Part shown: positions 1 through 64,000 of the stretch, piece after piece
Layout: the number at the start of each line of letters is the position of its first letter
Numbering within the stretch: the first letter of the stretch is position 1
The notes under the pieces: generated by a model
What the model was told of the DNA's origin: nothing
The model's database searches: none
The model's input: only the letters and a program-made list of their open reading frames with translations
Program-made: the position numbers and the translations under genes
NCBI RefSeq assembly: GCF_000224785.1
Contig: NZ_AGAV01000018.1
Location: forward strand, 186,001-250,000
From: Lentibacillus jeotgali
GTDB lineage: Bacteria; Bacillota; Bacilli; Bacillales; Amphibacillaceae
Reading direction: 5' to 3'
Length of the DNA stretch: 64,000 nt

Positions 1-5
1 AGAAG

Positions 6-1997
6 ATGAAGGCAGGTTCCCGGGATGTTGGCGGCGTTGTCATGCTATTGGCCGTTTTGGGGGATTTTGTCATCCTGAACTGGTGGCAGGCAGGGACGAT
101 GCTGCTCGCCGTAAGCGTAACGGCCATGCTCATGAAACGGTGCGAATTTAGAACCGCTTTGAGGAAAAGTGCCACATGGATTCATGCGGTATCGATGGGA
201 CTTGCTCTTATGATGCTCTATACTCAAGTGTATGCTGATCGTGCTTTATATGGCCAAACCCCAATGCAAGCAGAGAGTTTTGTGGTGGCAGGTCTTGTTG
301 TCCTGTTGGCAAGTTTTGTATGGAAGCAAGCCCATTATCACGCTTTTGCGGCGCATGCATTTTTCACTTCATATGTATTCTACGGGCTGGGCATATGGCT
401 GACATTCAGCTTTGAATTTGATGCTGTACTGCGTGCGGTAATCATGCTGGGCGGCGTGGCAATGGCTTATTTGCTTTATCGGAAAACAAAATGGGTAGCC
501 GTCCCGTATGTTATCAGTGGCATGTCCTTACTGTTTTACATGACTGTTCTTTATGCAGTTCATTCGGAAATGACGATTCAGTCGGATCTTTTCCAATCAC
601 TGCAGCTTGTGATTGGTGCGGTATTGCTTCTGGTTGCGGGTGTTGTGTGCGGCAGATATGACACTAATCTCATGAAAGGTTTCGGGTGGACAGGACACCT
701 TTTCCTGCCGTTCGCGCTGCTTATCAGCTTACTGTTCTTTGAGGAAATAACGGTCTGGGCATTTTTCATAGGTGCTGCCGTTTATGGCATAAGCCTGCGC
801 TGGGCTAGGGCGGAATGGCTGATTTTAAGCTTTTTATATGGCGGTATCACGGTGTTTTGGATCGGCGTCGTTCAAGGGTTTGTGTTGTTTGATGTGACAG
901 AGCCCATTCAATATGCGGCACTGCTCACAAGTGTCTTGATAGCTATTGGCTGGTATGTCAGTAAAGGGGCATGGATGCGACGAGTTGCATTTTACGTAAT
1001 CCCCTTTTCTGTATTTGGCATGCTTTTATTCACACTCGTACCGGATTTTGATTTGCGGCTATTTGTTGTGACACTGCTTTATGCTGTGATGACGCTGTTT
1101 ATGATGCATCGGCAAAAGTGGGATGTATTTGCTGCGGTGCCGCTTGCTCTTGTCTATAGTGTACTATGGCTGTATGATGGTGTGATGCTGTTAGAGGATT
1201 ACGTCATGCTGGTCAGGCTTGTGGCGCTTGCCGGAGTTCTTGTGGCGGCCGGTTTGCTTATGTATCCGGTGATCTATCAGGAGCAAAAGAACTGGGAAAT
1301 CCCGCTCAGGGTTGATTGGTATTCGATTGTCAGTTTCGTTGCCCTGTGCAGTTTATACGTCGTCACGGCAGAAGCCCTCTGGTCAAAACTACTTCCCGGC
1401 ATGCTGATTTCGCTTTATTTGATAATGCAGCGTAAACGCATTCCATATGTCCCGGCAAAAGGGATCGTCTTTGTTGCGTGTATCTATCTTCTCCAGCCGT
1501 ATTATGTGCTGCTTGGCGATATTCAGATAGCGGAATTAATCGAACGGGAGCTGTATGTATTGCCATGGGTTGCTGCTGTTATTTTCCTGAAAAGAATCTC
1601 GGCCGGGAAGTATAATAGGCTTGTTAACTATATGCAGTGGGCGGTTCTCGTTATTGTTTCGCTCCTGCTAATCCAGGACGGGATGGCAAGCTCAACGATT
1701 TATGATGCGTTGATTGTAGGTGGGCTTTCCCTTGCCTCAATGCTTGGCGGGATGGCCTATCAGCGGAAAGCTTTCTTCTTTGTCGGTGCAGGCGTATTGC
1801 TGCTGAACGTTTTTCTGCAAACCCGACCCTACTGGGGAAACCTGCCATGGTGGGCTTACCTCCTGATTACCGGGTCCATTTTAATTGCGGTGGCCAGCTA
1901 CAATGAATGGCACAAGCAGAAGACAGCGGATGGCAGAACAACACTTGCTTCCAAGTTTTATCAAAAGGTGGTACAGAAGATAAAACGGTGGGAGTGA
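6..1997 (+). CDS. Large polytopic membrane protein, function unknown (possibly 5'-truncated by the window)
   Basis: I do not recognise the family. The 663 residues are almost entirely hydrophobic segments of about 20 residues with short charged loops, enough for roughly 18-20 membrane passes. The C-terminal tail is short, basic and presumably cytoplasmic. No enzymatic motif is visible. The first ATG lies six bases from the window edge and the frame is open to the edge, so the true N-terminus may lie outside. A strong bidirectional hairpin follows directly, which isolates this gene from the convergent helicase pair. It could be a member of the large DUF2157-like predicted membrane proteins of Bacillaceae, but nothing in the sequence confirms that. 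Confidence 0.7.
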   Translation: MKAGSRDVGGVVMLLAVLGDFVILNWWQAGTMLLAVSVTAMLMKRCEFRTALRKSATWIHAVSMGLALMMLYTQVYADRALYGQTPMQAESFVVAGLVVLLASFVWKQAHYHAFAAHAFFTSYVFYGLGIWLTFSFEFDAVLRAVIMLGGVAMAYLLYRKTKWVAVPYVISGMSLLFYMTVLYAVHSEMTIQSDLFQSLQLVIGAVLLLVAGVVCGRYDTNLMKGFGWTGHLFLPFALLISLLFFEEITVWAFFIGAAVYGISLRWARAEWLILSFLYGGITVFWIGVVQGFVLFDVTEPIQYAALLTSVLIAIGWYVSKGAWMRRVAFYVIPFSVFGMLLFTLVPDFDLRLFVVTLLYAVMTLFMMHRQKWDVFAAVPLALVYSVLWLYDGVMLLEDYVMLVRLVALAGVLVAAGLLMYPVIYQEQKNWEIPLRVDWYSIVSFVALCSLYVVTAEALWSKLLPGMLISLYLIMQRKRIPYVPAKGIVFVACIYLLQPYYVLLGDIQIAELIERELYVLPWVAAVIFLKRISAGKYNRLVNYMQWAVLVIVSLLLIQDGMASSTIYDALIVGGLSLASMLGGMAYQRKAFFFVGAGVLLLNVFLQTRPYWGNLPWWAYLLITGSILIAVASYNEWHKQKTADGRTTLASKFYQKVVQKIKRWE

Positions 1998-2035
1998 ATG
2001 ACGGGGTGCATAGAAATGAACTTGTTCTTACCGAC

Positions 2036-2077
2036 AGGTGCCCATAAAACGAACATAAGTTCATTTTATGGGCACCT
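2036..2077. terminator. Bidirectional hairpin terminator
   Basis: A perfect 14-bp inverted repeat (AGGTGCCCATAAAA at 2036-2049 against 2064-2077) with a 14-nt loop sits between convergent genes. The A/T-rich foot gives a short U-run on either strand. It abuts the stop codon of the minus-strand gene. Confidence 0.75.
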
Positions 2078-3063
2078 CAAATCGAATGGGACAGCGACCC
2101 CGCCCTTTTGTCCCAGTATTTGAAAAAGTTTTTTGAGATGGGATTGTAATAGAGAGTGATCTGTTTCTCATTTCCTCTAAAGTGGTGGTTTATTGTATAC
2201 TCCAATAGTGGAATGAAATATAGAATAGCGTTTTCGAGATTGATTTCTATTTCGCCATTTGCTTTTTTATAGATTTCGTTGAGCTGTTTGTCTCGTTCAA
2301 GTTTAATGGTGTCTTTCTTAGCAAGGATTTCCTGTTGTTTGGCTTCACTCAGACCTTTCCGTTTTGCGCGTTTGTCGTTTTCAGCAAGGAGTGCATTATA
2401 GTAATGATTGATTCGTTCGATGTCTTTTTCGATTTGGCGCTTGTCGATTTGGGCGTTCTTTTGCTGTTCATTTATTTCTCTGACGTGTGCCGTTGCATGC
2501 TGGAATGCACTGTCCATATCAAGTTTAACCGGGACCGGATAGGTATGCGGGGACTGCTGCTGGTACATAATGTAGTTTTGTTTTTGTTTCATCACAGAAT
2601 CACATTCATTTGTCAGCATGTTGATCCAAACCTGTTCTGTGTTTTCCGTTTTTTCGTCTGCTATGATGGCCGTATGGTATTGAAAAACAGCCCAGACACC
2701 AAGCACAGGCTTTTCGGACTCGATTGCCAGACTGCCTTGTTCATCGTGTAAAAACGTTTCAATCTTCTGTTGCGGGTTTCCGAGAGCCAGCCGGTCCACC
2801 TCGGCATAACGTATGGTAGTTGCTGTTTTTTCGTGAATCAGGTTCAGCAATTGCTCCAGTACGTAACTTCCAAAGGTGACGAACTCGGAATCGGGGTTTT
2901 CCTGGGCAACTTCAAAATCAAAGCTAAGCCTAAGCTCTGTTTTATTCTGAAAATACGATGCATAATCTTCCGGAATAAGCACATCGCATAAAGCATACTC
3001 AAGCGGCATGACCATCCCGCCGAGATTTTCGATTGTTTCTGACACAAATTGCTGCAGATGCAT
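2077..3063 (-). CDS. Coiled-coil protein paired with SNF2 helicase, function unknown
   Basis: A 328-residue protein with no recognised catalytic motif. Residues about 185-275 are rich in E, K, Q and R with heptad-like spacing, suggesting a coiled coil. They are flanked by an N-terminal domain that begins with a conserved-looking acidic stretch and by a compact aromatic C-terminal segment. It is the second gene of a two-gene minus-strand operon, starting 18 nt after the helicase stop with a GAGGTGA ribosome binding site. The pairing suggests it is a partner or substrate adaptor of the helicase. In B. subtilis a helicase gene yqhH sits beside yqhG, but from memory of YqhG I see no clear match, so I do not transfer that name. 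Confidence 0.8.
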   Translation of the reverse strand: MHLQQFVSETIENLGGMVMPLEYALCDVLIPEDYASYFQNKTELRLSFDFEVAQENPDSEFVTFGSYVLEQLLNLIHEKTATTIRYAEVDRLALGNPQQKIETFLHDEQGSLAIESEKPVLGVWAVFQYHTAIIADEKTENTEQVWINMLTNECDSVMKQKQNYIMYQQQSPHTYPVPVKLDMDSAFQHATAHVREINEQQKNAQIDKRQIEKDIERINHYYNALLAENDKRAKRKGLSEAKQQEILAKKDTIKLERDKQLNEIYKKANGEIEINLENAILYFIPLLEYTINHHFRGNEKQITLYYNPISKNFFKYWDKRAGSLSHSI

Positions 3064-3081
3064 AGTGGTTTGTCACCTCGA

Positions 3082-5118
3082 TTAAAATAAAGTATCGTCC
3101 AGATGTCGCTGTTTAATCAATTTTTGCTTGTTCTTCAGCATGGCTTCGCCGATATCATCCAGTCCGCTTTCCACTTCTTCGTCGCTGTCCGCATCAACCC
3201 AAGCTTTCATCACCATTTCGGAAAAGTCTTCTTTTTCTTCCATATCCCCAAGAATGGCATCAACTTCTCCGACAACCAGCTCAAACATATTGATTTTGCG
3301 ATCGAGCAAATTGAGAATGTAATATTCAATCGTATCTTCGGCAACCAGATTATAAACAAATACATCCTGCTGCTGTCCAATCCGATGAATACGGCCAATT
3401 CGCTGTTCGATTGCCATGGGATTCCAGGGCAAGTCATAGTTGATCATCCCGTTGCAAAATTGCAGATTCCGTCCCTCGCCGCCGACCTCAGTGCTGACCA
3501 GCACATCGGCTTTGTCACGGAAATAGGCAACCTGTTCTTCCTTGTCTTTGCGGCGTAGACCGCCATGAAATTCGGCAACCTTAAATCCGTGATCCAGCAG
3601 GTAATCAGATAAGTAACGCTGGGTGGTGGAGAATTTGGTGAAAACAATCATCTTTCCATTAAACTCCCACAGGATAGCTGCCACTTCTTTCGCTTTCTTA
3701 TCACCTGCCGTATCTTCCTTGGCAATCTCACGTGCCTCATTCAGGAACCGCTGCATCATTTTCCTTTCAAATTCCGTTAATTTTTCATTGGCGGAAAGCG
3801 TCTCCAGGGATGGAATAATGGCGGTGATATTACTGCCAATCTGCTCCTGAAGGTTTTTTAATCGAAAACGGTTTAAGACACTATGCTGTTGCGTGTAGTT
3901 GTTCCGGATGAATGTGCTCAAATGATTGTATAGCTGTTTTTCCTGCCGGGGGAGGGTCACTGTTCTGGTATAGGCCGTTCGTTTCGTGAATGTTACGTCA
4001 ACATTGTTTCGTTTATTACGCACCATCACATCATCCAGCAATCCTTTCAGTTTGTCGACATTTTTCGCCTCAATGCCTTCTTTGCCGTCAACAAAATTTT
4101 TCCGGAAATAGCTGTAGGTGCTCAGTTGACCAGGCTTCAAGAGTGTAATGAGATTGTATAGCTCCTCTAGATGGTTTTGCACCGGTGTAGCCGTCAACAG
4201 AAAGATATACTTTTTATTGATAGCATTCACGAACTGCCACTTTTGCGTTCGCCTGTTTTTTAAATGATGCGCTTCATCGGCAATGACCAGGTCATAGTAC
4301 TGCTCACTAATGGCATTGCGGTGATTTTTACGTTTTGCGGTATCAATCGATGCAATGACTTTTTGATAGTGGCCCCAGGCGGCTTCACCCATTTTTTTAA
4401 ACTCTGGAGCATCCGCTCGCACGAAGTCCTGATTAAATTTGCGTTTCATTTCATTTTCCCATTGCTGCACCAATGAAGGCGGCACTAGAATCAGGATGCG
4501 CCGCGCAAGCCCCCGCATGATATATTCCAGCATGGCCATACCCGCTTCAACGGTTTTACCCAGTCCAACCTCATCACTGAGCATGACACGTCCCTTGAAA
4601 TGGCCCAGAACGGACTTGACCGTCTTTACCTGATAGTCAAATGTCTCCATTTCACGAATGTACGGCAGGCAAAGCAGCTCATTGTTATCAGGGGTGATCT
4701 GGAATTTCTCAGCAGACTGATAGAGCTGAAACCATGTATCGTCTTGAACGCGGAAGTTGGTCAGTTCCTGCAGTATCGCCGTTGCGTGTTCCTGGTTATG
4801 CAAATTGTTCCCTGAAGCTGCTTCTTCCTGTGCAGCAACTTGTATTTGCCCATCTTCTGTTTGCCTAATCCATAGGTATGCTGCATCATAACTAGAGAAA
4901 AAACCTTTAATGCCCCTCCCCTGAAGCAACCGTTCCTCCCAGTTGATGGTGAACTTTCGTTTCATTCCCTTGTCATTTTCCATTTCAAATTTATCTTCTG
5001 ATAGATTCATATTTTGAAAGAATGCATATAACGCATCATCCATCTCCATCGCCTGCAGTTCCAAAAGTTGTTTATCCAGTTTGAATAGGTACTGTTCCAA
5101 TGGATACACCAGCCTCAT
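3082..5118 (-). CDS. SNF2/RapA-type DEAD/DEAH helicase
   Basis: An SF2 ATPase of the SNF2 family, 678 residues. A roughly 155-residue N-terminal region of unknown fold precedes the motor. Visible motifs are Walker A GLGKT (185-189), DEAH (281-284), TAT (309-311) and a C-terminal helicase lobe with QRIGRIHRIGQ near 585-598. Such proteins translocate on double-stranded DNA and remodel protein-DNA or RNA polymerase complexes (RapA/HepA). I infer a nucleic-acid remodelling role. It is the first gene of an operon with the coiled-coil protein downstream. The start codon has only a weak ribosome binding site. No methylase, nuclease or phage gene is adjacent, so a defence role is possible but unsupported. 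Confidence 0.88.
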   Translation of the reverse strand: MRLVYPLEQYLFKLDKQLLELQAMEMDDALYAFFQNMNLSEDKFEMENDKGMKRKFTINWEERLLQGRGIKGFFSSYDAAYLWIRQTEDGQIQVAAQEEAASGNNLHNQEHATAILQELTNFRVQDDTWFQLYQSAEKFQITPDNNELLCLPYIREMETFDYQVKTVKSVLGHFKGRVMLSDEVGLGKTVEAGMAMLEYIMRGLARRILILVPPSLVQQWENEMKRKFNQDFVRADAPEFKKMGEAAWGHYQKVIASIDTAKRKNHRNAISEQYYDLVIADEAHHLKNRRTQKWQFVNAINKKYIFLLTATPVQNHLEELYNLITLLKPGQLSTYSYFRKNFVDGKEGIEAKNVDKLKGLLDDVMVRNKRNNVDVTFTKRTAYTRTVTLPRQEKQLYNHLSTFIRNNYTQQHSVLNRFRLKNLQEQIGSNITAIIPSLETLSANEKLTEFERKMMQRFLNEAREIAKEDTAGDKKAKEVAAILWEFNGKMIVFTKFSTTQRYLSDYLLDHGFKVAEFHGGLRRKDKEEQVAYFRDKADVLVSTEVGGEGRNLQFCNGMINYDLPWNPMAIEQRIGRIHRIGQQQDVFVYNLVAEDTIEYYILNLLDRKINMFELVVGEVDAILGDMEEKEDFSEMVMKAWVDADSDEEVESGLDDIGEAMLKNKQKLIKQRHLDDTLF

Positions 5119-5319
5119 TTTAGAATCATCACGATAATTCTATCACACGTGAACAGAGGTTGGAATTGAAAAGGGGACATGTGAGTTATTTGACACGTCT
5201 TATTAAACCCTGTATTCTGACACATTGTGTGTTATTTAATACTTGTTCTCACAAGCGTATGCCTGCTTAGGTAAAAGCATTTATGCGTTGTGAGTTCTTA
5301 AAATAGGAGGAACTCATTT

Positions 5320-6852
5320 TTGACGAATTTAAGTAAGAATAAGAACGGTCAAACCATTGATAGACCTGTTCTTTTTCTGAGTGGAGGAGCACTGCTGGCA
5401 TTTGTGGTTCTCGCTTTGATTAATCAGGATATGGTTACAGATAGTGTGAATTATTTATTTAATTTGTCCGCAACTTATTTTGGAGCCATTTATCAATTTC
5501 TGTTGTTGGGGACATTTTTTATTGCGTTATTTCTGGGGTATTCAAAGTATGGGAAGATTCGCTTAGGTAAATTGGACAAACCGGAAATGAGCAATTTTAA
5601 ATGGATTTCCATCATTATGTGTACACTATTGGCGGCCGGCGGTGTGTTTTGGGCTGCCGCTGAACCGTTAAGTCACTTTTTAACGGTGCCGCCGCATTTT
5701 TCCGGTATAGAGGCTGGTACGGCTGAGGCGGTTTCACCTGCACTTGCTACCAGTTTCGTCGACTGGGGTTTTCTTGCATGGGCGATACTTGGTACGCTTG
5801 GCACTTTTGTACTGATGTATGCCCATTATCACCGCGGGACGCCGCTAAAGCCGAGAGCATTACTTTATCCGATTCTTGGCGATAAAATTTTGAAGAAAAG
5901 TGTGCTTGGTACCTTTGTGGATGTATTCTCGGTTATCTCGGTAGCTGCTGGCACAATAGGGCCGATCGGATTTCTTGGCTTGCAGGCCGGCTATGGGCTG
6001 AGTGCCTTGTTTGGTGTTCCTGATAATCTATTGGTGCAATCATTAATCATTATTGTTGTTGTGGTGGTGGCAGGGATTTCTGCCGCTACAGGGATTCATA
6101 AGGGGATCCAGATCATGAGCAGTTATAATGTTATTCTGTCTCTCGTTATCGTTGGGGCTATTCTTGTACTTGGTCCAGCGCTATTTATATTCGATTCTTA
6201 TCTGGAGTCATTCGGCTTATATGTCCAAAATTTCATCAGTATGAGTACGTTCCGCGGTGACGGGGCTTGGCTTGGCGGATGGACCGTCTTCTTCTTTGCC
6301 TGGTTCCTTGGTTATGCGCCAATGATGGCTATGTTTGTCAGCCGTATTTCCAGAGGGCGTACGATTCGGGAAATTGTGACGGCTGTTGCGGTCATTGCAC
6401 CTGTTGTCACGACGTTCTGGTTTACAATCGTTGGTGGGACAGGAATCTTTGAGGAAATACAAAATCCAGGTTCTGTTTCCGAAGCACTAGGTAACGCTGG
6501 CCCGCCAGCAGCGATGATTGCCATTGCGGAACAATTGCCACTTGGAACGATTATTGGATTTCTGCTGCTATTGACAACCATTATTTTCGTTCTGACAACA
6601 ACCGATTCGATGTCATTGACGATTTCAATGGCCATTACTGGAAGTGGCGATCCGTCTAAATCATTGCGTGTTTTCTGGGCTTTCCTGATGGGTCTTGTAG
6701 CCACTGTCCTGATCGTCGTTGGCGAATCCAGTATCGATGCGTTACAATCCTTTATCGTGGTGACAGCCGTTCCTGTATCTTTACTGATGCTGACCACATT
6801 CTGGACCGCTCCAAGGGTATGTCAAAATCTCTTCAAAGAGCAGAAGCTGTAG
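5320..6852 (+). CDS. BCCT family osmolyte/betaine-type transporter
   Basis: A sodium- or proton-coupled transporter of the betaine/carnitine/choline family, 510 residues with about 12 membrane segments. The family hallmark is clear: a GWT-x-F stretch followed by SRISRGRTIREI near residues 310-350. The usual Trp-rich substrate box of this helix is altered here to GWTVFFFAWFLGYAP, with Phe and Tyr at positions that are normally Trp. The start is TTG, chosen because AGGAGG lies 9 nt upstream. In halotolerant bacilli these proteins import compatible solutes, but the changed aromatic box means the substrate could differ from glycine betaine. It is monocistronic and followed by a strong terminator. 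Confidence 0.92.
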   Translation: MTNLSKNKNGQTIDRPVLFLSGGALLAFVVLALINQDMVTDSVNYLFNLSATYFGAIYQFLLLGTFFIALFLGYSKYGKIRLGKLDKPEMSNFKWISIIMCTLLAAGGVFWAAAEPLSHFLTVPPHFSGIEAGTAEAVSPALATSFVDWGFLAWAILGTLGTFVLMYAHYHRGTPLKPRALLYPILGDKILKKSVLGTFVDVFSVISVAAGTIGPIGFLGLQAGYGLSALFGVPDNLLVQSLIIIVVVVVAGISAATGIHKGIQIMSSYNVILSLVIVGAILVLGPALFIFDSYLESFGLYVQNFISMSTFRGDGAWLGGWTVFFFAWFLGYAPMMAMFVSRISRGRTIREIVTAVAVIAPVVTTFWFTIVGGTGIFEEIQNPGSVSEALGNAGPPAAMIAIAEQLPLGTIIGFLLLLTTIIFVLTTTDSMSLTISMAITGSGDPSKSLRVFWAFLMGLVATVLIVVGESSIDALQSFIVVTAVPVSLLMLTTFWTAPRVCQNLFKEQKL

Positions 6853-6902
6853 AAAGTGCTGAATAGGCGTTCCGATTCTTTGAATTGACAGTATACTAAA
6901 CA

Positions 6903-6944
6903 AAAACTTGGCTTTCACTGCAGATTTACTGAAAGCCAAGTTTT
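6903..6944 (+). terminator. Rho-independent terminator of the BCCT gene
   Basis: Inverted repeat around ACTTGGCTTTCA and TGAAAGCCAAGT, 12-15 bp stem with a 12-nt loop, followed by a run of T. It lies between the BCCT gene and the convergent YitT gene. Confidence 0.9.
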
Positions 6945-6999
6945 TTATAGTGATGAAGATATGATATTAAGCAACGTCTCAATTCAAGTGAGTCCGCCA

Positions 7000-7836
7000 T
7001 CATTTTTTTGCCCAAGAGAAACTGCCGCCGAATACGTCGCGGACGTCGTGAATGACAACAAAAGCTCTGTCATCAACATCGTTTATGATGCGTTTGAGTT
7101 TCATGATCTGGTATTTATTAATAATGATATAGGCCATATCGGCACTGTCTTTCATGTAGCCGCCGTAGCCCTCAAATACCGTTGCGCTTGTTTTCATTTG
7201 CTGAACGACTTCATCGGTAATTTCCGGCGCATAGGCGGAGATAACGCTGACCGCCTTGCGTGTGTCAAGCCCTTCTAGAATGATGTCTGTCGCTTTCTTG
7301 CCGATAAATAATGAAACGATCGTATACATCGTATTGAGCGGTCCGATGATCAACAGTCCGGACGATACAATCATTGCGTCAAGCGCAAAGTTCGTCCGTG
7401 TCAGATCCCAGCCGAAGTTGTGGTGCAGCATGCGTGCAATAACACTCGTTCCGCCCATGGAACTGCCGGTTCGCAGGATAAGTCCGGCACCGATGCCAAT
7501 GAAGAAACCGGCGAAAATAGCTGAAACAAGCGGGTCCCCCAAAGATTCAACTTGTTGTTCTGTTATAAAGATGAAAAATGAGAGGAGCGGTGCTGTTATC
7601 ACGGTCAGGAATATGGTCCGCCTTGGCAGCACCCGGTAGCCAATCATTAAAATAATGGATGCCAATATAAAGTTGACGATCCCAGGCGACCACCCGAATG
7701 CATAGAACAAGATTAATGACATGCCGGGCAGCCCGCCGTCTGCAAGATTGTTCGGGATTGCCAGAAAAGTCAGTGCCAAAGCATAAAGCAATGCGCCCGC
7801 CACAATCATAGCCAAATCCTTTGCCAGTTTTATCAT
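7000..7836 (-). CDS. YitT family membrane protein (DUF161 plus DUF2179)
   Basis: A 278-residue protein with five to six N-terminal membrane segments (YitT/DUF161) followed by a soluble C-terminal DUF2179 domain of about 80 residues beginning near residue 195. Bacilli carry several such paralogues (YitT, YpjC, YqfU, YvjA type). Their role is not established, although some family members affect membrane transport or spore functions. The ATG is preceded by AAGGGAG 10 nt upstream. It appears monocistronic. Confidence 0.9.
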   Translation of the reverse strand: MIKLAKDLAMIVAGALLYALALTFLAIPNNLADGGLPGMSLILFYAFGWSPGIVNFILASIILMIGYRVLPRRTIFLTVITAPLLSFFIFITEQQVESLGDPLVSAIFAGFFIGIGAGLILRTGSSMGGTSVIARMLHHNFGWDLTRTNFALDAMIVSSGLLIIGPLNTMYTIVSLFIGKKATDIILEGLDTRKAVSVISAYAPEITDEVVQQMKTSATVFEGYGGYMKDSADMAYIIINKYQIMKLKRIINDVDDRAFVVIHDVRDVFGGSFSWAKK

Positions 7837-8154
7837 TTCCTCTCAACTCCCTTGTTTAGCTGTGGAAGCTATCAACCTGATTCTATATTGGACACAGTTT
7901 AGCATGTTTTATTTTGAGTCAGCAATCCAAGAAATACTAATGAGAAAAGGCATGGTTACGATGGTGGCTGTGTCTTTTCTTATTAAAGTAAAGTTCCTGC
8001 GTTTAAACGCTACTTTTGACTTATTCAAATCATCCCCAAACGACCTTACATCAGGGTACTTAGGTTCATTTTTTGGTTTTTTAAAGGGATTCAATTATTT
8101 GAAAAAGAATAGATAACAGTGGGTTATTAAATAAACACTAGGAGGGAGTTTTGG
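7837..8154. other. Intergenic region between YitT and carboxypeptidase genes
   Basis: About 320 bp between divergent genes, so promoters for both should lie here. Upstream of the carboxypeptidase, TTGAAA near 8098 and an A/T-rich TATTAA-like box near 8124 are weak promoter candidates. The 84-codon open frame here has no plausible ribosome binding site or protein-like composition and I do not call it. Confidence 0.3.
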
Positions 8155-9348
8155 ATGAAGAAAAAGAAGAAACTTACATTGGCTTGCAGCGCTGTATTGT
8201 TAAGCGCAGGGATGTTGGCTCCAACGTTTGATGCACCGGTAAAGGCAGAATCTAATCCTGTTACCATGAACAAACCACCTATATCTGGTTTTATAAGCCA
8301 CAATGAACTATCCAAGAAATTAAACCAGATCGAGAAATCCAGTCAGGGTAATGTTGAGGTGGAAGTTGCCGGTCATTCCAATCAAGGCCGGGAAATCTAC
8401 AAAGCAACGATTGGTTCAGGGGACAAAGTTGTGATGATTCAAAGCGAAATTCACGGTAATGAGAAAGTCGGTACAAAAGCACTATTAAAAATGATCCAAA
8501 AAATCGGGTCTAATAATTCTCCTGAAATGAGACAGCTCAGGGAAGAATTAACAATTGTTGCCATGCCTATGATCAACCCGGATGCGACCGAATTGAACCG
8601 CCGCGGGACTGACATGACTTGGGACGAAGTGACAGCTGCATTCCCGCAGCTCGAAAATGCCGAGCCTTCCTGGAACTATTACACGTATAAGAATCAATAT
8701 TGGGATTATGAATTCAAACCAGGTTTTGACATGAATCGAGACTTCAATCCTGATTTGGATTACACACCGCAGCCGGAGGATTTTCCGGGCTCATCATCCG
8801 AACCGGGCTGGTATATCACGCCTGAAGCGCAAACAGTCCGGGATGTTTATAAAGATTTGCAGGATCAATTTGGCACGGTAGATGTTTTCGTTGATCTGCA
8901 CCATCAGGGGGAATATGTCATCGAGGGCACGGATAAGCCGGTTACATTCTCACTTTCCGGCGTGTTCGTACCACATCCGGACACTAAAGAGGGTGAAAAA
9001 TATAGCGAATATGCAGATCAGTATAATGTTGAATACTCCAAGCAATTGAATGTCGCTGCATATGATGCCCTGCAGCAAATGGGCAATTCGCCATTCGGCA
9101 ACATCTCGCTATACCCGCAAGATCTGGACCTGCCGGGAACAGCTCTCGGTTCTTTTGCACTGAATGGAAGCGGCGCTGTTCTATTTGAAATCACCGGACA
9201 AACGCAAGACTTCGGACAAAAGAAAATGGGGCAGTTGCGAAAAGCAGTCGAAACCGGTGTGTTCGGAATTTTAAATGGCGTTGCTACTGGAGAGGTGAGT
9301 GAATTGGACGCTGAAAGGTATGATGATATACCGCTGACGGATAGGTAG
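8155..9348 (+). CDS. Secreted M14 zinc carboxypeptidase
   Basis: A secreted metallocarboxypeptidase of family M14, 397 residues. A signal peptide (MKKKKK, hydrophobic core, cleavage near residue 31 after VKA) directs export. The zinc-binding HxxE is at H100/E103 in IHGNE, the third ligand is a His in DLHH (249-250), substrate-binding N194-R195 follow the family pattern, and the catalytic Glu is probably E345 in LFEITGQ. It should remove C-terminal residues from extracellular peptides. The start follows AGGAGGG. A terminator follows at 9397, so it is monocistronic. A second M14 enzyme lies downstream, but the two differ in length and sequence. Confidence 0.92.
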   Translation: MKKKKKLTLACSAVLLSAGMLAPTFDAPVKAESNPVTMNKPPISGFISHNELSKKLNQIEKSSQGNVEVEVAGHSNQGREIYKATIGSGDKVVMIQSEIHGNEKVGTKALLKMIQKIGSNNSPEMRQLREELTIVAMPMINPDATELNRRGTDMTWDEVTAAFPQLENAEPSWNYYTYKNQYWDYEFKPGFDMNRDFNPDLDYTPQPEDFPGSSSEPGWYITPEAQTVRDVYKDLQDQFGTVDVFVDLHHQGEYVIEGTDKPVTFSLSGVFVPHPDTKEGEKYSEYADQYNVEYSKQLNVAAYDALQQMGNSPFGNISLYPQDLDLPGTALGSFALNGSGAVLFEITGQTQDFGQKKMGQLRKAVETGVFGILNGVATGEVSELDAERYDDIPLTDR

Positions 9349-9396
9349 ATGAGAATTTGTTGTGGGAAATCGTAAAGAGATCAGACATTGAATAAG

Positions 9397-9434
9397 ACAT
9401 CCCGTGTCACTTGTACAGTGGTGCGGGATGTTTT
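9397..9434 (+). terminator. Rho-independent terminator
   Basis: Stem ACATCCCG..TCAC / GTG..CGGGATGT with a short loop, followed by TTTTGCT, 48 bp after the carboxypeptidase stop. Confidence 0.8.
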
Positions 9435-9448
9435 GCTAAATATGAAAT

Positions 9449-9595
9449 GATATTGCCTCGAGTTTTATTGACCGCATCGGTGAATTAACCGTTCTGCCGC
9501 TTGGAACATCACAGGGGGTTTACGATTCCCCAGAGGTTAAAGGTTCGCCGGGATGCTTTAAGGTGCTCACGGCAGTTTGCATGAGGATGAAATGA
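9449..9595 (+). pseudogene. Short decayed coding fragment, family not recognised
   Basis: An open stretch of 48 codons without its own start or ribosome binding site reads as protein-like sequence (including IGELTVLPLGTS and KGSPGCF). It looks like the leftover of a gene. I cannot name the family. The rest of the 9435-9824 gap holds only A/T-rich DNA and probably the promoter of the next gene. Confidence 0.3.
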
Positions 9596-9824
9596 TGGTA
9601 CCTTGTTTGATGTGGAGGAGTTGAGCCACCTGGGCTTTCAGAGATTTAAGTTTAATATGATTACCACAGAGAACAATCATTTAGTTGATTGTCTCTTTTT
9701 GATTCCTCTTGTATAGTGCCAGAATACCTATTGATTAAAATATTCCCCCATGATAATATAAATGAAATTATTCCCATATAATTAGTGTGAATTAATTTCA
9801 ACATTTTTGGAAAGGGGTTATTTT

Positions 9825-11459
9825 GTGAGGAATGTATTGTTAATTTTTAGCTCAATCTTACTTTCTGCTTCTTTATTGATTCCAGTGGCAGCCTCAGCTG
9901 AGCCATATTATGGAAAGGAATACTCCCAATCAAAACAAGTGTTGGATCTTTATCCTAATCCAGATGCAGATTTTGAGACACCGGCTTTTACGACAGAGGG
10001 GAAAAGTTTTACATCCCAGGAAGAAATGATGGATTATGTTCGTAATTTGGATGAAGAAAATAGTTACATAGAAATGTCTATCATCGGGGAATCGATTGAA
10101 GGAAGAAAAGTCCCGATGCTTGAGTTTGAAAAAGGGAATAACCCAAAACAAAAACCAACTGTTTGGATACACAGCCAAATTCATGGCAATGAGCCTGCAG
10201 CAGGTGAGACGGCGTTAGTTATGGCCAACAATTTGGCGGGTGCACATGGTGAAGACATTCTCGAAAAGATCAATGTTGTTATTGTGCCCAGGGTCAATGT
10301 CGATGGTTCTTATCATTTCCAGCGACAGAATGTAAACGGGTTAGACTTGAACCGCGACCACACCAAATTGGAATCATCGGTCATTCAAGCGGTCCATAAA
10401 GCTTTTAACGACAAGCAGCCTGAGGTATCAATTGTCGGACACGAATACGGTGTAAAACACAACAGTGAGGCTTTTAAAGACATTGGGAAACAAGGGTCGC
10501 TTGCGTATCATGATATTTTATTGCAATCGGGCAGAAATCTTGGCATACCGGAACAAATTCGGGACATGTCATTTGATCTCTTTATTTCAAATGCCAGAGA
10601 CAAATTGACAGAACGTGGTTTTTCCAATGGCATTTATTATACAGTTGCAGGACGTAATGATGAAGGACAGCTTGTCATCAACGAACCTACCTATGGAGCG
10701 GATAGAGGTCCGAGTAATCTAGGCCTGCAGCCCGCGATTTCATTTATTACTGAAACAAGAGGGATTGGCATCGGAAGAGAGTCATTCGAAAGACGTGTTG
10801 CATCAGCTGTGACGGCACAAATGAGTATATTAGAAACAACAGCACAGAATTCAAAAATGGTAAAAAAAGTGGTTGAAAATGCACGAAAGGATACTGTGAA
10901 AAATGGAAGAAAAGCAGACGCCGATGATAAAGTTGCCATAACGATGAAAAGGAAACAGATGAGTGACCAAAATTTCACGGTCACTGACATTGCAACAGGG
11001 AAGCCTAAGAACCTGAAAGTTGAATATTTGAGCTCAACAGAAGCTATTCCAACCTTGGAAAGAGTACGTCCGACTAAGTATATTATGCCTCCCGTATATG
11101 ACGATCTGGCAGAGAAGTTTGAATTAATGGGTGTCGATGTTGCAAAAACAAAGCGACCTATGAAACTCGAAGTGGAAAAATATACTGTGACAGATAAAGA
11201 AGTGGATGAATATGAATTTGAAGGCGTTCACCAAGTTCATGTTGAAACGGAAGTTACTTCACAAAATGTTGAAATACCCGAAGGAAGCTATGTTTATTCC
11301 ATGGCTCAACCGACAGCTAATAAACTTCCTGTAACTCTTGAGCCGGAATCGCCAGCCAGTTTTGTAACATGGGACTATATTCAAAGTGAAGTTGGGGAAA
11401 CCTTACCGATTTACCGCTTTATGAAGCAACGGGCACTGCCGGTAGATCCATTGAGATAA
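9825..11459 (+). CDS. Secreted M14 metallocarboxypeptidase with long C-terminal region
   Basis: A second secreted zinc carboxypeptidase of family M14, about 544 residues. I chose GTG at 9825 because GGAAAGGGG ends 7 nt upstream and the protein then opens directly with a signal peptide ending near ASA. An in-frame TTG at 9807 would overlap that ribosome binding site. Motifs are IHGNE (zinc HxxE), DLNRD (substrate-binding NR), GHEYG (probable third zinc ligand) and FITETRG carrying the catalytic Glu. About 200 residues follow the catalytic domain. They include a lysine-rich stretch and a beta-rich tail of unknown role. A terminator follows, so it is a single-gene unit. It probably contributes to peptide scavenging outside the cell. 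Confidence 0.9.
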   Translation: MRNVLLIFSSILLSASLLIPVAASAEPYYGKEYSQSKQVLDLYPNPDADFETPAFTTEGKSFTSQEEMMDYVRNLDEENSYIEMSIIGESIEGRKVPMLEFEKGNNPKQKPTVWIHSQIHGNEPAAGETALVMANNLAGAHGEDILEKINVVIVPRVNVDGSYHFQRQNVNGLDLNRDHTKLESSVIQAVHKAFNDKQPEVSIVGHEYGVKHNSEAFKDIGKQGSLAYHDILLQSGRNLGIPEQIRDMSFDLFISNARDKLTERGFSNGIYYTVAGRNDEGQLVINEPTYGADRGPSNLGLQPAISFITETRGIGIGRESFERRVASAVTAQMSILETTAQNSKMVKKVVENARKDTVKNGRKADADDKVAITMKRKQMSDQNFTVTDIATGKPKNLKVEYLSSTEAIPTLERVRPTKYIMPPVYDDLAEKFELMGVDVAKTKRPMKLEVEKYTVTDKEVDEYEFEGVHQVHVETEVTSQNVEIPEGSYVYSMAQPTANKLPVTLEPESPASFVTWDYIQSEVGETLPIYRFMKQRALPVDPLR

Positions 11460-11474
11460 CAAATAATAAAAAAG

Positions 11475-11503
11475 GCCCCCATCCATAAATAAGGTGGGGG
11501 TTT
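11475..11503 (+). terminator. Terminator after second M14 gene
   Basis: Stem CCCCCA..CC / GG..TGGGGG followed by TTT, 16 bp after the stop codon. Confidence 0.75.
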
Positions 11504-11538
11504 AAAATTGACTAAGAGATGCCAAAAAGTGCCTTCCA

Positions 11539-11949
11539 TCAGTTGACGAACGTTGCCTTGACGCGTTTGGACCTGATAAAATACCCGATCCAAATGGCAC
11601 TGAATAGTATATAAACCCAGTCAATTCCCGCCCCAGCAAATATCACGGGCAGGTACAGCAAAATGTCGATGGTGAAATTTGCTATCATTAGCTTTGGCAG
11701 GATTCGTTTCCGTTTGACCCATGTGTATATAATGAAACCATAAAATATAGCGAGAATGATATCCGATATGTATATAAATAGATCGTAACCGCTCAAATCA
11801 GCCGGGTTAAACGTAAAGACAACAAACATTACCGCAGCTAAATTGAAAAGGATCATCACTGCCGGGATAATGAGCCATCCAGCTACGATCGCATAACGAT
11901 GGCCGGTTTCAAATTCAGGTTGATTTTTTGCTATTTCTTCGCTCATCAT
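11539..11949 (-). CDS. Small four-helix membrane protein, unknown function
   Basis: A 136-residue protein with about four membrane helices, an acidic N-terminus (MMSEEIAKNQPEFETG) and a basic C-terminus. It resembles DUF2569-type or other small bacillar membrane proteins, but I cannot assign it securely. The start is supported by AAGGGA five bases upstream. It is monocistronic and convergent with the upstream carboxypeptidase. Confidence 0.7.
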   Translation of the reverse strand: MMSEEIAKNQPEFETGHRYAIVAGWLIIPAVMILFNLAAVMFVVFTFNPADLSGYDLFIYISDIILAIFYGFIIYTWVKRKRILPKLMIANFTIDILLYLPVIFAGAGIDWVYILFSAIWIGYFIRSKRVKATFVN

Positions 11950-12139
11950 TACATTCCCTTCTTTTACAATTAAACTCAGTATAGCAAATCCGGATTATTC
12001 CTTCTACTTTTCAATCCTTTCAATAGCCATAGTGTTTTGCAGGATAAAGCTTCCCTGCTGATTGAAGTTTCACTTTAGTGTAGAAAGATTCGTGTGGTCT
12101 GAGATTTGCCAGACACTAACAACAAGAAGGGGAAGTAAG

Positions 12140-12709
12140 ATGAACTACATACGAGCATTTTTATCTGTTTCACTGCTGCTTTTGCTCGTCTTGACCGCCT
12201 GCAGCGGGGAGAGACAAGAAGAAACAGCGAACGAAGGAGATTCCGGCGGGGAGGAAGAGAAAGTAGTCCATTTGAGTGCGCCTGGTGTGATTCCCGTCCT
12301 GAATCCAACAATGGCTGATAATGACTTTAGCTTTAATGTGCCGCCCGAGCAAATTGTGGATGCTAACAATCAAAATTACGAGCTGATTTTAACGGGGTGG
12401 GGCGGCGACTATTAGGGCCCGATGACTTATTTGAACCTGTTTATCACCGACAGTCCGGGCAATCATACGGAGTATTCAGACGAAGAATATGACAAACTGG
12501 TTCTTGACTCGAAATCCTCGTTGGCAGACAAGCCGATGAAGCGCTGGAATGCCCTATTAAAAGCTGAGCGATTGCTGATTGAAGAGAGCTCGGTGTTCGT
12601 CCCGCTCTATCAATCCGGGACGGCCTATTTGCAAAAAGATGATGTGACGAATCTGATTGCCTATCAGATCAGTGCGGACAACTATAAATGGGTTGATGTG
12701 GAGGAATAG
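12140..12709 (+). pseudogene. Oligopeptide ABC transporter binding protein (OppA type), internally deleted and interrupted
   Basis: A relic of a substrate-binding lipoprotein for peptide import. The N-terminus is a typical lipoprotein signal (lipobox LTAC) preceded by AAGGGGAAG. After about 50 residues the sequence jumps to the C-terminal third of an OppA protein (GWGGDY..GPMTYLNLF). The total is about 190 codons against the roughly 540 usual for the family, so a large central part is deleted. In addition an in-frame TAG at 12413-12415 lies where intact homologues usually have PDPMTY-like sequence. A terminator hairpin still follows. No opp permease or ATPase genes are adjacent. Confidence 0.85.
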
Positions 12710-12720
12710 CAGGAAGTGGA

Positions 12721-12761
12721 GGCTGTGCTATGGGAGGGAGACCCTATAGTACAGCCTTTCT
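12721..12761 (+). terminator. Terminator of the decayed oppA gene
   Basis: GGCTGTGCTATGGG pairs with CCCTATAGTACAGCC, followed by TTTCTT. Confidence 0.75.
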
Positions 12762-12858
12762 TGTAGGATGATTGTATGGCCTGGAAAGGACGCTTATGAA
12801 AACAGCCAAATAACGCATTCTGTCATTTTGACGTAATGTGCGGTGATTTTAAATACCC

Positions 12859-13728
12859 TTAAAGCTCCTTCATGTCAAGCGTCCGGATAAAATGAACAAA
12901 CGCATGGACAATGTTTATCTGCAGTGAATCCTCGTGGTAGTACATCCAGGTCTTGCGTGTGATGGCTTCACCTGAGGGGAGGTACAGCGGTTTGGTCACA
13001 AGCTCCGGGTGTGGCCGCACGACAAGGTTGGCCAATATGGCATAACCAAGTCCATTAATAATCATTTCTTTGCACGTTTCCACCTGGTTGACCTGAATAT
13101 TGATATTGGGCTGTTGTTTGTAGTTGTTGTACCACCAGCTGTCGACGATTTGCCGCATTTTTTCATCCGTATTGTAATCGATGCGTGGTAAGGCGGGCAA
13201 AGTGTCCCACGTGAATTCCCATGGGGACGCAATGCATATTTCTTCCTCATAAAGCAGCTCTTTGTTGTCTTTCCAGCTGTAATCACCTTTAATAAAGCTG
13301 ATGTGAACATCATGATTCAGAATACGCCGGTACATTTCACTGCTCCAGCCGGTCACAACCTGGAATTCGACATTCGGATATTGTTGTTTAAACAAGCGCA
13401 GTAACTTGGGCATTTTATTCAGTGCGAAGAAATTGGAGACCCCAACCCGCAATGTGCCGGCAACTTGCTCCTTCATGTTGTCCAGTGTTTCCTCAATTTT
13501 TAATTGTTCACTAAGCATTTTTCGTGCATGCCGGGCCAGTGTTTCTCCCTCGGGCGTAAACGTAATCCCTCTTTGTTTCCTGATGACCAATTTCACGCCG
13601 TAATAATCTTCGAGACTTCTAATTCTCGACGTTAGTGTTGGCTGTGACAGAAAAAGGCGTTTTGCCGCTTGCGTTATGTTTTCTGTGGCATATAAGGCAT
13701 TCAGCATTTCCCAATCTTGAAATTTCAT
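12859..13728 (-). CDS. LysR family regulator, likely of the methylcitrate operon
   Basis: A LysR-type transcription factor of about 289 residues. The N-terminal helix-turn-helix (NITQAAKRLFLSQPTLTSRI) is followed by a linker helix and a periplasmic-binding-like effector domain. I chose ATG at 13728 because AAGGGACG precedes it; a longer frame begins at 13746. It is transcribed divergently from the methylcitrate operon with about 200 bp between the starts, the classical arrangement for a LysR regulator and its target. The effector may be a pathway intermediate such as 2-methylcitrate, which is inference only. Confidence 0.88.
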   Translation of the reverse strand: MKFQDWEMLNALYATENITQAAKRLFLSQPTLTSRIRSLEDYYGVKLVIRKQRGITFTPEGETLARHARKMLSEQLKIEETLDNMKEQVAGTLRVGVSNFFALNKMPKLLRLFKQQYPNVEFQVVTGWSSEMYRRILNHDVHISFIKGDYSWKDNKELLYEEEICIASPWEFTWDTLPALPRIDYNTDEKMRQIVDSWWYNNYKQQPNINIQVNQVETCKEMIINGLGYAILANLVVRPHPELVTKPLYLPSGEAITRKTWMYYHEDSLQINIVHAFVHFIRTLDMKEL

Positions 13729-13880
13729 GATCGGCCGTCCCTTCATGGCATTATAGTTTTGTCTGGTATTGAAATTATCTATGTCTAATAATTAAAATTA
13801 TATATTTTTATAATTTTTAAATCAAATTTATAATAGACTTAAAGAAAAAAATAATTCCCGGGATTTATTTTTAAAATGAT

Positions 13881-13896
13881 ATGAAAGTGGTTTCAA
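13881..13896 (+). promoter_or_regulatory. cre-like site before the methylcitrate operon
   Basis: ATGAAAGTGGTTTCAA matches the relaxed CcpA consensus WTGNNARCGNWWWCAW with one mismatch (TG for CG in the core). Its flanks form the symmetric TGAAA/TTTCA arms. The mmg operon of B. subtilis is known to be catabolite-repressed, which fits. Confidence 0.5.
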
Positions 13897-13924
13897 TGAG
13901 GAATAGATGAGGAGGTTCATGATA

Positions 13925-15028
13925 ATGGAAGAAACATTTGTACCGGGTCTTGAAGGGGTTGTTGCGTCCGAAACGGGTATTTCCCTTTTGGACACAGAAC
14001 AGGAAAAAATTATTATCAGAGGTTATGATTTGATAGACTTATCGACAAGGAAAACGTATGCCGATATCGTATATCTGTTATTAGAGGGGACATTGCCCTC
14101 AGATGCTGAGCGGCAAGCTGTTGAGGTGAAACTGAAAGATAATTATCAAATTCCCGCCACTGTTATGGATATTCTCAAATTATTGCCAAAAGAAACACAC
14201 CCAATGGATGGACAGCGGACAGCCATATCAGTCTCAGCAGGTTATGATCAAGCGCTTAATGACCGCTCGCTTGAGGCGAATAATCGCCGGGCATACGAAA
14301 TTTTGGGGCAGCTACCGGCGATCACGGTGAACAGCTACCGGATTCTTAATAACCAGGAACCGGTCGAACCGGATCCCGAACTTCCATATAGCGCGAACTT
14401 TTTGTACATGATAACAGGTCAAGAACCAACTGAATTGGAAGCAGAAATCTTTGATCGTTCACTGCTACTATATAGTGAACATGAGATGCCGAATTCAACA
14501 TTTACATCACGTGTGATTGCCTCCACACATTCAGATATGTACGGGGCGCTGACGGGTGCTGTTGCATCATTAAAAGGAAATTTGCATGGCGGTGCGAATG
14601 AAGCAGTCATGTATATGCTGAATGATGCCAGCTCAGTTGATGAATTTGAGAAAATACTTGAGAAAAAACTGCAGCGCAAAGAAAAGATTATGGGGTTCGG
14701 GCATCGCGTCTATATGAAGAAAATGGATCCGAGAGCTGCGATGATGAAAGAATCCCTGAAGCAGCTTTGTGACCTTAAAGGTGACTCACTACTGCTTGAC
14801 ATGTGTGAAGCTGGGGAAAAGATTATGGCACAGGAAAAAGGATTGTATCCAAATCTGGATTACTATGCGGCTCCTGTTTACTGGATGCTCGAGATTCCTA
14901 TTCCGTTATACACACCAATCTTTTTCAGTTCCAGGACGGCGGGACTGTGTGCACACATTATTGAACAGCATGAAAACAATCGTCTGTTCAGGCCGAGGGT
15001 GAAATACATCGGCGAGCGAACTCAGTAA
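13925..15028 (+). CDS. mmgD: 2-methylcitrate synthase / citrate synthase
   Basis: Condenses propionyl-CoA (or acetyl-CoA) with oxaloacetate to form 2-methylcitrate, the entry step of the methylcitrate cycle. The protein of about 367 residues is strongly similar to my memory of B. subtilis MmgD along its whole length (for example SEHEMPNSTF, GNLHGGANEAVM, MGFGHRVYMKKMDPRA). These carry the expected catalytic His residues, and a C-terminal Asp is expected. I chose ATG at 13925 because GGAGG lies 9 nt upstream; the longer frame from 13907 would run through that site. It is the first gene of the operon with mmgE and prpB. Confidence 0.95.
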   Translation: MEETFVPGLEGVVASETGISLLDTEQEKIIIRGYDLIDLSTRKTYADIVYLLLEGTLPSDAERQAVEVKLKDNYQIPATVMDILKLLPKETHPMDGQRTAISVSAGYDQALNDRSLEANNRRAYEILGQLPAITVNSYRILNNQEPVEPDPELPYSANFLYMITGQEPTELEAEIFDRSLLLYSEHEMPNSTFTSRVIASTHSDMYGALTGAVASLKGNLHGGANEAVMYMLNDASSVDEFEKILEKKLQRKEKIMGFGHRVYMKKMDPRAAMMKESLKQLCDLKGDSLLLDMCEAGEKIMAQEKGLYPNLDYYAAPVYWMLEIPIPLYTPIFFSSRTAGLCAHIIEQHENNRLFRPRVKYIGERTQ

Positions 15029-15100
15029 GCGCGGTCGATTACAATTCAAAGTAATAAAGTTGAAATCGAAAACTTCGGGCAAAAGGAAAGGAAGTTGATG

Positions 15101-16537
15101 ATGGTAAAATTGGAAGAGAAAAAAACAGCCGATGCGGTTTTAGAGGAAATTGCCGATTATGTGCTGACTAAAGAGATTACAAGCGATGAAGCCTTCTCAA
15201 CCGCACATTATGTGCTGATTGATACATTGGGGTGCGGGATTCTGGCACTGAACTATCCGGAATGTACAAAGCTCCTTGGGCCGGTTGTGCCCGGTACAGT
15301 TGTTCCAAACGGCACGCGTGTACCTGGGACATCTCATGTGCTTGATCCGGTAGATGGTGCGTTCAATATAGGAGCCATGATTCGCTGGCTCGACTATAAT
15401 GATACATGGCTTGCCGCTGAATGGGGACACCCTTCCGATAATCTAGGCGGTATTCTTGCTGTTGCGGACTATGTCAGTCAGGAACGTCTGTCTAAAGGCC
15501 AGGAACCTGTTAAGATAGAAGAAGTTTTGGAAATGATGATTAAAGCTCATGAAATACAGGGAACCCTTGCCCTGGAAAACAGCCTGAATCGTGTCGGGCT
15601 TGATCATGTATTATACGTTAAAGTAGCTACTACGGCAGTGGTAACGAAAATGCTGGGCGGTGGACGTGACGAAATTATCAATGCATTGTCAAACGCTTGG
15701 ATTGATAATTCCAGTTTACGCACTTACCGGCATGCACCGAATGCCGGTTCACGAAAATCATGGGCCGCAGGAGATGCCACCAGCAGGGGTGTTCGTCTGG
15801 CCATGATGGCAGTCAATGGCGAAATGGGTTACGCAACGGCCTTAAGTGCGCCAGGATGGGGCTTTCAGGATGTTCTGTTTAACAAGCAGGAGCTCGTGCT
15901 CAGCCAGCCGCTTGATAGTTATGTCATGGAAAATGTCTTATTCAAGGTTTCCTTTCCGGCGGAATTCCATGCACAGACAGCTGCAGAGGCTGCAGTAGAG
16001 CTGCATCCGGAAGTGAAGGACCGTCTGGACGAAATTGATCAGATCACCATTACGACACATGAGTCCGCCATTCGGATTATCGATAAAAAAGGACGGCTTT
16101 ATAACCCGGCAGATCGCGATCACTGCATCCAATACATTACCGCAATCGGACTCTTAAAAGGTGGTATCATAGCAGAGGATTATGAGGATGAAGCGGCTGC
16201 TGATCCGGTAATCGATGAATTGCGTGATAAAATGGTTTTGCTGGAAAATGAAGCCTACACGAAAGATTACCTTGATCCGGACAAACGTTCCATCGCCAAT
16301 GCGGTTCAGATCCATTTTAAAGACGGTACTTCAACCGAGAATGTGGATTGCGAATACCCATTGGGTCACCGATTCCGCAGGCAAGAAGCAATGCCGCAAA
16401 TCCGCAAAAAATACGTGAATAATCTATCAACCAACTATGCGAAAAAGCAATTGCAGGACATAACAGACGTCAGTTTTGATTATCAAACATTAGCGGCAAT
16501 GAATGTGAATGAATTTGTGGCGTTATTTGTCCAATAA
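15101..16537 (+). CDS. mmgE: 2-methylcitrate dehydratase (MmgE/PrpD family)
   Basis: Dehydrates 2-methylcitrate to 2-methylaconitate in the methylcitrate cycle. The product of about 478 residues is full length for the MmgE/PrpD family and shows family stretches such as GRD near the middle, [12 protein letters not shown] and [17 protein letters not shown] at 15101 is preferred because AAAGGAAG ends 6 nt upstream; ATG 15098 and TTG 15095 are alternatives. It lies 72 bp after mmgD and 17 bp before prpB, so the three are co-transcribed. Confidence 0.93.
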
Positions 16538-16554
16538 GAAGGAGGACCCTATGT

Positions 16555-17460
16555 ATGGCATGGATTGTCGATCAGTCATCAACACAGGAAGAATTAGCGA
16601 AACAGTTTAAGGAGCTTATCAGGAAGGATGATATTTTACAAATCCCTGGTGCTCATGATGCCATGGCGGCACTCGTAGCAAAAAAAGAAGGTTTTTCATC
16701 CTTGTACTTATCAGGTGGTGCTTACACAGCAAGCCTTGGACTGCCTGACCTGGGGATTGTGACATCAACCGAAATGGCGGATCGCGCGAAGGAATTAGTC
16801 CGAGCTGCCAATCTGCCGGTACTTGTTGATATCGATACTGGATTCGGCGGGGTTTTGAATGTCGCCCGCACTGCCGCCGAAATGGTTGAAGCAAAAGTGG
16901 CGGCTGTTCAAATTGAAGATCAGCAGCTCCCGAAAAAGTGCGGCCATCTGAACGGGAAGCAGCTCGTCCCAAAAGAGGAATTGGCACAAAAAATCAAGGC
17001 AATTAAAGAAGTCGCCCCATCCCTAGTTGTTGTGGCACGTACTGATGCGAAAGCAGTTGAAGGCATTGATTCAGCGGTTGAACGGGCTGAATTTTATGTG
17101 GAAGCTGGTGCAGATGCCGTTTTCCCGGAGGCACTGCAGACAGAAGAGGAGTTTCGGTTATTTTCCGCGAAGCTGGATGCCCCGCTGCTTGCTAACATGA
17201 CGGAATTCGGCAAGACGCCGTATTTCAGTGCACAGGAATTTCAGGATATGGGCTTCAGTATAGTGATTTATCCGGTTACTTCCTTAAGGGTTGCTGCAAA
17301 AGCCTATGAGCGAATATTTAAGCTCATAATGGAAGAGGGCACCCAGAAAGAAGGACTTTCTGATATGCAAACACGACAAGAGTTGTATGATATTAATTCT
17401 TTAGCTGAATTTGAAGAATTGGATGGGAATATTGCCAAGACTGTTTTGGGTGACGAATGA
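16555..17460 (+). CDS. prpB: 2-methylisocitrate lyase
   Basis: Cleaves 2-methylisocitrate to pyruvate and succinate, the last specific step of propionyl-CoA oxidation. The 301-residue TIM-barrel protein belongs to the isocitrate lyase/PEP mutase superfamily. The catalytic-loop motif KKCGH is present, as are VDIDTGFG, QIEDQ and VVARTDA, which supply the Mg2+-binding Asp and Glu residues. GGAGG 9 nt upstream fixes the start. A terminator follows, ending the operon. The aconitase step (2-methylaconitate hydration) must come from elsewhere in the genome. Confidence 0.93.
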   Translation: MAWIVDQSSTQEELAKQFKELIRKDDILQIPGAHDAMAALVAKKEGFSSLYLSGGAYTASLGLPDLGIVTSTEMADRAKELVRAANLPVLVDIDTGFGGVLNVARTAAEMVEAKVAAVQIEDQQLPKKCGHLNGKQLVPKEELAQKIKAIKEVAPSLVVVARTDAKAVEGIDSAVERAEFYVEAGADAVFPEALQTEEEFRLFSAKLDAPLLANMTEFGKTPYFSAQEFQDMGFSIVIYPVTSLRVAAKAYERIFKLIMEEGTQKEGLSDMQTRQELYDINSLAEFEELDGNIAKTVLGDE

Positions 17461-17496
17461 CAGGGATTGCATGATAGTAAAAAACAAATGTTGAAG

Positions 17497-17527
17497 AGGC
17501 GCCAGTAATTGATGCTGGTGTCTTTTT
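17497..17527 (+). terminator. Terminator of the methylcitrate operon
   Basis: AGGCGCCAG pairs with CTGGTGTCT (with G-U pairs), followed by TTTTTATT. Confidence 0.75.
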
Positions 17528-17565
17528 ATTGCAGAAATTAATGGTTTATACATTATCTTCCATAT

Positions 17566-17790
17566 CACGTTGATCTGAAAGGTACAGCGCTTTGCCTGAA
17601 ATATGAACTGCAGCAGCTGATTGAACAATTTGGTCTGACACCTGAAGAGTATGCACCACAGCTTAGTTTGTTGGACCGGTTTGGTCAGGCTGATGAGATT
17701 GCGGAGGCAAGCCTTTGGTTAGCTTCAGATCAGTCATCCTATGTTACTGGAACAACCATTCATGCTGATGCTGGGTATACGAGCCGGTAA
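17566..17790 (+). pseudogene. Short-chain dehydrogenase remnant with internal deletion
   Basis: This stretch reads as the middle of an SDR (HVDLKGTALCLKYELQQ, the alpha-4 region). It then joins directly to the C-terminal end (DRFGQADEIAEASLWLASD and VTGTTIHADAGYTSR, stop at 17788). The segment that should carry the catalytic Ser and YxxxK is missing, as are the N-terminal Rossmann glycine motif and any start. It is therefore a non-functional relic, left between the methylcitrate operon and murP. Confidence 0.85.
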
Positions 17791-17835
17791 GTCTGCAAAA
17801 CAGATACAGGAGCATTTAGATTAGAAAATTAATAA

Positions 17836-17868
17836 AACGGGAACAGGGCGCACCTTGTTCCCGCTTTT
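17836..17868. terminator. Bidirectional terminator after murP
   Basis: CGGGAACA / TGTTCCCG arms with a G/C-rich inner part. The plus strand is followed by CTTTTTC, and the minus strand by TTTTATT, two bases from the murP stop. Confidence 0.85.
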
Positions 17869-17869
17869 T

Positions 17870-19792
17870 CTATTTTACTGACATCAATCTATCCCCAGCC
17901 TCAATTTGTTTCCGGCTGACAGGTGTAATCGTTTCATAGGCATCAGAATTGGTAATGACAATAGGGGAGGCCAAATCAAATCCTTTATTGCTGATCGCAT
18001 CCATATCAAATGAACATAAGAGCTGACCCTTTTCAACGTCTTCATCTTTTGCCACGTTTAATTCAAATACCTTTTCTTTAATATCAACGGTATCCAGTCC
18101 GATATGCAGCAGTATTTCCACACCACTGCCAGTTGTTATTCCGATGGCATGTCCAGTTGGGAAAACGGTTGTCACTTTGCCATTGGCAGGAGCGTACAAT
18201 TTACCTTCACTTGGATAAATGGCAACACCTTTACCAACCGCTTTCGTTGCAAAAACTTCATCGCTTAGTTCATTTAACGGACGCAATTCTCCAGATAATG
18301 GACTAGCGATATGCGTTTTTTCCTCATGGTCTTGCCCGCCACCTTCATCTGCTTTTTTCGTTTCACCAGCTGTTTCACCATAAAGCTTGTAGACCATTTC
18401 TTCTTTGTAGCCGAATAGATAGGTCAGGACAAATCCGCCGATATACGAAATGACAAGTCCGATAATATAGAGCAAATATTGATTGTTTGCTATCAGTGGA
18501 ATCATGACGATGCCGGATGGCCCGACTGTAATAGCCCCCACTTCAAACAGGGATAAGAACGCACCACCGAATCCTGCGCCGAGACACGCTGTGATAAACG
18601 GGCGCCCAAGCGGCAAGCTGACACCATAAATAAGCGGTTCACCGATACCGAGAAATCCGACAGGCAGGACACTTGCGACAGTATTTTTCAAACGTTTATT
18701 TTTGGCTTTAATATAAATGGCAATCATGGCACCAACTTGTCCACCGCCTGCCATGGCAAGGATAGGGAGCAATGTCGTTGAGCCGAATTGATTAATTAAC
18801 TCCAGATGCACAGGAATTAATCCCTGGTGCATGCCAACGGTTACCAGCGGCAGGAATGTTGCTGCAAGCACATATCCGCCAATGATACCGCCTGCTTCAA
18901 GCATGATATCAACCAGGAACCACGTAATCCCGTCCATCAGCAAGCCTGCAATTGGCTGGATCACCACAATTGTCAAAATGGAACCGACCATGACGGTAAT
19001 CAGTGGTGTTAGAATGAGATCGAGACTGTCGATGACACGCTTACGAATAAATTTTTCAATTTGTGTAAACAGATAGGCAGCTATAATAACACCCAACAGA
19101 CCGCCAAGACCGGAGCTGAGTTTCAAATCCAGGCCAAATAGATTCAAGGAGCCTACATCACCTAAAACAGGTGCATAAATCAGTAATCCTGCGATACCGC
19201 CGAGAACCATTGTACCGCCAAATTCTCTTGCGGTATTAATACCGACAAATACACCGAGCGACCCAAACAGGAGATTCCCGATTGCCTGCAGCAGCATGTA
19301 CCAGTCTGACTCAAGAACTGCCGGGTCCAATATGCCGGCGTCAGGATTGGCCAGGTTTGTAATGAGGTTGGCGATTCCCAGCATCAATCCTGAGGCGACC
19401 AGGCCTGGTACAATTGGAACAAAAATATTGCCGATATGCCTGAATAATTGCTGGAACGTTGATGTTTGCCTGGCTTTATAAGCTGCCTTTGTATCAGATG
19501 CCATATCAAATTCATCGTCGTCATCGTCGCCCTCAACATCAACGTTAATTGTTGTACTTTCGTGTATCTCGTTGGCAACCTTTGTTACTTTGCCGGGACC
19601 GAGGACAATTTGAATCGTCCCCTGATCGATGACACTCAGGACGCCTTCTAATTGTTTGATAGCTTCCAAATCTATATTATTGCGTGATTTGAGGTCAATC
19701 CGCAACCGTGTTATACAATTGGTGAGATTGGTGATGTTGTTTTCACCGCCAAGGTTCTCAACGATTGACTGTGCCAATTTTTGATTATTCAT
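17870..19792 (-). CDS. murP: PTS N-acetylmuramic acid transporter EIIBCA
   Basis: Imports and phosphorylates a sugar, by context N-acetylmuramic acid, giving MurNAc 6-phosphate. Order of domains: EIIB with the phosphorylated Cys in TNCITRLR (about residue 26), about ten membrane helices of EIIC, then a complete glucose-type EIIA with the active His in ILLHIGLDTV (about residue 563). B. subtilis MurP is remembered as EIIBC only, so the fused EIIA is notable. I chose ATG at 19792 because the EIIB domain begins with MNNQKLAQ and GGTG lies upstream; ATG 19807 is possible. It overlaps murQ by 8 nt and is the last gene of murR-murQ-murP. Confidence 0.92.
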   Translation of the reverse strand: MNNQKLAQSIVENLGGENNITNLTNCITRLRIDLKSRNNIDLEAIKQLEGVLSVIDQGTIQIVLGPGKVTKVANEIHESTTINVDVEGDDDDDEFDMASDTKAAYKARQTSTFQQLFRHIGNIFVPIVPGLVASGLMLGIANLITNLANPDAGILDPAVLESDWYMLLQAIGNLLFGSLGVFVGINTAREFGGTMVLGGIAGLLIYAPVLGDVGSLNLFGLDLKLSSGLGGLLGVIIAAYLFTQIEKFIRKRVIDSLDLILTPLITVMVGSILTIVVIQPIAGLLMDGITWFLVDIMLEAGGIIGGYVLAATFLPLVTVGMHQGLIPVHLELINQFGSTTLLPILAMAGGGQVGAMIAIYIKAKNKRLKNTVASVLPVGFLGIGEPLIYGVSLPLGRPFITACLGAGFGGAFLSLFEVGAITVGPSGIVMIPLIANNQYLLYIIGLVISYIGGFVLTYLFGYKEEMVYKLYGETAGETKKADEGGGQDHEEKTHIASPLSGELRPLNELSDEVFATKAVGKGVAIYPSEGKLYAPANGKVTTVFPTGHAIGITTGSGVEILLHIGLDTVDIKEKVFELNVAKDEDVEKGQLLCSFDMDAISNKGFDLASPIVITNSDAYETITPVSRKQIEAGDRLMSVK

Positions 19793-20711
19793 TGTTGGTT
19801 TCACCATCCTTGTCGTTTGCTATCCTGATAGCTTCACGCACAAATCCGTTTGACTGTTCAAGGAATTGTTTCGCTTTTTCATAGCTGCACTGCCGTTTGA
19901 TCATAATAATCGCTGCCTTTGGATTCTGGTGGGATTTTTCCAAATAAGCTGAAGCAGTATCATAATTAACCTGGGCGGCAAGAGAAATAATATTTTTGGC
20001 CCGTTCGACGAGTTTTTTATTGGTTAATTGGACGTCCACCATCAGATTTTTATAGACTTTGCCGATGCCAATCATGGCACTTGTTGAAATCATGTTTGCG
20101 ACGAGTTTTTGGGCAGTCCCTGCTTTTAATCGGGTTGACCCTGTTAAAATTTCGGGGCCTACCTCAACCTCGATCGGGATGTCCGCATAACGGCTGGACT
20201 GGGCATTTTTATTGCAGCTGACTGAAGCTGTCTTGGCACCCACACGCTTGCTGTATTCCAAACCGCCGATAACATAAGGGGTGCGTCCGCTGGCGGCAAG
20301 GCCAATGACGGTATCCTTTTCATTTAAATTCAATTCTTTCAGGTCGGCAGCAGCCAATTCAGGATCATCTTCAGCACCTTCAACAGCTTTCATGATGGCA
20401 TCCTGATCGCCAGCGATAAGTCCCTGGACTTTTTCAGGATCTGTTCCAAATGTCGGCGGACACTCAACTGCATCCAGAATCCCCAGACGGCCGCTTGTAC
20501 CGGCTCCAATATAAATGAGCCTGCCACCTTTAGTGAACGAATCAATGACCGCTGAAGCAGCTTGTTCAATTTGTTTAATTTCCTTATTAACTGCGTCTGG
20601 AACACTTTTATCTTCCTGGTTCATCACTTGTAAAATGTTATGGGTACTCATTTCATCCAAATTCATGGTTTTTTCATTACGTTTTTCAGTTGTTCTTGTT
20701 GTTTCGGGCAT
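19785..20711 (-). CDS. murQ: N-acetylmuramic acid 6-phosphate etherase
   Basis: Cleaves the lactyl ether of MurNAc 6-phosphate to give GlcNAc 6-phosphate and D-lactate, for cell-wall sugar recovery. About 308 residues with an SIS domain. Family stretches are TTEKRN at the N-terminus, GAGTSGRLGILDAVECPPTFG, and GSTRLKAGTAQK. ATG at 20711 is chosen because GGGAGG lies 9 nt upstream and the protein then begins MPETTRTTEKRN as in other MurQ; a longer frame from 20750 adds an unlikely tail. It overlaps the end of murR by 26 nt. Confidence 0.95.
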   Translation of the reverse strand: MPETTRTTEKRNEKTMNLDEMSTHNILQVMNQEDKSVPDAVNKEIKQIEQAASAVIDSFTKGGRLIYIGAGTSGRLGILDAVECPPTFGTDPEKVQGLIAGDQDAIMKAVEGAEDDPELAAADLKELNLNEKDTVIGLAASGRTPYVIGGLEYSKRVGAKTASVSCNKNAQSSRYADIPIEVEVGPEILTGSTRLKAGTAQKLVANMISTSAMIGIGKVYKNLMVDVQLTNKKLVERAKNIISLAAQVNYDTASAYLEKSHQNPKAAIIMIKRQCSYEKAKQFLEQSNGFVREAIRIANDKDGETNNE

Positions 20712-21570
20712 TCCTGGCATCCTCCCTCTGGCTTTGCTGTATGATGTCATACGTTTGGTTTAAATGGGCTAAGGAACTGTCATAATCCTCATATGCGCAA
20801 GCTGTATAGAGCATGTCAATCACATTTAATGAAGCAATCCGCGATGACATGGCAGCACTGCGGAATTCATCTTCCTGGGCAGCGACAAATAGTACAGCAT
20901 CGGCTATCGCACGTAAATGCGAATCTGCGTATTTCGTAATCGCTATCACTTTTGCGCTTTTAGACTGGGCAATTTTGACACAATCAATGATTTGCTGCGT
21001 TTCACCAGAGTATGAAATAGCCACGACCACATCATCTTCATTTAGATTGACAGCCGATACTTTTTGCATATGAAAATCACTGTAAGCTGTACAAGCTTTA
21101 TTGATGCGCATGAATTTTTGAATGGCATCATAGGCAATCAAAAAACTGGAGCCAACACCATAGAAGTCAATTTTCTTTGCGTTCATCAGATATTCATATG
21201 CTGTTTCAATTTGGTCTTTTTGGATTAGTTGCAGCGAACTATACAGTGACTGAATATTTGTGTTGGTGATGACCGCCATCATTTTATCGATTGAGTCATC
21301 GGGTAACAACGTTTCCTGTTCCAAATCGTGTAAATTGATCACCGCCAGATCGCCGGATAATTTTAATTTAAAATCCTTAAAGCCGTTATAGCCAAGCGAA
21401 TGACAGTAGCGCATAACCGCAGAAGGACTGGCATAACTGGCATCGGCAAGCTGGCTGACGGTCATTGAGACTGCCTTTTCCGGATTCTTTAAAATATATT
21501 CCGCTACAGCACCCTCTGATGGTTTAACATAGCTAAGTGATTCCCTTACTTTGTAAAGAACACCTTCCAA
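20686..21570 (-). CDS. murR: MurR/RpiR family regulator of the muramic acid operon
   Basis: RpiR-type transcription factor of 294 residues. The N-terminal helix-turn-helix (TVSQLADASYASPSAVMRYC, about 37-56) is followed by an SIS sugar-phosphate-binding domain (GVGSSFLIA and AISYSGETQQI). It probably senses MurNAc 6-phosphate and controls murRQP. The start appears to be TTG at 21570, after a GGGGGTG ribosome binding site. A cre site lies immediately upstream. Confidence 0.92.
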   Translation of the reverse strand: MEGVLYKVRESLSYVKPSEGAVAEYILKNPEKAVSMTVSQLADASYASPSAVMRYCHSLGYNGFKDFKLKLSGDLAVINLHDLEQETLLPDDSIDKMMAVITNTNIQSLYSSLQLIQKDQIETAYEYLMNAKKIDFYGVGSSFLIAYDAIQKFMRINKACTAYSDFHMQKVSAVNLNEDDVVVAISYSGETQQIIDCVKIAQSKSAKVIAITKYADSHLRAIADAVLFVAAQEDEFRSAAMSSRIASLNVIDMLYTACAYEDYDSSLAHLNQTYDIIQQSQREDARNARNNKNN

Positions 21571-21594
21571 TTATGAACACCCCCAACCCATTAA

Positions 21595-21608
21595 CGTTAA
21601 CGCTTTCA
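21595..21608 (-). promoter_or_regulatory. cre site upstream of murR
   Basis: On the minus strand TGAAAGCGTTAACG matches the cre core TGWAANCGNTNWCA except for the last base. It lies about 25 bp before the murR start, consistent with CcpA repression of a PTS operon. Confidence 0.7.
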
Positions 21609-21710
21609 CGTTTATAGTATCCTTTGTGGTATAAAAAATCAATTAGATGATTTGTTTTGGTACAGAGTTTCAGATTTTGGAATATTGAGGGTGGACGGAT
21701 GATGACATAA

Positions 21711-21884
21711 GAGGATCAGTTTCCTGAATTTGTTAGCTTTCAGGTAGGTAAGGCAGTAGGGGAGCATAAGGAGATCCTGCAAGCTATCGTGGAACAGGAT
21801 CCCAAAGCCGCTCGGAAACATATGGAACATCATGTTAACCGCTCAAAAAATGACTTTTTAGATCACGTTCTTCTGAACGAGTAA
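21711..21884 (+). pseudogene. C-terminal remnant of a FadR/GntR (FCD domain) regulator
   Basis: An open stretch ending at 21884 reads VGEHKEILQAIVEQD, ARKHMEHHV and the like, the typical last helices of an FCD-domain GntR regulator, including a metal-binding-type His in H-x3-ILQAI. No start and no DNA-binding half is present, and a TAA lies immediately upstream. The rest of the gene has been lost. Confidence 0.8.
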
Positions 21885-21887
21885 AGA

Positions 21888-22811
21888 CTAAAACAGTATT
21901 CTCGAAAGATAAATAACGCCTGTAACGGTCACGGCACTGAATAATGTTGAAAACAAAACAATCTGTGCAGCAAATTGCGGGTAGTTATTATATTCTTGGG
22001 CGATGACCGAACTGTTTACGGACGTGGGCATGGATGAAGCGATTAAGAGTGCCTGTGCCGCTACACCATTAATTCCGAATATGTAAATGATAATCAATGA
22101 AAGAACAGGACCAATCAAAAGCCGGAGCATCAAACTGAAATAAACAGAAGTAAGAGCCGATGAGATTTTGATTTGCGCAACTTGAGCCCCCAATAGAATA
22201 AGTGCAATGGCAATCATCGCCTCGGAAATATAGTTGGCCGGTGTCCATATAAATTGTGGAACCGATATATTTGATATATTTAAGACAATACCAGCCACCA
22301 TGGCGTACAGAACGGGCATTTTAAAATAACCGAGCAATGCTTTTAGTTTACCAATTTTGACTGATTGCATCGCAAAAATGCCGTATGTAAATGTCAGGAT
22401 ATTTTGCATCGTCAGGATGATGACCTGGATTGACATGGCAAACGGATCGCCTTTGAACACGAGATCGTTGACCGGAACCCCGTAATTTCCCGAGTTAAAA
22501 AAGATGACACTGTTGGAGAATGTTGTGCCTTTTGCTCTATCAAACCCTTGCAGTTTAACCATTATTTTGGATAGTATGAATAACATTAGGACAAGTAACA
22601 CGAAAAATAAAACAACAAGGGAAAAGACCCTTGGCGAGAATTCCGTGCTGTAGAGCTTAACAAAAATGAAACCCGGAACAAGAAAATAGATGTTTAATTT
22701 CGCCAGTGTTTGCAAATTTAGTTCAAATTTCTTCTGCATGAAATAGCCAATGCCCATGATGATGAATATGGGCAAAAGGATATCAACTAAAATTGTGAAT
22801 AATTCAGCCAC
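21888..22811 (-). CDS. AEC family (auxin efflux carrier type) transporter
   Basis: A 307-residue membrane protein with about ten helices in two inverted halves. It shows family marks such as NSGNYGVPV (about 106-114) and, near the end, ASSMPTSVNSSVIAQEY. AEC proteins export or import organic acids such as malate or malonate. The substrate here is unknown. The start is GTG, with AAAGGAAG upstream. It is adjacent to a GntR remnant that may once have regulated it, and to an IS element. It is probably monocistronic. Confidence 0.9.
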   Translation of the reverse strand: MAELFTILVDILLPIFIIMGIGYFMQKKFELNLQTLAKLNIYFLVPGFIFVKLYSTEFSPRVFSLVVLFFVLLVLMLFILSKIMVKLQGFDRAKGTTFSNSVIFFNSGNYGVPVNDLVFKGDPFAMSIQVIILTMQNILTFTYGIFAMQSVKIGKLKALLGYFKMPVLYAMVAGIVLNISNISVPQFIWTPANYISEAMIAIALILLGAQVAQIKISSALTSVYFSLMLRLLIGPVLSLIIIYIFGINGVAAQALLIASSMPTSVNSSVIAQEYNNYPQFAAQIVLFSTLFSAVTVTGVIYLSRILF

Positions 22812-23115
22812 GTTAATTCTTCCTTTCTAGCGTTTCTATGCTGTACAATTTACGAAATAATACTAATATATTACAAAATAACAGAAATAGAAAGAAAAAG
22901 AAAAGGGATACTTTGGGGATGGGATTAGGAAAGACTCTATTAATTTTAGGTAATAAAAGAACATTGATTAAGTGAGGGTAGTATTTATTAGCCGAACAGG
23001 GAGAGGAACATTCATGCATTAATCCAATAATTTCACGATCTTATGAGAGCGCCTTGGTACCGTCAAGAAGTTTGTGTAAATAAATAGGATACTCCTCAGA
23101 ATAGGTGGTGTTGGT

Positions 23116-23159
23116 ATTTTCAGATATTATCCCGGGTACCCGGGATAATATCTGAAAAT
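23116..23159. repeat. 44-bp perfect palindrome at the transposase 3' end
   Basis: The sequence is perfectly self-complementary across 44 bp, centred on TA at 23137-23138; the half-site reads ATTTTCAGATATTATCCCGG then GT to the centre. It spans the last codons and the stop of the transposase. It could form a cruciform or, as RNA, a tight hairpin that stops transcription at the end of the element. Confidence 0.9.
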
Positions 23160-24349
23160 TCGATCGTTTGTGATCCGCTGTGCTTGCCGTATCTCGTTTC
23201 AAACATTTCCTGTAACGCTTGATAAGCACTTGCGAAGCCTCTGAGCTTCCGCTCTGACCATCTTTGGTTATATTCGGTTGATTGAAGGTATACCACCTTT
23301 TCTGCTGCCTTTTCACTGGGAAGGCTGTTCATCGTTTTTGTACGCTTCTTGATTTCCTTCATCGTCCGCTCAATGATATTCGTGGTATAAATCATGCGCT
23401 GGATTGATGAGGGATATTTCAAGAATGTCAGAAGCACATTTAAGTCCTCTTCCCATGATTTGACGACTTTTGGATGCTTGCCTTGCCAGTTCTCTTGAAA
23501 AGTTTTAAATTGACTCATGGCTTCTTCACTCGTGCTGGCCTCATAAATAGCCTTTAAATCCTCGGCTACAGCTGTTTGATCCTTTTTACGAACGGCGTTG
23601 ATGGCATTACGAACTTTATGTACCACACAGCGCTGGACGTCAGCCTTTGGATAAATTTCTTTCATCGCTGCTTCAAGTCCGGGCAGGCCATCAAAAACAC
23701 CAAGCAACACTTCCTCAACACCCCGATTGTAAAGATCGCGGAGAATTTCTTTCCAGCCGAGTGAGCTTTCCTGGCCACCGACATAGAAACCGAGAATCTC
23801 GCGGTAACCGTCTTCAGACACACCGATGACCAAGTACACGACTTCATTGGCGACATCATCGCGGCGCAGCTTCAGGTAAGTCCCGTCAAGATAAAGGATT
23901 GAATAACGTTTCTTTAGTGGGCGCTGCTGCCATGTTTCGATATTTTCGAGTGTAACGTCTGTGATGTTACTAACCGTTGTTGCCGAATAAGCAGAGCCCA
24001 GCATGTGCTCAATCATTTGCCCGATTTCACGCGTGCTGACACCTTTCTGATACATTCTCGTTACCGTTTCGCCAACCCATTGATCACGGCGTTGGTAAGG
24101 TGAGAACAATTCCGTTTGAAATTCACCATGGCGGTCGCGGGGCACAGCAAGATCATCAATATGGCCGTGCTTGGTATCAAGCGTTCGTTTGTAGTAACCA
24201 TTTTTTACTTGCTTCAATTCAGGATGTTCTTCGTTGAAAAACTGTTCCCTTTCCTCTACCAAAATCGTTTCGAGCTGGTCTTTGACAAAATCACGTACAA
24301 GACTATCCAGTTGATTCATAAAGCCATCATTCGTTATACTTTGAGTCAT
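23120..24349 (-). CDS. IS256-family (mutator-type) transposase
   Basis: A DDE transposase of about 409 residues, full length for IS256. The catalytic residues lie in LDGTYLK (about D155), VFDGLPG and the NIIERTMKEIKKRT segment with the C-terminal Glu. The helical insertion with RCVVHKVRN is present. ATG at 24349 is chosen because GAGAGGAG precedes it by about 10 nt; the longer frame from 24382 runs back to the sub-terminal part of the element. The stop lies inside a 44-bp palindrome. Confidence 0.95.
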   Translation of the reverse strand: MTQSITNDGFMNQLDSLVRDFVKDQLETILVEEREQFFNEEHPELKQVKNGYYKRTLDTKHGHIDDLAVPRDRHGEFQTELFSPYQRRDQWVGETVTRMYQKGVSTREIGQMIEHMLGSAYSATTVSNITDVTLENIETWQQRPLKKRYSILYLDGTYLKLRRDDVANEVVYLVIGVSEDGYREILGFYVGGQESSLGWKEILRDLYNRGVEEVLLGVFDGLPGLEAAMKEIYPKADVQRCVVHKVRNAINAVRKKDQTAVAEDLKAIYEASTSEEAMSQFKTFQENWQGKHPKVVKSWEEDLNVLLTFLKYPSSIQRMIYTTNIIERTMKEIKKRTKTMNSLPSEKAAEKVVYLQSTEYNQRWSERKLRGFASAYQALQEMFETRYGKHSGSQTIEFSDIIPGTRDNI

Positions 24350-24568
24350 GGTAGGGTTTCTCCTCTCTCTATTTATAGCCAATTCCGAGGGTACCCTACC
24401 TCTTTTTTTGTCTCAAAGAATTTACACAAACTATTTTACGTCATCAGCGCCTTATAAGGCTTTGGTGGTTGACACCAACTCTTCTTGTTTGCAATAAGTG
24501 TTATAATATAATTCAATAAAAGCATTGAAACATTTGGAATTTTAAGGTATCGTTTTATTAACTATAAG

Positions 24569-24579
24569 ATTGGTACGGA
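24569..24579 (+). promoter_or_regulatory. Putative operator 1 of the GntR regulator
   Basis: ATTGGTACGGA lies 54 bp before the gntR gene, with a related AGGTACGT 15 bp further on. The same 11-mer recurs before ald at 25508, suggesting binding sites for autoregulation. Confidence 0.5.
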
Positions 24580-24633
24580 TGAATAATAAATCAGGTACGT
24601 AAACCATTGACTACATTAAGAGGGGAATAATTT

Positions 24634-25356
24634 GTGCAATTAAACTATGACAGTTCAATTCCATTACATGTCCAATTAAAAGTAATAGTCGAAAAACAAA
24701 TTGCAGAAGGCGAACTTACCGGCCAAATTCCGACTGAACGAAATTTTATGGAATACTATCATGTCAGCCGAAGCACAGTGCGTGAGGCAATAAACCTTCT
24801 TGTCCGGGAAGGGGTTTTGGAGAAACGTCACGGCAGCGGAACCTTTGTCTCGCTGAAACCAATCCATCAATGGCTGGGCAACCTTACCAGTACGACGGAA
24901 CTGATCAGGCAGATTGGGATGAAACCGGGTGCAAAATTAATTAACCACTATAAAATGACGCCGGAAGCTTATATTCAGGAAAAAACTGGATTCAGTGATG
25001 CCTTTTTTATTAAACGGGTCCGTTATGCGGACGAAACCCCGATCGGTGTTGAACGTCATTATTATCCTATTGAGATTGGTGAAGCGATTGCCAAGTATGA
25101 CCTAAACGATACGACACTTTATGAAATTGAAGAGAATGAGCTGGGGATATTGTTTGCGGAGGCAAGCCAGATGATCGGTATCGGCATTATACCTGATGAA
25201 GAAGCTGCGCACCTGAATATTCCGCAAATGTCTCACGTGTTGACTGCTGAACGGATCATAAAAGATCAGGAAGGCAGTATCGTTGAGTTTGAAAAGGCTT
25301 ATTACCGCAGTGATATGTTTAACTTTCAAATTAATCTATCCCGAAAATTCGGATGA
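24634..25356 (+). CDS. GntR/HutC family regulator of the taurine locus
   Basis: A 240-residue GntR regulator: N-terminal winged helix (PTERNFMEYYHVSRSTVREAI, about 33-53) followed by a UTRA ligand-binding domain. The start is GTG with AGAGGGG 8 nt upstream. It lies upstream of ald-tpa in the same direction, and the 11-mer ATTGGTACGGA occurs before both this gene and ald. I infer that it controls taurine genes. UTRA ligands are usually small metabolites, so taurine, alanine or sulfoacetaldehyde are candidates. Confidence 0.9.
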   Translation: MQLNYDSSIPLHVQLKVIVEKQIAEGELTGQIPTERNFMEYYHVSRSTVREAINLLVREGVLEKRHGSGTFVSLKPIHQWLGNLTSTTELIRQIGMKPGAKLINHYKMTPEAYIQEKTGFSDAFFIKRVRYADETPIGVERHYYPIEIGEAIAKYDLNDTTLYEIEENELGILFAEASQMIGIGIIPDEEAAHLNIPQMSHVLTAERIIKDQEGSIVEFEKAYYRSDMFNFQINLSRKFG

Positions 25357-25507
25357 ACGTGTTCCTCGCCCCGAAGCCCTTCTTGTCCCCAATCCACCAT
25401 TCATAGTCATGTGTAATAAGATTTATTATTATTTAAAATAACAGAATTCACTAAAAATATTGAAATTAACATGCGCAATCCCATATACTGTATTTAAGCA
25501 AATCAAA

Positions 25508-25518
25508 ATTGGTACGGA
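25508..25518 (+). promoter_or_regulatory. Putative operator 2 before ald
   Basis: Exact copy of ATTGGTACGGA seen before the GntR gene, 50 bp upstream of the ald start. Confidence 0.5.
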
Positions 25519-25567
25519 CGTCCTTATGTATTTGCTCTAGTTATTATAGAGGATTGGAGGTTTTTAG

Positions 25568-26701
25568 ATGATTGTTGGCGTACCCAGAGAAATTAAAAAT
25601 AAAGAAAAACGTGTGGCACTAACCCCCTCCGGCGTGACCATGTTTACTGATGCGGGTCATGAAGTATTGATTGAAGCGGCTGCTGGGAATGGAAGCGGTT
25701 TCGATGATGTTGAATATGAAGCTGCGGGGGCTAAGATTGTTCAGACAGCAAACGAAGCATGGGGAGCTGAGTTGGTTATGAAAGTGAAGGAACCTCAGCC
25801 GGAAGAATACGAGTTCCTGCGTGAGGGATTAATTTTATTCACCTTCCTGCACTTGGCGGCAGAACCGGAGTTAACACGTCAGCTTGCTGAAAAGAAAGTA
25901 ACGTCGATTGCATATGAAACGATCCAGGAAGATAGTGGTGCGCTGCCACTGCTTGCTCCGATGAGCGAAGTAGCAGGTCGCATGTCAGTACAGATTGGCG
26001 CTCAATACTTGGAAAATAATAAAGGTGGAAAAGGAGTCCTGCTCAGTGGAGTCCCGGGTGTGAAACCAGCCAATATCGTCATTGTTGGTGGCGGTTCGGT
26101 TGGTACAAATGCGGCAAAGATGGCACTTGGCTTCCGGGCTAATGTAACGATCCTTGATATTAACACGAAGCGGCTGCGTGAACTGGATGACATGTTCGAT
26201 GGCAGTGTCAATACATTGATGTCCAATCCGCTTAATATTAGAGAAGCAGTTAAAGAGGCCGATTTATTAATCGGTGCAGTGCTAATACCGGGAGCTAAAG
26301 CCCCCCAGCTTGTCTCTGAAGACATGGTCAGAGATATGACGCCAGGTTCAGTCATTATTGATGTCGCGGTTGATCAAGGCGGTTCAATCGAAACAATTGA
26401 TCATGTTACAACACATGATACGCCGACTTATAAAAAACACGGTGTTCTGCATTACGCTGTGGCCAATATACCTGGTGCTGTCGCACGGACATCAACCACG
26501 TCACTGACTAATAACACGAGTCAGTATGGGGTGTTCTTGGCCAATAAAGGATTGGAAATGGCCGTGAAAACCAGTACAGCTTTTGCAAAAGGTGTCAACA
26601 CACATGAAGGTGCTGTAACAAATCAGCCGGTTGCTGAAACACATGATATGAGGTATGAACCGCTCGAATCCGCTTTGAAAGGTAAGCCGGTATCATCATA
26701 A
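25568..26701 (+). CDS. ald: Alanine dehydrogenase
   Basis: Interconverts L-alanine and pyruvate with NAD+ and ammonia. The 377 residues match the Ald family end to end. The N-terminus is MIVGVPREIKNKEKRVALTP (substrate Arg15 and a catalytic Lys). The NAD site is IVGGGSVGTNAA (about 175-186), and the catalytic His/Asp lie in the middle and in AVANIPGAVARTST. It sits 24 bp before tpa. With a taurine:pyruvate aminotransferase, it regenerates pyruvate and releases the amino nitrogen as ammonia, as known from taurine-degrading bacteria. Confidence 0.96.
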   Translation: MIVGVPREIKNKEKRVALTPSGVTMFTDAGHEVLIEAAAGNGSGFDDVEYEAAGAKIVQTANEAWGAELVMKVKEPQPEEYEFLREGLILFTFLHLAAEPELTRQLAEKKVTSIAYETIQEDSGALPLLAPMSEVAGRMSVQIGAQYLENNKGGKGVLLSGVPGVKPANIVIVGGGSVGTNAAKMALGFRANVTILDINTKRLRELDDMFDGSVNTLMSNPLNIREAVKEADLLIGAVLIPGAKAPQLVSEDMVRDMTPGSVIIDVAVDQGGSIETIDHVTTHDTPTYKKHGVLHYAVANIPGAVARTSTTSLTNNTSQYGVFLANKGLEMAVKTSTAFAKGVNTHEGAVTNQPVAETHDMRYEPLESALKGKPVSS

Positions 26702-26725
26702 ATTAACAAAAAGGAGGAGGAAAAA

Positions 26726-28081
26726 ATGAAGGCAGAAGCCGAAGTGAATCAAGCAGCAGCTGAAAAGGAATCGAAGTTGTGGAATGCCATGCATAAATAC
26801 AATCCGGATGCAAAATCGACGGTGGCTGTTTCCGGGGAGGGGTCATGGTTTACAGACGAAGAAGGCAATGAATATCTTGATGGCGTGTCTGGTTTGTGGT
26901 GTCTGAATCTTGGCTACGGAAGACAGGAGATTGTTGATGCGGCATCTAAGCAGATGAAACAGCTATCGTATTTTCCATTAACGATGAATCATCAGCCGGC
27001 GATTCAATTAGCCGATAAACTGAGTGAACTGCTGGGAGCTGACTATCAGACTTTTTTCTCCAACAGCGGTTCTGAGGCTAACGAAACAGCCTTCAAAATT
27101 GCCCGGCAGTATCACATGCAAACAGGCAATCCAGGCAAGTATAAATTCATTTCACGCTACCGTGCCTATCACGGTTCGACCATGGGTGCCATGAGTGCAA
27201 CTGCCCAGGCAAACCGCCGGGTGAAATACGATCCGTCAGCTCCGGGATTCTTGCATGTAGCACCGCCATACAGCTATCGTTCCCTATTTTCAGGCAGTGC
27301 GGAAGAAAAAGATTTGCGTGCAGCCGATGAAATGGAGGAAATGATTAAGTGGGAAGGTGAGGAAACGGTAGCGGCAGTTATTATGGAGCCGTTCATTTCA
27401 GGCGGCGGTGTCATTATCCCGTCCATGAAATATATCCAACGTGTTGCTGATATTTGCGAACAATACAATGTGCTCCTGATTATGGATGAGGTCGTGGCCG
27501 GCTTTGGCCGGACCGGCAAGATGTTCGGGTTCAAGCATGCAGCCGGAATACAGCCTGATATTGTGACGATGGCAAAAGGGCTAACGAGTGGTTATTTACC
27601 CCTGGGTGCCACATCGGTCAAAGCAGAAATATATGAGGCGTTCAAACAGGAAGGCAAAGACAATCATTTGCGTCATGTCTCAACGTATGGCGGTCACCCG
27701 GCAGCTTGTGCGGTCGGATTGAAGAATATTGAAATCATTGAGAATGAAAACATTGTAGACCGGGTGAACAGTCTTGGTAATTCCAAACTGATTGAATTGC
27801 ATGACCTTATGAATCACAAGAATGTTGGAGAAGTCCGGCAGGCAGGTTTTTTGCTGGGTTTGGAAATGGTTGAGAATAAGACCACAAAAGAACCACTATC
27901 AGAAGCTAAAATGGGTGAAATTGTCGGAGCGTGCAAACAAAAAGGGCTCGTGATCGGTAAAAATGGCGATACCGTGCCGGGCGGAAACAACATTTTGATT
28001 ATTGCTCCGCCGCTAACGAGCACTGAAGAGGACCTGGATTTTATCATCGAAACAGTCAGCTCAGTCATTCACAGCATGTAA
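26726..28081 (+). CDS. tpa: Taurine:pyruvate aminotransferase (class III)
   Basis: Transfers the amino group of taurine to pyruvate, giving sulfoacetaldehyde and alanine. A PLP fold-type I class III enzyme, 451 residues. The PLP-phosphate cup is SNSGSEANE (112-120), the PLP-binding Asp is D254 in MDEVVAGFGR, and the Schiff-base Lys is K284 in MAKGLTSGY. AGGAGGAGG precedes the ATG. The neighbours ald and xsc make taurine the best substrate. Class III relatives also use beta-alanine or other omega-amines, and beta-alanine is produced by other operons in this window, so dual use is possible. Confidence 0.9.
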   Translation: MKAEAEVNQAAAEKESKLWNAMHKYNPDAKSTVAVSGEGSWFTDEEGNEYLDGVSGLWCLNLGYGRQEIVDAASKQMKQLSYFPLTMNHQPAIQLADKLSELLGADYQTFFSNSGSEANETAFKIARQYHMQTGNPGKYKFISRYRAYHGSTMGAMSATAQANRRVKYDPSAPGFLHVAPPYSYRSLFSGSAEEKDLRAADEMEEMIKWEGEETVAAVIMEPFISGGGVIIPSMKYIQRVADICEQYNVLLIMDEVVAGFGRTGKMFGFKHAAGIQPDIVTMAKGLTSGYLPLGATSVKAEIYEAFKQEGKDNHLRHVSTYGGHPAACAVGLKNIEIIENENIVDRVNSLGNSKLIELHDLMNHKNVGEVRQAGFLLGLEMVENKTTKEPLSEAKMGEIVGACKQKGLVIGKNGDTVPGGNNILIIAPPLTSTEEDLDFIIETVSSVIHSM

Positions 28082-28125
28082 TTTTTACGACTATGACAAA
28101 CTCGCTGGATGGGAAGGTTATATAC

Positions 28126-29073
28126 GTGAATTATGAACGCTTAAAAACCTTTATTGCTGTGGCTGAAAAGAACAGTTTTTCAGAAGCTGCCAAAATGCTC
28201 TATGTGACGCAGCCTACAATCACATCGCAAATAAAATCATTGGAAGAGGAACTGGGGACAAAACTTTTCGAACGAACCACGAAAAAAGTGGAGATGACCC
28301 AATCGGCGAAAATTTTGCTAAAATATGCACGAGAAATTGTGCAGATGAATGATTCTGCCCGTAAAGAGATTACACAGATGGAAAGCATGACGTACGGCGA
28401 ATTAGGTATGGGGTGCAGCTTAACGATTGGTGAGTATATCTTGCCGGAGTTTCTCAAGCAATTTAAAGAGGAATATCCACTGATTCAAATCCAGGTGAAA
28501 ATTGCAAACTCTCACCAGGTGATTAACTCGCTTAAAAACCAATTTATTGATGTGGGGTTAATTGAAACACCGGTAGAGGATAAGCAGATTAATCTGGAAC
28601 CATTTCTGGAAGACGAAATTGTCTTAATTGCTGCCCCCGATTATTTCTCAGGTCACGATGCGTATATCAGTATGGAACAAGTCAGGCAGTCGCCGCTGGT
28701 TTTCCGGGAGGAGGGTTCGGGGACACGCTCAGTTGTCAATCATTATTTGGAAAATGCCGGGCTGATAAAAGACGATTTACAGATTGTTATGGAACTGGGA
28801 AGTACAGAGGCGATCAAGGCAGTTGTGGAATCCGGTCTGGGCGTGTCGTTTATTTCGAAAAATGCCATAAAAAAAGAACAAGAATTAGGGCTATTAAAAG
28901 CCTTCTCGATCACAGACATGGAATTGAAGCGGTATTTTTACATCGCTCACCGGAAAGAGCATGTGCTGAAATCGTCAACTGAGCTATTTTTGGAAACATT
29001 ACAGTCGATTGTAGAGAAAAAAGAGGCGTTTGTGGCTGATGAACCAGCAAATAATTATCATATTAACGTTTAA
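28126..29073 (+). CDS. LysR family regulator within the taurine locus
   Basis: LysR-type activator of about 315 residues with an N-terminal helix-turn-helix (SFSEAAKMLYVTQPTITSQI) and a substrate-binding-like effector domain (CysB/CbbR style). I chose GTG at 28126 because GGGAAGG ends 8 nt upstream and the protein then starts MNYERLKTF, the usual opening; a longer frame starts at 28093. It is inserted between tpa and xsc in the same orientation with 15 bp to xsc, so it is co-transcribed with its probable targets. Confidence 0.9.
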   Translation: MNYERLKTFIAVAEKNSFSEAAKMLYVTQPTITSQIKSLEEELGTKLFERTTKKVEMTQSAKILLKYAREIVQMNDSARKEITQMESMTYGELGMGCSLTIGEYILPEFLKQFKEEYPLIQIQVKIANSHQVINSLKNQFIDVGLIETPVEDKQINLEPFLEDEIVLIAAPDYFSGHDAYISMEQVRQSPLVFREEGSGTRSVVNHYLENAGLIKDDLQIVMELGSTEAIKAVVESGLGVSFISKNAIKKEQELGLLKAFSITDMELKRYFYIAHRKEHVLKSSTELFLETLQSIVEKKEAFVADEPANNYHINV

Positions 29074-29088
29074 GGAGGATTTCAAATT

Positions 29089-30864
29089 ATGGTCAACCAA
29101 ACAGAAGAAAGGAAGCAGGCAGTTAATCAGAAACAGAAAATGACACCAAGTGAAGCTATCGTGGAAACTTTGGTGGCGGAAAACATTAAGGAAGTCTACG
29201 GCATTGTGGGCTCGGCTTTTATGGATATGCTTGATTTATTCCCAGCAGCGGGCATCCGGTTTATCCCGGTGCGGCATGAACAAAGCGCTGGTCACATGGC
29301 AGATGCCTACGAGCGTGTTTCCGGCACGGCAGGTGTTATTGTTGGGCAAAATGGACCGGGGATCACCAACATGGTTACGTCCGTTGCGGCAGCGAACCAG
29401 GCTCACAGCCCGCTGGTTGTGATTTCACCGTCTGCTGGCACAAACGCAATTGGTATGGATGGTTTCCAGGAAGCTAATCAGGTATCGATTTTTAAAGACA
29501 TTACCAAAGAAACGGTGCAGGTAACCAATAAAAACCGGGTTGCCGATAAACTTCGGACGGCATTCCGGATTGCTTATGCCGAGCGTGGGCCGGTTTTGTT
29601 CGATATTCCGCGTGATCTGTTTTACGGTGAAGTGGAAGATGTGATTCTGGAACCGCATCAGTACCGTGCCGATAAACGAGGGATTGGTGATCCTGCGTCG
29701 CTTGAAAGAGCGGTAGACCTATTGAAGAACGCCAAGAATCCGGCGATCATTTCCGGCCGGGGCTCAGTAGATGCGGAGGGTGTTGATTCCGTCGTGAAAA
29801 TTGCCGAGCATTTGACAGCACCCGGAGCAACGGCTTATATGCATAATGACGCCTTCCCGGCCGATCATCCATTGGCGGTAGGGCCGATCGGTTATATGGG
29901 CGCCAAATCAGCCATGTATTCACTGCAGGAAGCCGATGTTGTTCTGGCTGTCGGAACACGCCTGTCACAGTTCGGAACGCTGCCGTGCTATGATATTGAC
30001 TATTTCCCGACGCATGCCAAAATCATTCAAATCGATATCAATCCGCGCCAGATCGGACGGACGCATCCGGTTGAAGTGGGCATCATTGGCGATGCGAAAG
30101 CAGCAAGTGATGAGATCTATCGTCAGCTGAAACTGGCTATGCCGTCACCTGAAAAGGATAACGAACGGATCCAGGCTGTCACTAAGCGGAAGGAAGAGTG
30201 GGAGCAGGAGCTGGTGGATTCGGCTATGGAAGATGGCGACCCAATCAACCCAAGACGCGCCTTGCTTGAGATGACGAAAGCAATGCCAGAGAACGCGATT
30301 GTATCGTCGGATATCGGCAACGTATCGTCAACGGCGAATGCTTATTTGAAATTTAACCAGACCCGCCGTCATATTGCGGCCCTGACATTCGGCAACACCG
30401 GCTTTGCCTATCCGGCTGCCCTCGGTGCGCAGCTTGCCGAACCGGATGCACCTGTATTTGCGATCGTCGGTGACGGGGCATGGGGCATGAGCCTGCATGA
30501 AGTGAGTACAGCCGTTGAACAGAATATCCCGGTTATTGCCTGCGTGTTTAATAATAAGGCATGGGCCGCTGAGAAAAAGAACCAGGTTGATTATTATGAT
30601 GACCGCTATGTGGGTTCCGATATTAAAGCGCCTGAATTCGCTGAGGTAGCAAAGTCTATGGGCGCATTGGGCTACACCATCGATAAACCGGAAGACATTG
30701 GTCCGGCAATTGAAGACGTTCTAAAACAGCGCAAGCCTGCCGTTTTGAACATTTATGTTGATGGCACACAGCTGGCGCCGCCGTTCCGTAAAGATGCTTT
30801 GAAGATGCCGACTCGTCATTTGGATAAGTATAAGCATCTTGATTATAGTGAGTGGGGTCAATAG
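29089..30864 (+). CDS. xsc: Sulfoacetaldehyde acetyltransferase
   Basis: A thiamine diphosphate enzyme that converts sulfoacetaldehyde and phosphate to acetyl phosphate and sulfite, the key desulfonation step of taurine breakdown. The 591 residues have the three-domain ThDP fold. The cofactor-activating Glu lies in [20 protein letters not shown], and the ThDP/Mg motif [17 protein letters not shown] is at about 461-490. The conserved Xsc stretch [14 protein letters not shown] is present. AAGGAGG precedes the ATG. A strong terminator follows. No phosphate acetyltransferase gene is next to it, unlike many proteobacterial loci. Confidence 0.95.
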
Positions 30865-30877
30865 AATTGTATGGAAG

Positions 30878-30912
30878 CTCTCTGCTCGGGTGTCCGGGCA
30901 GGGAGTTTTTTT
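30878..30912 (+). terminator. Terminator of the taurine operon
   Basis: CTCTCTGC pairs with GCAGGGAG (with one G-U), extended inside by C/G pairs, followed by seven T. Confidence 0.9.
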
Positions 30913-31062
30913 AATCTGAGAATCTCAGTCTGGCTAAGATAGATATTAAAGTTATTAATAAACATTATTCTGATTTTTGATTATATAAAATTCTCATAAT
31001 TAATTGTTAAATTGTTTGGTTCCAGTTACCATGTAAGAAAGCAATATTGACATTACTGATAA

Positions 31063-31076
31063 TGTAAGCGTTGACA
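31063..31076 (+). promoter_or_regulatory. cre site before the APC permease
   Basis: TGTAAGCGTTGACA fits the cre consensus TGWAANCGNTNWCA exactly, 117 bp before the permease start. Confidence 0.75.
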
Positions 31077-31192
31077 TTGGGGGTGAAAGGTTAAATGGAA
31101 AACAACAGATGTTGACTATTCTATTAGGATTCATCCAGGAAGTACGTTAATCATAATATTTCCGAGTTATACTTATAGGAGGCTTACTGAAT

Positions 31193-32680
31193 ATGAAACA
31201 ACGACAACAGCTGGAAAAAACGCTGAAGCCACATTGGGTTTGGGCAATCGCCCTTGGTTCGGCTATTGGGTGGGGTGCGTTCGTTCAGCCTTCAGTCTGG
31301 ATGAGTGGTTCTGGACCATTGGGAGCGATTATCGGGTTCGGGATTGGTGCTGCACTGATGATGGTCATTGCGGTCAGCTATGGTTTTCTGATTGAAAAAT
31401 ACCCGGTTTCTGGTGGTGAGTTTGCTTACGCCTTCCTAGGGTTCAATCGTAACCATGCTTATGTGGCCGGTTGGTTTTTGGTTTTAGGTTATATGTGTAT
31501 TGTAGCATTGAATGCATCAGCGTTAGCGCTAATGGTCAGATATGTTTTTCCCTCGGTGGCGGAACAAGGATTTATGTATAGTCTGGCAGGATGGGATGTT
31601 TACTTTGTGGAAGTGTTGATTGCCAGTGCTGCTTTAATTTTGTTTGCCTATATGAATATACGCGGGGCGACATTATCGGGAAGATTACAATTTATATTCG
31701 TGATTTTTATGATCTGTGGAGTTTTATTTATGGGAGCAGGCGCCATTCTAAGTCCTGTTACCTCTTTTGAGAATCTGCAGCCGGTTTTTAATCCGGAAGT
31801 ATCTGCTATTTCAAGTATTATTCTTATTGTTGCAATAGCACCATGGGCATTCGTTGGATTTGATAACATTCCCCAGGCGGCAGAGGAATTTAATTTCTCA
31901 CCAAAAAAAGCGTTTATGCTGATTATTTTTTCACTGATATGTGCGGGGATACTGTACATGGTTATGATTACTGCAACCGCGCTGTACATGCCATGGCAGC
32001 AGCTGACCAGTTCACAGCCGCAATGGGGAACAGGCGATGCTATGTCCGGCTTGTTCGGAAACATCGGCATATTAATATTGGCACTCGCTTTATCGATGGG
32101 TGTATTCACCGGATTAAATGGTTTTTTTGTATCGAGCAGCCGGCTGTTATTTGCAATGGCGCGTGCCCAAATCATACCACAGGTTTTTACAAAGCTGCAT
32201 CCGAAATATAATACACCTTATGCAGGCATTATCTTCACTTGTGTGGTTTGTTTAATTTCACCGTGGTTTGGAAGGCAAGTACTGACATGGATTGTTGATA
32301 TGTCATCAGTTGGGGTAACAATCGCTTATATTTATACCTGTGTTGTTGCGTTTAAGTTGTTTAAATGGTCGGATAAGTCACTGGCCATTCATAAGAACAA
32401 ACATATGCCTTCCGTAACAGCTCCTTTCAAGAAAAGCTTAAGTATAGCCGGTGCGCTGATTGGATTTGTGTTTTTATGCTTATTGCTGATTCCAAACTCA
32501 CCTGCATTTATGGGAGCAGCTTCTTTAATAGCTTTATTAATTTGGATTGGCTTGGGTATTACATTTTATCTCGTTAAAGGACCAGAATTCAGAAAAATAC
32601 CGAGAGAACGGCTTGAATATCTTATTCTTGGAAAAGAGCCGGGAGATGATATAGAGAATAGTGATGAAATTCCTGGTTGA
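31193..32680 (+). CDS. APC family amino acid permease, candidate taurine importer
   Basis: A 495-residue transporter of the amino acid-polyamine-organocation superfamily with about 12 membrane helices. The helix-1 unwound region is GSAIGWGAFVQPSVW (about 22-36). It lies downstream of xsc but has its own promoter region, carrying a perfect cre site, and a terminator separates it from xsc. Its substrate cannot be read from sequence. Position makes taurine or a related amine plausible, and no other taurine transporter (TauABC or TRAP) is present in the window. AGGAGG 8 nt upstream supports the start. Confidence 0.85.
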   Translation: MKQRQQLEKTLKPHWVWAIALGSAIGWGAFVQPSVWMSGSGPLGAIIGFGIGAALMMVIAVSYGFLIEKYPVSGGEFAYAFLGFNRNHAYVAGWFLVLGYMCIVALNASALALMVRYVFPSVAEQGFMYSLAGWDVYFVEVLIASAALILFAYMNIRGATLSGRLQFIFVIFMICGVLFMGAGAILSPVTSFENLQPVFNPEVSAISSIILIVAIAPWAFVGFDNIPQAAEEFNFSPKKAFMLIIFSLICAGILYMVMITATALYMPWQQLTSSQPQWGTGDAMSGLFGNIGILILALALSMGVFTGLNGFFVSSSRLLFAMARAQIIPQVFTKLHPKYNTPYAGIIFTCVVCLISPWFGRQVLTWIVDMSSVGVTIAYIYTCVVAFKLFKWSDKSLAIHKNKHMPSVTAPFKKSLSIAGALIGFVFLCLLLIPNSPAFMGAASLIALLIWIGLGITFYLVKGPEFRKIPRERLEYLILGKEPGDDIENSDEIPG

Positions 32681-33099
32681 AAAGCAAGGTACGCTTCATA
32701 GGGCTTATTTAGTGCTTTATTAAAGCTTTAAATCTATTAAAAAGCATATCGAATTATAGATGAAGAATGTGAAGTCAACAACTGTTGCTGGCAGGTTAAT
32801 TAAAAGGGCCTTCTATGCGGATCAAGTGATCATGCCGTGGGCCCCCTGCTAATCAACACCGAAACTTCCAATCCAGTCTGTTCGAAGGATCTTGGGATGG
32901 TAACTCATGTAGAACGGTATGAACCAACAGAGTAAATCTACTTCACTAAAAATGTAAAAGTTTAGCTGATTATTCGAAAAAGTCCATAATTTTTTTGGAA
33001 TTATATTGACTTCAGCCAGCAAACACCCTATAATTTCAAGAAATTACAGATAATTTGAATTTTAATTAATAACAATTGAATTAACAAAAGGAGAAGAAG
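32681..33099. other. Intergenic region with an unrecognised coding relic
   Basis: Of these 419 bp, 32804-32935 (plus strand) is an open stretch of 43 codons with protein-like sequence (GSSDHAVGPLLINTE, VTHVERYEPTE) but no start signal, so probably a gene fragment that I cannot name. The remaining A/T-rich part before 33100 should hold the promoter of the next regulator; no clear terminator follows the permease. Confidence 0.35.
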
Positions 33100-33822
33100 A
33101 TGAAAATTGACAAAAGCTTAACGACACCCTTGTATAATCAGATTAAGGCATATTTACAGGAAAAAATTGATTCGGGTAAATGGGAGGCAGGCTATCGATT
33201 AGCTGCGGAGAGAGAATTAGCTGAGCAATTCAATGTTAGTACCATTACCATAAAAAGAGCGATACATGAGCTTGTCCATGATGGCTATTTACATCGGCAA
33301 AGTGGCAAAGGGACGTTTGTCATTAAAAAAGAAGAGCAGGATATTTCAAAAATGGTATCACTCCATAATGAAAGGGAAGAATCAGCTAAACATCCTCACA
33401 AATTACTGAGCTTTAAAAAAGTAAGCGCGGGGTCCAAGCTTGCTAAGCATCTCGATATAAAACCTTCAGATCAGGTTTATAAAATCATCCGTTTAAAAAT
33501 TGAAGATGGCAGCCCTGCAGTCATCGAATATTCGTTTGTACCGAGCATTACTTTTCCTGAATTATCGGTTGAGGATATTGATGATAACCTGCTTTATAAT
33601 ATTTTTACTAAGAAGTATGGAGTCGAACTGGACAAAGCAAAAATCTATTTTTCAACCGCATTGGCTTACGAGTACGAAAAAGAATTGTTGAACGTTCCAA
33701 AAGGTGAGCAGTTATTTGTACTCGAACGTTATACCAATTCCAAACAGCAAGATATCATTGAGTATTCAAAATTTATATTAAAAGAAAACCAGGCAAAGTA
33801 TTATCTCGAAGTACAGCTTTAA
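33100..33822 (+). CDS. GntR/HutC family regulator of the flavoenzyme cluster
   Basis: A 240-residue GntR regulator: winged helix (AERELAEQFNVSTITIKRAI, about 36-55) and UTRA effector domain. It is a paralogue-level relative of the regulator at 24634 but differs throughout. AAGGAG lies 10 nt upstream. It precedes the Hcn-like operon in the same direction, and two copies of a 13-mer in the gap between them are its likely operators. Confidence 0.9.
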   Translation: MKIDKSLTTPLYNQIKAYLQEKIDSGKWEAGYRLAAERELAEQFNVSTITIKRAIHELVHDGYLHRQSGKGTFVIKKEEQDISKMVSLHNEREESAKHPHKLLSFKKVSAGSKLAKHLDIKPSDQVYKIIRLKIEDGSPAVIEYSFVPSITFPELSVEDIDDNLLYNIFTKKYGVELDKAKIYFSTALAYEYEKELLNVPKGEQLFVLERYTNSKQQDIIEYSKFILKENQAKYYLEVQL

Positions 33823-33868
33823 CATTATGAAGAAGTCTTAGCTAAATAATAAAGTTAATATTATAATC

Positions 33869-33881
33869 TTATAACATTATA
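33869..33881 (+). promoter_or_regulatory. Repeat 1 of a putative GntR operator
   Basis: TTATAACATTATA, here extended by one more A into two TTATAA halves separated by two bases. The same 13-mer recurs at 34072. Confidence 0.45.
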
Positions 33882-33905
33882 ATATTGAGAAAATGATGCT
33901 TATTT

Positions 33906-34031
33906 GTCAGACGTGATGATGTTAAACCAGGGGATGTCCATCTCAACGGGCAGTCTGGCGGAGCGAAAGTCGCTTGCGAAGGCGACACCGTATACTGTGA
34001 AGAGGGATCGATTCCTTGGCAAATCGATTAG
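33906..34031 (+). pseudogene. Unrecognised gene fragment
   Basis: Forty-one codons ending in TAG read as convincing protein (RRDDVKPGDVHLNGQSGG, CEGDTVYCEEGSIPWQID) but lack a start, ribosome binding site and upstream body. It looks like the 3' end of a lost gene, lying between the two operator repeats. Confidence 0.45.
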
Positions 34032-34071
34032 TAGCAAATGAGCGGGACATACCATCGTTATTTCAAAAAAG

Positions 34072-34084
34072 TTATAACATTATA
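34072..34084 (+). promoter_or_regulatory. Repeat 2 of a putative GntR operator
   Basis: Exact copy of TTATAACATTATA, ending 20 bp before the first gene of the flavoenzyme operon, where a bound repressor would block transcription. Confidence 0.45.
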
Positions 34085-34104
34085 TTTTATGAAGGGGCGA
34101 TTCG

Positions 34105-34428
34105 ATGCACATAACCCATCATCCAGTTTTAAAAAAGGATGAAAGGAAGGAAATAAAGTTCTTTTTTAACGATGAACCTTTAAAAGCAAAAGTTGGGCAG
34201 TCGATTGCAGCGGCTTTGATGGCCAATGGAATTAAAAAGTTCGGGGTAAGCCGGAAATTGCATCAATCCAGAGGGCTGTTCTGTGCTAGTGGAAGATGTT
34301 ACAGCTGCTTTTTGACGGTCGATGGACTTGATCATGTTCTTAGCTGTTCCACGCTTGTGGAAGAAGGAATGGAAGTCTATTCGAATCTATCGGATCCAGA
34401 CGTCAGGAGGGGAAAGAATGAGAACTGA
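34105..34428 (+). CDS. HcnA-like (2Fe-2S) subunit of an amino-acid dehydrogenase
   Basis: A 107-residue ferredoxin-like protein of the plant-type [2Fe-2S] class, similar to HcnA and the small subunits of D-hydroxyproline dehydrogenase and opine oxidase. Cluster ligands are C60, C65, C68 and C81 (GLFCASGRCYSC..LSC). It should pass electrons from the flavin subunits. It overlaps the next gene by 11 nt. The ribosome binding site is AAGGGG. The complex probably oxidises a secondary amine or D-amino acid; the exact substrate is unknown. Confidence 0.88.
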   Translation: MHITHHPVLKKDERKEIKFFFNDEPLKAKVGQSIAAALMANGIKKFGVSRKLHQSRGLFCASGRCYSCFLTVDGLDHVLSCSTLVEEGMEVYSNLSDPDVRRGKNEN

Positions 34429-35530
34429 TTTATTAATCGTTGGCGGTGGACCTGCCGGATTGAATGCTGCCTATAAAGCTGCATCGTACGGGTTGAAAAC
34501 AATCATTGTCGACAAGTGGTTTTCACTTGGCGGGCAATTGAGGCAGCAAACGCAATCTTATGATCATTTGCCACAACATTTTGCCAAGCTAAGAGGCTAC
34601 AAGCTTGCAGATTTTTTAATAGACCGATTGAAACCGTTGGATGTCACCATATTGGAAAAGCATACGTTGATTGGTGCTTATAGTGATGGGAGTGTGGGTG
34701 TCACGAATGAAAAGGATATCCTCCCAATTGATGCTAAAAACGTTTTAATCACAACAGGGGCTATGGAAGAGCCTGATATATTTCCGGGATGGACTTTACC
34801 AGGGGTTATGACAGCTGGCGCCGCACAAATATTAATCAATCGTGAGCGTGTACTGCCCGGGAAACAGGCGCTTATTTTAGGATCCAATGAATTTGCATTA
34901 GAGGTTGCCGCTCAATTACATGATTGCGGTATTGCGATTAAAGGGATTGTCGAAAACAGAAGTGAATTGCTTTGCCAAAATGAAAAACTCATTGCAAGGA
35001 TAAGCAATGCAGAGATCCCAATCGTATTAAATGGTGTAATAGAAAGTGCAATAGGTAAGGGCAAAGTGGAAGAGGCTTATGTTAATCATAATGGCAATAA
35101 CGCCCTTTATGATGTTGATTTGATTTGTGTTGCGAAAGGTATAACCCCCATTCTTGAGCCCTTTGAAGTCATGAACTGTGATCTAATTTATCGGGAACGG
35201 CTAGGAGGGTGGCTACCCGAATATTACGGTAATTTTGAGACGACAAACCCTTCAATTTATGTTGCGGGCAATGCAGCTGGTATCACAAATATGGGTGGTA
35301 TATTACTCACTGGGGAGATTGCAGCAATAAGTGCAGTGGAATCATTAAATGCTGCAAGTACTGTACAAATTAAAGAGGAAAAAGAATACTTATGGAACGA
35401 GCTTTACCGTATAGAATACAATTCCGTATTGGAAGCCCGTCTAGATGTTATCAATGAGCTTCATAATGAAAAGGATGCTCAATTGCCACCCTTAGTAGAT
35501 TCTTTAAATGGGAGGTTAATCAATGGATAA
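34418..35530 (+). CDS. HcnB-like FAD/NAD(P)-binding subunit
   Basis: About 370 residues with an N-terminal FAD Rossmann motif (VGGGPAGLNAA), a second dinucleotide domain beginning LILGSNEFALEVAA, and a C-terminal VYVAGNAAGI flavin motif. I chose ATG at 34418 because AGGAGGGG precedes it; the longer frame from 34322 lies inside the preceding gene. HcnB/OoxA proteins usually carry a BFD [2Fe-2S] domain at the C-terminus; here that domain is a separate gene immediately downstream with an 8-nt overlap. It is likely the electron-transferring subunit of the four-part enzyme. Confidence 0.88.
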   Translation: MRTDLLIVGGGPAGLNAAYKAASYGLKTIIVDKWFSLGGQLRQQTQSYDHLPQHFAKLRGYKLADFLIDRLKPLDVTILEKHTLIGAYSDGSVGVTNEKDILPIDAKNVLITTGAMEEPDIFPGWTLPGVMTAGAAQILINRERVLPGKQALILGSNEFALEVAAQLHDCGIAIKGIVENRSELLCQNEKLIARISNAEIPIVLNGVIESAIGKGKVEEAYVNHNGNNALYDVDLICVAKGITPILEPFEVMNCDLIYRERLGGWLPEYYGNFETTNPSIYVAGNAAGITNMGGILLTGEIAAISAVESLNAASTVQIKEEKEYLWNELYRIEYNSVLEARLDVINELHNEKDAQLPPLVDSLNGRLING

Positions 35531-35858
35531 GTCAACAATTGTTTGTCGTTGCGAAGAAATTAATATAGATGAGATCGAATCAGCCATTAATATGGGAGCT
35601 CATACGTTTAATGATATTAAACGACTGACCAGATGTGGTATGGGTCCTTGTCAGGCCAAGTTTTGTATGAATCTTGTACGTAAAATTATCAGTGAGAAGA
35701 CTGGCCAGTCATTAAAGGACATCAAGCCTCCCCGGATGCGTGTACCTTTAGGCGTTACCCGAATGAGTGCTTTGGCCAGCAATAAGGCATCATCCGTCGC
35801 ATCAGTTTTTGGGGAATCAGCAGAGGAAGGTGAAACTGATCATGAAGAAGAGCTATGA
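35523..35858 (+). CDS. BFD-like [2Fe-2S] protein
   Basis: A 111-residue protein with the bacterioferritin-associated-ferredoxin-like cluster motif: C8-R-C10 and CGMGPCQ (C38, C43), plus C48. It corresponds to the C-terminal domain normally fused to HcnB/OoxA subunits. Its tail after residue about 70 is Ser/Ala/Glu rich. It overlaps both neighbours (8 nt upstream, 17 nt downstream), so it is translationally coupled and part of the same complex. Confidence 0.88.
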   Translation: MDKSTIVCRCEEINIDEIESAINMGAHTFNDIKRLTRCGMGPCQAKFCMNLVRKIISEKTGQSLKDIKPPRMRVPLGVTRMSALASNKASSVASVFGESAEEGETDHEEEL

Positions 35859-36933
35859 TGTGATTGTAATTGGAAGCGGAGTAGTGGGAAGTAGTATTGC
35901 CTATCACCTTTCGGAAAGTAAAAGCAAGGAAATACTGACAATTGATAAGGACTTCCCATTATCAGGCACTTCTGGATCGACGCAGGCATGGGTGTGGGTC
36001 CATAATAAAACGCCAGCTTGGTATGGTGAATTAAACATGTACAGTGCGGAGCTTTATCCTTTTTTAGAAAGAAAAATAGGTGATGTTGAATATAAACGAA
36101 CGGGTGGCATTGCGCCGTTCTTTTCCGAATCCGACAGGGAGAATGCGTTAAGACTTGCTGAAAAGCAGGCAGAAGTCGGTATCAAAGTCGAAGTCTTAAG
36201 CCGGGATGAAGTACTTGAAAAAGAGCCGGCACTTTCGCACAACATTGCTGGGGCAACGTATAGCAACATAGACGGCAATGTTAACCCTTTTCGCCTGATT
36301 GAATTATATGTCAGAGCAGCCCGAAAAAACGGGGCAGAATTCTCTTTTTATAATCAGGTTATTGATATCTCTAAAGAGAATGGGATGTTTAAAGTAACCA
36401 CCCAGGATGGCGAGTATTTTTCAAATCAGCTGGTTTTGGCTGGCGGGCCATGGTCTAAAAGCATGGGTAAGCTTTTAGGGGTAGACGTACCGATTAAACA
36501 AGTACGCGGACAAATTATTGTAACGGAACCTTTGAGCCCTTTGTTGACACATACAATTGGCGGTATGCGTCAGGCAGACAATGGTGAGGTTTTGGTTGGA
36601 TATTCTAAGGAAGAAGTCGGGTATGATCGCCGATCGACGCTGGATATTATTCAGGATACAGCCAGGATGGCGATTGATTTTGTCCCCGCTTTGGAAAAGG
36701 CAAACGTTGTGAGGTGCTTCTCGGGGATCCGCGTGATGCCAGAAGACGGATTTCCAATCTTAGGGGAAATTCCGGGTATTGAAAATGGCTATATCGCTGC
36801 TATGCATAGTGGCATTACGTTATCCCCGTTAGTTGGGACATTAATGACTGAATTATTGGTGGATGGTGAAACCTCTATTGATTTGGAAAGATACAGTTTA
36901 AAACGCTTTAATACCATTCAGTCAATAGGGTAG
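35842..36933 (+). CDS. HcnC-like FAD-dependent D-amino-acid/secondary-amine oxidoreductase
   Basis: The catalytic subunit, about 363 residues, of the DAO (glycine oxidase/D-amino-acid dehydrogenase) family. The N-terminus holds the FAD motif VIGSGVVGSSIAYHL, and the C-terminus the family flavin/substrate region GIRVMPEDGFPILGEIPG..AMHSGITLSP. ATG at 35842 is preferred over 35767 because the shorter protein starts exactly at the Rossmann strand and GGAAGG lies upstream. Relatives are D-hydroxyproline dehydrogenase and opine or octopine oxidase large subunits. No hydroxyproline epimerase or deaminase gene is in this operon, so I leave the substrate open. Confidence 0.88.
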   Translation: MKKSYDVIVIGSGVVGSSIAYHLSESKSKEILTIDKDFPLSGTSGSTQAWVWVHNKTPAWYGELNMYSAELYPFLERKIGDVEYKRTGGIAPFFSESDRENALRLAEKQAEVGIKVEVLSRDEVLEKEPALSHNIAGATYSNIDGNVNPFRLIELYVRAARKNGAEFSFYNQVIDISKENGMFKVTTQDGEYFSNQLVLAGGPWSKSMGKLLGVDVPIKQVRGQIIVTEPLSPLLTHTIGGMRQADNGEVLVGYSKEEVGYDRRSTLDIIQDTARMAIDFVPALEKANVVRCFSGIRVMPEDGFPILGEIPGIENGYIAAMHSGITLSPLVGTLMTELLVDGETSIDLERYSLKRFNTIQSIG

Positions 36934-37087
36934 CTATATAACATTTTCAGTAATAAAGGATGTGATTGATGGTATAAACGTCATTTTCCTGTGAGTTGGT
37001 GGTTCGTTTTCTCAATTCCAACTATCAGCATAGAATTGACGCAAAAGCGGGGTTGAGGTGAAAAAATTTAAAAATTGGAGGGGTAGA

Positions 37088-38515
37088 ATGGATCCTACGT
37101 TAACAATTGTTATTTGTTCAATTATTGTATTATCAGCCGCTTCTGCGTTTGCCTTCTGGGTGGGCAGAAGACGAAATGACAGTGAAAACTGGATAGTTGG
37201 CGGTCGTTCTTTGCCGGTATATGTTGTGGCAGGAAGTCAGTTTGCAACTGGCATGGGTGGCGGAGTCCTGGTGGCTCATATCGGAATTGGTTATAGTGCG
37301 GGCTGGTCCGCCATCACGTATAACTTACTTTATTCGACTGGTATTGTGATGTTGGTTTTGTTAGCGGGATGGCTTAAAAAGCAAAAATTCTCAACGATGC
37401 CAGATATCTTTAGGAAATTGTATGGTGAGCACAAAATATTAATCAGTACGGTAACCATTATGGCGATTGTCGTGCCTTTTGGCTGGTTATGTACCCAGTT
37501 AGTGGCTTTTGGGAACCTTTTTTCTGAGATTTCCGGCATCCCATTTGCAGTACTGCTTATAGTATTTGCTGTCGTAAGCTTATTCTTTGTTCTGCCCGGA
37601 GGCTTAACTTCAGTTGCCTGGACCGATTTTTTGTTTGGTTGTATGATGCTGATTATGTCTATAGTTAGCGGATTTTATGCTTTAAATCTTAGTGGAGGAT
37701 GGGGCGAAATCACAAGGAAAGTGCCCGAATCCATGACGGGTTTCCCTGAAGGTTTGGGAGCTGTAGGTGGTCTTACAATACTGCTATGGGTATTATCGAT
37801 TTTCCCGGGTGCATTGACCAATCAAATGTCCTACCAACGCATATATGCTGCCAAAAGTGCCAGTATTGCCAAAAGAGGTTTTATCATCGCAGCTGTCGTA
37901 GGGGTTATTAGTGGTATTTGGGCTTCATTTATGGGGATATCCATATTCTCCATGAATCCTGGGCTGGAAAATGAAGAATTAGCCTCAGGCTGGTTTTTAA
38001 CTCAAATACCAATCTGGTTTTTAGGGCTCTATTCGGCATTTATCATTGCAACTATCATGTCAACGGTAAGTAGTGCGATTCAATCAGTGGTTGTTAATAT
38101 TACCAAGGATATTTATCAATCGTATATTAATCCAGACGTATCAGATGGAAAGTTATTAAGACTTTCAAGAATGATGTCAGTGGTTGTTGTAACACTTGCT
38201 GTTTTATTAGCTCTGGTCTATCCGAGAGCCTTGGATTGGTTAGTTGCCACATATGCCTATTCCGCATCCGGATTATTGGTACCGATTTTTGCTGGTTTTC
38301 TTCTGAGAAAATCAAAGAAACTTACTAACAAAGGTGCAATCGGAAGTATTGTTCTAGGTATTGCGAGTGCTGCCATAGCTCAAATAATCGATACGGCGAT
38401 TCCGTATGCAGCCTTTGGCATATTAGGGTCGCTCATTGGTTTTGTGTTATTTAACTTTGTGTTTAATAATCAAAGCGGTGTAGGTGGCTCCGGAGAGGGA
38501 GAAGTAGGCGCATAA
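37088..38515 (+). CDS. Sodium:solute symporter (SSS family)
   Basis: A 475-residue transporter of the SSS family with about 13 helices. The sodium-site helix reads IATIMSTVSSAIQSVVVNITKDIYQSY, typical for the family. I chose ATG at 37088 because GGAGGGG precedes it by 4 nt; the frame from 37058 includes that site. It follows the Hcn-like operon by 154 bp and precedes the MSOX-like gene, so it probably imports the substrate they oxidise (proline-like or N-methylated amino acid, inference). No separate small subunit is seen before it. Confidence 0.88.
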   Translation: MDPTLTIVICSIIVLSAASAFAFWVGRRRNDSENWIVGGRSLPVYVVAGSQFATGMGGGVLVAHIGIGYSAGWSAITYNLLYSTGIVMLVLLAGWLKKQKFSTMPDIFRKLYGEHKILISTVTIMAIVVPFGWLCTQLVAFGNLFSEISGIPFAVLLIVFAVVSLFFVLPGGLTSVAWTDFLFGCMMLIMSIVSGFYALNLSGGWGEITRKVPESMTGFPEGLGAVGGLTILLWVLSIFPGALTNQMSYQRIYAAKSASIAKRGFIIAAVVGVISGIWASFMGISIFSMNPGLENEELASGWFLTQIPIWFLGLYSAFIIATIMSTVSSAIQSVVVNITKDIYQSYINPDVSDGKLLRLSRMMSVVVVTLAVLLALVYPRALDWLVATYAYSASGLLVPIFAGFLLRKSKKLTNKGAIGSIVLGIASAAIAQIIDTAIPYAAFGILGSLIGFVLFNFVFNNQSGVGGSGEGEVGA

Positions 38516-38565
38516 TTTTCGGAATATATCAAATGTTTATAAAACGATATTGTGAGGTGGAATAT

Positions 38566-39696
38566 ATGAATGCTGATGTGGCAGTTATAGGTGTTGGTAC
38601 GATGGGAAGCATGGCAACGTGGCAGTTAGCAAAAAGAGGTATATCTGTTTTGGGTTTTGAACAATATGGAATCGGTAACGATAGAACCGCTGCTGGAGGG
38701 GAATCACGCTTATTTCGAACAGCCTACATGGAGGGAAAGGAATATGTACCGTTGTTGCTTGAAGCTAGAAAACTTTGGGAACAGCTCGAGTATGAAACAA
38801 ATAGAAAACTTTTAACACTGAATGGTGGTCTCACAATAGGGGATCCAAATACTGATGTTATGAAAAGCTTATTAAACAGTATAGATGAATTTGAATTGGA
38901 CCATGAAATACTTCAGGGAAAAGAAGCATCGGAACGTTTTCCGCAACATCGGCTGTTTCCTGAAGATATTATGGTTTTAGATAAAAATGCAGGATTTCTG
39001 CGACCTGAATTAGCAGTAGTTTCAGCTGTCGAGAAAGCGGAATCTCTGGGAGCAAAAATTAAACGTTATACAACAGTAGAAGGTATTTATCCTGACAAAA
39101 ATGGAGTTAAAATTATTGCAAACGGTTTAGCGTATCAAGTGGGCAAGGTTTTAATAACAACGGGTGCCTGGACTGGGAAATTATTACCGCAATTAAGGAA
39201 GCAATTAATTGCCAGACGTCTAGTGCTTACATGGTTTGCTCCAAAGAATGTCGAAGAATTTGAGCCTGATAAGTTTCCAATCTTTGCTCGCATGCGAAAG
39301 GGTTACCGGCTGACAGGGACACCTACCCTTGATGGAACAATGGTAAAGGCGTCAAATACCAAAAATCCAGAAGCAGTTTTAAAACCTGATAATCTTAACC
39401 GTGATGTGAGCAGTGAGGAACTTATAGAGGTTGGCGAGGCAGTAGAACAGCTTCTCCCGGGGCTAGTGCCGAATCCGGTTCGAGCCAGCGTTTATATGGA
39501 TGCCTATACGGAAGATGACCATTCCATGGTAGGTCGATTACCTGAAATGGATAACACATTTCTCATAAGCGGTTTTTCTGGCCATGGTTTTAAAATGTCT
39601 CCTGTAATCGGAAAAGTTGCAGCAGATCTTATTGTGGAAGGGGAGACTAGGCATTCGATTGGACATCTTGATCCGCATAGATATGCGAAAGCTTAG
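38566..39696 (+). CDS. MSOX/N-methyltryptophan-oxidase-like flavoprotein lacking the covalent-FAD cysteine
   Basis: About 376 residues of the monomeric sarcosine oxidase family. The FAD motif is VIGVGTMGSMATWQLAKRG, and ESRLFR follows as in MSOX. K261 in MVKASNTK aligns with the oxygen-activating Lys of MSOX. Where MSOX has the Cys that binds FAD covalently (C-L-Y-T), this protein reads D-A-Y-T (about D312). FAD is therefore expected to be non-covalent. ATG at 38566 follows GAGGTGG; the longer frame from 38533 is unlikely. It probably oxidises an N-methyl or secondary amino acid. It is 50 bp after the symporter. Confidence 0.85.
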   Translation: MNADVAVIGVGTMGSMATWQLAKRGISVLGFEQYGIGNDRTAAGGESRLFRTAYMEGKEYVPLLLEARKLWEQLEYETNRKLLTLNGGLTIGDPNTDVMKSLLNSIDEFELDHEILQGKEASERFPQHRLFPEDIMVLDKNAGFLRPELAVVSAVEKAESLGAKIKRYTTVEGIYPDKNGVKIIANGLAYQVGKVLITTGAWTGKLLPQLRKQLIARRLVLTWFAPKNVEEFEPDKFPIFARMRKGYRLTGTPTLDGTMVKASNTKNPEAVLKPDNLNRDVSSEELIEVGEAVEQLLPGLVPNPVRASVYMDAYTEDDHSMVGRLPEMDNTFLISGFSGHGFKMSPVIGKVAADLIVEGETRHSIGHLDPHRYAKA

Positions 39697-40110
39697 AACA
39701 GAAACGCTATGATGATAGACTTAATCAGCTATAAATGTTTTTAATGGGGTAATACGTTATCCCTCCCTTGTGGCTGACTCTAGTATCCTTTGAACTTGAG
39801 ACGGTTAAAGCCGGCGTAGAGATGTGGCAGGTTGAACTTCGATATATGCTTTGTTGACAGAGATGATAAAACCACTTTCCATTAACGTATGGAAAGTGGT
39901 TTTTTACGTGTGTCTGTGAATGACCAAGGAGGGATGCACATTCGGGAGCTATATGTCATTATAGTCGCCCGCTGTCTGCTGTTCAGTCCGGTGATACGCC
40001 GCCTCCTTCTAGCTAATAAATCCTAATCATAAACTTTTTTATAGAGCATACTCCTTTAAATGTTAGTCACATTTTTTCATTGACTATAAATTAAATAATG
40101 GAGGGATTTT
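39697..40110. other. Intergenic region with a terminator
   Basis: Of these 414 bp I can support only the hairpin listed at 39867-39905. Before it lies about 170 bp of sequence without a start codon context; after it, about 200 bp with A/T-rich DNA just before the P1 peptidase, where its promoter should be. Confidence 0.5.
39867..39905 (+). terminator. Terminator after the flavoenzyme cluster
   Basis: AAACCACTTTCCAT pairs perfectly with ATGGAAAGTGGTTT around a short loop, followed by TTT. Confidence 0.9.
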
Positions 40111-41094
40111 TTGTTACAAAGGAAGCTTACTGATATTGAAGGCATAAAAGTGGGACATGAACAAGATTATAATGGAGCTACGGGCAGTACTGTTATTTTA
40201 TGTGAAGAGGGAGCAGTAGCTGGCGTCGATGTAGAAGGGGGTTCGCCAGGAACTCGTGAAACAGCGCTTCTCTCTCCTGTAAATAGAGTTGATAAGGCAC
40301 ACGGAATCCTACTGTCCGGAGGAAGCGCTTTTGGGCTAGATGCTGCGGCAGGCATTATGGAATATTTGGAAGACCATAACTCAGGATTTGATGTCGGTGT
40401 AACTAAAGTTCCAATCGTACCAGGGGCAATACTGTTCGATTTAGGTTTAGGGGATTACAAAGCAAGGCCGGATAAAAAAATGGGGCTACAAGCGTGTAAA
40501 AATGCTGCTGAAGATTATTGTAAAGAAGGTACTATTGGTGCAGGTACGGGAGCAACAGTTGGAAAAGTCTTAGGAATGGAAAGAGCTATGAAAGGTGGTT
40601 TAGGTACCTATTGTATTCAAGTGGGGGAATTAATGGTCGGTGCTATGGTTGCTGTGAATTGCTTTGGAGATGTCATTAACCCGCAGACCGGCGAAATCAT
40701 CGCTGGTGCATTCACGAAAGACGGACACTTTGTAAACACTGAGGAATTTATGATTAAAGAATTTGAAAATCAGCAAATTAAAAATCAGGAAAATACGACG
40801 ATTGGAGTAGTTGTTTCCAATGCAAAATTCAATAAAGCCGAGGCTAATAAACTTGCCTCCATGGCTCATGATGGCTTTGCGAGAACAATGCGTCCGTCTC
40901 ATACTATGGTAGATGGGGACACAATTTTTGCACTAGCAACAGGAGAAGTTGAATGTGACCTTGATTTAGTCGGACTCTTAGCTGCAAATGTAATGGGAGA
41001 GGCTGTTGTAAGAGCAATAAAGAAGGCAACCTCGTTACATGGGGTGACCAGTTATTCTGATTTAAGCAGGAACAGTTATAATAGATGTTGGTAA
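40111..41094 (+). CDS. P1 family peptidase (DmpA / beta-aminopeptidase type)
   Basis: An N-terminal-nucleophile-type hydrolase of the DmpA/BapA family, 327 residues. These proteins cut themselves before a Ser or Thr to make two chains; here the likely site is in ENTTIGVVVSNA, with T229 or T230 as nucleophile. Family marks GGSPGTRET and LSGGSAFGLDAA are clear. Known members hydrolyse N-terminal D- or beta-amino acid amides and peptides. The start is TTG with ATGGAGGG upstream. It is a single gene with its own promoter and no signal peptide, so it acts in the cytoplasm. Its substrate is open; beta-alanyl compounds would suit this window. Confidence 0.9.
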   Translation: MLQRKLTDIEGIKVGHEQDYNGATGSTVILCEEGAVAGVDVEGGSPGTRETALLSPVNRVDKAHGILLSGGSAFGLDAAAGIMEYLEDHNSGFDVGVTKVPIVPGAILFDLGLGDYKARPDKKMGLQACKNAAEDYCKEGTIGAGTGATVGKVLGMERAMKGGLGTYCIQVGELMVGAMVAVNCFGDVINPQTGEIIAGAFTKDGHFVNTEEFMIKEFENQQIKNQENTTIGVVVSNAKFNKAEANKLASMAHDGFARTMRPSHTMVDGDTIFALATGEVECDLDLVGLLAANVMGEAVVRAIKKATSLHGVTSYSDLSRNSYNRCW

Positions 41095-41384
41095 AATAGT
41101 TTATTATATGGCGTACATTGCGGAGCCTTAAATGCTCAAATTGAATAAGTAACCAACTGCACATAATAATTTTAGTAGTACCCCATGTACTTTTTGTTTT
41201 TATATTTGTATTCCGTGACTTTTTGAAGGGTTAGATATCAATAGAGACGGATTCGAAATTCGCCTTAAGGACAACCTCCAATGACTCGTCAGACATTTCC
41301 CATCTGAGGCTGTCCTGCGTCTTGTAGTTATTTATTCTGAGAAATTTGATAAGTAGAGAGGGAACAGGGACTATTCCTTCTCTT

Positions 41385-42083
41385 CTATTCATTCACCATT
41401 TCTTCATTATTTTTGATCATGTCTTGAACGATATCACTTGAATTAAATTCAAGGTTTCCCTTTATTAAGTCCAGATAGAATTTATGTGTGGTTAATGTAC
41501 GTTTAATGTTTTTAGAGTTTTTAAAGTGTATCATTTTTGGCTTTATTATTTCATAAATTGTTTTTCCGATTTCAATAACAAAAGGATTATTAGTTGCTTC
41601 CAGTACTGCATAATGGAATTCCAAATCAATTTCGGCAAGTTCTTCAGGACTTAATTCCGGTTTCATTCTTTCAACTTGTGATTGATAGACTTTCTCTATG
41701 TAACTAATATCTCTGTCTTCCTTGGTGATAATCATATTCATGAGCAGTACCTCGAAATGTTGCCTGAATTTAATCAATTCTTCCATGTTATTTCTGTGCA
41801 TTATCAAACTGAAGATCAAAGGATTTAAGGTGAAATGCGATAAGTTATTTGTTATAAACATCCCCTCACCTCGTTTTATTTGTATAACACCAATAGCTTC
41901 TAATATCTTTATTGCTTCTCTAACGGGTGTTCTACTGACTCCTATTTGTTCCATTAATTCTTTTTCTGTAGGTAATTTATCACCGGGTTTTAATTTTCCA
42001 TTGAGAAGGTTATCTTTAATCATATTTACAATTTCAGATGAAATAGTGCGGCTTAAATTAATATTTCCAATTGATAATTCCAT
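41385..42083 (-). CDS. FadR-type GntR regulator (FCD) of the candidate pantothenate operon
   Basis: A 232-residue GntR regulator: winged helix (LPTEKELMEQIGVSRTPVRE, about 38-57) and all-helical FCD ligand domain with metal-site-like D-x-x-FH (DLEFHYAVLEATNN). It is divergent from the six-gene operon at 42335 with a 250-bp gap that holds a 26-bp palindrome of the kind FadR dimers bind and a cre site. FCD proteins commonly sense organic or keto acids; pantoate, dimethylmalate or 2-oxoisovalerate would fit the proposed pathway. The 290 bp between it and the P1 peptidase hold only an imperfect hairpin near 41270-41320. Confidence 0.9.
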   Translation of the reverse strand: MELSIGNINLSRTISSEIVNMIKDNLLNGKLKPGDKLPTEKELMEQIGVSRTPVREAIKILEAIGVIQIKRGEGMFITNNLSHFTLNPLIFSLIMHRNNMEELIKFRQHFEVLLMNMIITKEDRDISYIEKVYQSQVERMKPELSPEELAEIDLEFHYAVLEATNNPFVIEIGKTIYEIIKPKMIHFKNSKNIKRTLTTHKFYLDLIKGNLEFNSSDIVQDMIKNNEEMVNE

Positions 42084-42172
42084 AACACCAACCCCTCGAG
42101 TTTTTATTTAATTTTCTGTAATCTATTGTTTACAAAGCATTCAGAATTTGCTAAAGTAAATAAACATAATAC

Positions 42173-42198
42173 TATTACATCATACGTATGATGTAATA
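42173..42198. promoter_or_regulatory. 26-bp perfect palindrome, putative FadR-type operator
   Basis: The half-site TATTACATCATAC (42173-42185) is followed without gap by its exact complement. It lies between the divergent FadR-type gene and the six-gene operon. GntR/FadR dimers bind such short palindromes, so it may regulate both directions. Confidence 0.7.
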
Positions 42199-42280
42199 CA
42201 TTCTAAATTCAATATACTATGAATTATTGAAATTTGCAAATTTTATAGGTAACTAGGTATGTTTAATTCACTAAATTTTA

Positions 42281-42294
42281 TGTAAGCGTTAACG
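42281..42294 (+). promoter_or_regulatory. cre site before the candidate pantothenate operon
   Basis: TGTAAGCGTTAACG matches the cre core in all but the last base, 41 bp before the first gene. Confidence 0.65.
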
Positions 42295-42334
42295 CGGTTC
42301 GTATGAAATAACCTATATAAGGAAGGTGAGAAAC

Positions 42335-42631
42335 ATGAAGGACAACCATTTTAATGATTATTGGCGGTTGAAGGTAGCAAACCGTGAAGCTGTAGTAGGC
42401 TGTGTTCTTGCTGCCATCAATATTCTATGGTGGTTCGGTTTTGCTTATGGTTTGGGTTCTAAGCCTCCTGAAGAATACACATATGTATTAGGTTTCCCGG
42501 CTTGGTTCTTCTGGAGTTGTATAGTCGGATACCTTGTTATGGTGGCCTTAGTATTCATTGTTGTTAAATTTGTATTGAAAGAGGTTCCATTAGACGATGA
42601 AGTCGATGATGAAGAGGAGGAGTCGGCATGA
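42335..42631 (+). CDS. YhdT-like small membrane subunit (DUF997)
   Basis: A 98-residue protein with two membrane helices (VVGCVLAAINILWWFGFAYG and the WFFWSCIVGYLV region) and a strongly acidic tail. YhdT/DUF997 proteins are encoded directly before PanF sodium:pantothenate symporters, as in E. coli, and this gene overlaps the PanF-like gene by 4 nt. I chose ATG at 42335 because GGAAGGTGA lies just upstream; GTG 42326 would be inside that site. It probably assists the symporter. Confidence 0.85.
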   Translation: MKDNHFNDYWRLKVANREAVVGCVLAAINILWWFGFAYGLGSKPPEEYTYVLGFPAWFFWSCIVGYLVMVALVFIVVKFVLKEVPLDDEVDDEEEESA

Positions 42632-44097
42632 ATTGGGGCGTTGTTACACCATTATTAATATTTCTCTTAATCATTTTTATGATAGGGATCTGGTCCAACC
42701 GGAAGATGAATTCATCAAAATCCTTCCTGGGTGACTATTTTTTAGGAAGCCGTGAATTCGGCGGGATGGTTCTTGCTATGACAATGGTTGCTACATACGG
42801 CAGTGCATCAAGTTTTCTGGGTGGTCCTGGAGCTGCGTACTCAATTGGTTTCGGCTGGGTACTCTTGGCAATGACCCAGGTGGCTACTGGCTATTTTGTA
42901 CTGCTTGTTCTCGGCAAGAAGTTTGCAATTGTGACACGACGCTATAATGCAGTTACCCTTATTGATTTTTTGAAGGAAAGATATAAAAGTACGCCTGTCG
43001 TTTTATTGTCGGCACTAAGTATCATTATCTTTTTGTTCTCCGCAATGGCTGCACAGTGGGTTGGCGGTGCATACTTAATTCAATCGTTAACTGGCTTGTC
43101 ATATACAGCAGCCCTGTTTATCTTTACGCTGTCCGTTTTAATCTATGTCACCATTGGCGGTTTCAGGGCTGTTGCGATTACTGATACAGTACAGGGGATT
43201 GTGATGTTTTTGGGAACATTCGTGCTGTTGATCGCCGTTATTATGGCGGGTGGCGGTTTGTCCAATATCTTCTCTGAATTGGTTGCCGAAAATCCTAATT
43301 TTGTCACACCATATGGCCAGGACGGGCAGCTGTCGGCCGCTTACATTTCGTCTTACTGGATACTTGTTGGCGTCGGCGTCATCGCTTTGCCACAGGTTAC
43401 AGTCCGGGCAATGTCATACAGAAATGCTAAATCAATGCACCGTGCCATTATGATAGGCACAGTGGTAGTTGGTTTCATTATGCTCAATATGCACTTGATT
43501 GGTGTCTTTGCCAGACCCGTACTGCCGGGGATCGAGGTTGCAGATCAGGTCATACCATTAATCGCTTTGGATGTTCTACCTTCATGGCTGGCAGGGATTG
43601 TACTGGCAGCACCATTGGCCGCGATGATGTCAACGGTTGACTCGCTATTACTGCTTGTTAGTTCATCCATCGTTAAAGATGTTTATATTAATTATTTTAA
43701 ACCTGAAGCGTCTTTTAAACACGTCAAAAAGGTCAGTATGGGCGTCACAGCTGTTATCGGAGTTATTGCCTTTCTGTTATCCATCGACCCGCCTGAACTG
43801 CTCATATTCTTGAATCTATTTGCGTTTGGCGGATTGGAAGCAGCGTTCATATGGCCGATTGTACTGGGACTATATTGGAAGCGTGCAAATAAATCTGGCG
43901 CCATCGCATCGATGATAACTGGTATTGTTTCTTATGTCGGCATCCATTTCTATAATGAAGCCTATGGTGATTTGTTTGGTGTTCACACAGTAACAGTGCC
44001 TGTTTTCCTGTCACTGCTAGCCTTTGTTGTATTTAGCCTTATTTTGAGAGAAACGGCATATGAATTCCCTGAATCTAAATTGAATAAAGAAGCATAA
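42628..44097 (+). CDS. PanF-like sodium:pantothenate symporter (SSS family)
   Basis: A 489-residue SSS transporter with about 13 helices. It is most like PanF: N-terminal NRKMNSSKSFLGDYFLGSREFGG, the FLGGPGAAY stretch, and the sodium-site helix AAMMSTVDSLLLLVSSSIVKDVY. It is translationally coupled (ATGA overlap) to a YhdT-like subunit, as PanF is. PanF imports pantothenate with sodium. In an otherwise catabolic operon this suggests import of pantothenate or a similar hydroxy-acid amide as growth substrate rather than for CoA synthesis. Confidence 0.88.
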   Translation: MNWGVVTPLLIFLLIIFMIGIWSNRKMNSSKSFLGDYFLGSREFGGMVLAMTMVATYGSASSFLGGPGAAYSIGFGWVLLAMTQVATGYFVLLVLGKKFAIVTRRYNAVTLIDFLKERYKSTPVVLLSALSIIIFLFSAMAAQWVGGAYLIQSLTGLSYTAALFIFTLSVLIYVTIGGFRAVAITDTVQGIVMFLGTFVLLIAVIMAGGGLSNIFSELVAENPNFVTPYGQDGQLSAAYISSYWILVGVGVIALPQVTVRAMSYRNAKSMHRAIMIGTVVVGFIMLNMHLIGVFARPVLPGIEVADQVIPLIALDVLPSWLAGIVLAAPLAAMMSTVDSLLLLVSSSIVKDVYINYFKPEASFKHVKKVSMGVTAVIGVIAFLLSIDPPELLIFLNLFAFGGLEAAFIWPIVLGLYWKRANKSGAIASMITGIVSYVGIHFYNEAYGDLFGVHTVTVPVFLSLLAFVVFSLILRETAYEFPESKLNKEA

Positions 44098-44110
44098 GGA
44101 GTGGTAATGC

Positions 44111-45346
44111 ATGAATTTGACTAAAACAGACAGACTTAAAAGGGATTACGAGAGGGCTGTCTCACTGACGCAGCAGCTAGTTCAAATACCGAGTGTCTAT
44201 CGCCCGGAAGAATCGGATGGCAATGAAGAAAAAGTAGCCAAGTTTGTAGCCGATTATTTGCGTGACTTAGGCATTGATGTATATGTTGAAGAAGTTGAAC
44301 CAGGAAGACCGAACGTTATTGGTGTTATTGATTCCGGCAAACCAGGGAAAACGCTTTTGTTTGAGGGTCATACTGACGTTGTGACAGAAGGCGATCGGGA
44401 AAGCTGGCAATATGATCCGTTTGGAGCGGAGATAGTGGACGGTCTGATGTACGGTAGAGGCACAAATGATACGAAGGGTAATTTGGCCTGTATGATTACA
44501 GCTGTCCGTTCAATTCTGGAAGATAAAGAAGCATTCAGCGGTAAAATTATCTTGTGTATTCCGGTCGATGAAGAAAGCATGATGATCGGCATCAAACATT
44601 TCATCGAGCAGGGCTGGGCGGATGATGTTGACGGTGCAATCATTTGTGAACCGGAAGAAAATCAGATTTGTGTCGCACAGCGCGGGGCACTGAGAATTCA
44701 AATCACTGTTAATGGAAAGATGGCTCATGGCGCCATTTCCTGGAGCGGCATCAATCCGAATTGGCGTATGGCTAAAATAATCACTGCGCTTGAAGCATTG
44801 GAGAAGGAAGAACAAGAGACACATGGCGAACATCCTTATTTAAAATGGCCAAGCATAACGCCAACGATTGTAAAAGCACCTGTAAAAGGTGATGCACAGA
44901 TTAATGTCATTCCGGAAAAGGCCATGACAACATTAGATATCAGAACGATCCCTTCTCAGGACCATGATAGATTAATCCAAAAAATTGAAGCTATTTTCAA
45001 GAAGTTGGAAAAAGAAGATGAAGATTTTAATGTTACGTATAAGATTATTGAAAACCGCCCTGCCACAGAAACGGATCAGGCAAACCCGGTTGTGGAGGCT
45101 GTTCATGATGCAGTGAAGACCACGTTGGATAAAGAACCGGAATATAATGGGGTTCCCGGTGCGACAGACGGCACCTTCCTGCATATTCATGGCGTGTCGA
45201 TTGTCACAATAGGGGCGGGTGACAGAGAAGTACCGCATCACATTAACGAATATGTCGACATTAATGAACTGGGCGAGACGACGGAAATCTATCGTCAAGC
45301 CGCTTTAAACTTTTTAAATGAGGATGGTAAGAACCGTGGTAAGTAA
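44111..45346 (+). CDS. M20 family metal-dependent amidohydrolase (ArgE/DapE type), candidate pantothenase
   Basis: A 411-residue M20 peptidase/deacylase. The di-zinc site is visible: H87 and D89 in GHTDVV, D120 in GRGTND, the catalytic E154 with E155, E180 in ICEPEE, and a C-terminal His in PHHINEY. A lid domain lies between. M20 enzymes split N-acyl bonds of amino acids, including beta-alanine derivatives. By gene order I propose hydrolysis of pantothenate (N-pantoyl-beta-alanine) to pantoate and beta-alanine. Other N-acyl amino acids cannot be excluded. It follows the symporter by 13 bp. Confidence 0.85.
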   Translation: MNLTKTDRLKRDYERAVSLTQQLVQIPSVYRPEESDGNEEKVAKFVADYLRDLGIDVYVEEVEPGRPNVIGVIDSGKPGKTLLFEGHTDVVTEGDRESWQYDPFGAEIVDGLMYGRGTNDTKGNLACMITAVRSILEDKEAFSGKIILCIPVDEESMMIGIKHFIEQGWADDVDGAIICEPEENQICVAQRGALRIQITVNGKMAHGAISWSGINPNWRMAKIITALEALEKEEQETHGEHPYLKWPSITPTIVKAPVKGDAQINVIPEKAMTTLDIRTIPSQDHDRLIQKIEAIFKKLEKEDEDFNVTYKIIENRPATETDQANPVVEAVHDAVKTTLDKEPEYNGVPGATDGTFLHIHGVSIVTIGAGDREVPHHINEYVDINELGETTEIYRQAALNFLNEDGKNRGK

Positions 45347-46415
45347 AATTGCGATCATTCCAGGGGATGGAATCGGAAAAGAAGTTATGAAAGAAGCTAT
45401 TAAAGTATTAAACGTGCTGGAATCTGACTACTATTTAAATGTTGCGTATGATGTATTCGATTGGGGCAGTGATTACTATATCGAGAATAATCGCATGCTG
45501 CCGGACAATGGTCTTGAAAAACTGAAAAACTATGATGCTATTTTACTCGGGGCAGTTGGTGATAATCGGGTCCCGGACGATATTCCGGTATGGGAATTAA
45601 TCATGCCTATTCGAAAAACATTTCAGCAATATGTTAATTTCCGTCCAGTTAAGCAGTTAAAAGGCGTAGAAAGTCCGCTGAGCAGTTCACAAAGCGAGAA
45701 GATTGATTTTGTCATTATGCGTGAGAACTCGGAGGGCGAGTATTCTGATTCGGGCGGTTTGATGTTTCAGGGGCAGGACAAGGAGATGGCGATTCAAAAT
45801 TCAATCTTCACGAAGCAGGGGATAAAAAATATTGCTGAGTTCGCCTTTGACTATGCCCGTAGACATGATTACAGAAAGGTGACCAGCGCGACAAAATCCA
45901 ATGCGATTACTCATACGATGAAGTTTTGGGATAAAGAAGTCGGGGAAATAGCTGAATCTCATAGCGATATAGAATATGAAAAAGTTTATGTTGATGCGTT
46001 AGCGGCAAAGTTTGTGCAACAGCCCGAGGAATTCCAAGTGGTATTGGCTTCAAATTTATTCGGAGATATTTTGTCAGACCTAGGTTCCTCAGTGGCAGGG
46101 GGACTCGGAATTTCCCCTTCTGCAAACATCAATCCGAGTGGCGAATTTCCGTCGATGTTTGAACCTGTTCATGGCTCAGCCCCTGATATAGCTGGAAAAG
46201 GATTAGCGAATCCAATTGCCCAAGTGTGGTCGCTTGCACTGCTGCTCGAACATATTGGAAGGAAAGATTTACATGATCATATTTTAAAGGCCATTGAAAA
46301 ACTATTATCCGACAAATCCAAAGTAACAAAGGATATTGGTGGATCAGCCAGCACCGAAGAAACTGGAGATGAATTAATGAAAATTTTACGTGATAACAAG
46401 GTGGGAATAACATGA
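45336..46415 (+). CDS. D-malate/tartrate-type beta-decarboxylating dehydrogenase, candidate 3,3-dimethylmalate dehydrogenase
   Basis: An NAD-linked enzyme of the isopropylmalate/isocitrate/D-malate dehydrogenase family, about 359 residues. Motifs: IPGDGIGKEV at the N-terminus, MRENSEGEYSD, the catalytic Tyr/Lys region, DALAAKFVQQPEEFQV and the NAD site EPVHGSAPDIAGKG. It is closest to TtuC/DmlA (D-malate, tartrate). These oxidise an (R)-2-hydroxy-dicarboxylate and remove the beta-carboxyl. (R)-3,3-dimethylmalate is such a compound and would give 2-oxoisovalerate. GTG at 45336 is preferred (protein begins MVSKIAIIPGDG); ATG 45318 lacks a ribosome binding site. It overlaps the M20 gene. Confidence 0.87.
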   Translation: MVSKIAIIPGDGIGKEVMKEAIKVLNVLESDYYLNVAYDVFDWGSDYYIENNRMLPDNGLEKLKNYDAILLGAVGDNRVPDDIPVWELIMPIRKTFQQYVNFRPVKQLKGVESPLSSSQSEKIDFVIMRENSEGEYSDSGGLMFQGQDKEMAIQNSIFTKQGIKNIAEFAFDYARRHDYRKVTSATKSNAITHTMKFWDKEVGEIAESHSDIEYEKVYVDALAAKFVQQPEEFQVVLASNLFGDILSDLGSSVAGGLGISPSANINPSGEFPSMFEPVHGSAPDIAGKGLANPIAQVWSLALLLEHIGRKDLHDHILKAIEKLLSDKSKVTKDIGGSASTEETGDELMKILRDNKVGIT

Positions 46416-47161
46416 CTTTTAAAGATAAAACCATTGTCGTTGCCGGGGCTGGCGGTGGAATGGGAAAAGCAGTCGTTGAAACACTCCTCAAGGAAAACGC
46501 AAATGTCGTGGGCTGTGACTTGAATATCGCATCGCTTGAGGAACTCGAGGGCGTTGACCGGTTCCTTGGAATAGAAGGTAATCTGCTTGAGGAAGAAAAA
46601 GTGAAATCAGTTTTCAGCAATGCAAAAGAAACATTTGGAGGAATTCACGGGCTTGTCAATGCAGCTGGCATCGCTCAAAGTTCAACACCGATTGAGCAAG
46701 TGGACTTGAAAGAATGGTACAAACTTATTGACATTAATTTAACGATGACATTTTTAACCTGTCGAGAAGCTGCCAGTTATATGAAAGAACAAGGTGGCGG
46801 TGCGATCGTCAACATCGGCTCTGTTTCAGTGACCAGGCCTAGGCCCGGCCTGCAGTCATATGTTGCTTCAAAAGGAGCAGTTGAATCGTTTACTAAGGCG
46901 TTGGCATTAGAGCTGTCAGACAACCAGATTAACGTGAATCTTCTTCACCCCGGTCCAAGTGATACAAACATGCTTGGTCAATTTGCTCAGAAGGGTGCAG
47001 ACATTGAGAAAATGAAAGACACGGTATTCAAGGACAGCGTGCCGATGGGAAGACTTTTGGAGCCTCAGGATATCGCAAATTCAGTTAAATTTTTATTATC
47101 TGATGAGGCCAGCATGGTAACCGGAAGTGTATTTCACGTTGATGGCGGCAGAAACATTTGA
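46412..47161 (+). CDS. SDR oxidoreductase, candidate pantoate 4-dehydrogenase
   Basis: A classical short-chain dehydrogenase, 249 residues. Cofactor motif AGAGGGMG (11-18), NAAG (83-86), catalytic S137, Y150 and K154 (YVASK), and the C-terminal HVDGG. D36 after the second strand suggests NAD over NADP. Its ATG overlaps the preceding stop by 4 nt, so translation is coupled. In the proposed pathway it would oxidise the primary alcohol of pantoate to aldopantoate. SDRs act on many alcohols, so the role rests on the operon. Confidence 0.88.
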   Translation: MTFKDKTIVVAGAGGGMGKAVVETLLKENANVVGCDLNIASLEELEGVDRFLGIEGNLLEEEKVKSVFSNAKETFGGIHGLVNAAGIAQSSTPIEQVDLKEWYKLIDINLTMTFLTCREAASYMKEQGGGAIVNIGSVSVTRPRPGLQSYVASKGAVESFTKALALELSDNQINVNLLHPGPSDTNMLGQFAQKGADIEKMKDTVFKDSVPMGRLLEPQDIANSVKFLLSDEASMVTGSVFHVDGGRNI

Positions 47162-47192
47162 CAGCAGTTAAGTAACTTGAGGTGGTGGTTTG

Positions 47193-48635
47193 ATGGAAGC
47201 ATTAAACATGTATATCAACGGCAAATGGGAAGACAGTCACGACAAAGAAACCATAAATGTCAATAATCCGTCCACGGGAGAGGTCATGACAACGATTCCT
47301 CGTGGCAAGAATGATGATGTTGATAAAGCGGTAAGAGCTGCTAAAGATTCATTCGTCAGTGAAGAATGGCGACGCGTCAAACCGTTTGAGCGAGGGAGAA
47401 TCCTGTGCGAGGTAGTGGCGCAGCTTAAAGAAAATCGGGATGAGCTGGCAAGGCTGGAAACAATGGACGTCGGCAAACCCTTAACACAGGGCTATGCTGA
47501 TATCGATGCTGCCATAAGATATTTTGAATTTTATGGAGGTGCAGCAGATAAAGTAATGGGCGACACAATCCCGATTGAGGACGGTCTCATCGATTATGTG
47601 ATCCGTGAACCAATTGGTGTGACAGCCCATATTGTACCATGGAATTATCCCATTCAAATATTATCGCGTAGCGTGGCTGCAGCGATAGCGATGGGCAATA
47701 CGGTCGTCGTAAAAAGTGCAGAAGATACGCCCCTGACAGCCGCAAAAATAGCGGAATACTTTGATCAGACAGATTTGCCTGAAGGTGTCTTTAATCATGT
47801 GACGGGTTACGGGTATGAAGCAGGCGCTGCTTTATCGTCTCATCCGCTGATTAATCATTTAACATTTACAGGCTCGGTTGGAACAGGGACAGCTGTTGCG
47901 AATGCTGCCACGTCGAATGTCGTGCCTGTGACACTTGAATTAGGCGGCAAATCGCCTAACATCGTTTTCTCGGATTGTGATGTTGATAAGGCGGTCGAAG
48001 GTGTTGTAAAAGCGATTATTCAGAATGCCGGGCAAACATGTTCTGCCGGATCAAGATTATTGATTGAAGAATCGTTTAAGCAAACATTCTTGGATAAGTT
48101 GGTTAATAAATTTAAAACATTATCGGTCGGTCCAGCTATAGATGATCACAACCTTGGCCCGATATTAAACCAAAAACAATTTGACCGGATTCTGGAATTT
48201 ATTTCGTTGGCTGAGCAGGAAGGAACTGTACTGACTGGCGGCAAACGCGTGAAGTATGAACAATACGAGAATGCGTGCTATCTGGAGCCAACCATCATCG
48301 ATAATCTCTCACTCAACAGCAAGGCTGCACAAGAAGAAATCTTTGGCCCGGTCCTGTCGGTGTTTACTTTTAAGAATGAGCAGGAAGCGATTGACATTGC
48401 CAACAGCACTGACTATGGTCTTGTGACAGGCATTTGGACAAAGGACATTAATAAAGCGCATTTATTAATGAGCCGAATCGATTCAGGCCAGGTTTTCATT
48501 AATAATTACGGTGCCGGCGGTGGGATACAAATGCCATTCGGCGGTTACAAGAAAAGCGGCTTTGGACGTGAAAAAGGCTGGATAGCTTTATACAATTATA
48601 CGCAAGTGAAGAATGTGGCGATTAAGTTTGATTAG
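47193..48635 (+). CDS. NAD-dependent aldehyde dehydrogenase, candidate aldopantoate dehydrogenase
   Basis: An ALDH-superfamily enzyme (betaine aldehyde dehydrogenase subgroup), 480 residues. Catalytic C283 in NAGQTCSAGSR, general base E249 in LELGGKSPN, and the NAD-binding FTGSVGTG are in place, as is PWNYP (149-153). GAGGTGGTGG precedes the ATG at 47193. It is the last gene of the operon, followed by a terminator. In the proposed pathway it would oxidise aldopantoate to 3,3-dimethylmalate. If that pathway is wrong, it would still process an aldehyde formed by the SDR. Confidence 0.9.
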   Translation: MEALNMYINGKWEDSHDKETINVNNPSTGEVMTTIPRGKNDDVDKAVRAAKDSFVSEEWRRVKPFERGRILCEVVAQLKENRDELARLETMDVGKPLTQGYADIDAAIRYFEFYGGAADKVMGDTIPIEDGLIDYVIREPIGVTAHIVPWNYPIQILSRSVAAAIAMGNTVVVKSAEDTPLTAAKIAEYFDQTDLPEGVFNHVTGYGYEAGAALSSHPLINHLTFTGSVGTGTAVANAATSNVVPVTLELGGKSPNIVFSDCDVDKAVEGVVKAIIQNAGQTCSAGSRLLIEESFKQTFLDKLVNKFKTLSVGPAIDDHNLGPILNQKQFDRILEFISLAEQEGTVLTGGKRVKYEQYENACYLEPTIIDNLSLNSKAAQEEIFGPVLSVFTFKNEQEAIDIANSTDYGLVTGIWTKDINKAHLLMSRIDSGQVFINNYGAGGGIQMPFGGYKKSGFGREKGWIALYNYTQVKNVAIKFD

Positions 48636-48645
48636 AATAAGTCGG

Positions 48646-48684
48646 TCCTGGAAGTCATAAATTGTGATTTCCGGGATATTTTTT
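48646..48684 (+). terminator. Terminator of the six-gene operon
   Basis: TCCTGGAAGTCA pairs with TGATTTCCGGGA (two mismatches), followed by TATTTTTT. Confidence 0.85.
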
Positions 48685-49105
48685 AGCAGTTAAGAAAAAG
48701 TATAAATATTTTCTTACTGCATAAGGGCAACTAAGGCTTTCGCCATAAAAGCTTGGCGATAAGCCAAGTTTTCTAATGAATTGAAGCAACTTTAGATTTA
48801 ACAACATGTCTAAAATAATAACAATATTTTTTACAGTATGATAAGTGTAATTTAGTTTTATACCACGTATTATTAATGATATATAATATTCCCAATAATT
48901 ATAAAAGTTTAACAAAGGAATAACAATCCATTTTGGAGTGATAAGATGATTTCGGAGAAATGAAAGCGTATTCAATGAGGCGAATCTAATAGTGAAATGG
49001 GGTGGGTATAAATATGGAAATTAATTTTTAGCTAGCAAGAACGATGAAAATTAAATAATTGTCGTACTTTAGTGTGCCAAATTCACAATTCAGAGGAGGA
49101 AACGT
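48685..49105. other. Regulatory region before the pyrimidine operon
   Basis: About 420 bp with no gene. A small hairpin (CTTGGC / GCCAAG at 48752-48768, then TTTT) and the cre site at 48960 are visible. The rest is A/T-rich and should hold the promoter. I do not see a riboswitch. Confidence 0.5.
48960..48975 (+). promoter_or_regulatory. cre site before the pyrimidine operon
   Basis: ATGAAAGCGTATTCAA fits the relaxed CcpA consensus WTGNNARCGNWWWCAW at every position, about 130 bp before the first gene. Confidence 0.65.
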
Positions 49106-50533
49106 ATGCGTACATTAATTAGAAACGGGATGATTGTAACAGCTGTTGACGAATTTGTTGGGGATGTACTTATAGATGGCGAGAAAATAATTGCTGTCGG
49201 TGAAAATTTAGATTCGATGGCTGACCAAATAGTAGATGCGAAAGGGAAATATGTTCTTCCTGGCGGGGTAGATCAGCATGTCCATTATTCCTTTGAGTTT
49301 AAAGGCGAGCGCGTAAGAGGATTTGAAACCTCAAATGCTGCTGTTGCTGGGGGAACCACAACGGTTGTTGAATTTGTGAATCAAGAACAGGGCAAGGGGA
49401 TGGCAGATACCATTTTTGATATGGATAAGAACGAAGTTGCGCATCAGGCCATGGCAGATTATTCGTACCATGCTGTCGTATGTGACCCAGTGGATACAAC
49501 ATTTGAGGAAATTGCGGATTTGCCTAATAGGGGAATTTCGACTGTAAAATTGTTCATGGCTTATAAGGGAATGCCGTTTCACAGTGATGATGAGGCCCTT
49601 TACAAAGCATTAAAGGCAGCAAAGGAAGCCGGCGTCACGGTCATGGTTCATTGTGAGAATGCCGATGTTATCGATCTTCTTCAAAAGAAACTGATCTCCG
49701 AAGGTAAGACTGATCCATATTACCATGCAGTATCAAGACCAGCAAGAGTGGAACTGGAGGCGACTCAGCGTGTAATTAATCTTGCAGCTATGGCTGAAGC
49801 CCCAGTTTACATTGTTCATGTCACAGCCGAAAATGTGATGAAAGCCATTCGGAACGCCAAAAATGAAGGGCTCCCGGTTTATGGCGAAACATGTGTCCAA
49901 TATCTGATGCTTGATGAAGATAATTTAGCTGAGCCTAATTTTGAAGGGGCTAAATATGTGATGTCGCCTGCACTCCGTACTAAAACGGACCAGGAGGCCT
50001 TGTGGCAAGCAGTTGATAATGGCTGGCTGAACGCTATCAGTACCGACCATTGCGGATTTGACTGGGCCTCACAAAAACATATGGGCGTTGATGACTTTAC
50101 CAATATCCCAAATGGTGCACCTGGTGTAGAAAATCGCCTAGGCATTCTTTGGACATATGGAGTAAACACTGGAAAGCTCTCCAGACAGCAGTTTGTTGAC
50201 CTATTTGCAACGACACCTGCAAAGAATATGGGATTAGATCATTGCAAGGGACATATTGGTGTTGGTATGGATGCGGATATTGTTTTATATGACCCTAATG
50301 AATCGTCGATTATATCGAATGAGAACAGTCTGCACGGTGTCGACTATAGTACGTTTGAGGGGTATAAACAGGAAGGGAAAGTGGATAAAGTATTCCTTCG
50401 CGGCAAACTCATGGTTAATGATGGAGAATTCATTGGTGAAAAAGGTGATGGAAGGTTTATCCACGGAGAACCGTTTGCCCTGTGCTTTGATGATACGAAA
50501 GAAACCACAGAGTTGGATAAATCGCGGAGTTAA
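49106..50533 (+). CDS. hydA: Dihydropyrimidinase (D-hydantoinase)
   Basis: Opens the ring of dihydrouracil or dihydrothymine to N-carbamoyl-beta-amino acids, the second step of reductive pyrimidine degradation. 475 residues, amidohydrolase fold. The di-metal site is complete: H58 and H60 (DQHVH), carbamylated K148 (STVKLF), H182, H238 and D314 (STDHCGF). AGAGGAGG precedes the ATG. It heads an operon with preT, preA, an NCS1 permease and a carbamoylase, which fixes its role as dihydropyrimidinase rather than a general hydantoinase. Confidence 0.95.
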   Translation: MRTLIRNGMIVTAVDEFVGDVLIDGEKIIAVGENLDSMADQIVDAKGKYVLPGGVDQHVHYSFEFKGERVRGFETSNAAVAGGTTTVVEFVNQEQGKGMADTIFDMDKNEVAHQAMADYSYHAVVCDPVDTTFEEIADLPNRGISTVKLFMAYKGMPFHSDDEALYKALKAAKEAGVTVMVHCENADVIDLLQKKLISEGKTDPYYHAVSRPARVELEATQRVINLAAMAEAPVYIVHVTAENVMKAIRNAKNEGLPVYGETCVQYLMLDEDNLAEPNFEGAKYVMSPALRTKTDQEALWQAVDNGWLNAISTDHCGFDWASQKHMGVDDFTNIPNGAPGVENRLGILWTYGVNTGKLSRQQFVDLFATTPAKNMGLDHCKGHIGVGMDADIVLYDPNESSIISNENSLHGVDYSTFEGYKQEGKVDKVFLRGKLMVNDGEFIGEKGDGRFIHGEPFALCFDDTKETTELDKSRS

Positions 50534-50631
50534 TAACCTGGATAATGTTTTTTCCTATACGCTATTAATTATTCGATACGAAGGAAATGATAATTTAAAT
50601 TTCTATCATAAAGAAAAGGAGGGGCTTATTA

Positions 50632-52005
50632 TTGGGAAATCTACTACAAAATTTACTGTCGGATGAAGATCTGGCCCAAAATTTTGCGGAGTCGAAGCCA
50701 AGTTATAATGCGCAAGAAGCACTTGATGAGGCAAACCGCTGCCTATATTGTTACGATGCACCTTGTATAAAGGCCTGTCCAACTGGGATTGATATCCCTA
50801 GTTTTATTAAAAAGATTGCGTCCGGAAATTTAAAAGGCTCGGCAAAAACCATTATGGAAGAGAATCCCATCGGCGCAAGCTGTGCGCGTGTTTGTCCAAC
50901 AGAGGAATTATGTGAAGGGGCATGTGTCCTTAATGATTCTACTAAGCCGATTATGATTGGTGACTTACAACGCTTTGCAACAGATTGGTCAATTAAGAAT
51001 GAACAAGTCATGTTTAAAGTTGGAAAGAAGAACGGAAAGCGAATTGCGATTGTTGGCAGTGGTCCAGCAGGTTTATCGGCGGCTCGCGAGCTAGGACGAC
51101 TGGGTTATGAGGTGACGGTTTTTGAATCTAAGGGTGAAGCCGGTGGATTAGACACCCATGGTATTGTTCCATTTCGGCTTCCAAAGGACATTTCGTTATG
51201 GGAGGTGGAACAGGTTGAGAGCTTAGGTGTTGAGATTCGTACAAATGCCGAAGTTGGTAAAGATATTTTTGCAGCGGACCTTGTGAGTGATTATGATTCC
51301 GTCATACTTACTGCAGGAATGTCAAAGGTGCCGATGTTAGGTATTGATGGGGAAGATTTAGAAGGCGTTTACGACGCGATTGATTTGGTTGAAGAAACAA
51401 AGAATGAAAACTATTCGACTGAATTTATTGGGAAGCGAGCTGCTGTCATTGGGGCAGGAAATACAGCGATCGATGGTGCGACGACATCGGTAAGGCTTGG
51501 TGCCGATAATGTTAAAATTCTCTATCGGCGGACAGAAGCGGAAATGTCAGCGTACGATTTTGAATACGAATTTGCCAAACAGGACGGGGTTGAGTTCAGG
51601 TGGTTAATTGCACCTAAGCGTTTGATTGGTGACCGTAATGACCATGTAAAACAGATAGAATGTGTTCGCATGGAATTAAAAGAAGCAGGATCTGATGGAC
51701 GCATGCGACCGGTAGAAATAGAAGGATCCGAATTTTTAATGGATGTGGATATTGTCATCAAGGCGATTGGTCAAACGCGACATCATCAATTAATCGATGA
51801 GTTTGGCTTGGAACATCATAATGGTGTTGTAAAGGTAGACAATGAAACATACTTGACTTCCCAACCGAAAGTCTATGCTGCAGGCGATGTGGTCTTTGAA
51901 AAAGGTGTTGGCGAAGCAATGGCGGTATCTGCTGCACAGCAGGGAAAAGAGACAGCCTATGCCATACATCAGCAATTTAAAGCTTCGGAATTAGGTAATG
52001 TGTAA
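50632..52005 (+). CDS. preT: Dihydropyrimidine dehydrogenase, NADH-binding subunit
   Basis: The FAD/[4Fe-4S] subunit that takes electrons from NAD(P)H and passes them to PreA for reduction of uracil and thymine. 457 residues. An N-terminal glutamate-synthase-like iron-sulfur domain (CLYCYDAPCIKACPTGIDI, then CARVCPTEELCEGAC) is followed by two dinucleotide folds (VGSGPAGLSAA for FAD, IGAGNTAIDGA for NADH). The start is TTG with AAGGAGGGG upstream. It follows hydA by 98 bp and precedes preA. Confidence 0.94.
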   Translation: MGNLLQNLLSDEDLAQNFAESKPSYNAQEALDEANRCLYCYDAPCIKACPTGIDIPSFIKKIASGNLKGSAKTIMEENPIGASCARVCPTEELCEGACVLNDSTKPIMIGDLQRFATDWSIKNEQVMFKVGKKNGKRIAIVGSGPAGLSAARELGRLGYEVTVFESKGEAGGLDTHGIVPFRLPKDISLWEVEQVESLGVEIRTNAEVGKDIFAADLVSDYDSVILTAGMSKVPMLGIDGEDLEGVYDAIDLVEETKNENYSTEFIGKRAAVIGAGNTAIDGATTSVRLGADNVKILYRRTEAEMSAYDFEYEFAKQDGVEFRWLIAPKRLIGDRNDHVKQIECVRMELKEAGSDGRMRPVEIEGSEFLMDVDIVIKAIGQTRHHQLIDEFGLEHHNGVVKVDNETYLTSQPKVYAAGDVVFEKGVGEAMAVSAAQQGKETAYAIHQQFKASELGNV

Positions 52006-52035
52006 AAAGGGACTACGAATGATTGGAGGATGAAT

Positions 52036-53304
52036 ATGGCTGATATTAGTATCAACTTTGCAGGGATTGAGTCCCCTAACCCCTATTGGCTCGCATCTGC
52101 ACCACCAACAAATACAGGTTATCAAGTGCAACGTGCATTTGAAGCTGGATGGGGTGGAGCTGTATGGAAAACTCTTTGTGAACCGGTGTTGAATGTTACC
52201 TCGCGTTTTGGTGCGCATCACTTTAATGGCCAGCGGGTAGCAGGCTTTAACAACATTGAGTTAGTCTCCGATCGTCCCATTGAGGACAACTTAAAAGAGA
52301 TCTATGAAACAAAGAAGCGTTTTCCGGATCATCCCATTATTGCTTCATTAATGGTGGAACCACAGCGGGATAAATGGCATGAAATTGTCAAGCGGGTTCA
52401 AGATGTAGGGGTAGATGGGTTTGAATTAAATCTAGGTTGTCCGCATGGCATGTCAGAACGAGGAATGGGATCAGCGGTAGGCCAGCATCCAGACTTAGTA
52501 GAAAAGTCAACACTGTATGCGAAGGAAGTCGCTGAGGTGCCAGTCATTACTAAACTAACACCGAACATTACAGATATAACCGCCACGGCAAGAGCTGCAG
52601 AACGCGGTGGAGCTGATGCCGTAAGTATGATCAATACTATCAATAGTTTAATAGGCGTGGACCTCGATACATGGAACCCAACACCTAATGTGAATGGAAA
52701 GGGCGCCCATGGCGGATACTGCGGGCCGGCTGTTAAACCGATTGCCTTAAATATGATTGGAGAATGTGCGCGGCAGCCGGACATTAATATTCCGATTTCG
52801 GGAATAGGTGGTATTTCAACTTGGCAGGATACCGTTGAATTTATGCTGATGGGGTCCGGGGGTGTACAGGTATGTACAGCCGCCATGCATCATGGATTCA
52901 GTATTATTGATGATTTGACCGAGGGTTTAAGTAATTACTTGGATGATAAAGGGATTGCTTCTGTAAGTGAACTCGTTGGCAAATCAGTTGAAAAATATAC
53001 TGACTGGAGCAACCTGGATTTAAATCATCGAATGGTTGCCCGTATTAATAATGATATTTGTATTAATTGTAATAAGTGTCATATTGCTTGTGAGGATACA
53101 GCCCATCAGTGTATCGATATGCTGATAGATGAAAATGGAAATGATTATTTAGAGGTCAGGGAAGACGAATGTGTCGGATGTAACCTTTGCTCAATCGTTT
53201 GTCCGGTTGAGGGGGCAATCGATATGGTAGATTTGGAGCCGACCGAACCGCCAATGTCCTGGAACAATCGAGAGTCCGCTTTAGAAATGCTGAATAATAA
53301 ATAG
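52036..53304 (+). CDS. preA: Dihydropyrimidine dehydrogenase, catalytic subunit
   Basis: Reduces uracil or thymine to the 5,6-dihydro form. About 422 residues: an FMN TIM barrel of the dihydroorotate dehydrogenase type (SAPPTN, GFELNLGCPHGMSERGMG, TKLTPN, SGIGGI), then a ferredoxin tail with two [4Fe-4S] motifs (CINCNKCHIAC and CVGCNLCSIVCP). The family active-site Cys lies in LGCPHGM. ATG at 52036 is preferred since GGAGG ends 6 nt upstream; ATG 52030 overlaps that site. Confidence 0.95.
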   Translation: MADISINFAGIESPNPYWLASAPPTNTGYQVQRAFEAGWGGAVWKTLCEPVLNVTSRFGAHHFNGQRVAGFNNIELVSDRPIEDNLKEIYETKKRFPDHPIIASLMVEPQRDKWHEIVKRVQDVGVDGFELNLGCPHGMSERGMGSAVGQHPDLVEKSTLYAKEVAEVPVITKLTPNITDITATARAAERGGADAVSMINTINSLIGVDLDTWNPTPNVNGKGAHGGYCGPAVKPIALNMIGECARQPDINIPISGIGGISTWQDTVEFMLMGSGGVQVCTAAMHHGFSIIDDLTEGLSNYLDDKGIASVSELVGKSVEKYTDWSNLDLNHRMVARINNDICINCNKCHIACEDTAHQCIDMLIDENGNDYLEVREDECVGCNLCSIVCPVEGAIDMVDLEPTEPPMSWNNRESALEMLNNK

Positions 53305-53379
53305 TGGCCGGGGAATTTAATAGGGAAGAAAACAGAAAAGGTGGAGGATTTTGTTGAGTTAAGGTCATTAATCGAGGAT

Positions 53380-53414
53380 GAAGCTGTTTGATGGATTGAG
53401 AATCAAACAGCTTC
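53380..53414 (+). other. 13-bp perfect hairpin between preA and the permease
   Basis: GAAGCTGTTTGAT pairs exactly with ATCAAACAGCTTC around a 9-nt loop. No T-run follows, so it is a better candidate for mRNA processing or stabilisation, or partial attenuation, than a full terminator. Confidence 0.6.
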
Positions 53415-53446
53415 ATAATCCTTAATAAACTAAAAGGGGACGAACG

Positions 53447-54919
53447 ATGGGAAAGCCCAATAAAAACAACTCGTATCTAAAGTCACCAGATTTACTTCCA
53501 ATTGGTTATAATCAGCGGAAGATAGGAATCATGGGATTTTTTGCAATGTGGGTTGGGATGGCCATACTTTTAGCAACCTTTGATATTGGAGCTTCTGGAG
53601 TACAGAGTATTTCCTTACCCTGGGTAGTACTGGCAACCTTGATAGGTTGTGTTGCTGTTGGTATATTTATTTCCCTGGTTGGAGATATCGGGGTTGAGCA
53701 TGGATTATCATTTCCAGTCTATATGAGGGCTCCGTTTGGCATAGTTGGTACACATATACCCTCGGTAGCACGAGCAGTAACAGCTTCATTTTGGTTTGGG
53801 ATAAATACGTATTTTGGTTCTACTGCGATCAATTCAATCATCCATACGATCAACTCGGGGTTTGATAACTGGCTATTATGTTATATCGTGTTTGCCCTTG
53901 TACAGCTAATCAATACCGCTTCTGGTATTAAATGGGTAGAACGATTTGCGGACTTTGCCGCTCCAATCATTATTATTCTATCTTTAGTCATCTATCATAC
54001 CTTGACGACAGATATCGTTGAACAAGGGGGCGATGTCTGGGCTTGGGCAGCGAGTCCGGTTACGGGTGGCGCGGCAGTTACAGCGTTTATGGTTGTGATT
54101 TTTGCCAATATGGGCTTTTGGGCAACATTAGGTTGCGATATCCCGACAATATCACGCTTTTTTAAAGCACCCAAATATGAAAGAAATTGGTTTAAACGTA
54201 ACAGAACGAATTTGATTGGCAGCCTGATCGCTATGCCATTGACGGAAACATTTATGATTATGATTGGTGCTGCAGCCTTTATGGTAGCAGGTAGCTCCAA
54301 CCCGGTTATTGCCTTGCAGGAGACAGCTTCCGGATGGATGTTGGCTATACTGCTCCTAATGATCGTACTGACTCAGTGGTCTACTAATACTGCGGCAAAT
54401 ATTGTACCAGCTGCAGCTATTTTTTCAAACACGCTAGGACCTAAAGCATCCAATGCAATTGCGGTATTTGTTGTAGGCATTGTTGGGACGATTATTCAGC
54501 CTTGGAGTGTCTATGAAATATTGACTCAGGCGCTGTTATTTTTCGGGGCCGTGTTGTCAGCAATAAGCGGGATTCTCGTTGTCGATTATTATGTGTTGCG
54601 GAAGCGAAGGGTGAATGTACAGGAACTGTACCAGCATGGGGGACAGTTTAAGTTTCACGGCGGTGTAAATATTGCTGGTTTTATTGCCTGGGTGATTGGC
54701 GGAATTGTAGCCATTCTTCTCATGGATTATTCGTTTATCGTAGGTTTTGTTATAGCGGGAGCCATTTACTATGTGCTGGCTAAGTATTGGTACTTCAAAA
54801 GATTTCCACAGGCGGAAATAGAAGATCCAAATGACGAGAGATATCTGGGAATTACTGTAGGACGCGATTGGGTGATTGATGAAGATAGTGAAAATAATCA
54901 GGATGAAGTGATAGGGTAA
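53447..54919 (+). CDS. NCS1 family nucleobase permease
   Basis: A 490-residue transporter of the nucleobase:cation symporter-1 family (cytosine, uracil, allantoin, hydantoin) with 12 predicted helices. The family region is near helix 1 (MGFFAMWVGMAILLATFDIG) and NMGFWATLGCDIPTISRFF lies in the middle. Its place within the pyrimidine operon points to uracil, thymine or dihydropyrimidine uptake. The ATG follows AGGGGACG. A hairpin separates it from preA, but no promoter is obvious. Confidence 0.92.
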   Translation: MGKPNKNNSYLKSPDLLPIGYNQRKIGIMGFFAMWVGMAILLATFDIGASGVQSISLPWVVLATLIGCVAVGIFISLVGDIGVEHGLSFPVYMRAPFGIVGTHIPSVARAVTASFWFGINTYFGSTAINSIIHTINSGFDNWLLCYIVFALVQLINTASGIKWVERFADFAAPIIIILSLVIYHTLTTDIVEQGGDVWAWAASPVTGGAAVTAFMVVIFANMGFWATLGCDIPTISRFFKAPKYERNWFKRNRTNLIGSLIAMPLTETFMIMIGAAAFMVAGSSNPVIALQETASGWMLAILLLMIVLTQWSTNTAANIVPAAAIFSNTLGPKASNAIAVFVVGIVGTIIQPWSVYEILTQALLFFGAVLSAISGILVVDYYVLRKRRVNVQELYQHGGQFKFHGGVNIAGFIAWVIGGIVAILLMDYSFIVGFVIAGAIYYVLAKYWYFKRFPQAEIEDPNDERYLGITVGRDWVIDEDSENNQDEVIG

Positions 54920-54938
54920 CGGAAGGAGGAATATATCA

Positions 54939-55160
54939 TTGTCAAACTATGACGATTTTTTATCGGAAAAACTTCAAATTGATGAATTGGTGCAAAATGG
55001 ATATACCATGACAGGTTCAAGAGGGACACTTGATGGAGATGTGGTTGAATTTCAGAATAAAACAACGTCTGATAAAAAAACAATACTCTTAACCAACCCG
55101 GATAGCCGCAAGTATTTTACAACATTGTACATCAAGCAGCAAAAACAAATGGTAGAGTAA
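54939..55160 (+). CDS. Small protein of the pyrimidine operon, unknown function
   Basis: A 73-residue soluble protein, start TTG after GGAAGGAGG, lying 19 bp after the permease and 34 bp before the carbamoylase. I do not recognise it. It is polar, with a beta-strand-like middle (GTLDGDVVEF) and a basic C-terminus, and has no Cys and no membrane segment. Strong translation signals and position within the operon make it a real gene. It might assist the permease or an enzyme of the pathway. Confidence 0.75.
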   Translation: MSNYDDFLSEKLQIDELVQNGYTMTGSRGTLDGDVVEFQNKTTSDKKTILLTNPDSRKYFTTLYIKQQKQMVE

Positions 55161-55194
55161 CCATTAGAGAAAGATTGGATAGGAGGCAATAATA

Positions 55195-56430
55195 ATGGAA
55201 AAACAAAAGGTACTTATCAATGGTGAGCGGTTAAAAAATACCGTTGAAGAGTTCGCCGATTTTGGCAGAACCGAAAACAATGGCGTTAACCGTTTAGCAT
55301 TATCTGAAATGGACCTAAAAGTCAGAAAGCATTTCCAATCCGAGTGTGAAAAGCTGGGGATGATGGTCGTGTGGGATGATATGGCCAATATGTACGCAAC
55401 ATTGTCAGGAACGAATAATGATCAGCCTCCATTAGTTGTCGGGTCGCATTTGGATTCTGTAAAAAAGGGAGGACGTTTTGACGGTGTGCTCGGTGTACTG
55501 ACGGGACTGGAAGTAGTCCGAACGATTGTTGAAAATGGGATCAAGCCACAAGTACCGATCGTTGTTGCTAATATTACCAATGAAGAAGGTGCACGATTTG
55601 AACCCGCAATGATGTCTTCCGGTGTGCTTTCCGGACATTTTGATAAAACGGCCATGCTGCGGTCAACGGATTCGGAAGGTGTTACATTTGGAGAAGCGCT
55701 TAAAAACAGTGGTTTTGAAGGAAAAGAAGAGAATCGCTTAAAAGATGCAGCTGCTTTTTTAGAGTTACACATTGAACAGGGGCCTGTATTAGAAAGTGAA
55801 TCACTGCAGATTGGTGTCGTTGAAGGCGTCGTTGGCATGGTCAACTATGAGATCGAGGTAAACGGTGATTCCGACCATGCAGGTACAACGCCAATGCCAA
55901 TACGACAAGATGCATTGTTTGCTGCCAATAACTTGATCACTGAAATACGTGAGAAAATGAATAAATTGGATGATAAATTGGTATATACGATAGGCAGAAT
56001 GAATGTAAGTCCAAACATTCATACCGTCATACCCAATAAAGTTGTGTTTACCTTGGAGGCAAGACATCAAGATGCCAACACTATCAGGCAAGTAGAGGAA
56101 ATTATTCAAGGGCTCCCGGAATCTTCGGGTAAGGAAAAATGTAACGTGAAAACAACTAAACAATGGGACCGGAATACAGTATGGTTTGATGAGCATATCG
56201 TCAATTCACTGGAACAATCGGCTAAAAATATCGGATATTCCTATAAGCGTATGGTAAGTGGTGCTGGACATGATGCACAGTTTATTTCAACCTATAATCC
56301 AACTGCCATGATATTTGTACCGAGTGTAAATGGTAAAAGCCATGCGGAAGATGAACTGACACCATGGGAAGACTGTGAAAACGGGGTTAATGTTATGCTG
56401 CAAACAGTTTTGGGCCTAGCCACAAAGTAA
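55195..56430 (+). CDS. Zn-dependent carbamoyl-amino-acid hydrolase (beta-ureidopropionase)
   Basis: Hydrolyses N-carbamoyl-beta-alanine to beta-alanine, carbon dioxide and ammonia, completing pyrimidine breakdown. 411 residues of the M20 hydantoinase/carbamoylase subfamily. Metal ligands H85 (GSHLDSV), D96 (GGRFDG), E131 in NEEGARF, H192 (LHIEQGP) and a C-terminal His in KSHAEDELTPW are present, as is the substrate-binding NIHTVIPN. GGAGG precedes the ATG. N-carbamoyl-L-amino acids are also used by close relatives. It is the last gene of the operon. Confidence 0.93.
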   Translation: MEKQKVLINGERLKNTVEEFADFGRTENNGVNRLALSEMDLKVRKHFQSECEKLGMMVVWDDMANMYATLSGTNNDQPPLVVGSHLDSVKKGGRFDGVLGVLTGLEVVRTIVENGIKPQVPIVVANITNEEGARFEPAMMSSGVLSGHFDKTAMLRSTDSEGVTFGEALKNSGFEGKEENRLKDAAAFLELHIEQGPVLESESLQIGVVEGVVGMVNYEIEVNGDSDHAGTTPMPIRQDALFAANNLITEIREKMNKLDDKLVYTIGRMNVSPNIHTVIPNKVVFTLEARHQDANTIRQVEEIIQGLPESSGKEKCNVKTTKQWDRNTVWFDEHIVNSLEQSAKNIGYSYKRMVSGAGHDAQFISTYNPTAMIFVPSVNGKSHAEDELTPWEDCENGVNVMLQTVLGLATK

Positions 56431-56453
56431 AGTTTTACATTGTGACTAGATGT

Positions 56454-56500
56454 CAAATGGTTGAAAGAAATCGATCACTTAAATTTCTTTCAACCATTTG
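56454..56500 (+). terminator. Long hairpin after the pyrimidine operon
   Basis: An 18-bp perfect stem: CAAATGGTTGAAAGAAAT at 56454 with its complement at 56483-56500, 11-nt loop. Only weak U-richness follows, but strength and place suggest a terminator. Confidence 0.7.
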
Positions 56501-56983
56501 TAAAAGATAACTATGCACTATCTCCAAACTAAGGGGAATTCTGTCCTCCTTTAGTACAGGTACCATACCGGAACCCAAGTGTCTACTCCTTTATTCTACC
56601 TTCCTAAATATAATATGCCTTAATAGCAATCTCCAAGGCAATTGCACGGTCGCTTCTTTTGTCGCTATTTCAATATAATAGTACCAGCGTAAATCTACCA
56701 TTTCCTTGTTTGCTGCCTGTAAAGCAGCAAAAGAAGTGTTGGCAAGCAACGAAGGAAATACTGTAGTTACGGCCAAATCAATTGATATTAACATGTTGTT
56801 TAATAATAAGATGATATTCTGAACAATGTGTCTAATGATAAGGTGGATCAAAATGTTCATAATTAGCTAATAGAGAAAGCAAATTTGAAAGCGCTTAATA
56901 ATGGATTTTTAGCTTACAAATTTTCAGACGAGTTATTAGTTCCATTACATATTAATAATGAATTTTTCGAAAGGAGATAATCT
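56501..56983. other. Intergenic region before the DUF3311-symporter operon
   Basis: About 480 bp. The minus strand has an 89-codon open frame (56591-56860) with partly protein-like sequence but no ribosome binding site; I regard it as a relic or chance. A cre-like site lies at 56886 and the promoter for the next operon should be near it. Confidence 0.4.
56886..56899 (+). promoter_or_regulatory. cre-like site before the DUF3311-symporter operon
   Basis: TGAAAGCGCTTAAT; the left half and core match cre, and the last two consensus positions do not. An identical 16-mer including the next AA stands at 60725 before the next symporter operon. Confidence 0.55.
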
Positions 56984-57202
56984 ATGAAAAATAAAAGAAG
57001 TACAGTTTTTTTCCATGCAGCAGTTATCTTTGGCTTGATTATGTTAGAGACACCAATTGTATTACTAGCCAACAATATTGAACCAATGATTTTTGGACTG
57101 CCTTTTTTAATTTTTTGGGTACTATTTTGGTGGCTATTTTGTACAATTATTTTCCTGATCGCTTATATAAAAAAATGGGGAAAGAAAAAATCTATTCGAT
57201 AG
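56984..57202 (+). CDS. DUF3311-like small membrane protein, partner of an SSS symporter
   Basis: A 72-residue protein with two membrane helices and a basic tail (KKWGKKKSIR). GLPFLIFWVLFWW fits the DUF3311 pattern. Such proteins are commonly encoded just before SSS symporters, as B. subtilis yhjC before yhjB. It stands 27 bp before the symporter. AAAGGAGA precedes the ATG. It may help in folding or function of the transporter. Confidence 0.85.
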   Translation: MKNKRSTVFFHAAVIFGLIMLETPIVLLANNIEPMIFGLPFLIFWVLFWWLFCTIIFLIAYIKKWGKKKSIR

Positions 57203-57229
57203 TTTAATCTTTTAATGGGAGGTACACTT

Positions 57230-58735
57230 ATGTCAGCCGGAGTATTTATTATTTTTCTATTTTTATTTATTCCATTGGTAGTGGGCTTTATAGCAGCTGC
57301 CAGATCAAATAATTCGAGCAGTGACTTTTTTATCCAAGGCAGAAATATGGGTTCTGTTGCTGCTTTTTTTACTGTTGCAGCTACATGGTGGAGTTCATTT
57401 GCTTTTTTAGGTTCGAATGCCTCTTTTTATACGGAAGGTCCAGTATATTTAACAGCCTTTGCATGGAACGTTCTTTTTGGGTATCTGTATTACATAGTTG
57501 GAAAAAGAGTATGGTATCTGGGGAAGAAATTTGATTATGTTACGCCTTCTGATTTTATGGGTGACTTTTACGATAGTGAAAAAGTTCGAATTATTGTCGG
57601 AGCAGTTGTCACTATTTTCACAATCCCTTATTTACAAATTCAATTAACTGGGGGTGCCTATCTGATAGAAGTTACTTCAGGAGGCGTTATTCCTTTTTGG
57701 TTGGCAGCATTTCTATTTTACGCAGTTATAATTGTATATGTTTGGGTTGGAGGTATTAGAGCGATAGCCTGGACCGATATAATATATGGTGCTATTTTGT
57801 TCTTTGGTTTACTTTTAAGCGGCATCTATATATCTAACTTAGTTGGAGGCCCGATTTCTATGTTTAGTGAAATGCAGCGTATGCATCCGGAGTTCCTCAC
57901 CCTGCCTGGCCCAGATGGAGCAGCTGGATTTTCATCGTGGATTTCTTTATGTATTGTTACTGCACTTGGTGCTCTTATGGGACCTCAACTTTGGTTGCGT
58001 ATGTACGCAGTCAAGGATGGCCAACTATTTAATTTAATGCCATTTTTAATAGCGCTCGTAGCTGTTACTTATTTAGGCTCTGTTTTAATAAGCTGGACAG
58101 GTGTTCTGGAAATGCCTGGAATTGAAAATGCGGACCAAGTTTTACCTATTATGGTTACGGAATTTATGCCATTGGCTTTGGGAGCATTGATTTTAGCTGG
58201 AGGAGCAGCGGCGGCAATGTCTACATCCAATAGTCAAATTCATGCAGTTTCAACCGTTATTACAAAGGATTTTTATCAGAGATATAAAAACCCTAAAGCT
58301 TCAGATAAAAGGTTGACAAAAGTTTCGAGGTACGCCATCCTCATTTTCTCTATCGTTGCTTACTTCATGGCACTATTTGTTCCAGGAGTTCTTGTTGCGA
58401 TAGGTTTAGTCGCTTTTGGTGGGACAGCACAGCTCATTGTACCAACATTAGGAGCTCTTTTCTGGAAAAGGTCCAATGCCAGTGGAGCAATCTCCGGATT
58501 AATTGGTGGCGTTGGTATAATGGTGATCTTAACTTTCATTCCTGGTCTGAACAGCCCATTGGGTCTTGATCCTGCAATGTGGGGACTTGCACTTAATACC
58601 ATACTGTTTATAGCGGTCAGTTTAGCAACTGCCCCAAGAAATGAGAAAGTAGTTGAAAGATTTGATAAAGCACTTGAAATGTTTAAAAATAATGAAGAAG
58701 AAACACAGGAAGTGAACGATGAGAAAGCCTTGTGA
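57230..58735 (+). CDS. Sodium:solute symporter (SSS family, YhjB type)
   Basis: About 501 residues, 13 helices. SSS marks include FAFLGSNASFYTEGP near helix 2 and the sodium-site helix AAAMSTSNSQIHAVSTVITKDFYQRY. ATG at 57230 is chosen because GGGAGG lies 8 nt upstream; the frame from 57215 includes it. It is followed after about 100 bp by a YtcJ-type amidohydrolase with its own ribosome binding site. It likely imports the compound cleaved by that enzyme, for instance an amide or cyclic ureide, which is inference. Confidence 0.9.
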   Translation: MSAGVFIIFLFLFIPLVVGFIAAARSNNSSSDFFIQGRNMGSVAAFFTVAATWWSSFAFLGSNASFYTEGPVYLTAFAWNVLFGYLYYIVGKRVWYLGKKFDYVTPSDFMGDFYDSEKVRIIVGAVVTIFTIPYLQIQLTGGAYLIEVTSGGVIPFWLAAFLFYAVIIVYVWVGGIRAIAWTDIIYGAILFFGLLLSGIYISNLVGGPISMFSEMQRMHPEFLTLPGPDGAAGFSSWISLCIVTALGALMGPQLWLRMYAVKDGQLFNLMPFLIALVAVTYLGSVLISWTGVLEMPGIENADQVLPIMVTEFMPLALGALILAGGAAAAMSTSNSQIHAVSTVITKDFYQRYKNPKASDKRLTKVSRYAILIFSIVAYFMALFVPGVLVAIGLVAFGGTAQLIVPTLGALFWKRSNASGAISGLIGGVGIMVILTFIPGLNSPLGLDPAMWGLALNTILFIAVSLATAPRNEKVVERFDKALEMFKNNEEETQEVNDEKAL

Positions 58736-58837
58736 AATACTCAAAATAACGTTTTTGTATGATATATAAAGATATCTTCCAATGGAGGAAGGATGAAATT
58801 AATATAAAATGCCTGATAGGTAAGATATGGAGGGATA

Positions 58838-60445
58838 ATGTTGGGAAGGAAATTACTGTTCATCAATGGCGAAGTTATATCTGTGAATAATAACAATGAA
58901 ATTAAAGAAGCGGTTGCTGTATTAGATAATAAAATTATTAAGACGGGCAGAACAGAGGATATTTTACAACTGAAGGATGCGGACAGTGAAGTTTTTGATT
59001 TGAATGGATGTACCTTAATGCCTGGTTTTATTGATCCTCATCTTCATATCACGATGTTCGGAACAAATCAGCTCTCTGTATCATGTAAAGATGATAATAT
59101 AACGTCTATCGATGATTTGTTACAAAAATTAAGAGAAAGAGCAGAAAATACGCCAAAGGGTGAGTGGGTCAGAGCATCGGGATTTAATGAACAACAAATG
59201 CAGGATAAACGTTTTCCAACCAAGGAAGAACTTGATAATATCTCTTCCGAACATCCCATATTTATTGGTAGGACTTGCAATCATATGTCAGTGGTAAATA
59301 GTTTTGCATATGAACTGGCTAATGTAGACAAAGACACACCGGATCCGGATGGAGGGGAGTATGAACGCGGGGAAAATGGTGAACTTACTGGTCTATTAAT
59401 TGAAAATGCACATATGAACATGTTCTCTGTCGCCTCTTTTACAGAGGAAGAAATGGAACAAGCCCATAGAATTTCCTCTCAGAAGTTTATAGAAAAGGGT
59501 ATTACGTCTATTCATGAGGCTACAGGATATGGTTTTGAAAATCTGCATGCGCTTCAGGATCATAGTAATAGAGGCATTATTCACCAACGGGTTTATGCAA
59601 TGATTGGTGCATTAAATGGCTCGGAGAAAATTGTAAGGCACATGGTTGGATCAGGTATATTTACTGGGTTAGGGGATAATAAATTCAAGATTGGCCCGGT
59701 TAAATTATTTCTTGATGGCAGCAGCAGCGGTCCGACTATATGGACAAGGGAACCTTATACAAGTGATTCCAATAATTTTGGCGTTCACTATTTTGAGCAA
59801 GATGAAGTTGATGAATTACTTATACCTGCCCATCAAAAAGGTTGGCAAATTACGGCTCATGCACAAGGCGATGCAGCAATTGATATGTTACTTAATACAA
59901 TTGAAAAAGCAAATCAATTGTATCCAAGACCTGATGTGCGTCATCGCATAGAGCATGCGGGGATAGCGACCCCTGATTTAATTGAACGAATGAAAGAACA
60001 AAAGGTTGTTCCTATCCCAAACCCTGCATTTCATTATGAATTTGGTGATGGTTATATTGAAAATTATGGAGAACGTACAGCACATATGTATCCTTTAAAA
60101 GAGTATTTGGATAAAGATATTCCAGCGGCCATTGCATCAGATACGCCAATAACGGATTTCTCACCAATGCGCGGAATACACACAGCGATTAAAAGGAAAT
60201 CACAATCAGGACAGCCGGTAGGCAAAAATCAAAGAATATCTTTGCTTGAAGCTATCCGCATGTATACCATCAACGGTGCATATGCATCATTCGAAGAACA
60301 ATTAAAAGGAAGTATTGAATCTGGAAAGTTAGCTGATATGGTACTTTTTGATCGTTCTTTAATTAATGGAGATACAAATGACCTGTTTGAAGCACAAGTG
60401 GAATGGACAATGGTCGATGGAGAATTTGTTTATAAGAAAAAATAG
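58838..60445 (+). CDS. YtcJ-type amidohydrolase (amidohydrolase 3 family)
   Basis: A metal-dependent amidohydrolase of 535 residues. N-terminal composite beta domain, then HLH in FIDPHLHITMFG (about 66-77), a later His in TAHAQGDAA, RHRIEHAG and the Asp in ASDTP near residue 437. Family members hydrolyse amides, lactams or exocyclic C-N bonds; substrates vary and B. subtilis YtcJ itself is not defined. No signal peptide is present, so it acts in the cytoplasm. GGAGGG precedes the ATG. It pairs with the upstream symporter and is closed by a terminator. Confidence 0.9.
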   Translation: MLGRKLLFINGEVISVNNNNEIKEAVAVLDNKIIKTGRTEDILQLKDADSEVFDLNGCTLMPGFIDPHLHITMFGTNQLSVSCKDDNITSIDDLLQKLRERAENTPKGEWVRASGFNEQQMQDKRFPTKEELDNISSEHPIFIGRTCNHMSVVNSFAYELANVDKDTPDPDGGEYERGENGELTGLLIENAHMNMFSVASFTEEEMEQAHRISSQKFIEKGITSIHEATGYGFENLHALQDHSNRGIIHQRVYAMIGALNGSEKIVRHMVGSGIFTGLGDNKFKIGPVKLFLDGSSSGPTIWTREPYTSDSNNFGVHYFEQDEVDELLIPAHQKGWQITAHAQGDAAIDMLLNTIEKANQLYPRPDVRHRIEHAGIATPDLIERMKEQKVVPIPNPAFHYEFGDGYIENYGERTAHMYPLKEYLDKDIPAAIASDTPITDFSPMRGIHTAIKRKSQSGQPVGKNQRISLLEAIRMYTINGAYASFEEQLKGSIESGKLADMVLFDRSLINGDTNDLFEAQVEWTMVDGEFVYKKK

Positions 60446-60459
60446 CTGGAGATATATAC

Positions 60460-60517
60460 TAAGCACTGACCCAAAGCACAGCTGAAAGGCTTCTTTTGGA
60501 GTCAATGCTTTTTTTCT
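60460..60517 (+). terminator. Imperfect terminator after the amidohydrolase
   Basis: AAGCACTGACCCAAAG pairs imperfectly with CTTTTGGAGTCAATGCTT, followed by seven T. Confidence 0.7.
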
Positions 60518-60724
60518 AGAAGAGCTTTAACAAACTATTATTCACATATTTTTAGTTGCTTTTGGATCAGCTCTTAAATGAAATGTGTCTTACGTAAGCA
60601 GTCTGCCGTACACATTCCTTACACACTGTCTAACAATCTCCATAAGAAATTAACATTATGTCTAGTATCATCAAATCTTTAACACAATAAAAATAACTAG
60701 TAGCAAAATAGTTGAAAAGCACTC

Positions 60725-60738
60725 TGAAAGCGCTTAAT
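60725..60738 (+). promoter_or_regulatory. cre-like site before the third symporter operon
   Basis: TGAAAGCGCTTAAT, the same sequence as at 56886, 72 bp before the 41-residue gene. The surrounding 60518-60809 gap is A/T-rich and otherwise shows nothing I can name. Confidence 0.55.
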
Positions 60739-60809
60739 AAGAAATATATAACTAATTGACAATTTAGAGTCTTTGATTGTTTTTAATTTTAGATCAAGGG
60801 GGTGAAACG

Positions 60810-60935
60810 ATGTTTAATTTACCTTGGGAGACCGCACTATTAATGCTGCCTTGGCCAGTTATTTGGGTAACCTTGGCTCTCGTCATGTATTTCAAAATGC
60901 GGCGGGATGAAAGAATTGGAGATACAGAAGAATAA
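60810..60935 (+). CDS. 41-residue single-helix membrane protein, SSS partner
   Basis: A tiny gene with a strong AAGGGGGTG ribosome binding site: 41 codons, one hydrophobic helix (LMLPWPVIWVTLALVMYF) and a charged cytoplasmic-like tail (KMRRDERIGDTEE). It is 33 bp before an SSS symporter, the same place that YhdT and DUF3311 proteins occupy before the other symporters in this window. I do not recognise a family. A role as accessory subunit is inferred from position. Confidence 0.75.
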   Translation: MFNLPWETALLMLPWPVIWVTLALVMYFKMRRDERIGDTEE

Positions 60936-60968
60936 CACAACCAATCACTGGAAAGGAAGAAATCGTCA

Positions 60969-62639
60969 ATGAACTTAGACATTATCGTGTTTTTCATTTA
61001 TCTGCTAGCAATGCTGGGAATAGGATTATATTTTACCAGAAAAGCGTCAGCATCAGCGGACCACTATTTACTGGGCAATCGAAAGATCGGTGCGCCGGTT
61101 ACAGCCATCAGTATGCAAAGTTCTTCTATGAGCGGTTTCATGTTTATGGGCGGTCCGGCCCAAGCATTCCAAGAGGGCTGGCATGCACTGTGGTATGCAA
61201 TAGGTGATGCTGGCGGATCGATTGTGAACTTGTCGGTATTGGGAAAAAGAATGAGAAGAATGTCGCAGCTGTTAGGTGCTCTGTCACCAGTGGAATATTT
61301 GGAAAAGAGGTTTGAAAGTACAGCAGTCCGTGTATATGGAGCAGTTGTAGCGATCATATTTCTGTTTGCATATGCATTTGCACAGTTTATTGCTGCTGGA
61401 AAGGCATTGGAAGCGATGTCAGGTTTTTCTTATGAATTGGCTCTGGTTATAGGTATAGGCGTTATAGTTGTTTATACTGTGCTCGGAGGATTTCTGGCCG
61501 TTGCTTTCAGTGGCTTTGTGCAAGGGATTATCATGTTGATTGGTGTAAGTGTTATCGGGGTAATGGTATTGCCTCAAGTAGGCGGATTATCAGGATTGAA
61601 TGCACAGCTTGCCGAGATTGATCCTACATATCTCAGCATTTGGGGCAAGGATTTAATCTATTATGGCCAATGGGGTGTCATCTTGGGTGCGGTGCTTATT
61701 TATGCTATCGGGTATATGGGCCTCCCGCACGTTTCCGTTAAACATATGTCGATGGAAGGCGGCGACACCACAAAAAATGCCGTTCTTTGGTCAGCTGGAT
61801 TCAATCAATTATTTACATTCACGCCTTATATATTAGGGTTGTCTGCTATTATAATTATGCCAACTGTTTCCGATCCGGAAATGGTTATCCCGGAGATGGT
61901 TTATATGGTATTTCCGGGTATATTAGCAGCGATTCTGCTTTCAGCTATTATGGCGGCCATTATGTCTACATGTGATGCTTTGCTGATGCAAGCAGGGACG
62001 ACACTTTCACGTGATGTTTACAGCCGGTTTATTAATAAAAATGCTAGCCATAAACAACAGTTATTGGTATCCAGATTGTGTATTTTAGTTGGGGGCATTG
62101 TTGGCATCGTTGTGGCTGTATACGAGCCGCCAACCGTCTTTGCACTTGTCATATTTGCATTTGGTGTATTGGGGAACACTTTTATGGTTCCTTACATTGC
62201 TTCAGTTTATTCAAAAAATGCGAATAAAATCGGTGTGTTGTGTGCCATGGTTGGTGGCTCAGTAACTAACATTGTGTGGGAAATGTTCACCTTCCAAAAC
62301 GCGACAGGGATACACCCGTTCCTGGCCGGCGTGCTGGTTTCTTTGATTGCTATGCTGATTGGAAATAAATTTGGAACACCGCCTTCAGACCCAATTTTAA
62401 ATGCATTTGACTTAGCGAAACAGAATAAAAGAATCCCAAAAAAATTGGAAAAAGGGATTTTTGATGATTTAGCACCTGAAGCGCAGAATATTTCCCGTTT
62501 CCTTGAAACACAAGAAGCCCAGAAGGACTTAGTAGAAAGACCATCGGAATCAAGGGAAAGTCAACAGAAAACGTCGCTTGATAAAGCACATAGACGTACA
62601 GTTGGACAGCCAGAAGTTAGACTGAATTTAGAGGGGTAA
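60969..62639 (+). CDS. Sodium:solute symporter with C-terminal soluble tail (SSS family)
   Basis: A 556-residue SSS transporter, longer than usual (about 480-500) because of a polar C-terminal tail after residue about 465. SSS marks: MQSSSMSGFMFMGGPAQAF near helix 2 and the sodium-site helix AAIMSTCDALLMQAGTTLSRDVYSRF. It is of the sodium:proline/pantothenate branch. AAAGGAAG precedes the ATG. It is preceded by a 41-residue membrane protein and followed 4 bp later by an unknown protein, so the three are one unit. Substrate unknown. Confidence 0.9.
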   Translation: MNLDIIVFFIYLLAMLGIGLYFTRKASASADHYLLGNRKIGAPVTAISMQSSSMSGFMFMGGPAQAFQEGWHALWYAIGDAGGSIVNLSVLGKRMRRMSQLLGALSPVEYLEKRFESTAVRVYGAVVAIIFLFAYAFAQFIAAGKALEAMSGFSYELALVIGIGVIVVYTVLGGFLAVAFSGFVQGIIMLIGVSVIGVMVLPQVGGLSGLNAQLAEIDPTYLSIWGKDLIYYGQWGVILGAVLIYAIGYMGLPHVSVKHMSMEGGDTTKNAVLWSAGFNQLFTFTPYILGLSAIIIMPTVSDPEMVIPEMVYMVFPGILAAILLSAIMAAIMSTCDALLMQAGTTLSRDVYSRFINKNASHKQQLLVSRLCILVGGIVGIVVAVYEPPTVFALVIFAFGVLGNTFMVPYIASVYSKNANKIGVLCAMVGGSVTNIVWEMFTFQNATGIHPFLAGVLVSLIAMLIGNKFGTPPSDPILNAFDLAKQNKRIPKKLEKGIFDDLAPEAQNISRFLETQEAQKDLVERPSESRESQQKTSLDKAHRRTVGQPEVRLNLEG

Positions 62640-62643
62640 TGAC

Positions 62644-63129
62644 ATGGGAGAAAAGGTCTTAACACAATCAATTAAATTTGGAAAGAAACAAATAGAAACA
62701 AGTCTCATGAAATTACAGCCTGGTGTAAAGTATCTGGCAGATAGAATTATCTATTATCCTTATTACTTTTTCGTCTATAATGTAAAAGCTAAGAGACTTT
62801 TTTTACCGATGAACGAGAAAGTTGGTTGTGCGGTGGACGCTATAAGTGGAAGTGGCTCACTAGTGGATTATAACCCGAATTTTGAAGTAGTCGAAATATC
62901 GGAAAAGCAGCGGTTACACCAATATCAGGAGCTTGAAGATTGTTTGCCTATTTCCGAAAGTTTTATATTCCAATCGTTATCATTAAAAATGAGGATGTTT
63001 TCTTTTTCTCATGTACAGGTCGAAAAACGGCAATTGTTCTACAGGCCTTATTGGGTTGTTTACAATACAAAGGGGAATGGACAGGATTTTATTGTGGATG
63101 GTGTAACTGGTCAGTATCATCCCTTATAG
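62644..63129 (+). CDS. Unknown protein with an internal repeat, coupled to the symporter
   Basis: A 161-residue soluble protein. I do not recognise it. Two related segments are visible: YYPYYFFVYN..GCAVDAISG (about 37-73) and YRPYWVVYNTKG..FIVDGVTG (about 132-157), that is Y-x-P-Y-x3-YN followed by VD-x3-G. This suggests duplication of a small beta unit. The start lies 4 bp after the symporter stop with GAGGGG upstream, so it is co-translated. It could bind the symporter's tail or the imported ligand. Confidence 0.75.
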   Translation: MGEKVLTQSIKFGKKQIETSLMKLQPGVKYLADRIIYYPYYFFVYNVKAKRLFLPMNEKVGCAVDAISGSGSLVDYNPNFEVVEISEKQRLHQYQELEDCLPISESFIFQSLSLKMRMFSFSHVQVEKRQLFYRPYWVVYNTKGNGQDFIVDGVTGQYHPL

Positions 63130-63148
63130 ATTTAAAACGTATAAATTT

Positions 63149-63191
63149 AACCAAACTCCGTGCTGACTTTGAGACGTGGAGTTTGGTTATT
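63149..63191. terminator. Terminator between convergent genes
   Basis: AACCAAACTCC pairs with GGAGTTTGGTT around an 18-nt loop, followed by ATTCT. It lies between the symporter unit and the PucR-type gene. Confidence 0.8.
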
Positions 63192-63199
63192 CTACTCCC

Positions 63200-64000
63200 T
63201 TAGAAAAGGGTAAGGTCCCTGGATTTGGAATCCTTTAATAAATGATAGGCCTTGATAGCTGTTTCAATCGCCAAACGGTTGGTTGGTTCCAGGTAATCTT
63301 TCCCCAGGAGTTCTTCTATTTTTTCAAGGCGATGATAAAGCGTCTGACGTACAATGAATAAACGTTCTGCTGTTTCTTTCTTTGATTCGTTAAATTTCAA
63401 ATACGTTTCAAGTGTCGTCAGCAGTTCTGCGTTCATTTCCTTATCATGATTAAACAATGGACCAATATAATCGTCAATATATGATTCGAATAATTGGTTG
63501 TCCTGCAGTTGGAAAAGAAGCCGGTATATTCCGATGTTTTCGTAAAGAGCAATGTCTGAATCGTGATATTTGCTCAGATGAAGCACCTCATTGGCCTCCT
63601 TATAGGCACGCATGAACTTGGAGATATCCCGATGGCTGCCGCTGATTCCGGTGTTGTGGGATTGAATGTTCAGCATCTGCGGGCATTCCGAAATTAATTC
63701 AGTGAATTGATTTGCAGCGAATTTGTCATGTTTGTCGGTATCAAAAAAACTAATAACGGCTATTTCAGTTTTCTTTACAGAAACTGCTGGATAAAAACCA
63801 TAACGTTCAAATAATGATCGGATAGTCATCGATCGATGCACTTTTATTTCATCCCATTCATCATGATTAATGGCTGAAGATGCGGTATCCGCCTGACAAA
63901 TAAATACTCTGAAGTGTAAATGTTTCTTCGATGACGGCATTATCATTTTGAGTTCATCAGGATTATATGGTTTTCCAAGCAATAGATTTTGCACCAAATC
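63200..64000 (-). CDS. PucR/CdaR-type transcription regulator, truncated by the window
   Basis: At least 266 residues of a PucR-family regulator. The C-terminal helix-turn-helix (ESKKETAERLFIVRQTLYHRLEKIEELLG, given here in part: KETAERLFIVRQTLYHRL) is clear, preceded by the family GGDEF-like/linker region with GISGSHRDISKFMRAYKEAN. The frame is open to the right edge, so the N-terminal sensor domain lies outside. PucR proteins activate purine, amino acid and other nitrogen-compound catabolic genes. It is convergent with the symporter unit and may regulate it. Confidence 0.85.
   Translation of the reverse strand, partial: DLVQNLLLGKPYNPDELKMIMPSSKKHLHFRVFICQADTASSAINHDEWDEIKVHRSMTIRSLFERYGFYPAVSVKKTEIAVISFFDTDKHDKFAANQFTELISECPQMLNIQSHNTGISGSHRDISKFMRAYKEANEVLHLSKYHDSDIALYENIGIYRLLFQLQDNQLFESYIDDYIGPLFNHDKEMNAELLTTLETYLKFNESKKETAERLFIVRQTLYHRLEKIEELLGKDYLEPTNRLAIETAIKAYHLLKDSKSRDLTLF

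Follow-up and report, generated by a model that had tools for sequence, protein, structure and literature searches.

Gene content and architecture

The window, a 64,000-nucleotide stretch of Lentibacillus jeotgali DNA, carries between positions 42335 and 48635 six reading frames, all of them open, in the order YhdT, PanF, M20, dehydrogenase, SDR and ALDH (Table 1), which brings together in one unit the genes for uptake, for hydrolysis of an amide, for oxidation of an alcohol and of an aldehyde, and for oxidative decarboxylation. The six tightly packed genes of the original prediction are borne out by matches to family profiles and by successive gaps of -4, +13, -29, -4 and +28 nt. The operon opens with ATG at 42335 (in-frame alternative, GTG at 42326), and a purine-rich stretch is visible upstream of YhdT, PanF, M20, SDR and ALDH; among the six genes checked, the dehydrogenase has no clear one.

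Table 1. Features of the operon and its neighbourhood (window positions)
Feature	Positions	Strand	Basis
S58-family peptidase, neighbour	40111..41094	+	PF03576 155.8 bits
GntR/FCD regulator	41385..42083	-	PF00392 79.1 bits (cut-off 27), PF07729 33.5 bits (cut-off 24.3)
Promoter-like site TTTACA-17-TAAAGT	42129..42157	+	consensus match only
26-bp perfect palindrome, candidate GntR operator	42173..42198		sequence
cre-like site, candidate for CcpA catabolite repression	42281..42294	+	one mismatch in window
YhdT/DUF997 small membrane protein, PanF partner	42335..42631	+	PF06196 105 bits, cut-off 26.3
PanF-type sodium/pantothenate symporter, operon paralogue	42628..44097	+	TIGR02119 694 bits, cut-off 328
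M20 metallo-amidohydrolase, proposed pantothenase	44111..45346	+	TIGR01910 273.2 bits, cut-off 217.6
Beta-decarboxylating dehydrogenase, proposed (R)-3,3-dimethylmalate dehydrogenase	45318..46415	+	Iso_dh PF00180 316 bits
SDR, proposed (R)-pantoate 4-dehydrogenase	46412..47161	+	PF13561/PF00106
ALDH, proposed (R)-4-dehydropantoate dehydrogenase	47190..48635	+	PF00171 542 bits; start TTG 47190 or ATG 47193
Terminator-like hairpin, 15 pairs	48645..48677	+	10 nt after ALDH stop; consensus match only
Putative reductive pyrimidine degradation genes (dihydropyrimidinase; PreT/PreA-like)	49106..53304	+	TIGR02033 512 bits vs 393 for 49106-50533
Hydantoinase/carbamoylase-type M20, ureidopropionase-like (role inferred)	55195..56430	+	TIGR01879 413 bits, cut-off 204

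The genome search that the original prediction had proposed finds the gene set conserved: of the 12 further family genomes with a close M20, 8 (L054-L060, L062) have all six genes in this order, the dehydrogenase frame being split in L055. The order dehydrogenase-SDR-ALDH is kept in 24 of 28 core loci, and an M20 or amidase gene lies directly upstream of the core in 19, the thresholds for core loci being post hoc and the core dehydrogenase identity cut-off of 54% (next value, 51%) having been chosen after the results were known. Departures include core-type dehydrogenases without an adjoining SDR or ALDH (G055, G143), a short SDR with no ALDH (G154) and a split dehydrogenase frame (G043).

Contig C13 of the same genome opens, at its first base, with a 100% identical copy of at least 33 kb that includes the operon; downstream, both contigs continue with the same BAPAT and MmsA genes. 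Because the exact repeat begins at the contig's first base, a true duplication was rejected, and the copy is taken as contig redundancy rather than proven to be so.

Regulatory sequences

The GntR/FCD gene diverges from the operon, its product scores above cut-off for both the GntR helix-turn-helix and the FCD domain, and a homologue that is 50% or more identical adjoins the core in 15 of the 28 core loci; it is probably a repressor induced by a compound of the pathway. The inner 22 bp of the palindrome match once in the window and never in 100 shuffles, and within the genome the pattern occurs at this operon only, on both redundant contigs. Searched for genome-wide, the pattern has a match in 19 of 26 genomes, 14 of them with one at the core operon and five with matches only elsewhere, as against 3 of 26 for the reversed control. 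The palindrome is common to the M20, amidase and TRAP-transporter versions of the locus, and one TRAP core (L070) has the same GntR gene as well. A search with an operator matrix trained on 13 regions gave no hit at 12 of the 28 core loci and matched L086, L090 and L091, which lie outside the training set. We consider the palindrome the probable GntR operator.

Downstream of it stands a cre-like site. Of 13 related intergenic regions, 9 contain the exact pattern TGWAANCGNTNNCA, settled post hoc (background, 0.10 per kb), and 6 contain exact TGWNANCGNTNWCA (background, 0.14 per kb), which suggests a carbon-catabolic operon. Promoter-like sites number 28 in the region against 21.6 in shuffles, and terminator-like hairpins 10 against 5.8.

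Two hydrolase families in one position

Residues H87, D89, D120, E154, E155, E180 and H376 of the M20 protein, metal-ligand positions when aligned to DapE, are invariant in 13 rows. Of the family's 159 genomes, 13 have a close M20, 12 have an unrelated amidase-signature gene and none has both, and the core dehydrogenase is present in all 25 (13 of 13 with M20), counts that ignore kinship among genomes. The amidase-signature gene occupies the M20 position of the operon in 9 core loci, and in L096 the swap stands between conserved flanks. Its protein, whose nearest solved structure is 3a2p (6-aminohexanoate-cyclic-dimer hydrolase), falls below the cut-offs of 25 NCBIfam models among the matches listed and keeps K80, S156 and S180 invariant in 7 rows, residues which we take to play the Lys-Ser-Ser catalytic role. 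The original prediction is supported with one refinement, namely that this kind of operon has one or the other of two unrelated putative pantothenases.

The dehydrogenase-SDR-ALDH trio

The dehydrogenase scores 468.8 bits against TIGR02089 (tartrate dehydrogenase), just below the equivalog cut-off of 470.4, and its closest solved relative is the tartrate dehydrogenase 3flk (377 bits). Its recognition helix reads VWELIMPIRK. The pattern W-x-x-I-[ML]-P-I-R is present in 27 of 27 core dehydrogenases and in full in none of the 18 other rows matching the search pattern, six of which share the P-I-R end. The core dehydrogenases group together in a tree (27 rows, moderate support of 88/98) from which the split gene of G043 was left out by the length filter and in which stops are written as X and two duplicate pairs are included. 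In the SDR, N109, S137, Y150, K154 and D36 are invariant in 22 rows; in the ALDH, C284, E250, N152 and K175 in 24.

Could the dehydrogenase be of the ordinary D-malate or tartrate type, in an operon for a 2,4-dihydroxybutyrate-type or other hydroxy acid that enters by a PanF-like or TRAP transporter? The identity of the closest solved relative speaks for this, as do the TRAP transporters that adjoin the core in L058, L061 and L068-L070 and the lone dehydrogenase in L097; the clustering and the distinctive helix speak against it, and it would account for neither the amide hydrolase nor the beta-alanine genes, so that we regard it as very improbable. The dehydrogenase, SDR and ALDH move as a unit, with TRAP transporters also, as expected of a branch for pantoate, which supports pantothenate degradation.

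Transport

Wherever a core locus has both YhdT and PanF (21 loci), the two genes overlap by 4 nt. The operon PanF is 49% identical to E. coli PanF and 68% to the other PanF of its genome, a divergence with which its substrate could have shifted. Since the scores of operon and non-operon PanFs overlap near 700-710 bits, a tree was used to separate the two kinds for those PanFs placed in it. In this tree most PanFs of the operon fall into a clade separate from their genome's other PanF. The operon PanF of G149, that genome's sole match, groups with non-operon PanFs (fork 94/83), and the sole PanF matches of G148 and G115, genomes without the operon, fall in the operon clade; PanF was probably recruited into the operon at least twice.

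It is improbable, in our estimate, that the operon degrades some other N-acyl compound (an N-acyl-beta-alanine or a pantothenate analogue) brought in by a PanF paralogue of changed substrate. Such a role would suit the separate clade, the breadth of the M20 family (60 NCBIfam matches) and the M20 relatives in L064 and L065, which stand with peptide-type ABC transporters and S58 genes rather than PanF. The tree placements of the sole PanFs of G149, G148 and G115 weigh against it, as does the exact match of the SDR, ALDH and decarboxylase steps to pantoate.

Beta-alanine and PanC

In 15 of 25 genomes, genes of beta-alanine catabolism are no more than 30 kb (a distance set post hoc) from the hydrolase, against a random expectation, which ignores kinship among genomes, of 0.51 genomes for high-identity matches (22 of 44 aminotransferase and 33 of 42 MmsA rows; C13, lower-identity and extra partial rows excluded) and 0.90 for all listed matches except C13 rows (43 aminotransferase and 41 MmsA rows; again 15 of 25). 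The BAPAT-Ald-MmsA genes of the window's genome start 1.1 kb past the window's end; in L063 and L067, beta-alanine genes are immediately upstream of the operon.

Other neighbours may bear on beta-alanine as well. The S58 peptidase, which we take to be DmpA/BapA-like, could supply it from peptides; an 87% identical homologue occupies the corresponding place in L096, and homologues of 48-49% lie near the core in L065, L090 and L091 and near M20 in L064. The pyrimidine degradation genes (PreT/PreA names assigned by reading the reading frames), with homologues of 90-93% in L096, are a putative second source.

Might the hydrolase instead serve salvage, pantothenate being split and its beta-alanine reused for coenzyme A? 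Prototrophic bacteria do reuse pantothenate-derived beta-alanine in this way (PMC10393543). Rejoining pantoate with beta-alanine requires PanC, and no PanC was found in 12 of the 25 carriers, the window's genome included (11 of the other 24), which makes it unlikely in those; three linked enzymes would also oxidize pantoate further, and a cre-like site is present. We give salvage scarcely any credence.

The proposed pathway

We consider it very likely that the operon encodes an inducible, catabolite-controlled pathway using pantothenate (vitamin B5) as a source of carbon and nitrogen. The catabolic role set out in the original prediction gains support from the hydrolase swap, the PanF clade, the linkage to beta-alanine genes, the trio that travels together, the cre-like site and the failure to find PanC in 12 of 25 carriers, all of them features of sequence. 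On the other side, destruction of the vitamin by a bacterium without PanC is a costly arrangement. The sequences themselves show how the genes are ordered, to which families they belong, that known catalytic residues are intact, that genes co-occur and displace one another, and that many of the operons share a palindrome. Which substrates are used, in what order the steps run, what the inducer is and that the regulator binds the palindrome are inferred.

PanF and YhdT would import pantothenate, whose amide the metal-dependent M20 would split into beta-alanine and (R)-pantoate. Oxidation of the C4 alcohol of pantoate to (R)-3,3-dimethylmalate would fall first to the SDR and next to the ALDH, probably with NAD, and the tartrate/D-malate-type dehydrogenase would decarboxylate this to 2-oxoisovalerate. 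Beta-alanine would pass to the aminotransferase, alanine dehydrogenase and semialdehyde dehydrogenase encoded 16-20 kb downstream, and the divergent GntR regulator would act at the 26-bp palindrome, a short way past the promoter-like site.

Distribution beyond the family

Of 82 plasmid records, 30 were listed; the amidase is matched at 56-65% in 8 of these and at no more than 39% in the others. Named genomes contain 447 stretches encoding a relative, of which the best 80 were kept. In the fetched flanks of 84 Proteobacterial amidase loci (4 plasmid, 80 genome), a tblastn scan at the thresholds used gave no match to PanF, the core dehydrogenase, the SDR or the ALDH, some flanks being short and the SDR threshold strict (an annotated SDR in L104 is uncounted); a peptide-type ABC ATPase occurs in 15 of the 84. 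Because the other operon genes were not found in their flanks, these close amidases may have another role there.

In 24 of these genomes searched whole, dehydrogenase relatives reach at most 51%, and the trio was found in none of the 7 neighbourhoods fetched around such relatives; in L221, however, there are an ALDH (45%) and a distant amidase (26%), and in L225 an SDR (32%) and an amidase (29%). A Proteobacterial version of the operon, sought at the 84 amidase loci and 7 dehydrogenase neighbourhoods, was rejected, the trio being found at neither. Only 2 of 397 other Bacillota genomes give a dehydrogenase match at E 1e-118 or better (50-53%), and the trio was not found at either (398 genomes searched, the window's own included), an SDR of 34% adjoining the dehydrogenase on the opposite strand in L230. 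Across these 397 genomes and the Proteobacterial loci, the operon was not found outside its family.

Significance

That no full gene set for this pathway had been described, as the original prediction supposed, is consistent with the open-access literature, to which our reading is limited. In 2023 the protein behind pantothenase was described as unknown (PMC10393543), a table of validated orphan activities lists 1.1.1.84 and 1.2.1.33 (PMC1940265), a genome-scale model of Lactobacillus casei includes pantothenate amidohydrolase (3.5.1.22) in the synthetic direction with no gene named in the passage (PMC4231531), and the phrase pantothenate amidohydrolase also occurs in PMC13404326. The number 3.5.1.22 has been given to another enzyme (PMC4549626).

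If the pathway is as proposed, four activities without genes for decades (pantothenase, pantoate 4-dehydrogenase, dehydropantoate dehydrogenase and dimethylmalate dehydrogenase) gain candidate sequences from a single operon; destruction of vitamin B5 becomes predictable from genomes; some bacteria unable to make the vitamin may eat it; and the hydrolases become a clear case of in-place replacement of one family by another. A broader joint reading, to which we give slightly better than even chances, holds that two unrelated pantothenases, M20 and amidase-signature, were swapped in place in one dedicated vitamin-B5-eating operon, that about half of the carrier species examined, being without PanC, are probably non-makers, that all four pathway enzymes acquire genes, and that the lone amidase-signature relatives widespread in Alpha- and Betaproteobacteria are pantothenases as well.

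Comparison with known systems

The operon M20 shares the TIGR01910 subfamily and conserved metal-ligand positions with ArgE/DapE-type deacylases; unlike DapE and ArgE proper, it lies below both equivalog cut-offs (TIGR01246, 166.8 vs 361.8; TIGR01892, 183 vs 297.7). The operon amidase keeps the Lys-Ser-Ser positions of the amidase-signature family and differs in sitting in the M20 slot of 9 core loci. Tartrate/D-malate dehydrogenases, whose chemistry is oxidative beta-decarboxylation, have the family and catalytic residues of the operon dehydrogenase, which scores just under their cut-off and carries another recognition helix. E. coli likewise has a YhdT-PanF pair of the TIGR02119 family, but there it adjoins accC and prmA, whereas the window's pair is tied to a catabolic-looking operon and its PanF is the genome's second.

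Pantothenate degradation in Pseudomonas is known biochemically, through pantothenase (EC 3.5.1.22), pantoate 4-dehydrogenase (1.1.1.106), dehydropantoate dehydrogenase (1.2.1.33) and dimethylmalate dehydrogenase (1.1.1.84). The operon would encode the same steps in number and chemistry, plus uptake. Its proposed hydrolase is either an M20 metalloenzyme or an amidase-signature enzyme, and the pantoyl-enzyme formed by the Pseudomonas pantothenase would fit the latter.

Structure of the operon

All six ORFs at 42335-48635 are found as originally described, with family assignments borne out by NCBIfam and Pfam profile matches and with the tight packing evident from junction gaps of -4, +13, -29, -4 and +28 nt. 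They encode, in order, a small DUF997/YhdT protein (profile search), a transporter scoring 694 bits against the 328 cut-off of the curated PanF model, an M20 protein that lies over the ArgE/DapE subfamily model and under the DapE and ArgE equivalogs of NCBIfam, a dehydrogenase barely under the tartrate dehydrogenase equivalog (468.8 vs 470.4), an SDR and an ALDH. The finding is real, and the original prediction that this set degrades pantothenate, judged from sequence, is supported and very probably right; under the EC names of the pathway enzymes, the M20 protein would be pantothenase, the SDR pantoate 4-dehydrogenase, the ALDH dehydropantoate dehydrogenase and the dehydrogenase (R)-3,3-dimethylmalate dehydrogenase. 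Residues whose catalytic roles we take to be those known in these families are invariant among the relatives compared, namely the metal ligands and general base of M20 (13 relatives), the N-S-Y-K tetrad of the SDR (22), Cys/Glu/Asn/Lys of the ALDH (24) and the Arg/Tyr/Lys/Asp set of the dehydrogenase (27), and an Asp alongside the SDR tetrad (22 rows) suggests a preference for NAD. Contig C13 of the same genome matches 30677-64000 from its first base at 100% identity over at least 33 kb, from which redundant contig ends appear to exist in the assembly.

Features flanking the pantothenate operon candidate
Feature	Position	Remark
Promoter-like site	42129-42157	upstream of operon
Perfect palindrome, 26 bp	42173-42198	upstream of operon
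cre-like site	42281-42294	upstream of operon
GntR/FCD regulator		upstream of operon, divergent
Terminator-like hairpin, 15 pairs		3' of ALDH

A conserved core with interchangeable hydrolases

Among 28 loci with a core-type dehydrogenase, an SDR follows in 26 and an ALDH lies in the array in 24; the YhdT-PanF pair is within the array at 21, and a hydrolase stands directly upstream of this three-gene core at 19 (M20 at 10, an amidase-signature enzyme at 9). Neither SDR nor ALDH accompanies the dehydrogenase at L066 (genome G143) and L097 (G055); the ALDH is missing at L063, whose genome, G149, has a second, complete core in L070; and at L072 (G154; L072:9355) the SDR is short and the ALDH absent. 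The dehydrogenase reading frame of G043 is split (L055:10697-11793). The operons of G043 and G154 have a partly decayed look. The core accompanies a TRAP transporter at L068 and L070, and TRAP plus PanF at L069, in each case with no adjacent hydrolase, while TRAP, PanF and M20 share one array at L058 and L061; at L065, L090 and L091 it stands by itself, in the vicinity of S58 and of ABC transporters of the peptide type. On the simplest reading, the core would degrade pantoate, either imported or produced from pantothenate. Peptide-type ABC transporters with an S58 peptidase, alongside M20 or the core trio, also occur at L064, and these four loci suggest a variant feeding on beta-alanyl or pantothenyl peptides. 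GlcD/GlcF-like genes for FAD-linked D-lactate/glycolate-type oxidases, so named from ORF reading, adjoin the TRAP-plus-core arrays at L061:507-3300 and L069:14148-16833.

The core dehydrogenases form one group in the tree (27 rows, support 88/98), and all 27 carry W-x-x-I-[ML]-P-I-R in a helix that serves substrate recognition, located by comparison with the tartrate dehydrogenase structure 3flk. At that helix, 18 of the 22 non-core rows have W-[GD]-[LS]-L, six of them keeping the P-I-R end; the four rows outside the searched pattern form two duplicate pairs and represent two further paralogues from the window's genome.

Across 159 genomes of the same family, the dehydrogenase (E <= 1e-110) occurs in 38 and close M20 (E <= 1e-110) in 13. 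Neighborhood comparison revealed that in other members the place between PanF and the dehydrogenase is taken by a protein of about 491 aa that is unrelated to M20; this amidase-signature enzyme (E <= 1e-100) is found in 12 genomes, with zero overlap with the 13. The genome search that the original prediction proposed for conservation of the gene set returned a dehydrogenase of at least 54% identity, a post hoc cut-off for the core type, in 25/25 hydrolase genomes vs 2/134 others (Fisher 3.7e-27, kinship ignored), and the mutual exclusivity of the hydrolases among the 27 carriers has a probability of 5e-6, again ignoring kinship. The flanks at L096 (G153) match the window's own (S58 87%, dihydropyrimidinase 90%, PreT 90%, PreA 93%), yet an amidase-signature hydrolase sits between them. 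This reads as replacement in place and suggests that an amide hydrolase is required in this slot, with the substrate unchanged. G083 has two amidase copies (L093:9791 and L094:9458) of equal score and identity to the query, far apart and both distant from the core operon.

PanF (TIGR02119) is present in 115 of the 159 genomes and, among 14 named controls, in E. coli only; the window's genome has a second copy on contig C29, 68% identical to that of the operon. Most operon PanFs form a single clade (21 rows, 100/100). The operon copy of G149, its genome's only match, falls among the non-operon copies (fork 94/83), and the G056 copy lies on a long branch below both the operon clade and the non-operon group, positions that suggest at least two recruitments. 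Since the operon-less genomes G148 and G115 have an operon-clade protein as their sole PanF match, members of this clade may well still carry pantothenate.

Proposed fate of the products

L063 (M20 type) and L067 (amidase type) both have, immediately upstream of the operon, an aminotransferase of subfamily PRK07678 (776 and 748 bits, cut-off 488) and an MMSDH (TIGR01722; 617 and 623 bits, cut-off 448.5), which we infer to be beta-alanine aminotransferase (BAPAT) and malonate-semialdehyde dehydrogenase. A hydrolase lies within 30 kb of either gene in 15 of 25 genomes, against 0.51 expected from high-identity matches or 0.90 when all listed matches but the redundant C13 rows are used, kinship ignored in both. 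In the window's genome, BAPAT, alanine dehydrogenase and MmsA start 1.1 kb past the window's end, and between them and the operon are genes of reductive pyrimidine degradation, which also gives beta-alanine. The whole region looks like an island devoted to beta-alanine. PanC (PF02569), which the profile search recovered from the E. coli and B. subtilis controls, is present in 13 of the 25 hydrolase genomes and was not found in the window's genome and 11 others; there the halves of pantothenate probably cannot be rejoined, and hydrolysis would therefore be catabolic.

Methylcitrate-cycle-like genes, named from ORF reading, occur upstream at 12859-17460, behind the TRAP-type core at L068:14566-18261 and near the amidase at L092:16999-19486; such a set would fit propionyl-CoA derived from 2-oxoisovalerate. 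Alanine dehydrogenase, a class III aminotransferase, a LysR regulator and a thiamine-diphosphate enzyme follow in series at 25568-30864, resembling a cluster for the breakdown of taurine (Ald, Tpa, Xsc; also from ORF reading).

Regulation and points against

At 15 of 28 loci, the core has a GntR homologue of 50% identity or more beside it. A palindrome around TACATCATACGTATGATGTA exceeds the threshold (null 0.8 hits per Mb) at 16, three of them outside the training set: five M20, seven amidase, two TRAP (L070, L097) and two lone-trio loci. None passes at the other 12 core loci, and regulation is therefore not uniform. A scan of the window's whole genome that tolerated up to 3 mismatches placed the palindrome at this operon only. 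In 9 of 13 intergenic regions there is an exact match to a cre-like sequence, and in 6 of 13 to a second pattern; the window's site is one mismatch away. These sites suggest carbon catabolite control of the operon.

It would be odd for an auxotroph to destroy an essential vitamin, unless expression is tightly controlled. The decayed look in some carriers and the non-universal operator also count against the pantothenate reading. The operon was not found outside the family, in a sample that included only a few genomes from its order and class, nor was linkage to other operon genes, at the thresholds used, at 84 proteobacterial close-amidase loci. In Neorhizobium sp. NCHU2750 (L105:5971-11479), an amidase relative follows annotated cytochrome c, glucose dehydrogenase and choline dehydrogenase genes, a possible alcohol-oxidizing system whose substrate would be a related amide alcohol.

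Relation to known systems

Pantothenate degradation has reportedly been studied in Pseudomonas, whose pantothenase reportedly works through an acyl-enzyme. The identity of pantothenase is stated to be currently unknown in one source (PMC10393543), and activities 1.1.1.84 and 1.2.1.33 were among validated orphans as of 2007, according to another (PMC1940265); the accessible text on CoA biosynthesis in B. subtilis (PMC11487621) does not contain the word "hydrolase". No gene assignment for pantothenate catabolism was found in the open-access literature, to which the search was confined, consistent with the earlier claim that the full gene set is undescribed. Each enzyme family is already known, as is the pathway as chemistry; the gene set, its two interchangeable hydrolases and its regulation have apparently not been described in the open-access literature searched.
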